DNA of 64,000 nucleotides from Nautilus pompilius (Eukaryota; Mollusca; Cephalopoda; Nautilida; Nautilidae), in NCBI GenBank assembly GCA_018389105.1, contig JACATO010000317.1:3939001-4003000 (forward strand), given 5' to 3'. The notes beneath the pieces were generated by a model. The model did not search any database. It was not told the DNA's origin and saw nothing but the letters and a program-made list of their open reading frames with translations. Below are positions 1 through 64,000 of this stretch, piece by piece. The first letter of the stretch is position 1. Each line of letters opens with the position of its first letter. A program made the position numbers and the translations under genes.

Positions 1-65
1 ATCCAACATGTTTTCTTTCCATTTCAAAATACTACCCATTTATCTTTAATCTTTAAAGGAATCAG
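1..65 (+). CDS. Kinase gene, partial exon (ectodomain)
   Basis: Open from the first base; reads IQHVFFPFQNTTHLSLIFKG. It ends ATCAG before GTAAGT with two spare bases, which pair with the single leading base of exon 4409-4517 to make Arg. LSLIFKG matches the hydrophobic strand plus 'Y-K-G-G' type turn of M6PR-like domains. The true exon start may be upstream of the window. Confidence 0.6.
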
Positions 66-3000
66 GTAAGTCATAAATTTCTCACTGAGGTTCTCATTTC
101 TGTGTATAAGACACTTACTTTATCTAAAACCTAAAACTGCTTTAAAATACTGTGACACTTTAGTATTATTGAATGAACAAAGTTATTGATTAAACGGGTT
201 CAAGTAAGATTGACTACGACTACATGCTTTTAAAACTATACATTCAATGCTTTCTGATGTACATTAAAATCCTTTATGTTAAATAATTTAAAAAAGAGTG
301 ACTATTTTAGTGTTGATCCCACATTAATATACCATTAAGCCCCATTTTTCTCCACAGTGATATATATTAAAAAAGTGTTTAATTCTCCTCAGTGCTAGAA
401 TAATTAAAATAATGTCACTATATCTGAAATCAAGCAACTTTGTTACAATGTATATATAGGTGCATCTAAAAAAATTAGAATATCATGGAAGAGTTCATTT
501 TTTCCCGTAATTTAATTCAAACAGTGAAACTTTCATATATTCTAGATTAATTACACATAAAGTGAAATATTTCAAGCCTTTATTTTTTGCTTTAATTTTG
601 ATGATTATGGCTTACAGCTCATGAAAATAAAAAATCCACTATCTCAAAATATTAGAATATTTCATAAGATCAATAAAAAAAAAAAGGATTTATAATATAG
701 AACTTTTCAGAAGTTCGACATTATGTTCATTTATGCACTCAGTACTTGGTTGGGGCTCCTTTTGCATGAATCTCTGCATCAATGCGATGTGGCATGGAGG
801 CGATTAGCCTGTGGCACTGTTGAGGTGTTATGGAAGCCCAGGTTGCTTTGATTAGCAGCCTTCAGCTCATCTGTATTGTTGGGTCTTCCTCTTGACAATG
901 AGGTTCAGGCCAGGTGAGTTGGCTGGCCAATCAAGCACAGTAATACCATGGTCAGCAAACCAGTTACTAGTAGTTTTGGCAATGTGGGCAGGTTCCAAGT
1001 CCTGCTGGAAAAGGAAATCAGCATCTCCATAAAGCTTGTCAGCAGATGGAAGCATGAAGTGCTCTAAAATCTCCTGGTAGACGGCTGTGTTGACTTTGGA
1101 CTTTATAAAACACAGTGGATGGCTGTGTTGACTTTGGACTTGATAAAACACAGTGGACGCAACACCAGCAGATGACATGGCACCCCAAATCATCACTGAC
1201 TGTGGAAACTTCACACTGGACTTCAAGCAACTTGGATTCTGTGCCCCTCCACTCTTCCTCCAGACTGTGGGATCTTGATTTCCAAATGAAATGCAAAATT
1301 TACTTTCATCTGAAAAGAGGACTTTTGACCACTGAGCAACCAACGGTCCAGTTTTTTTTCTCCTTAGCCCAGGTAAGATGCTTCTGACGTTGTCTCTGGT
1401 TCAGGAGTGGCTTGACACTAGGAATGCGATACTTGTAGCCCATTTCCTGGACATGTCTGTGCATGGTGGGTCTTGATGCACTGACTCCAGCCTCAGTCCA
1501 CTCCTTGTGAAGCTCCCCCAAGTTCTTGAATTGGCTTTGCTTGACAATTCTCTCAAGGCTGAGGTCATTCCTCTTGCTAGTGCACCTTTTCCTACCACAC
1601 TTTTCCCTTCCAGTCAACTTTCCATGAATATGCTTTGATACAGCATTCTGTGAACAGCCAGCCCTTTCAGCAATGACCTTCTGTGGCTTACCCTCTTTGT
1701 AGAGGGTGTCAGTGAGTGTCTTCTGGACAACTGTCAAGTCAGCAGTCTTCCCCATGATTGTGGTTGTGTACTGAACCAGACTGAGAGATTCATAGTATTT
1801 ATACTGCATTAATAGTGATTTATTCGAAATGGAATATTCTAATATTTTGAGATACGTTTTTTTTTTTTTAACTGTAGGCCATAATTATCAAAATTAAAAT
1901 TAAAAAATGCTTGAAACATTTTAGTTTACATGTAATGACTCTAGATTATATACAATTTTCACTTTCTGAAATAACTGACAAAAAATATTGAACTCTTCCA
2001 TGATATTCTAATTTTTTGAGATGCACCTGTATATTGCTTGCAATGTTGTAGTTAGAAATTTTTCTAGGGGAGGACAAACAGTTGAAATATTTTGAATACT
2101 AGGCACATGAATTAAGCATCATTAAACTTTTTAAAACATCTTGTTTAAGGTGTTTTATTCAGACATATAGGCTTTAAATGGCAAAATAATAATATTACAA
2201 ACAATTGCACAGTAAAAACTATAAACAAGTTTAATTTTTGAAGGAACCTAAAATTTTAAAAGTTTGTTTTTCACAAAGCATAGTTCTTCAGCAGCTGTGT
2301 TGAGGACATCAGTCTCTACGTTATGTTATTCAGACATAAGCCTGTGTGGACCAATGGCATGCTCACATATAGCTACCAACTAATTTTGATGCTGATCTGA
2401 TGACTTGCTTGAAAAAATGGCTTCAAGTATTCCAAACATACTCACAGTACATTATTTAGTTTTAGCAGTCCAGTTACCTTCATACACATTCAAGTGTTGT
2501 TATTTATTGTAATTTGTTATTCTTACAGTTCACATTTGCATTTTGAATTTGTAAATTATATACTGGTAATATTAATTGCTCATTATAGCTGCAGCATTAA
2601 ATGGATATTTTACTTTTTCATGTAAATAAGTTTATAAAGTGAAAAAATAAAAGACAGTAGTGACAAACAAGTAAATTACAAATAGAAATTTTTTAAGTTC
2701 CTTAAATTTTCTGCCCCCCCCATACTCTTTTATAACTACACTACTGGTTATTTGATAACAGGGTTGTTGTGGTAATACTCTGTGCTATTAAAGAAAATAG
2801 ATAGGTTTTCTACAGTGGTATTTGGGTTTACAGTGTAGAAATCTGACTGACTAAGAGATAATTATAGGGCAGTTTTATTGAAGTGCATTTAATTAAAATG
2901 TTGCATAAAACTGGGATCCTTGTTTTTACGTTTAAAAAAAATGAGATTTAATTTTTCTTTTTCTCTCAGACTAAAATCTCTTTGAGAGTTTTAATAATTG

Positions 3001-6000
3001 TCTATAGCCTTTTGAAATTGAATATTTTCTTATTAAATTGCAAATTCATTTATTTTATTTTTGAAAAATAGACAAAATAAATAGGTATGAAATAATAAAT
3101 GGTTATTGTTAAGTTTTATACATGAATATACTCTAGAGAAATCCTTGGATTTTATATTTTCATAAGAACTGTAGTTCTTTAAAATAAAGACAAAGGCAGT
3201 GATGGTCAAAATTATTGCATGTTGTTTTTAAACAAAATATTGACTTTTCTTGTATTTTTACTAAAAATGTTTTGTAACACAATAAAGCCCTTTAAACTTT
3301 ATTTTTATGTTCATAAGGTCTCTGTGTTAAACATATAATTAGAGAGTAATAAAGAAATACACATAACCGATACATGCTTTGCAGCATTGTTTTTAACTAA
3401 AATTTTTTATTTTAACAAAAGAAATGCATAAATAATAAATGAATAACAACTGAAAGCATAAACATTGTATTAATCAAAGTATAATTACACTTAAAACCAA
3501 AAAATAATTTTTCTGGGTGTTGCAATATTTTTGGCCATCAGTGTACTTATAAGATTAAAAACTAACAAACAAGGAAAAAATGAACAAAAAAAAAGCAAGG
3601 GTGAGCTGCAAAATTTTTAAATTTAAAAAGTGTACTGCCTGCTGATTTAAATAATTATAAGTAATTACAACTATCATGCCAGAATATATGCCAGATTAAA
3701 AAAAAAAGCAAATATACAGCAATCTTTTCATGAATACCTGTCCCATAATGAAAGACCTACTTCAGATGTTCTATTGATTATGTTCTTTATTTAAAACAGT
3801 ATTGATTATATATATTTTTGCAGGTAGTCAAGATACATAGATGACTGACTCAGTTTTTATCTTTTACACTGAATTTTATTTATTTTTTAGCTGGAATTTT
3901 GAAAAGTGATGTTAATAGTTCTACCCAGTACCTGAAAACTCATTTTTTAAAAATATTCTGTCAGTTTTAAATCTTATGATTGCAGATAAGCCCATATTCA
4001 TTGTGTTAAAGATTTAAAAAAAAAGAAAAGATAAAAGGATATGATAAACAGCTTCACATTTGTACATTCTTGGAAGCTCAACTTTGAGTTTGAACTGCAA
4101 TATTCATTACATATATTAAAGCATAGTTTTTCTACCTGATAAATACTTAATTAAGACCCTGGATTTATAAAATAGCAATAATGTAGTGCAGTCAACATGG
4201 AACTTGTAGACACATTCATTAGAAGTGATAACCCACATGAACTGTTAACTTTATATTGAATAAATTAGCTGCATTGTTACTTACTATAAATCCACAAACA
4301 AATTTTATAACAATATTGGATGTATTCTTTCTTCCGTGTTAAACTGAATTTAGAATGTTATGAAGCATTTTCTGCACATACCACAATAATTTCTTAAATT
4401 ATCTATAGGTCTCATCGACACAAACATACTTTCATTGCCTTGCTGTGTGATCAGAGTCGTCAGAAGCCAAATGAGGCTGAGTTCAAGATTCTCAATGATG
4501 AGAAAAGAGGAAATCTGGTAAAGGCAACTTTTATTATTTTATTTTAGTTTTTAAAAAAAGTTTTCATTCTTTTAATTCTCCATGGTGAAATTGTTTACTA
4601 TTGTATTGCCTTAGTAAAAGAAAGAAAAACAGGCATATATGGAGTCTATCATCAGTTTCTAGCTGGTGACAATTAATAAAATGTTCCCACATTGCAGTGG
4701 TATGGAAATGACATACTGTTTGACTTTAATAGAACTTAGTTGAAACCTAATCACTGAAAAAAACACTGCAACAGATTAAGCAAATCAACATTACACATGT
4801 GGTAATATTTAGAATGAAACAGTATGAGAGGATTGTCTATGATTAGCTTGGGTCAGCTCACACAGCATTGTATTGTGGGATTTTTTAAAAATTATCAGCA
4901 GACAATCTTGTTTTATATTCTCTCTATTCATACTTTAACATTTTTACTCGATATCATTTAGCAAAATTTAATTTATTATCATCAGAAAAAAAAATTATTT
5001 AATGTTCATTTGTTCATAAATGACCATCAGTTATTTCAAAATAGTAACATCTTTTTTAGGCCACACAAGTTAATCTTTCAACTTTCTCTTGTTGAATAGT
5101 TAAGACTTAGCATTAAATAATAATAAAATTAAGAAACTGTTAGAAGGTTTTGGATAAAAACATTGTTCTGGCTCTCAAATTTATAAAAGGGAGATAAAAA
5201 TGGTGAGATGGTTCCTTGAGGCAAGCGAGTGCATACAAATCTGCTTAGTAAAAGTTATGTTCACTTGCCATAGATTATTTAATAGCTAGCTATTTCTTCC
5301 TCTTACAGAAATGTTAAGAAATCCCCCTTTCACATTAATGTTTCTAGAAATTCATCAGACTAGTCATTATCTAATTTCAGTATGCTCATTTAAAGCACAA
5401 ATGCTCCTGCATAAGTGGATGCTTAAATCTAGATTGGAATGGTAAAAATGCATCAGGTATGTGAATTATTAATTTGACTTAACTAAACATGTATATTTAT
5501 TTTAAAAAAATTGGCTCTAAGAAAGTTTACTCTGGTGGAACTGATATTATAACCTAAACTCTTAATATTGTATGTTGATATTTCCTGAGTTTTATCCAGA
5601 TAATCATTAGCAATGGTGCACACCTGCAAGTTAAAGCTGATAGAGAAAAGTTTAGGGAGTTTTCAGGCATGAATCATAAAACAAAATAATTTTCAAAAGA
5701 AAGAAACAAGACTCTCTGGATATTGGGAAAATATCTTGTGTTTCAGAACAGAATTGTTGTGGTTAGGCTGAATCATCTTGGCTTATTGTGCTGTTCTTTC
5801 AGTGCATGGATAAAGTTAGTACTTACCATCAAACCTTTGCAACCTATTTATTTTAAATTTATTTCTGTACCCTTTATAAAAAAGATAATTTTTAATGTTT
5901 GCTTTGTTTCCCATGGTTATTATAAAAATTTTTTCAGACATTTTGAAAAATGCTACAGTCTCGGAAGGAGGTGAAGAAGAAGAAGATAACACCCAAGTGA

Positions 6001-9000
6001 TGATGATGATCATCTCTGTCAATTTGGGCTTGTTTATGTTTGCAATGCTCATCGGTGGGCTGTGCTACAAAAAGCGAACTTCACTCAAGATTTACCAAAA
6101 ACTTCCAGGTGAGCATTAAAGAAGGATATTTGGGAATTCAAACAAATATGGTAAAACTTGCAGTTTGGTAGAAATAAGATGTTTGTCTTTGAGGAATGGT
6201 GGGTTTTCCACCACAATATCAGTAATGGAAACAGCTAATAGTTCCACTATAGTTTGGAAATTCTTCTTCATTACCTCATCAAATCATCACAATGACTGTT
6301 GTTTTGCATGCAAATGTTGGTGTTGATTTTTATTTGAAACTGAAATTAATTGTCAAATGCTTTGTTGTCTTGCTGATTTCTTACCAGCTCTCTAAGTTAC
6401 TGAACTTAGATAACAGAGTTAAGTTTTCTAATCTCTCTGTCTGTTATCCAAATGTAATATTGTTAAAAAACAAAAAAAATAAATAAAATAATTAACAAGT
6501 AAAATAAAATAGCATTATAAAAATAAGTTTTATAAAGGTAAAACTTGTTACTTTATTGAAATTTTCTGAACAGCAAACATAAAAAGACTATTTTTAGGAT
6601 AACTATAATATCTTGGTTGGACAGTAATATAGACATTTTTTAATGATGATAAGGAAACCATGAATAGGAAATGTATAAAATTGTACTGTTTATCATGTCA
6701 GCTAGTTAGAGAAAATTAAAGTATTTTTCAATCTTTTGTTAGTTGGTTGCATAGCTGCAGACAAGTTTGTTAAATTTAGCTTTTTGTTATTTATTATTTA
6801 CTTATGACATTGAAATAGTGTTTGGATAAATAATTCAGTATTTTCTAAAAGCATTTGATTCAGTCATTATTGTAAATTTTGAAGAAAAATCATACACAGT
6901 ATAATTAAAACAACAGCAACAGCAGCTTAAAAATTGTTTGGAATTTAAACATTTATAAAACATTAAGAAACAAAGCAAATCTTCCATTAGTTTTTACCTG
7001 AATTGAAGGAATGACAACAAATGTTAAAAGCAAAATGTATCTAAACATTATTGATAAAACAAATAATTTAGGTATTTTCTAAGCACATTTTTAAAAAATG
7101 ATTTGTCAATCAGTTTACATTTGATATCAAGGTTGTTTTGTTTACATGTTATTTTGGAAAATAATATCAGTTGATTATTTTTACTCTCAAAAGAGATGTT
7201 TTAATTGGTACTGAACAAATTGGGCTTTTGTAGAAAATGGTTTTCGTATGGCATTTATTTACTGCTAAGAATCTCTGCAGAAGTAAATGACTTTGACATA
7301 AGTCACCTCACTTTAAACACTGATGTACTTGATTAAAATAATAAAATAGATAAATAAATAGAATAAAAGCTTTCAGTGCATTAAAAAAATGTTGTATGCT
7401 AGTTTTGTTTCATTTTTTTTTTTCAGTTCTGTACTTTCTGTTGACAAGAACAACACTTCTAAAGATTTATAATGGGTTTATCCTTAGTGCAGTATGTAAG
7501 CACTCAACTAAGAGTATTGCTGAGTTAAAATACTGCCAGCTTTTTTATTAGTGGTATGGGAACCCAGTGGACTGCCATATTGACTCAGAAGGGCAGCTGA
7601 TTTAAAAAAAAATTAGTTGTGGCTAGAAATTAAGCAGCACAATTTTTTTTTGTTTTTTGTGCATGCATGTGATTGATTGATTGATTGATTGATACTACTA
7701 CTTCCTTCATCATCATGACAACCATTGTCTACTATCGGTCTCATTGAACAAAAAGTAATATTTTCTTCATATCAAATGATCAACTAAAAAGATCACCTTT
7801 ATATTTCTTGTCTTACATTTAATGTCACATAATATCACAAAATTTTTTTTTTTTTTGGTTTCTTTGTGATAATCTTCATTTCATTTTTAAAGACTAACTT
7901 TTCATTTAGTATGTTCTGCTTGGCTGGGGACAGAACAGAGAGTTCCATGAGAAAGTAAGGGGAAAGTTAAATCCTGTAATGACCACTCATATGAAATCTT
8001 TCCTTTTCCACAATTGTCTGCTTTTCCACTTTTGCATTTAAAAAAATTTTTGCATGTCATAAACATCTAGAATATAAAACCAGAGGGATTTCTGTTGGGA
8101 GTTACTGTGGCTTGTTTCTTGCTCACTACTATTGTTGTTTATATTAGAAAAGTTTGTATCATTCACTAGGGATTGGCATTTCACCACTTCTCCAAGTTCA
8201 AAGTTTGGTGTTAATTTAATCCACCGTCTTATTTAGCAGAGAAGTTGAGATTTTTCATTGATATTGCTTAGAACATGTAATATGGAGCTTACCAATCACT
8301 GGAAAAGAAATGTTGTATGCATATGTGTATATGTATGTGTGTGTGTGGGTGGGTGTTTTCAGAGTCCATCTTTAAAGGCATTTTTCAAACCCCCCCCTCT
8401 TCTCTGGATGGTGTGTATTTCTGCAGGCTTTAAAATTATTCAGCTTTTTCTTTTTTATTATTTGGAAAATGTTGCTACATACAGACTGCATGTCTGCAGC
8501 TAGTGTGATGGATAAACGTGCCACAGATGGATGAGTGGTAAAAAGGTAGAAAGTAATACTTTTTTTTAGTTGACATAAATGATTTAACAAGTATTTTAAA
8601 AATAACAGCAAAAAAGATGAGCCAACTTTATTGAAAAAATATTAGAAACATGACTGACAAGGCAAGTAATACTACTTACTGCCACTTGATTTTCTTATGC
8701 ATTTGACAAAGTTCTCCCCCCCCCCTAGGTATTCATTCTCAGTCCAGTACTGCAGGTATGCCTCCTGGAGACAGATCTTCCAACATGAAAAGGGCATTTC
8801 GAGACTATGAACCAACACCAGTTTCTCCATCCAAGAGAAAAGTATTGACTGTGCTGGACAACTGTGTAATCCCTGCTACAGATATTCAGACAGGCCACAG
8901 GTAACAAATTAGCTCTTTAGATGCAAAGCTATAAATGTGTCTCACTTGCCATTTTTTGTATTTTATATCTTTTCTTTTATGCTTCAGTATAATAGGCTCA

Positions 9001-9078
9001 CTGCTTTAGCCACATTTCATTTAATATTTCAACTTTGCAATACAAAACTATTTATTTAAAAATATTTTCTACCATTTA

Positions 9079-9112
<34 letters not shown>

Positions 9113-12100
9113 TTAGTTTCTGTTATGTAGAATGACACAAAGTGAATCACATTCAAAAGTTTCTAAATATTTTAGTACTATTTGTTATTTTCCCTGCTCA
9201 GACTTGGTGGAGGAATATTTGCTGACACATACGTAGGCCAGTGGAAGGAGGTGAAGGTTGCTGTTAAATATCTCACGCTCAACATTCACCAAAACCAACT
9301 GACTGCTGTCACTATTGAATGGATGAAAAATGAAGTGAAATATTTTAGGTAAATCACTTTTTAAAAAAGAAAATTCAAGGGGTATGAATTCATAAGTTAT
9401 AAATGTTTCAAGTTTATTATTTTAATTAACAAATGATACAGAAGTAATGTATTTACAATATTGAAATCATAATCTTCCCTATTTAACGTTACCCTAAAAT
9501 TATCTCCCTTTAGTTGTACTTTGCCAGTAAAATCAAGGTGGCGAATGAGTGACAATGAAAACTGGAACTGATGTTGAGTGTTGAGGTTAATCAGAGTGCT
9601 GATGGTAAGAGGTTAGTATTTAGTCTTGGGTTAAGTTGAAGATTTATGCAAATTCCAGTGGGGATCACTCAGCTCTTAGCTTTTTACAGCTGGCCTAAAG
9701 AGAAAGAAATTAATGTAAATGAGTTTTAATTAAAAAAGAAATAAATAAAATATTAAAGCTAATCCTGTTCAGCAACTAAAAGCCATTGTTTACTTTATAT
9801 TTTTAAAATGAAGAGTAAGCAAGTGGTAGATTTGGGAAAAAATAACTACATGTATTCATGCAGACAAACAGAATGTTTCAAACTATTTCTTAGTGTATTG
9901 TCAAGTTAAAGAAACAACACTAAACAAAAGAAATCATAGGTTATATATTTAAATGTTTCCTATTTAGATCTTTAGTCTTTTTCAACGAAGAATCACATAT
10001 AAAAAATTCAAAACTGAGTTAAGATGCCAATAGATACTGGTGGAATTTTGTTTAACTGCTGCTTAAAATTAAATTTTGTAGATTTAATTTTCTTAGATTG
10101 ACTGTGGGCTGGTCATGAATTTTCATGAAATGTTTGTAAAGTGAAGCAAACCTAAATAATTTGAGAATTTTGCAATAATTAGATCAAATAAATTTTAAAT
10201 ATAAACAAATAATACTTGGCCTCTATTCTTATTTAAAATAAGAAATATAATTTTTCTTTGCTCTCTACAACAGTCTCAAGAGTATCTTTGATTCTAATGC
10301 AGTTTCACCAGATTTTTTTGGCCACTGAGTATGATCAGTTATCATAGACTGCAAGCACAATTTTTGTCATTCTTATATTTTATTACTATCTTATTATGAT
10401 ATTTGTCTTTTTTTCTAGTTTATTTTTATATCATTTTTATTTCTTAATATTTATTTATTTATTTTATATTTTAGCCGTCTGAGACATCAGAACATTGTGT
10501 CAGTTCTTGGGCTTTGTCTTGAAATGAAACACCCCTGTGTTATAGTGGAATATGTAGATGGAATATCAGTCAAAGAATACCTGAAGTCAAACTTCAACAT
10601 AATTACCTGGCCTCAGAGAGCACGCATTGTAAGTATGTTATAATTAGACAAAATAAAATTTTAAAATGTGCACTGATCTTCAGTTTCATCTTTCCCCTAA
10701 ATAATTAATGTTTATTTCAGTGTTTACAAGCAGCAGATGGAATGGCATTTTTACACTCATCCAAGCCACCTGTTTTTCATAGGGATATCAGGTGTGCAAA
10801 CATATTCATTACAGAACAAGACATAGTAAAAGTAAGTTTGCTTTTTAAAATTTAAATTTTATTGCAAGGGTTTTTTTTTTTTTTATCAATAAATATTTTG
10901 CACATATATCTGAAGTTTACTTGCTAATTTATCTAATTAGAAGAAATGAAATAATATTATTTTATGCACAGATTCAGTATTTTTAAGGTTTCAAAATAAA
11001 CTTTTACAGATTGCAGATTTTGGTGTAACCAAATTACTTCAGCCTGTACGTGAAGAGTGCACAAAAGATGATTGCGTTTGTAAGTAATTTCATTTTGTCT
11101 GTTCTAGAATTTTTACGTGTTATTTCCACATCTCTTTTCCCTGAATAAAACTTTTCATATTCATAATGTTTTTTAAAATAAATTTAACATATTGCACAAA
11201 ACTGAAACTATACAAATGTAAAAAAATATTTGCCACTTATGAGTTATTTCGCCTTTAGCATTACAAAAACTGAAAAGTGTATAGAAAATCAGTTTTTTTT
11301 TTCCAGTGGAATAAAAGATAATTTTTTTAATAATAATAGTAATCATCAAACTTTATTTTCTATGTATGTAGAATATAAAGTTTGAGTTTGTCAATTTGTA
11401 TGTTTCATGGTTATTTTTCAACATTAGAATAAGTTATTTCCCTTTTAATGAATTTTTTTAATATCACAACTTTAAAATATTCTGATTTAATGTATTTTGG
11501 GTTATTTATTTATTTTAAATTTCTTTATTTTAGTTATTTTTCCATTAAAAATGTATGGGTTAGCTGCAAAGACAGTACTCACAGATAATTCCTCAGACGG
11601 CCTATCTTTATGTCCATGGATATGTTGTAAAAAATTGCTGGTGAAATATTAAAAGTGTTTTGCAATAACAACTTAATTTCTTTGCTATCAGGGAAAAGCT
11701 CTTTCAGAATTTTCATAGTAGTTGTTTAAAGTAAATTGAAAAAAAACAGTTATTTGGCTTATTTAGCTATATGAAAATTTAAAAAAAATTGTTATGTCAT
11801 AGAGATCAAATTTTTCACAATTACTATAACTTTTATGGAACTTTTTACTTCAGGTCAAAAGTCATTCAGTGCATGTTCCTCTTTAATTCGATGGACAGCT
11901 CCTGAAGTGCTCCATAACCCCACAGCACAGGAAGGTGGCCAGTTATACACACTGAGTTCTGATGTGTATTCATTTGGCATGGTCATGTGGGAGCTAATGG
12001 TTAATGAAGATCCTTTTGGTGATTTTGTTACAGAGGCTGAGGTTCACATTTTAAAATCTACTTTTCAATTTGAATTTGTAACTTTATCAATTTATTTTTA

Positions 12101-12270
12101 AAATTTTTAAAATCAACATTATCCTTTAAAATTTTTTTTAAGAACACTAACATTAAGTCATTCTCAGAATGGATGATGGTCAGAATTCCATCATGAACCA
12201 AATAAATACTCACTAAAATATTCTTTATTTTGTAAAACTAAGGCAAAATGTTGTAGAGTGCACACACACA

Positions 12271-12317
<47 letters not shown>

Positions 12318-15300
12318 CGTTATGGAATAAACCTAGATGTTGTCATAAGTTTTGTCTCCTTGACATGGTATCTTAGCAGATATTCATCTTCTGATAATCA
12401 AAAAATATCTTGAATGAAACACAAATTAAACCTGCCAAGCTTTTATAAACCAATTTTCCTTTAATAAGTATAGTTGTACTAGCCTGGCTGAAATACCATT
12501 AGTTTTGCCAGGTTTCATTTGAACATATCTAATATCTTTAATATTCTTGGATGTACATCTTTGTTGGTATAAATGTGGAATGATGGATTGTGAAGAATTT
12601 AATCTTTCTGGGTGATAGCTGCTGCTTTCAGATCATGCTCTTTACTACAACTGATTAAGTGCCCCAAAATTTTGTATTTATTCTGTATCTTTAAAACTGA
12701 CACTGGAATTAGTTGCCAATGACTGAAGTATAGTTGAATGTATACAACCAATGGTACATCTTATATTTTTTGTTTTGCAGTGTCATTTACGATTTAACCT
12801 ATCACAATTAAAAAAAAATGCACCATACTACTACTAGCAACACAAAACAACACTGGTTATAATCTTGCTAGAATATTCTACAGACACTGATTTTAATTGC
12901 AGGTTGTGGAACTGGTGAAACATGGTGGCCGTCCTGCCTTTCCACACAACATCAAACTCATGCCAGAGTATGTGGAACTCTTAAAATTATGCTGGGATTC
13001 AAATCCTCAAAAAAGACCAAAGTTCAAAGAGGTAAAAAGAAATAAAGAAAGTACTGTTTTTTTAATACCTGTCCAGCTTTAATGTGTTTGTGCAAAATTG
13101 TTATATTCTATGAAAAGTTTTATAATTTAAGTGTGGTTTGCATAAATATAACTAGTATAGTGCTGCTGCTCACTTTAGGTTAGTTAAAAAAAAACTAGTT
13201 TATAATAAACTGCTGATTTTGTAGTCTCCTTAGTTGGATGGGGGAGAAAAAAGGAATTTTTTGTCACAAATACTAGATATACTAATGTAAAACGGAAATA
13301 CTGCAAAACAGAAAGTTTTGGTGGTGTCAATTATAGAAATGAGAGTATTCATTTCACAAGTTATTTCCTGTTGTCATCATCAAACTTAGTCTTGAATCTT
13401 GGTTTTCATATATTTATATTAAATTTAATATGCTGCAGTTTCTGTTGTTTTGTGCTTGGTGTCACTATTTTTTGATAATTATTTTATTGTAATATATCGT
13501 TACCATCTGTCTTTAGTCTTTTGAGCCACTGGGACATCTGCCCAGTTAGGATATTTAAATGTTCCTATCAATTAACAGGTGGATCTAGATCTTACTTCCC
13601 CCATTGCTAGTGTACTTAGTGTGTGGGGTTCCAGAGCCTTGTAAGTTTCTTCTTTTATTTGTATTTTGTAATTGTTATGCCCAGTAGATTTTCTAGCTGA
13701 TCTTATGCTCTTCTATTATGATTTTTTTTCTTTTTAAGACCTTTTCATTTTCATCTCACCAATGAATTTCTTACTACAGCCACACAAGATAGAGTAAATT
13801 GTACCCTTGGTAGACAATGCATCATTTTGCTTTGTGGTCAGAAGTACTAACCATTCTTTTTATATTTGTTGAAGACATCCTGAAAGTGAAGCACGGTATA
13901 TTGTTGTTAGGCAGTAGGTTGTAACAAATTACATGATACTTTCAGTGTTCAAGCTGGTTCTAGTCTGCAACTCACTACTATGATGATTAAAACCATTAAA
14001 GCTAACTAGCATGTTTTCAGCCTGGACTGGATTTTCTGACGATATCTACAAAAATTAGTAGTTTTCTATATTATAATACACTACATCTGGTTGTGGGGTA
14101 TTAGTTTCTTTTGAAGATGTTTTTCCAAGACTCTGGCTCTTAGTGGATTTATTACTTTTGTGCATCTTCTGGAGACTATATAGGTGCATGTTTACTGTGC
14201 CGTTTCATGTCTCCTTGCTTGTTTAGCACCCCCCTAACATTTAAAAGTGTTACTTTCATGACCCGCTCAAAAAATGGTGATTCAACTTTTGAAACTGTAT
14301 TGTTGGCTTAAAGTATCTAACAGATTCATCTGATTTGGGTCTGCAAAGTTTCATTTTAGTCCCCTTTTCAGTGGATCTCTTGCTTCCATCTTACTGTTTT
14401 AGTTATTATTTTAGACATTTTCTATTCCTGTAATGACTTGACCCCAGTACTGCTGGATCAAACACATTACCTAAATCGACTAACAACTATGCAAACTATC
14501 ATTATAGGATAAAATGCAGGCAGGGGAAAAAAGAAATATTTTTTTAAAAAAAAAGACAAATGCATTACAAAGGATAATTGAAAATGATTATTATGTGTAC
14601 TTACACCAGCTAGCCACATTATTGAGACCTATGCTTAATAATAGGTTGGGGTATCTTTTGTCTAATCCTGAAGGTGCTGGAATATCTCCTGAGAAATATT
14701 TTCCCCATTTGATAATTTATATTGCACATGATGGTAAATGCATCTTTCAAGTTTATATTACAGATGAATTGGATTGAGATTTGGGGATTGTACAAGGCAT
14801 GGGGAATGTCTGAAATCTTTATCATGTTCTTTAAATCATGAATGCACAATATGGTACGATAGATGGGAGCATTGTCTTCTCGGAAGTAGCTATCCCCATC
14901 AGGGTACATTTGAAACATCACTGGAAGCACTTGATCAGAAATGATGCTGAGATAAGCTCTGGCATTCATTCTGCCCTCTATTAGGAACCAAGGGCCCAGG
15001 GTATTCCAACAAAACATGCCCCAAGCCATGACTCCACTACCAGAGGTCTGGAAAGTTGGCATTATGCAAGATGGGTTGAGTTATTTGTGTAACTTTCTTC
15101 AGATATGTATTTTCCTATTTCTGCATAAATGGGTAAAGCATGACTCATCAGACCACATCACTTTTTGCCAGTCTTTCTTAGTCCAAAGTCTGTGCTTCTT
15201 ACACCATGGAGTTGATAAGTGTTTATGCAATGATCAACCACCATAGTCCATTCATTGCAGCATTCTTTGCAAGGTATGGCTGGAGTCTGTAGATTTTCTG

Positions 15301-16488
15301 CATTGAATGTCTCTCATTTGGTATATTGTTTGATGATGGTTGGACTTTATTATCCTGTCTGAGCACCTTTCTTTATTCTTGTGTAAGCTCAAATGACCAA
15401 TGTCTTGGAGCAGCCTACCAACAAAACTTTCTTGTCCACTGTGGCACCTGCTAGATATGCAACCACTATCATGAATGCTGTAATTTCTTTGTCTCTCCTC
15501 ATATTTGTTAGACTGACTGACAGTGTGTTTATCAAACTCACATATGGTACTGCAAAGGTCATATGTCATATCCTTTTTTCAACCAAACTGCAGCTCAGGT
15601 CAAGCCCAAGTCAGAAAGGTCTTAATAAAGTGGCCAGCCAGTGTATGTGGTTGTCAACATACCTTAGTTCCATTTTTTAAATAAAAGTTTGAATTTGTTC
15701 ACTTTATTAAAATTGTTTTTGCACAAATACAAATTGTTATTTTAGATAAGAATTTACTATAAACTAATTCAGTGATTTATGGTTTATTAAAAAAGAAATT
15801 AAATTATTAACTTTTCAGATTGCTTTTTAAACATTAGAAATATTTAAACAAAATACCTCAACTTTGAATAGCTAAATCTTGAAGATATCACCAGCTTTTG
15901 AAACATTTAAAATGCATGACAGAAATAATACCTGGAGTAAGAGTTAAGATTACTCAAATAATTTTCTCATGTGATTGGTGTATTTACTTATTCATTTAGT
16001 TGGTGAAGGGAAATAATACGGAAATTTTTTTATTGAGATTTAGTATATTTCATAAATAAAAATATGGTTTGGGGATAATTAGTCTGTAACTGTCCATGTG
16101 CTATTAAATATCTAGGAAGCAATTAAATAATCACCAAAACCTAGCATCTTAGTAACTGAAAAGACAAATTTAAAAGAAGTTTAACAAAAAGAAAAGTTGT
16201 CCCCAGATAAAGCACCAAGCTAACTGCTGTCATACCAGGAAGATAATCCAGCAGGATATCTGTTGATAAATTGTTAAAAATATATATTTATTAAAATGAA
16301 AGAAAGTTTATTGTTCTAGGAAGAAAAATAAGTTTGTTTTCTTTATTTATATTTAGTTTGTGCTAATTCTTTTTTTTAAAATCCAGGTTGCTGTAAAGTG
16401 TAAAGAAGTCTTGCACCATTCTCGACCATTTCAGAAAAGTATCAGGAAGTTACTGCAAAGCACAGAGCAGCAAGAGTCAGCAGATTGA
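1..16488 (+). CDS. Receptor-like protein kinase with M6PR/ATG27-like ectodomain (3' part of gene, 12 exons)
   Basis: Exons <1-65, 4409-4517, 5381-5456, 5938-6108, 8729-8900, 9202-9348, 10475-10628, 10721-10831, 11010-11079, 11854-12041, 12903-13031 and 16387-16488 join in phase into 497 residues plus stop; the N terminus lies outside the window. Residues 1-83 resemble the end of a mannose-6-phosphate-receptor/ATG27 fold: LSLIFKG, then FIALLCD, then GNLYAHLKHKCSC. An acidic stalk, one membrane helix (about 104-126) and a tail with YQKL (136-139) follow. The kinase domain starts near 199: glycine loop GGGIFA (third Gly is Ala), Lys220 in VAVK, Glu242 in helix C, HRDIRCAN (318-325), DFG (338-340), WTAPE (372-376), SDVYSFG and a terminal RPKF. 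All catalytic residues are present. HRDIRCAN, RWTAPE and CWDSNPQKRP favour the tyrosine-kinase or TKL groups. Probably a membrane signalling receptor; ligand unknown. The kinase call is firm, the ectodomain call is by fold pattern only. Confidence 0.85.
457..2029 (-). mobile_element. Tc1-family DNA transposon, nearly full length, inactive
   Basis: Terminal inverted repeats share GGTGCATCT and AAAAATTAGAATATCATGG and are flanked by TA target duplications (455-456 and 2030-2031). The length of about 1.57 kb is normal for Tc1. The reverse-strand transposase is read in two overlapping frames: an N-terminal paired-like DNA-binding part (about 1809-1306) and the DDE catalytic part (about 1343-740). 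Visible catalytic landmarks are FSDESKF and FQQDLEPAH, then DWPANSPGLN. The block that should follow (usually PIENLWG, with the third acidic residue) is missing, and the text resumes at VKRK. A 37-bp tandem duplication lies at 1083-1157. The C-terminal QCHRLIASMP-type motif survives in another frame. Lies antisense in an intron of the kinase gene. Confidence 0.93.
1083..1157. repeat. 37-bp tandem duplication inside the Tc1 transposase
   Basis: Two adjacent copies of a unit containing TTGACTTTGGACTT and ATAAAACACAGTGGA, differing at about one base. Tc1 transposases have one copy, so this looks like local slippage after insertion. Confidence 0.8.
4409..4517 (+). CDS. Kinase gene exon (ectodomain, M6PR-like core)
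   Basis: Flanked by TATAG and GTAAAG. In phase it reads SHRHKHTFIALLCDQ and goes on to FKILNDEKRGNL. Positively charged residues, then a hydrophobic strand ending in Cys-Asp, is the pattern seen before the conserved Cys of M6PR/ATG27 domains. Confidence 0.7.
5381..5456 (+). CDS. Kinase gene exon (Cys-rich end of ectodomain)
   Basis: Starts after TAATTTCAG and reads YAHLKHKCSCISGC, then LNLDWNGKNAS. Two donors 15 bases apart keep the same phase: GTAAAA at 5442 and the better CAG|GTATGT at 5457. I chose the second; the first would drop five residues. The Y-x-F/L...CxC pattern matches the closing strand of M6PR/ATG27 folds. A possible N-glycosylation site NAS lies here. Confidence 0.65.
5938..6108 (+). 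CDS. Kinase gene exon (acidic stalk, transmembrane helix, sorting motif)
   Basis: Acceptor TTTTTTCAG, donor CCAG|GTGAGC. Encodes a sequon (NAT), the acidic stretch EGGEEEEDN, a helix of about 23 hydrophobic residues (VMMMIISVNLGLFMFAMLIG) and the basic stop-transfer CYKKR. KIYQKLP follows about ten residues inside the membrane. Confidence 0.85.
8729..8900 (+). CDS. Kinase gene exon (juxtamembrane region)
   Basis: Acceptor is a C-rich tract ending CTAG; donor CACAG|GTAAC. Encodes IHSQSSTAGMPPGDRSSNMK, then a serine/proline-rich link with EPTPVSPSKRK, and ends ATDIQTGH just before the glycine loop. No domain recognised; the serine-proline sites could be phosphorylated. Confidence 0.85.
9202..9348 (+). 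CDS. Kinase gene exon (glycine loop, catalytic Lys, helix C)
   Basis: Acceptor CTGCTCAG, donor TTTAG|GTAAAT. Encodes LGGGIFADTYVGQW, KVAVKYL with the ATP-anchoring lysine, and EWMKNEVKYF with the helix-C glutamate. The third glycine of the loop is alanine, which many active kinases tolerate. Confidence 0.93.
10475..10628 (+). CDS. Kinase gene exon (beta4-hinge-helix D)
   Basis: Acceptor TTTTAG, donor ATT|GTAAGT. Encodes RLRHQNIVSVLGLCLEMKHP, then VIVEYVDGISVKEYL covering the hinge, typical of tyrosine/TKL kinases. Confidence 0.93.
10721..10831 (+). CDS. Kinase gene exon (catalytic loop)
   Basis: Acceptor TTATTTCAG, donor AAA|GTAAGT. Encodes DGMAFLHSSKPPVFHRDIRC then ANIF, containing the catalytic HRD and the metal-binding Asn of HRDxxxxN. 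Confidence 0.95.
11010..11079 (+). CDS. Kinase gene exon (DFG and start of activation loop)
   Basis: Acceptor TTTTACAG, donor GTTT|GTAAGT. Encodes IADFGVTKLLQPVREECTKD then DCV. This part of the activation loop has cysteines and threonines but no tyrosine. Confidence 0.93.
11854..12041 (+). CDS. Kinase gene exon (P+1 loop, helix F)
   Basis: Acceptor CTTCAG. Encodes SFSACSSLIRWTAPEVLHN, then LYTLSSDVYSFGMVMWELMV. The donor chosen, GAG|GTTCAC, is weak but joins EAE to VVELVKHGG exactly as the kinase consensus needs. Reading on to a GTAACT further down would insert about 15 residues into a conserved helix. Confidence 0.88.
12261..12315. repeat. (CA)n microsatellite
   Basis: About 27 CA units with one interruption, in a kinase-gene intron. 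Confidence 0.97.
12903..13031 (+). CDS. Kinase gene exon (C-lobe)
   Basis: Acceptor AATTGCAG, donor GAG|GTAAAA. Encodes VVELVKHGGRPAFPHNIKLM, then LLKLCWDSNPQKRPKFKE: the conserved C-lobe CW...RP motif with its structural arginine. Confidence 0.93.
13500..14510 (-). other. Intron segment, possible LINE relic
   Basis: Reverse translation near 14,275-14,190 gives VKVTLLNVRGVLNKQGDMKR, which recalls the start of the endonuclease domain of non-LTR retrotransposons (NVRGVxNK). Neighbouring frames are broken and no further domain is legible, so this is only a suggestion. Confidence 0.25.
14604..15643 (-). mobile_element. Tc1-like DNA transposon, decayed
   Basis: Inverted ends: left GCTAGCCACATTATTGAGAC, right (complement) GCTGGCCACTTTATTAAGAC, next to TA on both sides (14,602-14,603 and 15,644-15,645). 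The reverse-strand transposase piece reads SGSGVMAWGMFCWNTLGPWF, then EGRMNARAYLSIISDQVLP and YFREDNAPIYRT: the middle of a Tc1 catalytic domain with its second aspartate. The last third and the N terminus are shifted or lost. About 1.04 kb, in the last intron of the kinase gene. Confidence 0.88.
16387..16488 (+). CDS. Kinase gene last exon
   Basis: Acceptor AAATCCAG. Encodes VAVKCKEVLHHSRPFQKSIR, then KLLQSTEQQESAD and TGA. It ends the kinase C-lobe and adds only a short tail. Confidence 0.9.
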   Translation, partial: VAVKCKEVLHHSRPFQKSIRKLLQSTEQQESAD

Positions 16489-16580
16489 AGTAGGAACTTA
16501 TATCTGTCTATATCAAGGCTCTGATAGCTTGCTACCCTGCAGAAGATGGAGGTTATAATAGGTATTGCTGTAACTGATAA

Positions 16581-16586
16581 AATAAA
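16581..16586 (+). promoter_or_regulatory. Candidate poly(A) signal of kinase gene
   Basis: AATAAA, 93 bases after the stop codon. Other AATAAA sites occur further down in this AT-rich flank, so the real end is uncertain. Confidence 0.35.
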
Positions 16587-16639
16587 AGTGAAAGTAATGC
16601 ATTTTGGAAAATTTAAAAAAAAATATTTTGCACTTCCAC

Positions 16640-16655
16640 ATTATTATTATTATTA

Positions 16656-16701
<46 letters not shown>
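16640..16701. repeat. (ATT)n microsatellite
   Basis: About 20 units in the 3' flank of the kinase gene. It makes a false isoleucine-rich reading frame. Confidence 0.95.
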
Positions 16702-19700
16702 CTGAGAATTTTATTTTGTTTTAATATTTTGGCTTTTGAACCCTACTACCAGGTAGAATGTGAATCGGTCATGAATTTCAAAGGAGTTTCTATTCCTCCC
16801 AAATTGTTATATAAATTAATAATGTAAAAAAATATTTCATAAAATATTTTAACCAAACAGAAACATTAGTCAGTTTTTGTTTTTTTAATATATTTTCTGA
16901 AGACAAAGCATCCAAATGAATGTCAGAATGCAAAGAGACTAATTGTTAACAAAATATGGTTATAATGCCCATCAGACAATTTAGTTAGTGCTTCAGTATT
17001 TTGCTGATTTGTCAAACTGAATTTTTTTCTTTGGTAGTAGTCATAATGTGCCTCATTTTTTCATAAGTTTGTTTCTCTTAAGTTGTCATCTATTTTCAAT
17101 AATTTTTAGAATGATTTATTTATTTATTTTTCTTAATGGAAATATTTTAGTGACATTTATAAACAATTTATTCATGTTTCAGTCAGCTAGCTACCCCCAT
17201 TTTAATCACCAAACATTCTGATATATAATGCAATATTTTATTGATAAAGCAAAATGAGGCTTTCATTTTTGAATTTATAAAGAATAAATATACATAAGCA
17301 AATAATTATGGGCTTTTTGAATAAAGCTTTAGCTTTGAAAAAAGTTGCTTACCCGAATTCCCTATTTTTAGTAGCAAGTGACCAGAAATTAAATATTCTA
17401 TTTTACTTATTATAGAGGGGGGAGTCTTCTTTTTTCTTTAATTCTAAACTCTGCCATATTACGTAATGTAAGAATTTCTATTATACGTGTATGCCTGTTT
17501 GTACTCTCAGACTCTGACCATGGTAGGAAAGTATTAATCTTAACATGAAGTTAATAAACTAAGGGGTAAATAACTTAAACAATCTAATAAAGAAAAAAAT
17601 TATGTAAATTATACTTAAATATTTTTTACTGATGTAAATAATGTTTAATGCTTGTACAGACATTCAGATTTGGGATTGGCAATCTTGAATATTATTTTTC
17701 TAGAGGAAAAGTTAACCTACTTTCATTTACGTATGCTATGTCAGATTTTAAAAGTTTTATAAGTGTTTAAGCCAAAGCTATCATATTAATGTATGTATGA
17801 AGTTTGAAACACATGACCCCCTAAGCTCATCCTTAAAAATATTTTGTTTTTGTTTTTTTCAGTTCAATGATAAGATATTTTAGCAGTATTTTTATATGCC
17901 ATCAGTAAATATACACATTCATTGAGAAGCTTAAAATGGGAAATTTGTTAAGACTTGTAAATTTTCATTTAATAAAATGAAGATGATTAAAGTCTTTCAT
18001 CTCAACATTTAAAGGCACAACAGTTTGGCAGAAAATGGAAATTGAGTAAATTGTTACTTTAACATGTGTGTGCATATATTTAAGTGTGTATGTCTTTAGT
18101 AGCATGCTTAGTCTAAAACTGTTATCACATTTAATAGCTATTTTATGAATATCTGCATAATATATAATTTTTACATTGGAGATCATTGTAATGCTGTTAG
18201 TGGAATGTTTGTTTTTGTTCTGTCAACAAATTCTGGTTATGACAAAGATCAGTGAGCCCTGAATGTTGTTGATTAAAATTTAATTTTATTTGATCTTCAG
18301 TAATTATTTATTTAGTTTTGTATATAAACAATTTAGTCATAAAATCCAACCCATGTAATGTACTTTGCTTTGAGGACCTGAGTAAATTCATTTAACTCTT
18401 ATCATCAAAAGCAACTCCGTGCAAATCATTTCTACATTAGCTTTAAGTTTCTACCTGTTGTAATAAGGCAGATGATTTTGTCTTATTGTTGTATGTAAAA
18501 CAAAAGAATCATTTCATGGGAGCCTCATGTTTTAAACTGGTCAAAGCTTGTGCTGTGAAAGTAATGGATTCAACTGGAACTTATTCAAAATAATCCACAA
18601 GAAAAAATTATACTTTAAATGAAACATTTGTCATTTCTTTTTAATTGATGGTAAAGAAGTTACTCGAGCATTTCTCACTAGTTAATAATTGGAATAAGGG
18701 AATGAATGAACACAGGGTGCAGTCTGCTATAGATGTTGTAAGAAAACCATTAATGAGAGATATGTTGACAACAGAAGAGTGGCTAGGTTGCATAGGCAAG
18801 TCAGTAGCAAATGATACCTGTATGTGTAGTCACATGAAATGGTGAAAATGATCCAACAAGGCATGAGAGCACCATGACTTTAAAGAGATCAGCCATAGCT
18901 ACATAGGTTCACTGAAATCTGATATCTAGTCACCTAATAGTTAGGAAGATGCAAATATCCAAACTATAGTGAATTAAATAAAGGGTGCTATGATTTTAAC
19001 ACTTGCTCTACAAAATATAAGTCAATTGTACTATTTCAAATAAAAATTGATATTTGCATGCACAAAAATATCTTAAATGTGATAATAGTTCTCTAATTTT
19101 GATGATAATGACAGAAAAAATAATTTAAAACAGAAACTTCTCAGTATGAAGTACATAAGTATGCTCTGAGAGTAAATAATGCCTATGCAAACAACTTAAA
19201 AATTTTAACCATGCCTTCTAGACAATATATATATTGAGAAGTTATGTGGGATGCCATTTAGAGAATTTAATTCTAGTTGTCTCCCTTATTTATCATTCTT
19301 GGCTTGTGGAATGCTAAACTAAGGAGAAAGAATTAAAAAAAATTAAGTGATAGTAGCAGTTTTATTAAACTGTTCATAACGAATAAATGAGTATTCATTC
19401 TAAACATTTTTAAGCTGGAAAAGTTGATAACTTTAGATATAAAATTATGTTATTTTTTTAAAGTATATATATTATTGATTGCAAGAAATATTTATCTTTT
19501 TACTTTCATTGTCCTTTTTCAGTTATAATTTTTAAGCATAAATTTATTAATTAGCTACAAAACCAAAGTCAAATGTAATAATTTTAGTACATACAAAACA
19601 AAAAGTCTGTCAATAAATTCTATTTATTCAGCATACATAATGATTTCATTGTTTAATTAATGATATATCATATTAACTCATTTAATTAAAAAGAAAATAT

Positions 19701-19919
19701 ACAATTAAACTGCTGCATGTGATTTAATATTTTGTTAAATTATTTTTCTGGAAATTAAATAATCTTGTAAGTTTGTATCAATATTTTTAGAAAATGAGTG
19801 TGATATTCAAATTTTAATGAAAGTAAATAATTTTCCATTATTAAAAAAATGATTTTGTTATATACAAAAAAATAATTTCATCTTTAAAGTAAGTTTATGG
19901 GATCTTAAATAACTTTCTG
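16702..19919. other. 3' flank / intergenic, nothing recognised
   Basis: AT-rich DNA, perhaps partly a long 3' UTR of the kinase gene. No convincing coding, RNA or repeat structure seen. A 66-codon open frame at 18,645 matches nothing I know. Confidence 0.5.
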
Positions 19920-22218
19920 TCTCTATATAGTTTAAAAAGTTCCCACAATGCAACACTATTGATCTCTGGGCCATGAGCACCATCCTCTTCCTACCTTTTG
20001 GAAATGATCATATTGTTGTTGATGCCATGTCTAGTCCAGGATCTATTTCATAAACTTGTTTTGAAATACCTCTTTTCTACTGATTATTAAGTTTGTTGGA
20101 TTGTGGGAATATTTTCTAATTTATCAGAATAATTAAATCTTGTTTACAGTCCATGCATTCCCATTTCTAAACTATCCATAGCAAGAATTTTAGACAGAAA
20201 AGAATAAAGTAATGAATTTTGTTTCTCCATTTCATTGATGCTGGAAACCTGGTTGAAAAGAATTGATGACTTCATGAATACTTTTTTGTTAGAACAGTTA
20301 CTTTATTATGCTTGTTTCTGTGAATAATCTATTGTTGTTCTTTAACTTCAAACACTAGAGCATGCAGCTTAAAAATGATATTTAAATAAAATGACATTTT
20401 TTGGCCATAAAAAGACCTCAATTTCCATTGTCTATTACTATAGCTACCTAACACAAAAGTCCTTAAGAATTCTGAAGAGTTACTTCCCTTAGCTACTACA
20501 CCTTTTTTTCTATTTGCGACTCATTAGTCTAGTTTTAAAGAAGAGACTTTTCTTGGAAGCATCTTTCTGATATATTTTGATCTATTTTTAATGTCTGACA
20601 AAAACAAAAAAGTTGCAATATTTCATACTGATCATACATTTTATCAATTGGTTAGCAGTTAGCACACTGTCTCACCCAAACAATTAAAAATTGTTCTTCC
20701 AAATTGATATCCATTGTCTGATAAAAGTTCATCTAAATATCTCAATTTGACAAACTTTGATGAAATATCAACTGTGATATCCATTTCAGGAGAGGAGTAA
20801 TGATGAATCAAAATTGGATCATATTCTTCTTGAATTCTATTAAAAATAATAACTGTTTTCCCAAGCAGCAGTGCCTACATTACACAGGGCTATCAAGTAC
20901 AAGTCATACAGTTCATCCAATAAATGATAGTGACACAATCTTGCATGTAATTTTTACGGTAATATAATGTGCCACATCTTCAGAAGCAGGTGATTTTGAT
21001 AAAACCATTTAGTTGATAAACACAAGTATAAAGCTTGGACTTATCACAGCAATACTTTTAAACAACATTAAATATTCAGGAGTTCATGTTTATCAGAAAA
21101 GTCATGACAGATGTCAGAAAGACACTAATGTTTTTTTCCTAATCTTATCTTAAGAGTCAATGCTAAATTTTAGTTCATAATATACATCCTTGAATTCAGC
21201 AACTGAGACATTTAATTTGTAGTTTGAAATGTAGATAAGGAAGTATTACTGAGAAAATAAATAATAGATCAGAATGGATTTATTTTTAATTATTAACAAC
21301 AACCCTCCTCATTTAAATCAGAACTTGTGAAGATCTTTGTGCAGTAAATGAATCAATTATTAAATATTCTACCTCCCATTTACCATACACTGTACAAGGA
21401 GCTAGATATTTTGATAAAATTAACCAGTCACAAGTATTAAAGTTATTCAGTCACAATTCTTGAATACGACATCTAACAACTTGGTAACAAATAGAAAATG
21501 CTTTTTGATATATCTTTTGGCTTTGTACTTGATAAATGAATGGAAAAAATGACTTTTATAGATATATAGGGTTGTTGCAAAATGCTTTCCAAAGAGTGCC
21601 AAAATAAATCCAAATGCAATTTTGATTTTCCTGAAATAACTTATCATGTGATTTAAGCAGAAGATACAAAGGCATAAACTTTTGCTCAAATTTCTACCCA
21701 AAAAAAATGTTTCCTTACTAAAGAATTAGAACTACTGATAAAACTGACCAGAAATGATGAATAAAAATTCTTTTAACAATCCAAAAAAGCAATAATTAAG
21801 ATATCACATATTTTCAAGATGGCATGCCTCAAAATATACAAGAGATCATTCCTTATCAGAAGATAATTTGTAAAATGTTGTCACTTACGATACACTTGGC
21901 ATTAACTTTGCTATATGATATCCAAAATATAGAAGATTTATTTTTGAAAGAATCCTACATCTAATTTGTCAGTGAAAATTGGCAAAACCTGATATTGGAG
22001 AGCTTAAAATCTTATCATAAAAACTGTCATTGTCTAAGAGGCAGATTCTTGGAAAAAATATTATATCTTCAGCATTTCAAAAGTAGACCTCGAGCCAATG
22101 GGCAGATAATAAATCAGTTCATTAACTTATCACAACTTTGGATTGTACTTCAAATCAGTCTCTTTTTCTTGATATTTCCCCCCATATTGTTACTATCGAT
22201 CGCGTTGAACCCATCCAT
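19920..22218 (-). pseudogene. Decayed coding stretch, reverse strand, unidentified
   Basis: Read on the reverse strand, one or another frame gives protein-like text over about 2.3 kb. From an ATG at 22,218: MDGFNAIDSNNMGGNIKKKR. Later pieces include FMPLYLLLKSHDKLFQENQN, LHARLCHYHLLDELYDLYLI, TVIIFNRIQEEYDPILIHHY (in a 71-codon open run, 20,662-20,874) and PEINSVALWELFKLYRDR. Frames change often and stops are frequent; I see no GT-AG joins that would mend them. This fits a retrocopy or an old single-exon gene. The possible start lies in the CpG-rich island shared with gene 2, so it could once have used a two-way promoter. Family not recognised. Confidence 0.45.
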
Positions 22219-23178
22219 GGAAGATGTATTTCATCTTTGACTATTACTGTTTCTGTTTCGAGATGATTGTTAAAGGTCACATTATCTGTAAACTAAAGAC
22301 AGCTGCCGGAGTTATCTCCCCATAGACTACTAACCCATAGTTTCTCTCTTAATATTTAAAGTCAGGTGCTAAAAGCGACCGTTAAATGTCAGATTCGGGT
22401 TTGCCAATTCGGCGGCGTTTTTGTATGTTCTTCTTTCTGGCCAATGGAGACATTTTAGCTAAGTTTTTACCGGCTTAAAAAAGAAAAAGAAAAAGGGAAG
22501 CGAGACAAACTAATTCTCAGATTTTTCTTTTTTTAAATCAGTGAAACCAACTCGTTGGCTCTCCTCTGAACGAATGTGGCAATTTCCAAATTAATAACGA
22601 AAAGTAAACAATTCAAAAACCATCTGTCGTTGTACTTTCGTGAACCGAATAGGAGAGGGCTTTCTTCTCACACCGAGCCTTTTGTGGTGGGGGAGAGAGA
22701 TACTTAACTTAACACGAGATTCCGCTTTAACTGTTCTGAGTGCGGCACCATGTTGCCAAATGGCTTACAATTAATGAAGGGGAATAGTAAATTGAAAAGA
22801 AACTACCCCCCTCAAATATTTTATTACCCTCACTCACTAAGTTGAAGTAAATATCGTTTCACTTATTTCCTTATTTGTGCACTTTATACGAATAATCGTC
22901 AAAAACATACAGCTTTAGTTAAAATGTTGACGAAGCGACATTTTGCCTTCTGGGACACACACACATATATATATTTTATTATTTTTTTTTTTCAGAATGA
23001 TGCCATATACTAGAAAGCAAATGTAATTTTCAAGACAAACAGGTGAACAAAAGAAAAAAAACAAACAAACAAAGTTTGAACGAGAAAGTTCGAAATTCTG
23101 CAGAGACGAGAAGGTTTCTGTGGAGAACGTGACGTCATCACAAATTTTTGCAGACGATAGGCTACGGAAAGGGTATGT
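22219..23178 (+). promoter_or_regulatory. CpG-rich island, likely promoter of the SIX6OS1-like gene
   Basis: CpG dinucleotides are frequent here (GCGATCG, TTCGGCGGCG, CCGAGCC, GTGCGGC, GACGTCA) but rare in the rest of the window. It ends in an exon-like segment with a strong GTAAGG donor at 23,245. No TATA box stands out. Also contains CCAAT-type boxes. Confidence 0.6.
23130..23137. promoter_or_regulatory. CRE palindrome TGACGTCA
   Basis: Perfect full-length cAMP-response element within the CpG island, about 110 bases before the first donor. CREB/CREM/ATF proteins bind this site; CREM control is typical of many germ-cell genes in animals. Confidence 0.55.
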
Positions 23179-23244
23179 ATGGCTTCTGGCCGCGAAATCC
23201 CCCCTCCTCTTCCCACGTGTGGCTGCCCATTGTTCCGCTTTAAG
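23179..23244 (+). CDS. Short upstream ORF in leader, exon 1 part
   Basis: ATG at 23,179 opens MASGREIPPPLPTCGCPLF, then RFK to the donor AAG|GTAAGG. Spliced to 27,655 it gains GAA AAA TAA and stops, giving a 24-codon frame that ends six bases before the main ATG and in the same frame. Whether transcripts begin upstream of 23,179 is not known. Confidence 0.35.
23214..23219. promoter_or_regulatory. E-box CACGTG
   Basis: Sits in CCACGTGTGG, inside the presumed 5' leader exon. USF/Myc-type bHLH proteins bind it; use here is inferred. Confidence 0.4.
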
Positions 23245-23516
23245 GTAAGGTTTAACTTGCATAAACTTTTATTTTTTTTTTTTGTTTTTTGGTTGTTAGT
23301 TAGAAAGAAAGCCTTCCTAAGTTGTTTGGTGACAAAGGGGGGGGGGGAAGGCGCTAGAAAAGGTGGATACTAATAAAACTGAATAAAACACCGCACAGCG
23401 GGTTGTTGTCATTAAAACAACAAACTCTCAACAAAAGAAATATTTGAAGTTTCTTTGTGCCTTTGTTTGAATTTGATATTATTAATGCACTGACTATTAA
23501 ATGCATTCGTTTTAAT

Positions 23517-23517
<1 letters not shown>

Positions 23518-23562
<45 letters not shown>
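23518..23562. repeat. (ATT)n microsatellite
   Basis: About 15 units. Confidence 0.96.
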
Positions 23563-23564
<2 letters not shown>

Positions 23565-23585
23565 AAACTACCTAACGGGGCCTGT

Positions 23586-23605
23586 GACCGACCGACCGAC
23601 CGACC
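23586..23605. repeat. (GACC)n short tandem repeat
   Basis: About five GACC units, still in CpG-containing sequence. Confidence 0.9.
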
Positions 23606-23746
23606 ACTAAATGTTTTAAGATTTCTTCTTCTCCCTGTGATGCAAACTTTGATTTATAAAACAGACGTTTACTAAATGAGGTATTCCACTCCACTGTCCG
23701 GAATTATAATTACCATGTTTATTTAATTAAAATTTCTAGAGACTTG

Positions 23747-23749
<3 letters not shown>

Positions 23750-23778
<29 letters not shown>
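23750..23778. repeat. Poly(A) tract
   Basis: About 28 A bases; no retrotransposon body recognised upstream. Confidence 0.9.
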
Positions 23779-23780
<2 letters not shown>

Positions 23781-23842
23781 AACCCTCTGTTTGATTTTCA
23801 TTGTTAGGGGGTTACCTTAACCCTGACTCTCTTTAAAAGTAG

Positions 23843-23891
23843 ATTATTATTATTATTATTATTATATTATTATTATTATTATTATTATTAA
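23843..23891. repeat. (ATT)n microsatellite
   Basis: About 16 units with one irregularity. Confidence 0.95.
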
Positions 23892-24591
23892 TGGGGATTT
23901 CGTACTTGTTGATATTCTGATGAATCGGCTGCTCTGTGAATGATAAATCACTAATTAAAAAGGTGTTCAGAAGATGATGATGGTGCAGCTGTTGAGGCTT
24001 TGGTTTGCCATGACATCAGCTTGGTGGTGTTGACTTGATGTTGGTTTAGGGGGAGAGGTGGGGTCTGGTTTTTTTTTTTATGTAGCTGTCGTCACTCGCC
24101 ATCTGTGGCATGTCATTGTCATGTCATATATTGATGTAGGTAGATCACAAGTAAGTCATTTTCTGTGTTTATCTAAAGAAAGAAAGGTTGGCCACTGAAA
24201 CTGGATGTCCAGTATGTGATGAATTATAATTACTACTGTCAGAATGACCATGAGTTTGTTGCTGTATTTAACCAAATACAGTTATCATCATGCTGTTTAG
24301 CAATTCTCTCTCTCTCTCTCTTTTTTCAGGATTCAGCTAAGTATAGATTTACACTTGTTCTGAAATTTAATACACATCTCAAAACTATTATATGCTGGAA
24401 CAATGGAATTTAGAGTATGGTTTGGAAATAAAAGGTACACCACAAAAAATTCCTTTATTTCAAACAAGACCATGATTAAATAACTGTAGAAAAATCTTTT
24501 AGTTGAATTTGCTACTTGGATATCGGCCACTTGAAGTTGCAACACATCTTTGATAGGGTTTTTGATTGTATCTCATCTGGGTTTTAAGTGG

Positions 24592-25245
24592 ACAACCTTT
24601 TTTTGACACTGGGGGACCCTTAAAGGCCCAGCACTATTAATCTTTGTAAAGCTTAATTATGTGAAAACCAAGTTGTCTGTTGGAGAATAGTAGTTAAACA
24701 AAAATACTTAAAAAGATAAAAACATGAATACAGAAGATCTTGGAGGCATTTAAAATCTTTTATATAAATATATTTACAAAAATGTATACAAAACTTTCAA
24801 TATTAAACTTGAAAACAAAATTGGCCAAAATACATCTACATGTATAAATATAGATATATTATATAATAGAGGCTCAAATTTGAGTTATGGTCTTTAATCT
24901 TTTCATAATTCATTATGCAGCACTGCAGTCATTGCAGATATGTTTCATCATTGAATGAATTTTGCAGACAATTTTTTTTCACCTTTCACTTAATTATTTT
25001 GTTTTTCAGTCCTTTCTTTAATCACACAGGGGGCACCTTGAATATTTAGTTGGTGGTTCTTGTCATAAAAAGACTTAGAAAAACAAGTAATATTTTTTCC
25101 AGTTCTTATGCCAGATGTCACCACAAAAGGCATTTTGTTCTTGAAGAATAAACAAAAGAACAAGGAATATGACTCCATATGAAGTCAAAGCTATACGTTT
25201 AAAAATGGTAGTCTTGGCCTGAAAGTGCCAGTTGTCCGCTTAAAG
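24592..25245. mobile_element. Miniature inverted-repeat element
   Basis: Left end TTTTAAGTGGACAACC is the imperfect inverse of right end GTTGTCCGCTTAAAGG. About 650 bp with no coding capacity. The ends recall pogo/Tigger-type miniature elements; superfamily uncertain. Confidence 0.55.
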
Positions 25246-25445
25246 GTTAACAAAGTTTGCATTGATATTGAATTTGTATGCAAGGTTGTCACTAAATTAG
25301 TAAATAAAAATACATTTTTTAATAAGAAAAAATTTTAAAACACATTAGCATTTGATTTAGTATTTCATTCTGTCCAGTTAATTTTTATAAGAGAATAATT
25401 CATAATTTTTTTTGAAATGTCAGAAAATGAACAGTTAGAATTGTA

Positions 25446-25448
<3 letters not shown>

Positions 25449-25494
<46 letters not shown>
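25449..25494. repeat. (AAT)n microsatellite
   Basis: About 15 units in intron 1. Confidence 0.95.
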
Positions 25495-25495
<1 letters not shown>

Positions 25496-26149
25496 AGTCA
25501 AGTTTTCAAGACTTTAGTGTTTACATTCTTAACATAAAACATGTTTACCTGTATGGACTTTAAAATATTTTCCACAAAATTTTGGATTTTATATTTTGGA
25601 AAAAAAAAAAAAAAAGTTTGTTGTTGTTTTTTTCTAACATGCGTGACACACAATGCTTTTACTATGATTTTATAATGCTTAGCATATATATATTTATTTA
25701 GTTTTAAAATTTTGCTTGAGGTTGTAAATCTAAACTTTTATTGTTCTTTTGTTATCAATAAATTGTAACCTACAATTTAATGATTAACTGGTAATGAAAC
25801 ATCTCATGAGTGCATCTAGTAATGATCTAAATAAACTTGCATCTTGATTTCACTGTTTAGTGGCTTTCTAACTAAATTACGTTGACTCAGTAAAGATATC
25901 AAGACCTAGGTATGATTATGTTTGTCTACAGCTTCAACAAACCAAGTAAATTTTAAAAAAATCTTTAAAACAAGAATGAAGTTTTATGAATAATCCAACC
26001 AAATATGATTAGTAAATATATTTATTTAAAAAGAAGTTTAAAACTTGAATATTGAAACATTTAAAATAAAATTAGTAATGAAGTTTATTTGCCATACTTT
26101 CCTTTAAAATATAACAAGTAAGATGTGTTCATTTAGAAATATGCATAGC

Positions 26150-26640
26150 TTGTCACTTTAAAATATTTGTTGTATATTTATGTGATGATGGTCGTCCTGT
26201 TGATAGTCCACAATGACTACAACAGGATAAACATGTATGGCTTAGTTCTATTCTGGAAAATACAGTAACCAAAAGCATCTGTTTGATATTGTTGCTGCTG
26301 ATTTGTCTGAAATCTTTTTTCTTCAAGACTTTGTATTTTTCTTTCTTTAAAACAGCTGGTAGTTTTGTGTTTTATATGGTGCCCCTGCTTTCTGTCTTCA
26401 ACAGTAGCTTGCAAATCATATGGTGATAAGTTGTACAACTTCATATTCTGTTTCAGAGTGTTCTTGTATTTATGTTGTCCTCACTGAGCATGTGTATTCC
26501 TGATGATAATTGAGCACTGGGAATTTGCTTGCAATCTGAATTCAGACATTCTGATGAAATACCCAGTCCATCGAAGTTGAGTTTTCATGAGGATTGCTAC
26601 ATTTGTGTAATAGAGTGCAATCTAAAAGAAGTGCTAATAC
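26150..26640 (-). mobile_element. RTE-like LINE, 3' fragment
   Basis: Reverse strand reads LMKTQLRWTGYFIRMSEFRL (the R-W-xGH-xxRM motif after the RTE reverse transcriptase). It continues with GQHKYKNTLKQNMKLYNLSP, then ATVEDRKQGHHIKHKTTSCF, and a decayed end where RTE elements have a C-x2-C-like motif. Only the last 150 or so residues remain. Truncated at its 5' side, as LINE copies usually are. Confidence 0.7.
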
Positions 26641-27669
26641 AAATTTTAAAGGAATAAAAAATTTTTTATGTATTTAATTATGAGGATCCTATAAATTTTG
26701 ATTTCCATTAATTCTGCCTCCCAAAATAAATAAAAAACAACAAAACACTTATAGTATTTTAGTTAAGATTCCAATATATAAGTGCATGCAAAGTTTTATA
26801 GCTGAAACATTGCTAATATGCTTTTTAACTTGTAGAGAAAAAAATTATTGAGAGAAGCAAAACCAGTCTTTTTAAAACATCAAAATTCTTAAAGTTTCAG
26901 GAGAAAGATTCCAAGTCTTAAAAAAAAATTACAAAAGAAATGAAAACTGTATAGTACTTTGCTCTTTTAAGTCATCAATCACACAAAGTTGTTTTTATTA
27001 CCATTTTAAAAATTTCATAAAAAGAATAAAATATGTGATCTTTTCTTTTTTTTTAACCTAATAACTTTTGCTCTGAAAGCTTTTCATTTGCTGTTGATGG
27101 ATGTTGGTTGATTACTACTATTTTAAGGTTGTCTTTAGGTTTTATCAATTAAAATTTCTTTTTTATGATATATTCAAATATATTTTCTTAAAGAAAAGAA
27201 AGAATAACACTTCCAAATCTTTAAAGGTGCAAGATTAGTGACATATTTTTCATAGGAAAAGCAACTATTTTTTATTGGTCAGTATAGTAAAAAAGCCTTT
27301 GATACTTGATAGATCTGATGATGTTTCTTATGTAAAGGATTCCATAGTTTGTACCACAATTGTTTTTTTTGTCTTGAACTGCTGCCAGTTTTTAAAAATA
27401 GTCCACCCCTATATTTTGTATGGTTTGATAAATAATCTTTGGGCAAAGTTGTTCCTAATATGAAATCTGAAACCATGCATTATTGAAAGATTGATGATGA
27501 CTTCTAGTTGCTTAATTTTGCTTAATGGAAAATAAATAATTTAGGATTTGTTGATCATTGACTGGTAACTAACCGCATGACAACCATTTTACTTTTTTTC
27601 AATAGTCAACTTTTAGTTAAATAGTTTTGATATTGCTTTCTTTTTCCACAACAGGAAAAATAAATTAAA

Positions 27670-27727
27670 ATGACTGAAAAACTGTTGAATCGCAGCTTTG
27701 AATTTGATAAACTTATTCAGAGTTATG
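27670..27727 (+). CDS. SIX6OS1-like, coding exon 1
   Basis: Exon begins at 27,655 after CCACAACAG with 15 untranslated bases. Encodes MTEKLLNRSFEFDKLIQSY; donor TATG|GTAAGT. Confidence 0.85.
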
Positions 27728-28625
27728 GTAAGTATTGTACTGAAATAGCTTTTCACTAAAACCAATTTTTTTCTTTAAAATTTTCAGGTTTCTAAGATTT
27801 AACTTTTTGTTCAGTTAGTGTCACACATTAACAAAATTTAACTGGTAATGAACCTTTGGGAGTAACACTTATCACAGTCAAACAAAACTATTAAAACAAC
27901 CTATGAAAATAGGGATTGTTAATATAATGTAATGCTTGTTGCTATTTTGTCAATGAAAACTATCAGACATCTAGCTAAATGTGGTGCCACAATGATTATT
28001 ATAGAAATAAAGATAGGATTGTTATTAGTTTAAATTATTGCATTTGGATTATTTCAGAGTTTGAAAATCGGCAAATTGTAAAACTGATTAATGATGAAAA
28101 CCAGCAAATTGAAGGTTAGTAAATATTTAGAATTTGATTTGTCATGATATTGAAAATAGTTCACGCTGTAATGTTAAAAATAACTTAAAATTATTCAGGT
28201 ATTTTTCTGGGATGTTTCAAGTATGTGCAATATTTACATCTGTATATTGAACAAAAAATAAAAATATCATCATACTCCATCTCAATAGTAAATAGAAAAC
28301 TGATATGATATTTTATTCAGTCACAAAAAAAAAAGTACAAGAATATTTATCACACAATTGAATCCTTCATTTGAATGATGATAAAACTTTTGTTTTTTTG
28401 TCTCTTTCCCCATAACTTTTCATTTACAATGTTTTCTTTTCTCAAATCTTTTTTATATTTGCAACACACTATGCTCTGATTTTTTGGGTATTTTGTGCCT
28501 TGGTTATATAGTATTTAGTCGATGAACTAAGGCATAATTTTAAATATTTATTTACTGTTTGCATAATTGTTTTATATCATTGATGTGATGTTTTTATTTT
28601 TGTTAGAATTTACATATATTTCTGC

Positions 28626-28675
<50 letters not shown>

Positions 28676-31600
28676 TTCTACTAATTTTAATATTTTTAGT
28701 GCACTTTTTTATGCTAACATTTTTGTCAAAATTTATTTTTGTTTATTGTTATTTGGCTCTTTTGGCAAGTGCAACTCTATATTTTCTTGCCAGGAATTGT
28801 AAATTGCATGTTACCAGATCTTTGACATACACACACTCTCCTTCAACAGCTGGGGTCCATAGATAAATGTCAGCACATGCTAGCTATTTATACAAGGTAT
28901 TAGATAGTATCTAAGTACTCTGAGAAATGTCAGCACTTGCTTCCTATTTATAAGTACTAACATGGTAGAGATAGAAAAAAATAATTTTGGTAGAATGTGA
29001 AAGCATGAAAAAATATACAGTATGGTGAAATTTTCACTTTTGTATTCTTAAATAGCCTCTAAAAATCTTAAAAAAAAGTCTTTAAAACTTAGTTATAAAA
29101 TCTAATAGAAATATCCGTCTTGAGGATTCTGCTGTGGATATAGTGTAATAGAATATTCACTACACTCATATATTTATTTTTCCTGCATAGTTAATTTGCT
29201 ATTTGAAGCAATTTTCTGTCATAAACAAAATCTGCAACTTATCAATTTATATCATATTACCCTAAAGTATTTTTTATATCTTAGTGAACCCTTTGAAACA
29301 ATGTAAAATTAAAAAAAACAAAAAAACAAAATAGTCTCACACAACAGAAAAACCTGGGAAATTTAGTGCACATTTTTAGGCCACAGACTCAGGAAAGTTA
29401 AGTGATCTTTAAGCAAATCTTAAGTGAGAATAGAAAATATTTTTTCTTACACAGGTACTAAATAAGTTTAAAATAATAATTTTAATAATTGAATAATGCT
29501 AATATTTGTATATTCAGATATTCAGTCTTTGTAGAAGTAGCAAGAAATGGAGAGAGCTAAGTAGCCAAAAGCATAGAAACCCATGCCTGCAATAGGAAAC
29601 TATGATTTTAAGATATTAGTTGACATAAAAAGAGCCACAAAAATGAAAGGCAGCACAAAAGGAGACTATATCTTCCTCAGATGTACATTTTGATGCAGTG
29701 TGTAGTTGTGCAAATTCAATTATCATAGTAAAGTGGTTTTAGCAATTTTTTTCTGTATCTGACCTGTCATAAATGATTTGATTGCTTCATATTTTTTCTG
29801 CTTACATTATAAATATAGATCTGAACAGGTGCAAAAGTTGGAAATTTCAAAATAAGTCAATTTTCAACTATGAAGAACTTGCATTCAGAAAGAATATATC
29901 TACAGTTGTCCCCTGGTATTCGCGGGGGTTATGTTCCTAGAGCACCCGCGAAGAGTGAAAAACCGTGAATATTGGATGTGGTCCATAAAAATGCCTATAA
30001 ATGTCAAAATATAATGTAAAATATAATAAAAAATATAAGTAAATATATAATAATAATTTAATAAAAAATACAACACTCAGAGAAACACTCAGGGAAACAC
30101 TCGAGATAGCTACATGCGGTAAACTGGGATGATGCTGGGCTGCATTTGCCTGAGACAGCGCCTCATGGGCAGCAGCCAATCAGCAGCAAGGAGAAATGAA
30201 TAATGCTCTTGGATTGGCTACTTTCAAACCTCCAGCCCATAGCGTTTATTTTATATTGATATTTTGCTGAATTTACATTAGTATTTATATTACAAAATTA
30301 GTAAATTATATTGTTATTAATAATTTAGTGTTAAAAAGTGTGATAAAATATATATTGCCACAAAAAAGCCATAAAAATTGCGGAAGATATTTGCGATTCC
30401 ATGAATATGCAGGGGTTTCCACGAACAATTATTAGTTAGGTTCTAAGGAAAATTCCGTGAATAACCGTGGCCGCAAATGCCGAACCGCGATTACGCAGGG
30501 GTCGACTGTATTACCATTTGCATGTTCCTAAAAGGTTAAGTAAACATTACTTAGAGTGAAGGGTTACACTATTGAAATTTTAATCTTATGTACAAGATAT
30601 CAGCTCCCAAAATGTCTAAAATTATGTGATTATTAGAGTGACCTAATTTCCAAAACAGTTGGACTTAAATTTAATTAAGTTATTTTGTTAGTTTTTTTTA
30701 TTAGTATCTGAGATCACTTTGGCAACACTAGGTGATTGGGCATGGAATGACCTTATCTATTTACAAATCTAAACTTTTATTGTTGATAGGAAGTTCCTTT
30801 TAATATTGGTTGGTTTGTTATATGTACATGCATGTACATTTAATTCTACTGATCTTATTTGCTTTTGTTAAAATGAGTACCTCATCCTTTTATGGGAATA
30901 AATAGTAAAATTTTTTTTGTTCAAGAGATTGAGTAATAACTCATTGTGACAACAATATAAACAAAATTAAATTAAAATGTGTAAATATACAAATTGCAAT
31001 GCAGTCGTTGTTAGAAATCAATAATATATTTAAAATTTGAAAATGTAAGTTTGATTACTGTGTCATTTTTCAAATAAAATTTCTATACTTAAGCATTTTC
31101 CTTTCTTTTTCCCTCTAATAAAAAGTTGACTATAAACTCATTGAAACTAGATGGTTAGTTTGGGCACTTCCCACCACCTTAGTAAAAATAATTAAAGAAC
31201 CTACTTTTTTTGTTCTAAGAAGGACTCATTCAGCATACAGTAATGGTAAATTTCAGTGGGCATTTCTATTTTTTGTTTAGTACATGTGGTTTGAAAATAT
31301 GACATGTTGGTTGCCAACCCCACCCAAACACAATTTAGGTACAATTCTGGACAAATGGTAATATGATAAATAATTGAAGACTATGATCCTACTCATACTT
31401 CAGAATTATAGAAAATAATTTAATGAATTTATTTGATTTTATAAATGAATAAATATTTCTGTTTTTAGCCTTGAGGACTGGCATCAGAGAAAAGAGTGAA
31501 TCCACTGACAGATTGTTGAGAGTTCTTTCACAACTTGATGAAAGTACTAAGCAGGTGCATAAACAGTTTAAGCAAAACAGGGATAACTGTGAAAGGTATA

Positions 31601-34600
31601 CAAATAGAGTAAAAGGATCATCATCTTAAGGTGGAGTGCACAAGTTAGGCATCGTTTTCATTTTTAGAATAAGTGATTCTCAATAAAATTCCAACAAAAA
31701 GACAAGCAAAAGTAACATTTTGTAAAATATGGCAAAAATTGGTTCTAAAAATTCCGACATCAAGATTTTGCTAATGTCTTGTTTTGTTTTTCTCCACTGC
31801 CAAACTATACAACTATATTGCAAAAAATTTGATTAGGACGATAAAAGTTGACAAGCAAAATACCTTATTTGCTTTGAAATTTTTTGTAATAATCATGTTG
31901 TTGAAATAAAGTAAAAAGTAAAAAAAAACAACAACAACAAAATCAACCAGAAACAAATCTCAAAAGACAGCTTTTTTGTTTTGTTTGTATGATTCGGTAA
32001 CTTGAAGGTAGTTTGAAACTCTGGGATTTGTATATCTCTATTCAATTCACGTTAAGTTAAATATCAGCAGATTAAAAATTAACAGACAGGAAATTAAAAA
32101 CAAACTGAATTAATTAAACTGTTAATTTACTATATATAATGGTTGCTCTTGTTTTTAAATTTTTTTGGGTATTTGTGAATTTAGAATGCTTGAACTTTGT
32201 ACCTTTGTCCATAGCACAGATTTTCCAAATATTAAATTTAATTTTCAGTGTAAAATGATGATTTTTAGTAGATTCTCATTTTTTAAAAAAGTTTAAATGT
32301 TTTGTATGGTGTCATTAAAATTAATTTTTTAGCCTTAGAAAAACTGGCAGTCTTTTGGTTCAGCATGAAGAAGCATTGGAGAAAAAACTACAAATGTTAA
32401 TTGCAAAAACAAAAGAAGAGCAGTAAGTGATTGTTTTTTTATTTTTATTCATTCTTTTCTTAAAATGTTTTTTTATAAGAAGTTTTTCTCAAAATGAACT
32501 CTTACTTGAAAGGATTTCTTTTTTTTTCTTATCCCCTAAAAAAAAAAGCCATTTTTGGTCTTGGCTTTTATTCAGATATCAAAATAAACTTCCATTAAAA
32601 AAAAAAAAAAAGTATTTTAACTTTGCACTTTCTTGTGGTTAAAAATAACTAATTCTTGCTTCTATTACTTTAACTTGCAACTAAGTTTTAGACTTTGGAC
32701 TTCACATTATATACATTTTTATTATTACAAAATCCATGAAATTTATTAAAAAGCAAAATTAATTTAACGAAAGCCTGGACTAAATATATACCATAAAAAT
32801 GGCTTTTCAGACATTTTTATTTCTTGGTGTTTACTTTCTCTAATCTATATATTTCATGTTTTTGCCTCCTGTACAAACTACTATCTTCCTTTTCTGTAGT
32901 TGTTAGTTTCTGTTGTTCCAAAATGACAGTATGAACTATTCCAATTTAAGACAGACAAATTGGTTTTCATTTAAGCTAGGTATTGCAGCTCCTTGTTTGT
33001 TTTTCTTTTCTTTTGAACAGTGAGATTGTACAGCATTCTTTTGAGTATGTTATCAGTCTTCTCTTTTTGGATAAACACTATTTTTTTAAAGGATAGCATT
33101 TTCATCAAGATTTCATGAGAAGTTGCTTTCCTTCATTGGAACTACACTATCTGAGAAAAGCACAAAAAATAACATTTCAGCTGATTTAAGATAAACCACC
33201 GTATTATTTATAATAAATACTTTAAAAAAATTATTACTTGCATGTTACAGCTAAGGTGAATAAAAAAGGCCTATACATCATATTAAAAAATAACAAAGTC
33301 TATTCTTTATGAAATCTTTTATCACCTTAATATATTGTAATGTAGCTTTTTTATACTGCCAAATTTCTGATGTCTATTGGACATAAATAAGTATATGAAA
33401 AATAAGTTCTGGCTCAATAATAATAACCAAAAATTGGTTATGACTTTTTGCTGTGGTTAACTGCTTAATATTGAGCTTTGTTTTTATCAGTTACCAGCTG
33501 TTATGTATGTAATGATGTATGTTCAGCCAACAAAAAGAGCAGATTTTAAGGTAGTAGATACTATAGGCATGAACCTTGTTAAGGAATGAGTATTGCCAAT
33601 TTTGGCTATTCACTACATTCATTATTATCATAATATTAAATTGGTATGTTTAATTGGATTTTATTTTGTAAAGTGTGTTTCATATTTTCAAATGAACAAT
33701 TGTTACAGTGGTTTTTGAAAATATGAACAATTTATACTGATTATACATGGAACCATGATCATTTTGAGACAATGAATTTATTTATTTTGCTTGCTTGTTT
33801 TATTTAGGAAACTAAATTAAAATTTTTTGAGGTGTAAGGAAAAATTTTATGCAGTAGTGCTCAGTGTAAATGATTATCTGCAATATTTTGATTGGTTTAG
33901 GAATAGCAATTGAAAATGGGATAAAACAAGAATAAAAATGTAAACTTAAACAACACACTTATTACTTTGTCATATTTTTAGATCTGTTTGTACTCTACTG
34001 CAACTTTTTAATTTTATTATTCATAAATGGTATTAAGTTTTTTTTTAATGAGACATTTTGAAGTGTGGAAAAAAGTTTTGAAAAGTCAGTGAAAATCATT
34101 AATATTTTGTTAATCTTTCTATTATCTAAAAAAAAATGTAAGCATTCTATTAGCCCAATCAGCTAAAAAATGATGTGTAGATAAACTTGTAAAACATTAA
34201 TCTTAATATGTGTGTACTGAATGACTTTTGTGGTTTTTTATTTAAGTAACAAGAATTTTTCTGATTTAGTATTCTGTTTCACAAAAGAAATTTAAAAAGT
34301 AACCATGGATATTGCTTATGTCTTAGTCAGCTATCAAAGAAAAGCATAACCAATCTGATTAGTAAACACTTTTAAAACTAATATTGATAAAATTAATGTT
34401 CCCAAAAAACAAACAAACACAAAGAAACAAGATAAAACTAAAAAAAAAGAAATAAAACAAATTAAATATATGAAAAAAGTAAAAAGTATATTTTGGACAA
34501 ATGTGAATATGAATTATTTATTTACAAACATTGTAAAAATGTGGTAGCTATAGAGCAAAGAAAAGGAAACTAGCTCTTTTGTAGTTTGTTTCAGGTAATG

Positions 34601-37600
34601 CTAAAGCAAGTAGTTTTTAAATATAGTTTAAAAAGTAAAAAAATTAATTTTTTGTACATTTGTTGAAATTTTTTTTCCCTGTCTCAAACATTTCTTTTAA
34701 TGGAAAAGATTTCCTGCAGAACAAAAATTGTATTATGGAAAGTAAAAAAAAAACAAAAATGTACGTATTCAATATGATATTTACATTTAATTTAAAGTTT
34801 ATTGTTTGACTTAGCAAATATCAAATAAAATTTAGACTTTAAGTTGTTAGATATGTTTAAGACTTAAAATGGCAATTTTTATATCGATTGATCAAGAATA
34901 AGGAGAAATGTTGAAATTTTATAAAGTTTGATATTTTAAAATGTATTTTTGCATTGATTGTGATCAAATTTATAATATGAAGTGAGGGGAAAATTCTTTT
35001 TCAGATTTGAGAGAAGGAAACTTCTTGAACATTATCAATCTATAGAGGCTGATTACAGAACCAAATATCAATCCTTTCAGTTAGCAAAGGTTTTAGAAAC
35101 ACAGATGCAGAAGTTATCTGTTGTGGAAGCTGGACTAAACAATTTGAAGAATGAAAGAGCAGTACTACAGAAAAAAATTAGTGATATGTCTGGTAAGATT
35201 ACATTGATGGCATAAGAGAAATTCAACTATCTATCTGTCAATTTAGTGTTGGTTAAAAATTAACTTTTGAAGACAATTCCTTTAATATTAAACTTTGAAT
35301 CAGGATTTAAAACAGTGAAAAGCCATTATGAATGAACAATAAATATTTGTATGTGTGTCACATGTTATTTTAATATTAAAGAAATCATATTTGTAGTAAA
35401 TAAAAGAATAGCAATTATCCTTTTTTTATTTTAAGGGAAAAGTGTCCTGAATTTTGCAGAACTTCAGAAATTTATCATTGAAATGTATCTTTTTAAAAAT
35501 TTGTTATGCATATATAATGAATGTATTTGTAAATTGTTGCAGCTATAATTCTGTATGTTATTTGCAGTGACTTATAAAATAAATGTTGTGTATATTTTAC
35601 AAAGAATATAAAGAATTTCAGAAAACAAATTATATTCGAACATATGAACTGATAAGAAAAACTGATATTAGTAACATTATAAATTGAATTTTGTTTTGGC
35701 ATGACAATTTTTAAATCAAGCAATTATTATTACAAAAATCAGTATTTTAATTGTTATAGAGTAATTTTTATGGTGTGTGTGTGTGTGTGTATGTGTGTGT
35801 GTGTGATTATTATCAAAATACAGAAAAATCAAAGTAGAAGTCAGTCAGTTAAAACATTGTTCTGAACAATTTGATATTTTTCATGATCTTGTGGCCATTA
35901 TGAAAAAAGGTGAAGATGCCTAAAAAGTCTCTATTTATTTAAAGTTAGAGAAAAGGAAAATAGTGTACCTAATGGTGTTAAAGTAACATGTTTGATGTGA
36001 GATTTCAGATTATATTTGCATTTTTTATTTCCTTTCTGAAAGATGTGTTGCATAAGCTCTAATATAATTATGTATACAACTGAGAATGATTAACATTTGA
36101 TATACAATACTGTAATAAAAATGAATGCAAGAAAAAAAAAACTTGTAATGATTTCTTGCTCATCTTTAGCAGGTTGTTTAGCTAAAAAGTGTTTACAAAT
36201 GTCACTCATTTTACATAATTATCTAATGTGTTGCATAAAGTGCAGATGTACTTTAGTAACCTTCTAGTCCTTACTTCATCCTCTATGTAGAATATACAAG
36301 TACACCTGTAGATGTTTTAAGTAGAAATGGGTTTATATACTAGACAGTAAAATTATGTTCTTTGTATACATTTAAAAAGAAATTGTACTAATTTTTGTGT
36401 GTGTGTGAAACTTTTATTATTAACAGCATACGGTTCTGACAACAATTAACTGGAGCAAGCTTGAATCATAGTAAAGGAAAAACCTTGCATGTAATAATAA
36501 TAATAATCTTTTACAATAAATTAATGCGAAGTGATGTAAAATGTTGCTTTTACATTTTTTGTGAATAATAATTTTAGATACAAAACTGTATTATTGTTTA
36601 TTTAAAAAAAAATTCAACAATGATTGGTTCCAATCTTTCATAGCTATTCTTTACTTTATAATTTTGAATGTGGAGATTTTTGTTTATAGTAAGCATATTC
36701 AAAATACTCTGTTATTAGTTTTCAGTTTGTTCTTTGTTGACTTCCATAATTTTCTCGTCTTGTATATATCAGGTTTAGACAAGTGATGTGAACTTGTATT
36801 CAACAAATCACCATAACTTTTAAAAATCTTTTAACAGTTTGTACTAACCTTTGTTTTATTTATTTTTATGGCACATTTTGCTAAATTCAGTTCTGATTAT
36901 TGATAAATAATAGCTTGCTTTTTATTTTCATGTTGCTGTATATTTATTATAGTACAGTTTCTTGAAGATGTCATCAGTGACTTAGATACAGGTTAAATTG
37001 CAGATGTTATTCATTTTTATTTTTGCAAATCATTTGATACAGTTCCACTAAGATGAATGGTAAAACAAATGGAAAATCATTGGCACAGGTGAACAGCTTT
37101 TATTGTGGAATGGATATTGTTTAAATAACAGAATTCAGGGCTGTACTAGACAGTAATATGCCTGAGATTTACTTCAGGACTCGGTTTTTGGGCATATTTT
37201 CTTTTATGTTGATACTGAATTCTAACAATATTATGAAATTTTCAGTTGTTACAAAAATATATGGTAGAGTTAACAGTATGAAATGTAATCCAAAATATTG
37301 CTTAGTGGGCTGGTTGCACAATGGCACATGAACTTTGTTGTTTCTAAGTGCAAGTGTCTTAGTATTAGTCAGGTTGAAGTGAATTACTCATGCTAGACTG
37401 AACACTGGTCAACAAAATTAAATGTATTATACTCATTATAAATGCAAACCAACTTTTTAAACTAATTTTTCATGCTGATTTCAAAATTTCACTCCATTTG
37501 TATGCAGCATGTATCAGTTTTTCAGTAGATACATGCAAATATTTACATATTTGTATATATGAAATCATTAACGTAATAAATGACATATTATTTTTAGAAA

Positions 37601-40600
37601 GTAAATGAGTTTATTGAGTTAAAAATCATCACTATCATTCTACAAAGAGTGAATACACAAAAATGGGTCAGACAAAACAGACAAAGTTAGAACAACAGAG
37701 TTAGAAACATTGTGATTTGGATTTCCTGCGGTGTTCCTGATCTGGTTGATCACGGTAAAGTGTCCAGCAGTAGTCAGCCAGCATACTGTCATTCCAGAAG
37801 CCTTGGTACTGTTTCTCCATATCACTAATGTCCTGGTGAAATCTTTCACCATGTTCATCAGACACTGCTCCAAGGTTATCTGCGAAGAAATCCAGATGGG
37901 AGTCCAAGAAGTGAACTTTCAGTGACATGCGACAACCCATTGCTGAGTAACATTTCAGAAGATTCTTGATGCCATCCTTATAGTCCATTGCCTTCTTGTT
38001 GCCCAAGAAATTCTCACAGATCCAATTGAAAGCATTCCAGGCAGGCAGTTCCAGTTCATCCAGTGTTGACTTGAAGTTGACATCTTTGAGTACTTCTCTA
38101 ATTTGGGGTCCGACAAAGATACCCTCTTTCAACTTCGCCTGTGTGATTTTGGGAAACTTTTCTACAATATACTCAAACCCTCTGGCATTTCTCTTCCCTA
38201 GTGTCTTTACAAACTGTTTCATCAGTCCAAGCTTTATGTGCAAAGGAGGCAATAGGACATTACATGGATCTACAAGAGGTGTATTCTTGATGCTAGACAG
38301 TCCTGGCTGGTATGATGTTCTTGTCTGCCAGTTTGATTCCGAATAATGTCTGTCAGTTGCCCGACTATCCCATAGACACAAGAAACAACAGTATTTTGTG
38401 AAACCTGACTGCATTCCCATTAACATTCCAATGACTTTTAAATCTCCACATATTTTCCATGAGTATCTTTCATAGGCAATGGCATGAAGTAAAAGTTCCA
38501 TATTCTCATGGTCTTTCAGCTTCCTCCATATCTTTGGAATGGCAAAAGGCATGGACTTCTTCCTCTTATTGAACCAGTCACGTTAACCATTTGAGCAAGC
38601 TGAGCCAATAAAATGTGGTGCCCATAACTTGTCCTGATCTCCAAGAGGACAGTCAAAGTATAGCTTATAAATCTTCTTGATCTCTGGTGTTATTGTACGT
38701 TTTTGAGCTTTCACAATAAATTGTCCACAGACATAACAAAACACATCAGGAGGATTTCTACACTGTCTTGACATTGTTAACACTGTAAAACAAGTAAGGA
38801 AATAGATACAGTTATACTTATATTGAATTTGAGATGATGAAATATTTTGTCAGACCAATTATGACTGGACAATTTGAGATGTTGAAATACCTATTTCATC
38901 AGACAAAACTTGATTGGTTAATTTAAGATTATGAAATATTGCATCTGAACTATGCAGCAATGAATAGTGTATTTTAAAGGTATGTTTCCACGATGTAAAT
39001 GAAATACATGCATACACATCATTAATTGGAATTTCTATATAATGCATGAGCTAAAACCAAAAAAGTTTCTCATCTTGAAAACTGTACGTGATGTCAAAAA
39101 ACTAATTGTATATTTGAAATCAGCATTAAAAACTACACTAAGTACACCTTGACATATGCTTGATGAAAAATACTTGTTGACCAGTGTAATAGATAAAGTA
39201 GCTGAAAAAAAGGATTTTGGAATTGTAGGTATTATATGTTTCTCAAAGCCAATGGGCAGGAAATATTAATTTGTACTATACTCAGTAAAACTTGAGGTGT
39301 TCTGGTGGTTCTGTAGAAATTGATAAGATCTCTTTTAGAGCATGTGGTTCTGTTGCAGTCATATGTCAAGGAAAAAGATATATTGGAATAGTACATGCAA
39401 AATATTTATGTAGAAAAGTTTTAAAGACTTCAATTACCTAGTTTGTCTTACAGGCATCTTTATGAGTTATGACTGAAGTTTTCAAAACTTAATACAGGTT
39501 GAACCTTCCTCTCTAATCCATCACCCTTGAGACCTGATCGGTTTTGGACCATAGAATTTTACAAATGCAGGGGTGGTCAATATATTACTGTTCCAATACA
39601 CCCTAAATAAGCCTACAGCTAGTCTAGGTGTATCAGATCTTTTCATAACATTAAGTGTTTGTGTTGTTACACAATTTTAATATATTGGCATGAGGAAATA
39701 AGTAGATAAAGCATAAAAAACAATAATATGAAAAAGAAAGAGATAAAAAGTTATAATGATAAATTATCATTTACTCGTCTAAAATGATGCCTGAATTTCA
39801 CTCCTAAAGTGATATGATAATACAGAGTAATTGATGACACACATTGGTATGTGCCTTGTGAGAGTTTTACAATGTGCCCTTTTCCGATTTATGCAACAAT
39901 TCCACCTTTTGCTGTATCAATATTAACACGTGCTTAAGCTTAGCAGCATTACCAACATTTCCCCTGCTTACTGGTCTCTTACAGACATATTTAGGGGTAA
40001 CTTAGAGCTAAGTAACAGCACAACTAAGAGCCAGGACTTCCAGATGTAAACACTTTAAGATCATAAGAACTTGGTTCCACCCTTCCCAGTGACCATCTGG
40101 AAAACTAAAATCATGATGGACCACAAAATGCCTGATTAGAGAGGTTCAACCTGTAACAGATCATATGCAACTAGAAGACACATACAAGATTTATAAACAT
40201 TTATTAGTCATTAGGAAACTGTCTTTTAGTAATTATGTAGTGTTGGTTTGGAATGATTTTTCCCTACCAGTTAATGGAATATTTGTCCAATTGGCATTTC
40301 TTTGAGTATGGGAATAAATTCTGAAAACCAAACCTTTTGATGCATTATTATGTGCTGATTTTGTACATAGGTATTCTGTATCTAGTCATTGTTGTGATTT
40401 GAGGAATACTTTTTTATTTTAAACATAAATTTTAAAATATGGTGAAAAAAATATTGTTTTATGTATAATCTTTCAAAAATAGCATTATTGATGAATGCCA
40501 TGATTACTTAGTCTTGTAGGAACTACAAAAAAAATATAATTATCCACTCATGCACACACTTATCTTAATTTTGAAACTTAGATACTTATAGCACAGTGTA

Positions 40601-43600
40601 TTCTGTCAATTTGTGTTTTGATATTTCAGTTACATATGAGTAATTATTTGAATTATAAAGACACATCTTAACTTTACTCAGAGCTGCTATTAAATTGAAT
40701 ACTAAAAAATGTGCAAAACGGATATTAATATTGAATGAAATTCTGAAGCAAAGGCAGCATGAGGAGGTAAGTATTTGTTTCACATTTTCAAACAATAGTT
40801 ACATGTTTCACTTTAAATTAGCTTTCGATGTAACAAAAAGTTTTTTTTAAATAATTTTTTCAGAAAAGTAGTTTTAGTTATTCTTCAATTTCTAATATGT
40901 TCATTTTTAAAAATTAATTTCTACAGATTGTACAAAAGTGACAAAAATAAATTTTATTGTATGTCATTTCTTCGTTGACCATGATAGAGTAGTGGTTGAT
41001 TATTTAAAAACTTTTTCTGTCAGCTGTCTTGAGTACCTCATCTGCTATATACATTTTGAGATTTTGATTTCTCATTATTGCCTATGAAGTGCACAATTTA
41101 ATAATTAAAATTTTTTTAAAAACATGCTATATTTATAATAGTTTTAAATTTAATACTTTACAGTCCATTAGCAGATTCTGGTTGCATATAAAAGTAATTG
41201 GGAATAGTCTATGTAATTTTAACTAAGATCTATAGCAAGGAACACATTTACTTTTAATAAAATAATCTGAAGGGTTTGGTTAAACTTTTATCATTTCATG
41301 ACCTCTGCTCTGTGTACACTGTTGCATGTACTAAATATACTTAATCTTGGTTAAAATATGAATTTCTATCAGTAGGTGCAAATGACTAAACAAAAATATT
41401 GTTTAATGTATATATAATTTTGAAATAATTTATTTTAGGACAAAAACTGTAAATATTATTTGGAAAAAAATAATATTTCAAAAGCTCAGCCAGAAGAAAA
41501 ACAAACAAATGCTGAAGAAGAGAAAGCTGAAGAATGTTCCAAAACAATCAGGTATCATTATTTGTTTCAAATGTATAAAATTGATATAGGATTTAAAAGG
41601 GCAGAAATTCTAAAAAAATGAAAATATGGTAGTAAATGTTTGTTTTGAAAATGATAATGATAAGCTACATACTATGTATTTTAAGGAAATAAATTTAATG
41701 AATAGTTGGATTTAGAAGGAAACAAAAGAATGTAATTTGTTAATAAATTTATTAGAAATGAATTTATTGTAGCCGAAGAATATGCAACATCTCTATATTA
41801 ATTATCCAAAAACTCAATATTATTTGTCCTATTAATACAATTCAATGTTCCATCAAAGTTGTTGCAAGATTTTTGCAGTTCTCTGTTTGGCTGACAAAAG
41901 TAATGTTTATGGATGGGCTTTTCAGACCAATTAAACTTTTCCCTTTCAAATAATAATGAAAAAAATTAAAATCCAAAGTAAATACAGAACATCAAACACA
42001 CACATTTATAATTCAAACCACTACATGCAGTATTGAATGGTAAATCAAGAACTGATTGGCCTTCATTTATGGTAATCAATAAAATTTAGATTTCAGCTAA
42101 GACTTTGAAATATATGGAAAAGTATGATATCAAGAAAAATGAAGTCATTACTTGACATAATTAAAAATATATAAATACACACCTCAACATAAGTAAACAC
42201 TACATAAATTTCTTTTATATTAACCAAAATTAAGATATACATTTTATGGTTTAGTTTGTCTAAACTTTGATCTTTCACTTAGGCCTTATATCTTTAATAC
42301 ATTTTGATTGTGCATGCTTGTGGGGTTAGCTATGCAAATAATAAAGTATAATATCATGATATATACAAGTGTTAATCAGTATAAATTTGGAGTGTTGAGA
42401 GTCAAAAACTGCCATTGTGCACAAGTATGGCACAGATGCTGCACAAATCTGAGATATGGCAGATAATTGGAACAAAAAAATGTTGGTGTCCTCCCAGGAA
42501 GGCAGCTTGGCATTCAACAAACTGTTATCAGTCATCCTTTTGAAATGAATTCATAACACTATTGTTGATAAAGCACATATATTGGATGTTTTTATAAATT
42601 GACTTTCAAAGAAGACAAGGCAGTTATTCAAGAGATGTCCTAAAATTCCTTTGACATTGCCAATAACCTGATGAACCTTTGGAGAACCAACAAGTGGTTT
42701 CCATCATAGCTATCCAGGAGAATGAAGGACCTTGGTTATCATGGATATTGCAGAATTTGAGGACTTGGAGAAGGATACATTGATTTGATGAGAGTTGGTT
42801 TCTTCTGCACTGTCAGTTTTCAAATGAGAGTTGTGACACAGCTAATAAACTTACAATAAAAAAAAAAAACATTGCTGGAATTGTTGGTTGTAGCATTGCA
42901 GCTGTTAAGGCATGGTAATGTGTATTTTATGATTGTAAGCTTGATCTTGTTAATGTGCAAACCTGTAATACCAACAGATGCCATGAAAACATTCCACTAC
43001 TGTTTGATACCAGACCAGTATACAGGGAGGACTGTTTCTGAATTCTGTGTGGATGCAGTAGTACAATATCTTTAGGGTAACGCAAGTCTTTTGCTTTGCC
43101 TACTGTGGGGTTGGATTTAAACCTGATATAGGAAATTTGAGATTAAATTAATTTGGTGTAGTGTGAAGAAGAATAATCTTCAGAATATTGCTGAGCTAGG
43201 CCAGATTTTGCACAAAGAGTGGCATAGAATACAATAGATATGTATTATAAGGTGTTGTAAGGAAATCATTTGTATAAAGTAAAGTTACACTTTGTTAATG
43301 TTAAATATCATGCTTGAGCTTCCAAATCTTTAATTAACAATTTCATTGTAAAATACTGATGATGCAACTAATCACATGAACTTTAAAATGATACTTTTTT
43401 CAGTAGACAATTTTCAGTTTTTCATGTCATTTTGAAAATTTTAGAAAATAAACCTTATCATTTAACCTTTTATAACTTAAAAGTTGGTACTTGTTGTTTC
43501 AAATAGGTCACCTTTTAGTCTGAAATGCATTTTATAATTCATGTTAAGGTTTGTTTTTATGTATATAAATTTACATATTATATTATTCTTACACATTCAG

Positions 43601-46600
43601 TTAAGTACCATAAACCATATAAGTTCTAAATAAGTGTCTTGAAGCTAAAAAATTTGAAAATAATAACAAAGTCTACATTCTATCTGATTTCCATTTGAAT
43701 TATTCCTTTACTATAAATAATTTCTTTGTACTTTAGAGATGATGATTTTGAATGTAAGAAGGGGAACAAACCAAAGGATATCTTACATATCTTTTGGACA
43801 AAATGTGATATTTAAAAAATGATGGGTGAAGATCCAGGGGAAAAAAAAAATTTCCTAGTTAATACTGATGAGGGATAGTTACCTTTATTTTATGTTCTAG
43901 AAAATGCATTGTAAACTATGGTAGAATAAAAATTCTTTCAAAGATATGGGTTTTTTTTTTTTTTACTTGATTGGATTTCAAGTTAGTGAACAAAATTTGA
44001 GAAAACCACTAGGTTAGTGGAAAGTAAACAGCCAAGAAATCTTTTTTATATGAATGTTGTTAGCAGAAACTTATGGTGCATGTTTTTCTACCTATATTTT
44101 ATTTATTGAGGTGCTTCCAATACCTGAGGGAAGTCAGCAATTTCTGAGCATCTTGATTTCTTGAATGATTGCTTTTGTCACTGATTTACCTCCAGTATTT
44201 TGAATATAGGAATATAAAAGTGAAAAAATGAGAATATTTTTGTGAATTATAATTATAATGAATAAATTTAGATAATCTCCACATGTTAGATAAATAAGGT
44301 ACATTAAAAATGATTTATAAAAGTGATTTTATTCTAGAAATTAAGTAGAACAACAACAAAAAAATGATTATAGTAATAACTAAGTATCATTGGTTACATT
44401 AAAAAAAATTCTCATAATTAAAAAAAGTTTAGGAAAATTTGTTTGGTAATGCTTGAAATGAGAGAGATTAAGTTGGCACTATTTAAGCTTGAAGATTTTC
44501 GTTCTTAATTCCTTTTGAGGAGCAGCATGTAGACTTTATTATTTTTGGTAGCTCAATCCAGTACATTAATCCAGAATGGAAGAATTCAAATTTTGTATAG
44601 ATTTTTGGTACTGGTATTCTCTAATAAATTTAGAGGAAGGAAAGTTGTTTCCTAAACTTCAGTTTGGTATGTTATCAAGGTAATTCATTTTTTTGTCTTC
44701 ATTTTACACTTAGCAACTAAATTTTGACAGGAGTCTTCAAACTGCTAAAAATAATTGTAAAATAGATCCTTCCACCATTTTGCAAATTTTCTGCTGATTG
44801 AATACATAGTATGCAGCAGGTTCCCAAAATCTGTACCTTTCATAAATTGGTTTAAAGTTTGATAGCTTCTGGACCCAAAAAACACCTTTATTTGTTCATT
44901 CTTTTACTTTCTGTTTAAAATTTGTATGCATTCATAATAAATATTTTTTCTGTAAAAAAAACTAATAAAATATGCTTGTTCTAGGCAGTGGCAATATTTC
45001 CTTTCGTTATTTATATGCTTTCATCTTGAATTTTTAGATTTACATCAGCAACTGCTATCTTTTCTGAATGTTTTGCAAGCAACTATTTCTTGATTGAAAA
45101 GAAATTGAAATGGACTGAAGAAAATAATTACCATAACATATATTATGACCCTTTTCTCAAATGTCTTAATTCAAATCTTTGACCAGTACTTCTGCTAACC
45201 ATTTTAGATTCTTGTTTATATGACTTAATCTGTTGTGGAGAATATATTCATTTTTCTAATCTATAACTAATGATTTTGATAGTAATATGAAAATCGAGGT
45301 TGAGATAGAGTGGAATCTTTATTGAAATGGATCATGAACTTGTAAATTTTTATAGCTAATGTTTATATAAAAGGTTTTTTTTACAATTGTATTGGTCCCT
45401 AAATGACAAGAATGGTTTTCACTTATGGGCCAAAGGGAACACATTGATGTAGTCATAAATCTTCTGGCCAGATAACTTTAGCTATAGTAATGAAGTCTTG
45501 TACATAAAAAGCTTTACTTTTTAAATGTTTGGTTAAAACTAGAATGTGTTAATTTACATTATTTTTCACTTAATTGCCTTATTTTTTATGTCAAAAACAT
45601 GCATATGGAAATGTCATAATATTATTGTAATATTTCAAAATTATTTAACTGTGATAAGTTTAAACCAGATGTTTTGTTAGTGCTATAAAGAAAAAAAACA
45701 AGCGTAGCTCAAAAAAATTTGTTAATGTTCTTAGAATGTTATCTCAGTGGGTTATCTTATGATTTAACATTATTTATTTATTTATTTATTTAGGGTTACA
45801 GATAAAATTGAATATGAAAGCAATATCCATCACAATTCAACAAAAATTTCTGAAAAAGTAATCTTAGAAAAGGCAGCACCAAGCATGCTAGCATTTCAGA
45901 TATCTAATAGTGAAACAAGAGGAGCATCAGTTTTCAACCCACCACCCACTTTTGAGCATTTGAAAGAGCAATCACAAGTTAGTTATGAACCAAGAAGAGA
46001 CACTATCTTTTCTGGCCACAGAAACCTTCACTTGGTGAAACCACTTTTTGTGCCTTATGAAAATTTGAATTCTGAACCACCAACAGCATCACAGAGGCAG
46101 GAATTCAAACACCCTGAGTCTATGCTGTCAATTGCTATTCCTAGCTTCAAGTTTGCTACTACAACTGATTTACATCTTAAGTCTATCACCAGATCTCCAC
46201 AGCCAGATACTCACTCAAAGAAAAACAACATACCATTTTATGGATACCCAAGATTTACAGTTTCCATGCCAAAATCTGATACTTGCATTCAACAAAAACA
46301 GCAAGTATGTTTTTTAAAGTACTGATTGTTTAAGGTATCTGTTATACATGGATATATATATATATATAAGTCTATACAGATATTATGGGAGAAAGTTAAA
46401 CTTATATAAATCATCTTTTGCCAAAATGTATTCATCAAATCAATTACACACTTTGCTTGCATTATCTTTTTTGGCAAAGCATTTTGAACAGCTAATAAAT
46501 AATTACTAGAGAACTATTTTGTAATATTTAATCATGAATGCATTTCTACCTTAAACTTGACCCCTAGTGTTATGTATCCCATATTGAAAAAAAGTATGGT

Positions 46601-49600
46601 ATTATGGGTTAATGAGTAGCATCCAAAAAAAAATTCCGAATAGAGAAAGCATTTTAACTTAACATATATCAGTAAGTTTTAGTGATAAATTATTTAACAA
46701 TGAAGCTTTCACTTTGAAAGTTTAATTTTTTTTTAGCAATCTGTATTTGGATTCCATCTTGGAAGTTTTACTCTTATTCAAGGGGCTTTCCTCTTTTCTT
46801 TTTTTTTGTGGCAGTTTTCAGTGTAGACAATGCATCTATTATTGTCTCAGTAGCAGGTATTCTTCTTTTTTATGGAACTCAGCTTCTAAATTTGGAACAT
46901 CTGATGAAGATGCAGCCATTGCTATCCTCTTTTTTTCTTTTGCCTTTTTCATCCAACAACCTGCTTAGGTACCATAGGAGGAGTTGAATTCTGGTTCCTT
47001 TCCTTTAGTACTTGGAGGCTTGGTTTTTAAAGTTTAGGTTTGGTTGGTACTTCAACTTTCTCTTCCCTTTTTAATTCCACTGCTAAATAAAAGTTAATGG
47101 TGTTTTTTTGCATCTTATATTCTTGGAAGAAAGGGATTATCCTAGATTGTTTATGATATAAAACTTCCACTCCATAAAATACTGTCCATTGTACCCTGAG
47201 GCATCTTGGAATGGGCTTCGTGATAATTTTCTTTGAGCTTTGACCAGAAAGAAAAGGAAGGCTGGGTAACATCATATTTGAAAGCCATCACAGTCCTCCC
47301 ATAGTTTCCTAGTAGCACATCAACAACCTTCATGGGGGCCTTCAGTGGCAGACTTCATACCTTTATCCAGGTAACTGGGTTTGGGCTATGAAGATCCTAA
47401 GTCACTTTGTTTATTTCTAGGGGAGTCACAGATAGCATGATGGCAGCTGAGACATCTATGCAAACAATCTCAACCCAGCTAGTATGATCTGTATACACCA
47501 GGGGTGCACAACATACGGCCCGCTGGCCATATCCAGCCTGCCAACACACACTATCTGACCTGCCAATGAATGTGCCAAAATGAAAACATTTTAAAATAAA
47601 TATAGCATCCAAGTCAAAATTAGATAAATTAGTTAAATGTGATACATTGCCACCTAGTGGTTGTTTTCCAATGTTTTAATCGTCATTACATTTTCTGCAG
47701 CTCATACTTTTGTCATCTTAAATGGTTGGGTAACCTGCAGACCCTCGATGAAGATAGCTGTATATTGGGTCATATGCCTGGCAGCACTGACATAAGGTGC
47801 TGAGTGCTGGACCCTGTACTGTTGACATCAGCGATGCCTCAAGGAGTTTTGCATTCAATGCCAGCATCACCAGGGGGATCGCATGCCCCACGAGGAAATA
47901 CTCTGGTGGGCCGACACACCCAGTGTTGAGACCATAATCGCCAGGAAGAAACCTCACTGTTATGAACCTAACTGCAGTTGAATACTGTATGGAACTGTAC
48001 TTCGCATCCCCAAGCATCATTGACCCTTGCTTACCACCATTTACTCGCTATCCATCGCGTACTATTGTCACAGCGATGGCTCATGCTTGCATCACAAGCC
48101 ACCGACTGCCACCATGGACAGGGGCTGGCAGTTGAACTGTAACCGCCAGTGTGGCTGATGCAATTGAGGTCATGTTGTCATTGGCTAATGCCGTTTAGGT
48201 GTTCTGCCTGGGAAAACACAGACCTGCCACATGCTGCACCTCTTGGGCAGGCGGTCAGCAAAAGGTATTTGCAGACAGTGACCCAAGTGCCAGATGCAAG
48301 CCAGTTCGGCTCTGCTCCCTAGATAAGCTAGGTGCCAACGACCTGAATAGACAAATGTTATTTCTCCACATGCTAACATGTCTTTGTCAAAACCAACTGT
48401 GAGTAAAACAAGAAAGGTTGATCATGAGCACAGGAAAGTTATCCAGAATGGACGCTCAAGTACTTTTTTTTCGAATCAAGTCCTGGCACTTTCACATGCC
48501 TAGTGTGTTTGGAATGTGTAACAGTGTCAAAAGAGTATAATTTATGAAGACATTATGAAACAATACACCCAAAACTTAGCAATCTACAAGGTGAGAACAG
48601 AACGCAAAAGATAGAAGTCTTGAAAAAGTAACTGGTGTGTCAACAAAGCGCATTTGAAAGGAGAAGAATGGAGTTGGAGGCAGCTACCATTGTCAGCTAC
48701 AGGATTGCTAAATTTATTGCAAAATCTGCTCGTCCCATCACCAACGATGTTTGTGAAAGACTGTATGATGGAAATATGTGACGTACTTTGCCCAAAGGCC
48801 AAAGATGTTTTCAATGACACTAGTCTTTCAAGAACAAGCATTCAGCTATGCATTTTTGACATGGCCAATAATTCATACAGTCAGTTAAGAAGCAAAATGA
48901 ATCATATCATGTATCTTTCTGCTGTTTTGGATGAGAGCACAGACAAGACCGATACAGCACAGCTCTCAATATTTATCCATAATGTTACCGAAGCATGTCA
49001 AGCCTTTCTATCAAGAACTTGCATCACTAGTGCCCTTGCATGGCAGAACAACCAGGTCTGAAATTTTCATTGCTTTCAAAAACACAGTTGAGAACCTAAG
49101 TTTACCATGGAATAAGTTAGTATCCATGACAACCAATGGTGCTGTTGCCATGATTGGTGAGATGACTGGCTTCATTGGATGTCTGAAGAGGCACCTAGGA
49201 CCGGATCTCTCAGCACAAGTAAAAGATTACCACTCCATAACTCGATTCACCAGAAGGCATTGTGCAGAAAACATTTAAAATTGAAAGATATAATGGAGTT
49301 TGTTATATCTACTGTTAATTATATCTCTGCAAGATTACTAAATCACAGAGAATTCCAGTCTAAGGATGTCAGTGCGACTTATGGGGATGATCTCTATCAC
49401 ACAGAAGTGAGGTGGCTGAACTGTGGTAATGTTTTGAAATGATTTTTTACTTTGTGAAATGAAATCAAGCTGTTTTTAAAGCAGAAAGGAAAGGACATTT
49501 CAGTCATGGAGGATGCTGACTGGATTTCTGATTTTGCCTTTTTGACAGACCTCACTGGACACTTGAATGATCTCAACCTGAAACTGCAGGGGAGAGAGAA

Positions 49601-52600
49601 ACTGATTTGCAACTTGTTTGAGGCAGTGTTCAGAGTTGCAACCACCTCATTAGAGCCCAACGTTAACCAGTTGGTGTCAGAGAAGTGCTGCAATGTTCTC
49701 CCACTGACCACGACCTTTTTTTTTTTTTTGTAACTGACATCCATGTAAATAGAATAATTCTATATAACAAATTGATCTGAGTTTTTCAAAAAAAACTTTC
49801 ATGTTATAAGGTATAGAGATGGATGCTGAACTTTTGTAGCCTGCTGATGGAGGTGTCATGTGAAAGTGGCCTGCATGAAAATAAGTTGTGCACCCCTGGT
49901 ATACACTAATGTTTTTATCCTACCTAACATAATAGGATGCATAGCCTTTGCAGCATTATACAAAAGGAAGGGAGTGCATCTCTTCCTGATTGAACTGCTT
50001 GGGCCAAAATGCTCCAAACCAGTTTTTTTCATCCCTTTATACAAAAGGTAATTTAAATGTTTCTACTGGAACCAATTTACATATTTCTTTGATAAAAATT
50101 GTTTTATGAAGTGTTTGTGTACATTTTGGTGAATAAAACTTTAACTGCTTTGGAATTATTTTTGTTTTTCTATTTGTTGCTTATTTTGGAACCAATGTAT
50201 TTTAGTCAAATAAAAGTTAAAATGTTAGATTTTAAAATCAACTTAAATATTTATGAAAGTAGGGCGACAAAAACCTATAACTATACAAGCCTTATCCAGA
50301 TAGAATACTTTAGTTTTTTTATAGGAAACATTTTAAAAAATATTATTTAAAAATGAAATTTATTCTGTATTTGATGTAAAGATATTTTTATATTGAAAAA
50401 TATACATTTTCTCACTCAGATGTTTTTAAAATTAATAAAGTATATATATATCTATGTAGAATTGTGTTAGTGTAAAGTTTTATAAAATTGATTTTCTTTT
50501 TCAGTAGTGGCTGATTATTAGGAAGATCATATCAGTTTGTAATTCTATCCTTCACTTAAAATTCTATGAAATAAAAAAAAGTATGACAATTTAACTGTAA
50601 TATATAAATATGCAGAGTTTCTAAGCTGTAAGGAAGATAGTTCATGAATTATTGAGCTTTTGATTATTTATTGAAAAAATGATAACAATTTCTCAAAAAA
50701 AAACATGACTGATAAAAACTTATCTTTACTGTTGTTCTTTTATAGTTATAGCAGACAGCATGAGATGCACTTTTCAGAATGGTTATATTTTTTTTAGGTG
50801 AAGAAAATAATTTTTCATGCTTGTGTGAAATCATCTTGGTAGTCTTACTTTAAAAATGTATTTATTAATTTTTTTAACAGTAGTATGTTAATTTAAGCCA
50901 TTGAGTTTAACTATTTCTGTCATAGGAATTTTCAAAGATGAAACCAAAACATGGTGGTTTTCTTGTTTCATCTGAAAGTGATGTTGCACCTATAATAAAG
51001 TCTCGGCCATCTTCATTAGCTGCTGAAATAAAGCTGCCATCATTTCCAATTCAAGAACCATCATTTTTGGAATCTGCGGAGCAACATTGCTCCAATACAT
51101 TGCAGAGTCAGCAACTGACTGAATCTCAGATTCCACAGAGCTCAGAACAATCTAAACAACAGAAGATTCTACACACTTCAACTCTGTCCCAACAACAAAA
51201 GTCTCTGCTAAGTCCAGTACAGATTGAAAAGCAGCTACCTACAGTATATACAGGTAATGAGACTAAAATTTATGATCAGTAGTAGGTTGACAATTTCATT
51301 AGTTCATTCTGCTTATCTTTGCAACCTGTCTGCTAGACCTGAAATTACTGTGTAGTGATTAACTAATTTCTATATTTTGTCTGCCTATTAAAATAACAGT
51401 AATATTAAAAATTTTTTAAAAGTTTATGGGTCATTAAAACTTTTGATTTCTCAGCCTCAATTTGTTTTGCATGCTCATTGAAAAGTAAACAAATATCTTT
51501 ATATTGTTAGCAGAATAATCCTAGTCTAAAGACTTGACAAGTAAAATAGACACTATGATACTCAAATAGGTTATTCCTTTTACATAGTGAGCACAAATTG
51601 CAAGCTGTGAAAGTGGGTAAGGACAGAATTTTCAAGACACCGGATATTTTGCTGATGATTGTTAACAGGGTAACTAACCAGTTCAAGAGAAGCCATGAGA
51701 TAATCTTTCAGATGTGTCCTGATGGATACTTTGTGCTCTGAAGAGGATTGTGGAAACTGAACCCTGTAATTGGTTGCAAATGTGGCAGAACATTCAGGTG
51801 GCATAAGAACCATCAAGGATTATCTTCACAATATGGAGTACGTTGGAAGAGTGCAAGACAAAGCACTCATCATCCTATGAAATTTTAGTTATTGACTTCA
51901 ACAGACAATGCTGATACTACCATTCCTTTCTGACTTTTGGAATGCTGTCATTTTTTCTGAGTTACAGTTTTCACAGTTCTCAGAAAGTGGTTGTGTATGC
52001 ATATGGTTCTGGATGTCCAGCATAGAAATTTCATTGAACCATATGAAAACCATGATAATATATGGTATTTTTGTTTATCAATGTACCTGTTTACTGAAGT
52101 CAGTTTGTGGCATGTAAAAGAACTGTATCTTCTGTCTGTCTATGCAAAGAGGATAGTAATTTTTAAGGAAGATGATGTGCCAACTCACATTCACTGTGCA
52201 GTGTAGAGATGGAAACAGTCATGGCATCACAACTCTACCATGGCCTGGCCAGTCACTGGACTTCATTGAGCATGTGAGCTATCCTTAGCTGATCCCTGTA
52301 AACTTGTTCCTTTGGATTGACTCCTTAATACAGATTCTGTGAGAAATGAGCTGAAATCTCATGGACTAGGAATATTGATCTAGTCCATGCAAATGTGTCA
52401 GTGCATTGTTAACTTGCATAAGGTACAGGGCTCACCACCAAGTCTAAACCTCATATTTGATCAACACTATTTATGGTTCCAGATCAAAAAGTTGTTCTTT
52501 CAAACTGTGGTGTCTATTTACTTAAATCAAGTATTTTTGTAAGTTGCTTCTCTTTTGAAAAAGCCTAAAATCTGATTTTAAAAAATGATTATAACTTCCA

Positions 52601-55600
52601 CTTAACAGTGACTTGGGCATCTGTGTAGTAGCTGAGATAAGCAAAATGCTTTTTTCTTAGTTCTCCTTTAATGAATATCTTGAGAGTGGACAGGCAAACT
52701 GAAAATGTGCTTTTGTTTAAATACCTCAAATTAGCTAATTATTTTGTAGATTTTAAAGAATCCGCAGATGATGTCAGTAGTCCTTTCAATTTTCAAAAGC
52801 ATCAGGAAGTCGTGAAAGAATTCTGGATGTCTCCAGGAGCACCAAACTTTCAACAAAGACCCATGTTTTCAGTTGTACCAGAAAAAAAGGTTGGTTAACA
52901 GAGATACTAGAAATAGCTGTAGTAGTTTTTGTGGACTGAATTGTGTTGAACCTACAATGTTGGACCAACTATTATTAATGATTATTTATATTTTTTTTGC
53001 TTACTAGCTAGCATTAGTGTACTTACCAGAAAAGTAAATTTTGAAAGAAGAACAATTTATGGTAACTTGCATTTTCAGACCATGTTGTATGATCATATTG
53101 TCTTTGAGTTATTTATATTTAAGTCTCTCTCTTTAGATTGATATTTACGTTATGTGAAACAGCTGCTAATTAAAGTAAATCTTAAACAATTTGTCTTTGA
53201 GATTTCATCTCTCCCCTCCAAAAAACATCTACTTTTTATTTTTATTTGATATCACTATTTTCAGATATCTTGATGTTAAAAATACTGAGGTCTGTAGAAT
53301 ATTACTTGTGGCTTATTTATTTAAATACATTTTATGGAAAACAATTGTTTCTTGTTTAGTGAATGCAGAACTAACTGTACACTCTAAAATGGTCTAAGAA
53401 AATTGAACTACTTTTCTGCTAAGATTTGTATTAATACATTTTTCTGTTTAAAAGTTTATTTCATAAACCTCTAAAATCTAGTATAATCTTAATTGTTTTA
53501 GAATATGGAGGAAGATGAAAGGAGTTTTGGAATGCAAAATGAATTTTTTTTCCATATTTTTAATCAAGTAAGTTTTGTTATCATCTCAGTTTTGTATTTT
53601 TCTTTAAAATCATTTAAATAATTTTAAAAAAATCAGATAACTCATCATACCTGTCATAACTTTTTCATAATAGTAAGAAATTTTATCCTGTTAACTGATT
53701 ATTTATTGGCATATTTTATTAGTATACTGTGAATTTACTATGAAGTATGTCTGAATATTTTTTTATTTTTTAATTTTTTAGAACCTAAAATGCCAGTTAT
53801 TAGTTTTCCAATGTGAATATTTTTTATATTATCTTTATTATTGTGCATATACAAATGCATAATTTTTATAAAGTTAAATTTGTTTTGTATAACATTTTGA
53901 TTCATCAGTTTTTCATCTTCATATTTTAAATAGATATTTTTATAAACTTTATTATTATTATTATTGGACTGGGGAAAAATAAATGTACTTTAATGTGTGT
54001 TGATTTTAAGAAATAAATAAACTTCAGTTCCATAGATTTGCACTATTGACATTGTCTTGACAAGAAATCATGTGTTGATTTATGGACAAGTTGAAGTTTA
54101 ATTATTGTTGTTGATTTGGTATAAGTTTAGTATCTGAAACAACAATAATATTACATTAAAAATTGCACTTAGCAATAAAACAATGCAGTAGCATATGAAA
54201 TTCATTAAAATAATTTTGTGATTTATGAATACCTGAATTTTTAGCAGCATCTGCATGTCATTATTTTACTTTTAATAAAGAAAGATTCCTATTAGTGTCT
54301 AATTATTGTTTTGGCAGACAGTATTTATATTTTGACTGTTTTCACTAGGTATGTTTATCAACATTTTTCACTGAGTCAGCATATTTGTTGAATTCAGTTT
54401 GAATTTTGAATATTTTAAAATTGTTTAATAAAGAAAACAAAAATAAACAAAATAAAAAACATTGAATAATATAATATATATTTTATATTATCTCCAAAGT
54501 ATTTCAGTAACAAATCACCTTATTAACTAAAATATATAATAAATATTGCTTGTGATACAGATCGAGAATCTCTTATCAGAAATTCTGAAAACCAAAAAGC
54601 TCCAAAATCTGAAATATTCTTGGAGCGCCTTCAGTGGAAAATTCCAGAAGGTTCTGGGAAGGTTCCTAGACGACGCACAGGTCTCAACATGCTTGATGTA
54701 CCCACATTACTTACTGTAATTTTTGTGCCTTTGTTGTTGGTGTGAATATACCTTGAAAATGTCAAAAAGGCCTGCAAATACCCCAACATCTGATCGTTAA
54801 ATGTACATCTTTTTATTATGGTTTCATGCACAAAATGATTTTAAAATATTTCATAAAACTACCTGTAGGCTATATGTATCCATATGCAGTTATAATGTTG
54901 TAAATGAACTTGTGCCCAGTCCTCACTCCCCGGTGGGCTAGTTACCAAATTATGCCAGTTTATCTATATTCCAAAATCTGAAAAAAATGCCAGAATCTGA
55001 AACTCATTCGGCACCAAAGATTTTGGATAAGGGATTCTCAACCTGTATAAATAATTTAAAATTATTTAAAATGCTATATAGGAGAAACTCAGATTTGTCC
55101 CATCACTTATCTTTGTGTGGGTTTCCAGTATGTTGCTTAGCTGCTTATAGTTATTTCCTTTTGTCACATCACTTCTATATATAGTATTATATATATATAA
55201 TATAATATATTAGTTTTGCCATAATTTATTTTGGTATTAGGCACAAAGTAATCCTGAAACTGAACCACCAAGTAGCCAGAAAAGTCTTGCTGCAAAAGAA
55301 TCAAATGACTATGGATCTGCATCACACAGTAAGTTATTTGTATGATTTCTTTATTACCTTAAGAATGGTTAGCCATGAAAAAACAACCAAACACAAACTT
55401 TGTAAGGACAAAAGAATGAATTATTGTATTTGGTTTTACACTACAGAAATGAAAAGAATATATTAATTTCAATTTTCATGAAAATATAAGGATAAGAAGC
55501 TTTTTATTTGTGTGTATTATAAAAAAGGCTGATAAAGCAGCAAAGTGGACTCAAAGATAGTTTTTGCACATCGAGAGCATAACTGAAAACCACTAAATTT

Positions 55601-58188
55601 ATAGTATAACATAATGATTTGAACCAACTGATAAAATAAATATGGAAAGTATAATAAAGAAAACTGGATGGTACTAAAGATTTTATTTTTATTGCACTTA
55701 CTATGAATATATTTTCTTACTGTTGTAAAATATTTAAGCTTGTAATTCTTTATAATATTCTAATAAACATTTGTAAGTACACATTTATTATGCATTTTGT
55801 CATGATAAATTGTGTCAAAATAATGATGATTATGTATAAACTGTAATGAAATTAGTTATGTGTAAGCATCTTAACTGTGTTTGGTTATTATTAATCAGCA
55901 AGAAATTACAGATGGATGGAAGCTATTTTTAAGGATTTGCTGAACAATCAGTAGGATTAACACACAAATGCCTTTATGATGCATAATATCAAATAAGTAG
56001 TTTTACCAGAAAAAATACACTGATTACTAGTTTTGAAGCTTTTTCCAGATCTGCCATGTTTAGTCATTGTATTCTACATATTTTATGGTCTCATTTCTAA
56101 TAAGACTAGTGATACTTATGATAAATAATTTTAAAAATTTTGCTTAACTGATTTATTGAAGTTTTTATTTAGTTGCAACAGTTTTTTTTTTTTAATTTTC
56201 TATAGAATAATAATACTTTGGGAATTGCTGCCCTATTAATTAATCATAATCTCAGCATGACAACTTCTAGCATCATTGCAAGTTGCAAGCATGCAACCTG
56301 CTTTTGGGGGAATGTTCCCTGCAATATTTTCAAAAAAAAAAAAAAAAAGGGCAGGTTTAAAGACCATGGAATAATTATATCTTAAGCTGTTAGAAGGAGG
56401 TTAGTGTTATGCAAACTATAAGGAGGTTCAGTTTATACCATAGAAAACTGGGTATATATATACATCAGCAGCAGTCAAAAGATTAAATGCCACATGAAAA
56501 TAATCATGATACTGGTTGACTTTGCGGCTCCATTTCTTGTTGTTGTAACTCCCAGTTTTGGAATTCCTGTAATAGGAAGAAGGAGAAGCCAGTATGATTT
56601 ACACAAACTTTTAATCTCAAGGAAAAGTATTTATTGAGGCATTTTTCTTTACACGACAATTCACTCACAACTTTGTTGCTATTTTCCTTAGATTATTGTC
56701 TATGTACTGTGGACAGTACTTCATTGATATTAATGAGTCTGCCCATTTTCATATGGCAATCAAACTAGCTAGGATAATCAATATTTATTACTGATTGAAA
56801 AAATATATATTTAGTTCCATTAGCCTTGCTATGGATTTATTACTTGATATTGCTAGAATTTTGGCAGTTGTATCATAAATTTTTTTTCCCTATAGTAGTG
56901 AATAATTTCTTAATTTATTAAACATGGAGAACTGCATTGATTTACATCTTCTTTTATTTATTATATAAATCTATAAAAATATGCATTATTCCTCAGAATA
57001 TCTTAATTATTATGATTTTAAACAAATACATATTCTTTGAAGTTATATAAATACAAAAAAAATATACCTTTACCATCTGACAAATTTTCTTATGATGATG
57101 ATATGAAAAAAATGTGGTGTTTTTTATGGCTGAACAATCTTTAGATAATGCTAATTTAGTTGTTTTTAAACAAGAAGAATTTAGAGTTTCCAAATCTTCT
57201 AGGAAACCCTGTTTTTCATTTATAAAGGATACATAGTTTATTCTTTTTAAATAGATAGGGCTTCAAGGAAAACAAATGATATTATTGTAGATATTAGTGT
57301 TTCATGCTTAGCTTGATTGCTACTATTGTCATTCACTTTTAATTTAATATTAATTTTTTTATTGTATAAACTATATTTGGTATGTGGAGGGAAGTTCATA
57401 TGGAAAAGAAGAAACTTTAAGTTCCAGGAAGAATAGATGGTAAAATGCTCTATTATTATCTTGATGAAACTCATGCATATTAAAAATTTTGTCACATTGA
57501 CATTTCAATAATGTCATGGTGGACTCAATAATGTGACAAAGTACACACATTTTAAAAAGGCCTTTGGGATGTAGAGACTTCCACAAAAGTTTGATGCTAT
57601 TTTACTGTCCCAACATTGCTCAGGTGTTTTTCATAGAATATCTGATTAAAAGTGATGTACCCTTGCAGAAAAAGTCAACTTTAGAACTAGAAAAAATTTT
57701 TAAACAATTTTCTAAAAATTCCTCCAAAATATACATCTGTGCATATACAAAATGACTTGTTAGCACACAAAAATTTAAAGACCATTGTCTATTACTACAA
57801 TGGCAGCACAGGTTACAAATTCATTTTTTCAAAAGTTGGCAGATATGGAAATTTTGTAAGGATACTTTTTAAAAAAAAAACTTTTAAACATGGATCTTCT
57901 GTGATTTTGTGACAAAGTTTTGAGGAAAAAAATACACCAAACAAGTTCAAAGTTCTATCATTTGTTTAGATTTGATGCTAATTTATTTACATTTCAGAGC
58001 CTACTAACTCATCATTAAACATCAATTTTGAATTTGGAAATAACTACACTGAAGGAACTGCATTGCCAACATTTTTTTCTCAAAGTCCATTAAATGATGA
58101 TGATGATGATGATGCTGGTTTTACATTTAATTTTGGAGATAATGAAACTTCAAGCCACACTACTAAAAACCCATTTAGTCTTTTTTGA
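27670..58188 (+). CDS. SIX6OS1-like coiled-coil protein (15 coding exons, 716 residues)
   Basis: Exons 27670-27727, 28058-28114, 31469-31595, 32333-32422, 35005-35192, 35460-35484, 35824-35909, 40684-40766, 41439-41551, 45794-46304, 50926-51253, 52750-52889, 53502-53567, 55241-55328 and 57998-58188 join in phase: 2,151 bases, 716 residues. The start is set by an in-frame TAA six bases upstream and by splicing at 27,655. Residues 1-260 are charged, helical and heptad-rich. The order of motifs (RDNCER, then LLVQHEEALEKKLQ, then LLEHYQSIEADYRTKYQS) follows vertebrate SIX6OS1 (KDNCRNW, KHEDYMQDQ, YKEVLKQYQLKY) as I remember it. Residues 261-716 are Ser/Gln/Pro-rich, with DDDDDD near the end and a terminal NPFSLF. 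SIX6OS1 joins SYCE1 in the synaptonemal-complex central element in meiosis. Gene structure is firm; orthology is moderate. Confidence 0.75.
28058..28114 (+). CDS. SIX6OS1-like, exon 2
   Basis: Acceptor TTATTTCAG, donor GAAG|GTTAGT. Encodes EFENRQIVKLINDENQQIE, predicted helix. Confidence 0.85.
28626..28673. repeat. (AC)n microsatellite
   Basis: 24 uninterrupted AC units in an intron; creates a false Thr-His reading frame. Confidence 0.97.
29903..30508. mobile_element. pogo/Tigger-type miniature element
   Basis: Ends CAGTTGTCCCC... and ...GGGGTCGACTG are inverted, with TA duplications at 29,901-29,902 and 30,509-30,510. GC-rich end segments (TATTCGCGGGGG, CCGCGATTACGC) and an AT-rich middle resemble the Tigger-derived MER2 type known in mammals. 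About 606 bp, no transposase. In intron 2 of the SIX6OS1-like gene. Confidence 0.8.
30511..31468 (+). other. Rest of intron 2, nothing recognised
   Basis: AT-rich intron sequence up to the acceptor TTTTTAG at 31,468. Confidence 0.5.
31469..31595 (+). CDS. SIX6OS1-like, exon 3
   Basis: Encodes ALRTGIREKSESTDRLLRVL, then SQLDESTKQVHKQFKQNRDN before CER. Donor AAAG|GTATAC. The NRDNCER segment aligns with KDNCRNW of vertebrate SIX6OS1. Confidence 0.85.
32333..32422 (+). CDS. SIX6OS1-like, exon 4
   Basis: Acceptor TTTTTTAG, donor GAGCA|GTAAGT. Encodes SLRKTGSLLVQHEEALEKKL, then QMLIAKTKEE; coiled coil. Confidence 0.85.
32423..35004 (+). other. Intron 4, nothing recognised
   Basis: 2.6 kb of AT-rich DNA with A and T runs; no element ends or coding seen. 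Confidence 0.5.
35005..35192 (+). CDS. SIX6OS1-like, exon 5
   Basis: Acceptor CTTTTTCAG, donor TCTG|GTAAGA. Encodes FERRKLLEHYQSIEADYRTK, then FQLAKVLETQMQKLSVVEAG and NLKNERAVLQKKISDMS; strong coiled coil and the best match to the vertebrate core. Confidence 0.9.
35460..35484 (+). CDS. SIX6OS1-like, 25-base micro-exon 6
   Basis: TTTTGCAG|AACTTC...GAAAT|GTATCT. Needed to bridge phases between exons 5 and 7; gives ELQKFIIE. The joined text SELQKFIIEIKIKVEVSQLK keeps the heptad pattern. Inferred from phase and sequence only. Confidence 0.6.
35772..35805. repeat. (GT)n microsatellite
   Basis: About 16 units with one AT break; only about 20 bases upstream of an acceptor, in place of a normal polypyrimidine tract. 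Confidence 0.95.
35824..35909 (+). CDS. SIX6OS1-like, exon 7
   Basis: Acceptor AAATACAG, donor AAAAG|GTGAAG. Encodes KIKVEVSQLKHCSEQFDIFH, then DLVAIMKK; corresponds in place to the KWTLNIVNLRCETQDILKHA part of vertebrate SIX6OS1. Confidence 0.75.
36952..37402 (+). mobile_element. CR1-like LINE, part 1 (reverse transcriptase)
   Basis: Plus strand reads VIHFYFCKSFDTVPLR, matching the reverse-transcriptase motif FDFxKAFDxVPH, but with the catalytic strand decayed. It continues with W..MNFVVSKCKCLSISQ, the MxFNxxKCKVLxI motif. Stops are frequent. Broken off by the insertion at 37,403; same copy as 39,187-39,494 and 40,154-40,400. Lies in intron 7 of the SIX6OS1-like gene. Confidence 0.75.
37403..39186 (-). 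mobile_element. 1.8-kb inverted-repeat element carrying a 'FCYVCG' family protein
   Basis: Perfect 13-bp inverted ends CACTGGTCAACAA (37,403) and TTGTTGACCAGTG (to 39,186). The only coding content is the reverse-strand FCYVCG-type reading. It sits inside a CR1-like LINE whose two halves continue in register on either side, which independently fixes both boundaries. No clear target duplication (GAA left, TAA right). Ends beginning CACTG recall the CACTA/EnSpm group, but the protein does not look like TNP2, so the superfamily is open. Confidence 0.75.
37701..38783 (-). pseudogene. FCYVCG-family protein gene of the element (shortened copy)
   Basis: N-terminal zinc-like segment RQCRNPPDVFCYVCGQF, then GDQDKLWAPH; later DWFNKRKKSMPFAIPKIWR. 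Then 26-270 of the 283-codon second frame: YSWKICGDLKVIGMLMGMQS, CCFLCLWDSRATDRHY, LLPPLHIKLGLMKQFVKTLG, VHFLDSHLDFFADNLGAVSD, EHGERFHQDISDMEKQYQGF and MLADYCWTLYRD. I know this family as abundant 'uncharacterized' proteins in arthropods and Hydra. This copy passes from WRKLKDH straight to ENMELLLHAI, so about 200 residues of the middle are missing, and one stop separates the first two segments. Conserved Asp/Glu (GDLK, DSHLD, SDEHGE) could form a DDE-type site; that is inference. Confidence 0.75.
39187..39494 (+). mobile_element. CR1-like LINE, part 2
   Basis: Continues with AEKKDFGIVG (EEKDLGV motif) and, near the end, LQLPSLSYRHLYEL (LxLPSLExRRLRGD motif), the region after the reverse transcriptase. 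Interrupted at 39,494 by a pogo-type element. Confidence 0.75.
39495..40153. mobile_element. pogo/Tigger-type miniature element
   Basis: Ends CAGGTTGAACCTTCC and (right, complement) CAGGTTGAACCTCTC, with TA on both sides (39,493-39,494 and 40,154-40,155). 659 bp, no transposase. Inserted in the LINE, whose text resumes at 40,154. Confidence 0.85.
40154..40400 (+). mobile_element. CR1-like LINE, part 3 (C-terminal end)
   Basis: Reads TYKIYKHLLVIRKLSFSNYV, then VLVWN: the RxxFFSNRVVxxWNxLP motif that closes CR1-like ORF2. Confidence 0.65.
40684..40766 (+). CDS. SIX6OS1-like, exon 8
   Basis: Acceptor read as CTCAGAG|CT; the nearer CTCAG two bases earlier breaks the frame. Encodes AIKLNTKKCAKRILILNEIL, then KQRQHEE; donor GAG|GTAAGT. 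Confidence 0.7.
41439..41551 (+). CDS. SIX6OS1-like, exon 9
   Basis: Acceptor TATTTTAG, donor ATCAG|GTATCA. Encodes DKNCKYYLEKNNISKAQPEE, then an acidic run and ECSKTI. Marks the change from coiled coil to unstructured tail. Confidence 0.85.
42280..45790 (+). other. Intron 9, unassigned
   Basis: The part at 42,550-43,100 is richer in G and C and gives short protein-like runs (for example CSIAAVKAW), suggesting an old transposon I cannot name. The rest is plain AT-rich DNA. Confidence 0.35.
45794..46304 (+). CDS. SIX6OS1-like, exon 10 (largest)
   Basis: Acceptor TTATTTAG after a (TTTA)n tract, donor CAA|GTATGT. 170 residues rich in Ser, Pro and Asn, for example NPPPTFEHLKEQSQVSYEPR; no domain. 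Confidence 0.9.
46750..47490 (-). pseudogene. Unidentified decayed coding, reverse strand, split by hAT element
   Basis: Reverse strand reads LKAPMKVVDVLLGNYGRTVM, then AFKYDVTQPSFSFWSKLKEN and MPQGTMDSILWSG. Upstream in its own sense it continues across the hAT insertion into 49,907-50,050 (FLLYNAAKAMHPIMLGRIKT joining TSWVEIVCIDVSAAIML). Family not recognised; could be an old transposon or retrocopy. Confidence 0.4.
47499..49898 (+). mobile_element. hAT (Charlie-like) DNA transposon, full length, inactive
   Basis: Inverted ends CAGGGGTGCACAAC and GTTGTGCACCCCTG, with a perfect 8-bp target duplication GTATACAC (47,491-47,498 and 49,899-49,906). 2,400 bp. Inserted into the reverse-strand decayed coding stretch, which resumes after it. 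Confidence 0.95.
48440..49735 (+). pseudogene. hAT transposase of Charlie/GTF2IRD2 type
   Basis: Order of parts: BED-like zinc finger (TFTCLVCLECVTVSKEYNL, RHYETIHPKLSNLQG); then KDCMMEICDVLCPKAKDVF; catalytic start YLSAVLDESTDKTDTAQLSI; then LPWNKLVSMTTNGAVAMIGE, where the usual TTDG aspartate is Asn; then LYHTEVRWLNCGNVLK (H-x-xVRWLS motif); then FAFLTDLTGHLNDLNLKLQG. The frame changes at least three times and the C-terminal dimerisation region is lost after about 49,735. Mammalian GTF2IRD2 carries a related domain. Confidence 0.9.
50926..51253 (+). CDS. SIX6OS1-like, exon 11 (Gln-rich)
   Basis: Acceptor TGTCATAG, donor ACAG|GTAATG. Encodes EFSKMKPKHGGFLVSSESD and a Gln/Ser-rich run (SEQSKQQKILHTSTLSQQQK). 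Confidence 0.9.
51532..52532 (+). mobile_element. Tc1-like DNA transposon relic
   Basis: Ends share ACTTGA..AAGTAAA and TAGACAC in inverted order (51,532-51,556 and 52,508-52,532). Plus strand pieces: GIRTIKDYLHNMEYVGRVQD (DNA-binding helix region), KEDDVPTHIHCAV (second aspartate motif) and WPGQSLDFIEHV (third acidic motif). Several frame changes; about 1 kb, in an intron of the SIX6OS1-like gene. Confidence 0.8.
52750..52889 (+). CDS. SIX6OS1-like, exon 12
   Basis: Acceptor TTTTGTAG, donor AAG|GTTGGT. Encodes DFKESADDVSSPFNFQKHQE, then VVKEFWMSPGAPNFQQRPMF. Confidence 0.88.
53502..53567 (+). CDS. SIX6OS1-like, exon 13
   Basis: Acceptor GTTTTAG, donor CAA|GTAAGT. Encodes NMEEDERSFGMQNEFFFHIF then NQ. 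Confidence 0.8.
54558..55045. mobile_element. pogo/Tigger-type miniature element
   Basis: Ends CAGATCGAGAATCTCTTATC and (right, complement) CAGGTTGAGAATCCCTTATC, next to TA on both sides. 488 bp, no transposase. The end sequence and the inner GTTTCATGCACAAAATGATT resemble, from memory, a Tigger family known in mammals. Confidence 0.82.
55241..55328 (+). CDS. SIX6OS1-like, exon 14
   Basis: Acceptor GGTATTAG, donor CACA|GTAAGT. Encodes AQSNPETEPPSSQKSLAAKE, then SNDYGSASH. Confidence 0.88.
55329..57997 (+). other. Intron 14, nothing recognised
   Basis: 2.7 kb AT-rich with a poly(A) run near 56,330; no coding or element ends seen. Confidence 0.5.
57998..58188 (+). CDS. SIX6OS1-like, last exon
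   Basis: Acceptor ACATTTCAG. Encodes KPTNSSLNINFEFGNNYTEG, then DDDDDD, AGFTFNFGDNETS and NPFSLF-stop. Repeated F-x-F-G patches (FEFG, FNFG) flank the acidic run. Confidence 0.92.
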
Positions 58189-58585
58189 TTTAAATTTACT
58201 CTATTATTAATTGTTTGTATTAGAGCATGCAATTTTAGGCATTAAACACATTAACCGTAATAGTGTATGCTCTCTAAATGAAAGGATTAGTTGTGATGGT
58301 TTTTGACTATTGAGTATTTTGCAGGATTATGGTAAAAATAGCCATATCATATTTAATCAGTTTTTCTCCCTCTTCTAAAAGGGAATTGAAATTGATCACT
58401 TTGATAATAAAGATACTGTAAACATATATACAACCAACTTTTAATCTGAATTTTTATTAGCTGAAGATAATTTAATGATATTAATGGCATTAACAAGTTC
58501 AAATCTATGTATGTTTATTTACCTACTGTTGTTTGTTTTTATTTTTGTTTAAAATTTTTTTAGAAGTATTGATTTTTGTTGACTA

Positions 58586-58591
58586 AATAAA
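58586..58591 (+). promoter_or_regulatory. Candidate poly(A) signal of SIX6OS1-like gene
   Basis: AATAAA about 400 bases after the stop, followed by T-rich sequence; another AATAAA lies at 58,406-58,411. Confidence 0.4.
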
Positions 58592-60032
58592 AGATCTTAA
58601 TTTTGGTTCAATCTATTTAAATATTCTTATTATTGTTCAAATAGCAATTTTTACTCTATATTCTAATAAACAATTAAGTTGTGAAATGGCTTATCCACTG
58701 TCCTTTTATTGCATGGAAGAGTTTACAGTGATTTGTGATTATATTGTTTTGCCAAAGGAGACACAGTTTCATCTGTGTTGAGCAAGCTTGGAGCATTTCA
58801 TTAATATTTCTTATTTTTTATGTTGCAGTCTTTAAATAAAGATAATGAGCTACTTTTCTTCATTTTATCTAAAAGTTGAGAAAAATGTTAGTGATGTCTA
58901 TTTTTGTAATTTTCTTAACCAGAGGGAGAGAATATTCAGACACTCTGTTTTTCCTTTTTAAAATATATGCAATTCATTTTATAAGTATGTGAATACTGTT
59001 ATAATATTGTTGTGTTTAATGAAAAAAATGATCATTCAGCAGTATACATACATGCACATTACTTTGCAGCAGTGGATAACAGTATTTCTAGTCATTTAAC
59101 AAGTTAAATAAAAAGACAATTTAAGATGTTTGACCATTTGTGCAAGCTACAATAATTTTAGCCAAGTGTTATAAAACAAAAAGAAAAACTATCAAATCAA
59201 TGGCAAAAACTGCTAAAAAAACTGTTAATTAATACCCAGAAAAGGAAGGATTTAGAAAGATGAATAGTAATAAAGTAAAACACTATGAAATTTAAAGGTG
59301 AAGTGCCCTACATTTTTGAAATATTACTAAATTACGAGATTTATGTGTATGTATAAAAGCCAGTTGTCCTGTCTTTTGGTAATGCTCTTGATATCAAGTT
59401 CTGACATCATTGTATGTGTTTAATGATGTCAGATCTGCATGTATGAGAACTGTGTAATGAAACAAGACTAATTGTGAATAGATTATTTGATAATTTTATA
59501 GATACTGAGATTTTAACTGGGAGTAATGAAGGTAAGAAATTTTTTTATTTCAAGAATTTATCTGGTGCAAAGTGAAACAAATTAGTCTTTTATGTTAAAA
59601 AGACAGCAGTTTCAGTTAATTCCAGCTTTTTTTTATAGTGAGGAATAAATCACAAGGACAAACTTTTGATCATGTAGGAATATTTTTACCACAAGAAGTG
59701 CTTGCTCATGGACAGCTGTACATTGCATTGACCTGAACAACATTAGAAATTAATTTAAAATATTTTTTGAGGACAAGAACCAAGGAAAATTATTGAAAAA
59801 TGAAAAAGTGTTCATGAGAAATGTAATATACCATGGAATATTTACCTGATTAGAGAGAATCAAAATCAGCAACATTGAACAGAAATTTATAATGAAGTTG
59901 CAACTTTCATATATATTTTGACTGTTTAACTAAACTGCCCTTTTGGTTAAATAGCTTGTTTGTCTAAATGGTAATACTTATATATATATATAATAAAAAT
60001 ATAAAATTGATGATATATGTACATAACAATAA

Positions 60033-60035
<3 letters not shown>

Positions 60036-60064
<29 letters not shown>
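60036..60064. repeat. (TA)n microsatellite
   Basis: About 14 units. Confidence 0.95.
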
Positions 60065-60067
<3 letters not shown>

Positions 60068-60187
60068 CCATTTGACATTCTTTCTTTGGGGAGGGGACAG
60101 TTTGAATTTTAGTTTTTCTATGGCCCATCTCATATTCATGCTTTTAAAAATATAGTTATCCTTGTTATTTTTGACAGACAAGCACAT

Positions 60188-60230
60188 TGTGTGTGTGTGT
60201 GTGTGTGTGTGAGAGTGAGAGAGAGAGAGT
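60188..60230. repeat. (GT)n-(GA)n compound microsatellite
   Basis: About 12 GT units followed by GA-rich units. Confidence 0.95.
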
Positions 60231-61214
60231 GAACTTGGGATACTGTGATTTTGGACACTTGTTTAAACAACATTGTAACACAGTTAATGCTTTGAACACA
60301 AAAATATCACTTGTGCCACTGTGTTAATATATGCTGGTAACCATAATTGTGAACTCACCAATAAAATAATTCATTAAGTATAAAAAAAGATATTTTGATG
60401 AAAATATTTTTTGATTAAAATTTGAAAATAAACCTTATTTTACATGTATGGTTTATTTTACACTCGTGTATATATATATATACAAATATGCACTGATAAA
60501 CTGATTTATGTTTGAAATGAGATGGTGATTTCACAATATACCAGTTTAACCATTAACTGATGGAAATAATAATGCAAACAGAACTGCCTGTAACACAATT
60601 TTTTACAACAACTACTTATCTTATTTTTAATTAGAGTTAATTCATGCTGCTATTGCTAAAGACCTTCAAAATTTTAAATAAAAAAAGGAAAATCATTTGC
60701 TGATTTAAACTGCCCTGCTAGCAAATTGCGCTTAAATTTTTAAGAAATGCTATCAATATGAAAACTTTAATTTCTTTATTGATGGACTTTTATTGTATTT
60801 TTTAAAACTTATTATTAAAAAAAACAAGCAAATTTTTTTACAATTTTATACTTTAAAAATGTTACTCATTTTTCAGTATGTATATTTTATAATATTCAAA
60901 AATAATTCATATATATATATATGCAATCTACCTTTATCTATACACCTGTTGGCTTCATCACTTGTGATATCATTATTTAAGAATACCAGTAGCAGTATTT
61001 TTACACAGATTTTGTTTTCAGTTGCTCTACTCTATAGCAAGTGTTTAACACTTTCAATTGTACTACAAAAACAATTCAGAATTAGGTTTTTTGGAAACTA
61101 ACTAGTTGACTATAAAACATGTTGAGATGTTCTGCTGTGTGACAAAGGTTTCCAATTATCAGGCCTGTTTGTATACTCTGAATTCATTTGTTCTGAGTTA
61201 CCTTATTTTTTCCA

Positions 61215-61665
61215 CTAGCTTTAGAAACATGACCACTATGGAGGAATTAGATGTGATGGCAGGATGATATTCATATTTTCCAGAAGAATAGCATTACAGG
61301 GTTGGCACAGGGATGAGAAATCCTTGATGTTTATCAGGTCACATATGGTGCTAATGGGGATAACTTCATTTTCATGGATGATAGCACCTGTCTACATCAT
61401 ACTTGGATATTCAAGGAATATTTGGAGCAGGAGACAATCATTTACATGGAGTGACCAGATCATTTTTAGACCTTAATCCAGTCTAACTTTGGAACATGCT
61501 TTAAGCTGCCATTATAAGACTTCTGTACTGCAATAAATCTTGCAGGAACTTGATGACCTCATTGAGAAATAGAACAACCTGGCCCAGATCAACATTCAAG
61601 ACTTATCAGAAGCATGAGATGCTTATGCCAAGCTTTCGTTTGTGCTAGAGGCTCTCTCTCACAAA
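61215..61665 (+). mobile_element. Tc1-like transposase relic
   Basis: Plus strand reads GDNFIFMDDSTCLHHTWIFK, then EYLEQETIIYMEWPDHF, then DLNPV in a neighbouring frame, and LQELDDLIEK before W/NNLAQ. These match the second and third catalytic motifs and the C-terminal helix of Tc1/Tc3 transposases. Frame changes present; ends not found. Confidence 0.75.
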
Positions 61666-61927
61666 ATACTGAATAAATTTCTGAATTGGAATTTACCACT
61701 TTGGAGAAAATTTCAGACTGTTCTCTGTTTTGATAACTGAAAATCTGTGTGTTTTGGGAGATATCTCTATTAACTCATTTTGATATTATTTCATGATATT
61801 TTTTTATATTGGCTAGTATTAACATCTTGAATTATAGATGAATACATATTCCAACTTTGCTTTCATTATAGTACCTAACACAGTTATGAAATTGACACCC
61901 TGGCCTTTGATTCACAGCAACTTTTGC

Positions 61928-62325
61928 TTACCATATTTTTTCAGGTTATAAGTCGATGGGGAGTATAAGTTGAATAGGTCAATTTTCCTGTTTTCCAAGC
62001 CTTCATTCACATATAAGCTGAAGTGGTGTATAAGTCAATAGTACGGTTGTACTTTTGTACAGTAATAACAGTATAAAATTTTTTTCAGGGTTATAAAACA
62101 GCAAAAGTGAGAGATTTGGGGAACAAAAGAATTTTAGGCAAAAGGAAGAGAATGAAGCACTTTGTGTCAAAACAAAGTCTTCAAGCTGATCTTCGACATT
62201 GGTCCATCTAGCTTTGAAACCAAAGTTTGCTTTTTTCAGTCTGTCATAATAAATCCTTTGCTTTTCGCCAATCACGAACATATTTCTCACTAATACCATA
62301 CTGCCGTTCTGCTGCCATATTTATA
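61928..62325 (-). mobile_element. pogo-like transposon fragment (N-terminal DNA-binding part)
   Basis: Reverse strand from about 62,317 reads MAAERQYGISEKYVRDWRKA, shifts frame, and continues ANFGFKARWTNVEDQLEDFV. This is the helix-turn-helix region of pogo/jerky-type transposases (EKxVRDWRK...ELE). A terminal sequence with GTATAAGTTG and TTATAAGTCGATGGGG lies at 61,943-61,975. The catalytic domain is absent, so this is an internally deleted copy. Confidence 0.65.
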
Positions 62326-63214
62326 TTTATGTTTTCAAAACTGTGTGGTTTACTTTTATAATAACATTATACTTTTTAATTCACTGATACATGCAATATT
62401 TCAGCTATAAGAATGTTTTTCCAATGAATGTAAAGTATCTAATTCTAAATTAATAAAAAAAAAAAAAATTTAAACTATTGGTTTTATAAAATATGCTTTA
62501 GTAATCTTAGTAAAAATTTTAACTTTGATAAATTACTAAGAAGTATGAATTATGCTACAGTTTTATTTTATGAAGACTATTTTAAAACTAATTATAAAAA
62601 TTCTAGTTTCAATGAAAAATCTGAAATTAACCATATAAAAATTACAACTAGCAGCATGTTTATTAGTCAATAAAGGACACTTTTGTCGTTAAAACATTTT
62701 AGCATACTTTATTTATAGTACCTTTAATGACTTTCAACTTTTAACATTTTTTTGTATTCAATAAGCTTAATTTGAAATAATGATTTTGTAGAGTATTCTT
62801 AGCACATCTGCTCTTCATATGATATCTTTATCAAGTTATGTTAGTAGAATTTTGACAGATATTTAAATAGCTTGCTATCTCCAAATCTGTAGTATCAGTT
62901 AAGAAATGGCTATTGCATAGAATTGTGTGTGCTAAGTATAAGTTTTTGTGAGATTTTAGTATAATAGTAGTTTTAAGAAAGATTCATCTAGGAAGTCATT
63001 TTGTAAAACAGATATTGTCCTTTTAATTTATAGATTATTTTTTATTAAATAATCACCATTATTCATATTACCTATTGGAAACAAAAGTATGAACTTTAAT
63101 ATAAAAATAATCAGATGTCTCTTGATATACAATGTTTGTCTTACTATCTTGCTGAAGTCTTCTAAATGAAAGATGGATATTAATGAAATGACATTGCAGT
63201 GAAAACTGAATATA

Positions 63215-64000
63215 CAGTTAACCCTTGTCCAATGTGCAGGTTACATTCCTTGGGAATGGCATGTTAGACAATTCCGCATTGGACAAACTTAATATCTTAT
63301 GGGATTAATGGGAATAAATGAACATGGCCGCATAAACTCCTCGATAAATACTTAGATATGTAGATTTTTATGCACAAATAAATGAAAAGTCCTACCTATA
63401 TTGTATATGAAATAAGAATATAATAAAACTATAAACATAATGACATTCACATATGATAAATGAAAATATAATTCTTTTGTAACTTACCTAAGAATGAAGA
63501 CTTCCGATGATGATGATGATAGATTTGGAGACTGAGGGGTTAATTGCTTGGGGCCGATTGATCATCAGGATCATCAGAAAATTCGGTTTCAAACTTTAAT
63601 GAAACAGATGCAGAAGTTGATAGTTTGGGATCAATGGGAGTTGGAGTGGATGCTTTAGGCTTCATGTATTCAGTGATTTTCTGTTGTTTTGCTTTCCGCC
63701 GAAAATCTTTTAAGATTTCCATGTAGGGTGCTTTAAGGTCATTAAATCCCTTTGTAAATTTAAGGCTTCTCTCCATTATGGGATCTGTGTCCATAACCAT
63801 TTCTGCCAGCTCGTCTGCCTTGCAGAGAAAATTGGACACAGCCTTCACTGCTAGGATGGGTTTAGCATGTTCTTTCTCTTCTGCATCATTACTCACTTTT
63901 GCTGGAGGCTATCAGTACTTCAAACTCATCATTCATTGGCTCTTGGTAATGGGATTCCAGCAGCTCATTCACCTTTTTGTTCCTCATATCACCAAACTCC
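63215..64000 (-). mobile_element. Tigger/pogo transposon, 3' end, runs off window
   Basis: Terminal sequence CAGTTAACCCTTGTCCAATG begins at 63,215 next to TA (63,213-63,214). The reverse-strand C-terminal transposase part reads FGDMRNKKVNELLESHYQEP, then NDEFEVL near 63,920-64,000, and EEKEHAKPILAVKAVSNFLC on to KAKQQKITEYMKP (63,540-63,896). The V-x-ELLxSH motif is the Tigger tail that follows the DDE domain. The first part and the 63,896 region are in different frames. Catalytic domain lies outside the window. Confidence 0.8.

Follow-up and report, generated by a model that had tools for sequence, protein, structure and literature searches.

The window, i.e., the whole stretch of 64,000 nucleotides that was analyzed (C308:3939001-4003000), harbors a real receptor-kinase gene, predicted from genomic sequence with its exons joined in phase. 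Its product shows the features of a receptor-type kinase: a leader, an ectodomain, one helix and a competent-looking kinase, all in a single reading frame. Judged from its sequence, the protein may be a single-pass receptor kinase of type I topology whose ectodomain is MRH/CIMR-like but highly divergent, with a ligand other than mannose-6-phosphate (M6P) and probable endocytosis; the chances of this reading as a whole are regarded as evenly balanced.

First, the gene model was completed. The preliminary description had claimed twelve exons in the window, and all of these were present on the + strand, with every junction in frame and GT...AG borders in 11 of the 11 introns between them. Their joined product of 497 aa ends in a TGA stop at 16486-16488 and contains the peptides that had been quoted (LSLIFKG...FIALLCD). 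Exons 1 and 2 and the 5' half of exon 3 lie upstream of the window, where they were invisible to that description. Their recovery, which it had proposed, was achieved with 40 kb of upstream DNA from the same genome and resulted in a model of 14 exons and 629 residues. The features are as follows (positions without a contig are those of the window).

C308:3932524-3932744, + strand: exon 1, start codon and hydrophobic leader (only CpG-rich bin; donor picked by eye)
C308:3935003-3935111, + strand: exon 2, RFVTVFNGWNFSFNPCSAFNEPENPHVGFGDGCHHVS (splice score, phase and open frame)
1..65 (whole exon C308:3938935-3939065), + strand: exon 3, 3' half in the window, ectodomain ...IQHVFFPFQNTTHLSLIFKGIR (acceptor 66 bases upstream of position 1; donor gtaagt; frame open)
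4409..4517, + strand: exon 4, ectodomain SHRHKHTFIALLCD...GNL
5381..5456, + strand: exon 5, end of the ectodomain YAHLKHKCSCISGCLNLDWNGKNAS
5938..6108, + strand: exon 6, acidic stalk, transmembrane helix and YQKL motif (hydropathy and motif positions)
8729..8900, + strand: exon 7, juxtamembrane region to the kinase start
9202..9348, + strand: exon 8, G-loop, VAVK and alpha-C Glu (Pfam match)
10475..10628, + strand: exon 9, kinase N-lobe/hinge (Pfam match)
10721..10831, + strand: exon 10, catalytic loop HRDIRCAN (Pfam match)
11010..11079, + strand: exon 11, DFG and start of the activation segment (Pfam match)
11854..12041, + strand: exon 12, activation segment, APE and DVYSFG (Pfam match; weak donor, GAG/gttcac)
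12903..13031, + strand: exon 13, kinase C-lobe (Pfam match)
16387..16488, + strand: exon 14, C-terminal tail and TGA stop
16581..16586, + strand: AATAAA hexamer resembling a polyadenylation signal

The start codon in exon 1 is preceded by an in-frame stop two codons earlier, and the frame opens at -6482. Across 27 bins of one kilobase, which started 9 kb upstream of the window and extended to its position 18000, CpG observed/expected was 1.06 in the bin of exon 1 and stayed at 0.00-0.39 in the remaining 26. The strong CpG depletion around the gene, with one sharp island, suggests heavy DNA methylation. Since the phase 2 donor of exon 1 does not fit the phase 0 start of exon 3, an extra exon was sought between them. 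The scan rested on the assumption of a single exon (20-219 bases) bounded by the donor of exon 1 picked by eye and the acceptor of exon 3. Splice score, phase and an open frame left 13 candidates, of which exon 2 ranked first (9.0 versus 7.2 for the next). In 11 of the 14 exons, the chosen frame had better codon scores than either of the other forward frames (the exceptions were exons 1, 2 and 14); since the margin was thin in several exons, this test was given no weight.

The order in the protein is leader, Cys-rich ectodomain of about 150 residues, acidic stalk, helix, basic stop-transfer, YQKL and kinase. Windows of 19 residues with a hydropathy above 1.6 were confined to two segments, the leader at residues 2-36 and the helix at residues 234-259. 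The latter, as the sole hydrophobic segment apart from the leader, bears out the earlier claim of one membrane helix, and all four N-glycosylation sequons are located before it. YQKL lies eight residues past the helix. Motifs of the YxxPhi type just after a helix are common in endocytic and lysosomal proteins. Since shuffling of the juxtamembrane tail yielded a YxxPhi motif within its first 18 residues in 9% of cases, YQKL was taken as a mere hint of sorting.

Second, the copy number and the literature were considered. When the genome (727,640,739 bases) was searched and the best candidates were scored, the ectodomain hit four places, all of them exons of the gene itself. Of the 14 places found with the kinase, eight were its own exons and six were other kinases of 23-31% identity, named by eye as ROR (L016), MuSK (L020), MOS, MLK, a receptor guanylate cyclase and a Ser/Thr-type kinase (L024). 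Thus, the gene was found once in this genome. It is a good possibility, falling somewhat short of an even chance, that it belongs to a conventional family of invertebrate receptor kinases that has already been catalogued, with orthologues annotated in eukaryote databases and only the annotation missing here. This would be in line with the oyster, for which PMC4883820 gives 40 TKL kinases, four of them in families of their own; unplaced TKL kinases are hence known in molluscs. Against this explanation, no MRH-kinase combination was described among the listed matches of open-access papers. The word 'mannose' is absent from the main texts of PMC12716839, PMC8662651 and PMC4883820, and the review PMC6651758 mentions the M6P receptor twice. 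PMC8662651 treats tyrosine kinases (TKs) as a clade separate from TKL and the ectodomains of receptor tyrosine kinases (RTKs) as shuffled, and PMC12716839 describes GPCR-TKL fusions in choanoflagellates.

Third, the ectodomain was compared with M6P-receptor homology (MRH) domains. The preliminary description had called it M6PR/ATG27-like; the order of landmarks (C...L..L...F.FNxC...C...VC...G...L.L.F.G...T.I.L.CD), which is that of MRH domains and of CI-MPR/IGF2R, and a shuffle-tested profile score speak for this likeness but stop short of establishing family membership. In the Pfam search that had been proposed, hmmscan, whose filters remove most matches above E 0.1, listed no family for the completed ectodomain. 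NCBIfam gave no family either, and phmmer gave no PDB chain up to E 10. In the genome, the CIMR model (PF00878) matched 13 places, all on C353, and the Man-6-P_recep model (PF02157) two, both on C633, i.e., none at the gene in the window. None of the eight places of the ATG27 model (PF09451) lay on C308, and no match to the ectodomain was listed. The 13 CIMR places all fall in the animal's own CI-MPR gene (C353:931666-970574, - strand; L035-L047), and two of its exons, used together as a PDB query, matched CI-MPR at 2.3e-160. The two loci on C633 (L001 and L002), on opposite strands, correspond to C-terminal stretches of the CD-MPR model (positions 170-213 and 173-209 of 254). Matches of the partial ectodomain below the Pfam threshold (NCU-G1, 0.098; DUF1573, 0.19 and 0.024) were set aside since the completed domain had no Pfam match at all, and PDB matches to SidC at E ~1 were taken as chance.

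Three MRH profile variants were tried in all. One of 12 rows combined ten PDB domains with two fragments of the animal's CI-MPR. On it, the ectodomain scored 8.6 bits and its reversed sequence -0.6; a score at least as high as that of the ectodomain was reached by 19 of 20,000 shuffles and by 11 of 20,000 shuffles that kept the cysteine positions. After the addition of ten further segments of the animal's CI-MPR, it scored 10.2 bits, with 10 and 7 of 20,000, respectively. With the first profile of five sequences, about 96 of 20,000 shuffles outranked it. In leave-one-out comparisons, the ten PDB MRH domains reached 39.2-107.6 bits, versus 5.6-10.0 for the ectodomain on the same ten profiles. 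The hhalign local probability was 0.5% (five-sequence profile), and the global score was reached by 10 of 300 shuffles (12-row profile). Exon 2 had been chosen without regard to MRH, and of the 13 candidates it gave the highest MRH score (8.6 bits, versus 7.6 for the next and 5.7 with no exon). Six of the eight usual MRH cysteines are claimed. Four are placed by the profile (NPC, GDGC, VCK and LLC), whose alignment ends ahead of the last strand and the last cysteine, and two, the N-terminal C52 and the last cysteine (HKC), were matched by eye. The missing pair is also absent from CI-MPR domain 5 and from domain L037 of the animal's own CI-MPR. Taken together, the MRH resemblance is suggestive, with shuffle odds of about 1 in 1,000, and stays short of membership.

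The ectodomain may instead have no kinship with M6P receptors and be simply a small, Cys-rich beta domain, in which case the kinase receptor would be real and the likeness a chance spacing of strands and cysteines. The missing Pfam and PDB matches, scores far below those of true MRH members and the weak hhalign result fit this explanation, and MRH was tested at all because the preliminary description had proposed it. The shuffle controls on the two larger profiles and the exon picked independently of MRH, which lifts the score most, argue against chance. This explanation is held to be possible rather than probable.

The preliminary description had also suggested glycan sensing. M6P-binding MRH lectins contact M6P through Gln, Arg, Glu and Tyr. 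In the ectodomain, the position of the Gln contact is Lys (VCKF; profile alignments), and so is that of the Arg contact, counted eight before the conserved cysteine. The Glu and Tyr positions fall beyond the aligned part, and the Tyr can be matched by eye (NLYAHL). With Lys in place of both Gln and Arg, two of the four contacts, the sequence speaks against classical sugar sensing, and canonical recognition of M6P by the ectodomain appears unlikely.

Fourth, the kinase domain was analyzed. Pfam PF07714 matched residues 194-466 of the 497-aa product with 3.1e-55. The catalytic residues claimed earlier are all present, i.e., K352 (beta3, VAVK), E374 (alpha-C), D452 (HRD), N457 (catalytic loop), D470 (DFG) and APE at 506-508 (full-length numbering); the G-loop departs from the usual form by an Ala in place of the third glycine (GGGIFADTYVG). 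The phylogeny against TK and TKL that had been called for was built from 15 rows (six TK, five TKL, others and the query), nine of them entered by hand and the MLK row partial. It placed the query kinase outside the clade of the six TKs, with a support of 97/93, and gave it no firm place among the five TKL rows and others. In the AU test, neither a grouping with the TKs (p 0.297) nor one with RIPK2 (0.35) was rejected. Thus, the label 'tyrosine-kinase-like' was fair, with a position as sister to the TKs statistically tolerated. On this sequence evidence, the kinase appears to lie near the TK/TKL border, outside the six tyrosine kinases compared.

If the kinase were a true tyrosine kinase, the protein would be an RTK with an unusual ectodomain. 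In favor of this, HRDIRCAN resembles HRDLRAAN of Src and has no Lys where four of the five TKL rows carry one, ABL1 and SRC are the nearest rows by path, an EGFR entry and a Src-Abl ancestor are the top two PDB matches of phmmer, and the AU test does not reject a grouping of the query with the TKs. Against it stand the exclusion from the six-TK clade, DVYSFG where all six TK rows have DVW, the lack of a Tyr between DFG and APE, which all six TK rows possess, and a pairwise score that is highest, within the set, for RIPK2. DVYSFG, the missing Tyr and the RIPK2 score point towards TKL instead. Overall, a true tyrosine kinase appears unlikely. A more specific TKL reading, also rather unlikely, would be an animal receptor kinase on the TKL side with a repurposed M6P-receptor fold, i.e., a sorting receptor turned signaling receptor that reports cargo or ligand at the endosome or surface by phosphorylation.

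For a type I receptor kinase with a divergent MRH-like ectodomain, the following mode of action is proposed. The ectodomain would be a very divergent beta-barrel of the MRH/CIMR type that has lost one disulphide pair and retains six of the eight cysteines. Its ligand, a protein or a glycan other than M6P, would be bound at the cell surface or inside the lumen of endosomes. Clustering would bring kinase domains together, which would then phosphorylate one another and downstream targets. Given the lack of a Tyr in the activation segment, the target residues would probably be Ser/Thr. YQKL may recruit clathrin adaptors and thereby mediate uptake into endosomes.

Parts of this architecture are known from other systems. 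CI-MPR is likewise a type I membrane protein, and its domain 5 lacks the same cysteine pair, with six of eight cysteines claimed for the query. CI-MPR has fifteen domains; the query differs by its single domain, a sequence far under the family scores, Lys at the M6P Gln and Arg positions, and the kinase that it carries. CD-MPR and ATG27 have a single MRH-type ectodomain, one helix and short tails with sorting motifs and without enzymes. The query shares the single ectodomain, the one helix and, with YQKL, a possible sorting motif in the tail, but has no PF02157 or PF09451 match. TGF-beta receptors, i.e., TKL receptor Ser/Thr kinases, resemble it as animal type I receptors with a kinase on the TKL side. 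They possess a three-finger ectodomain and a GS box, and Pfam lists no such ectodomain in the query. RTKs such as ROR (L016) and MuSK (L020) of the same genome, named by eye, share the succession of leader, ectodomain, one helix and cytosolic kinase, whereas the query lies outside the six-TK clade, lacks the Tyr of the activation segment and has DVY rather than DVW.

It is very improbable that the gene model fuses a kinase gene with a separate neighbor that encodes the ectodomain (exons 1-5): although the exon joins are known from genomic sequence alone and the intron between exons 3 and 4 spans about 4.3 kb, all 13 junctions are in frame, the helix is located in the linking exon 6, there is a single CpG island with a single leader-like start, and the ectodomain exons alone would have neither stop nor anchor.

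If the fold is true, a lysosomal sorting-receptor fold would be coupled directly to an enzyme, which opens the question of a dedicated kinase that senses endolysosomal cargo. If the TKL-side reading is true, the protein would be a second kind of animal TKL receptor besides the TGF-beta receptors. Even with another fold, an animal receptor kinase outside the compared TKs, with an ectodomain claimed by no family model, merits an orthologue search.

Further elements were observed in the window and elsewhere in the genome. The intron that separates exons 3 and 4 contains a Tc1-type transposon (about 480-2020, limits by eye), whose transposase is split over two overlapping frames (1306-1884 and 867-1400, - strand), with Pfam matches to PF01498 (6.6e-10) and to PF13358 (3.9e-5, under its cut-off). 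By eye, a Tc1-like transposase frame is located in the last intron of the gene (14619-15080, - strand) and a hAT-like one downstream (48624-49730, + strand); Pfam gave nothing for the frames 14619-15080 and 48624-49058. The region 34976-52895 (+ strand) contains long open frames at 34976, 45768, 50926 and 52641 without a Pfam match, which are perhaps exons of one neighboring gene. Outside the window, a 903-residue open frame at L019 (C1346:217055-217870, - strand) looks, by eye, like a receptor guanylate cyclase with an ectodomain resembling phosphate-binding proteins.
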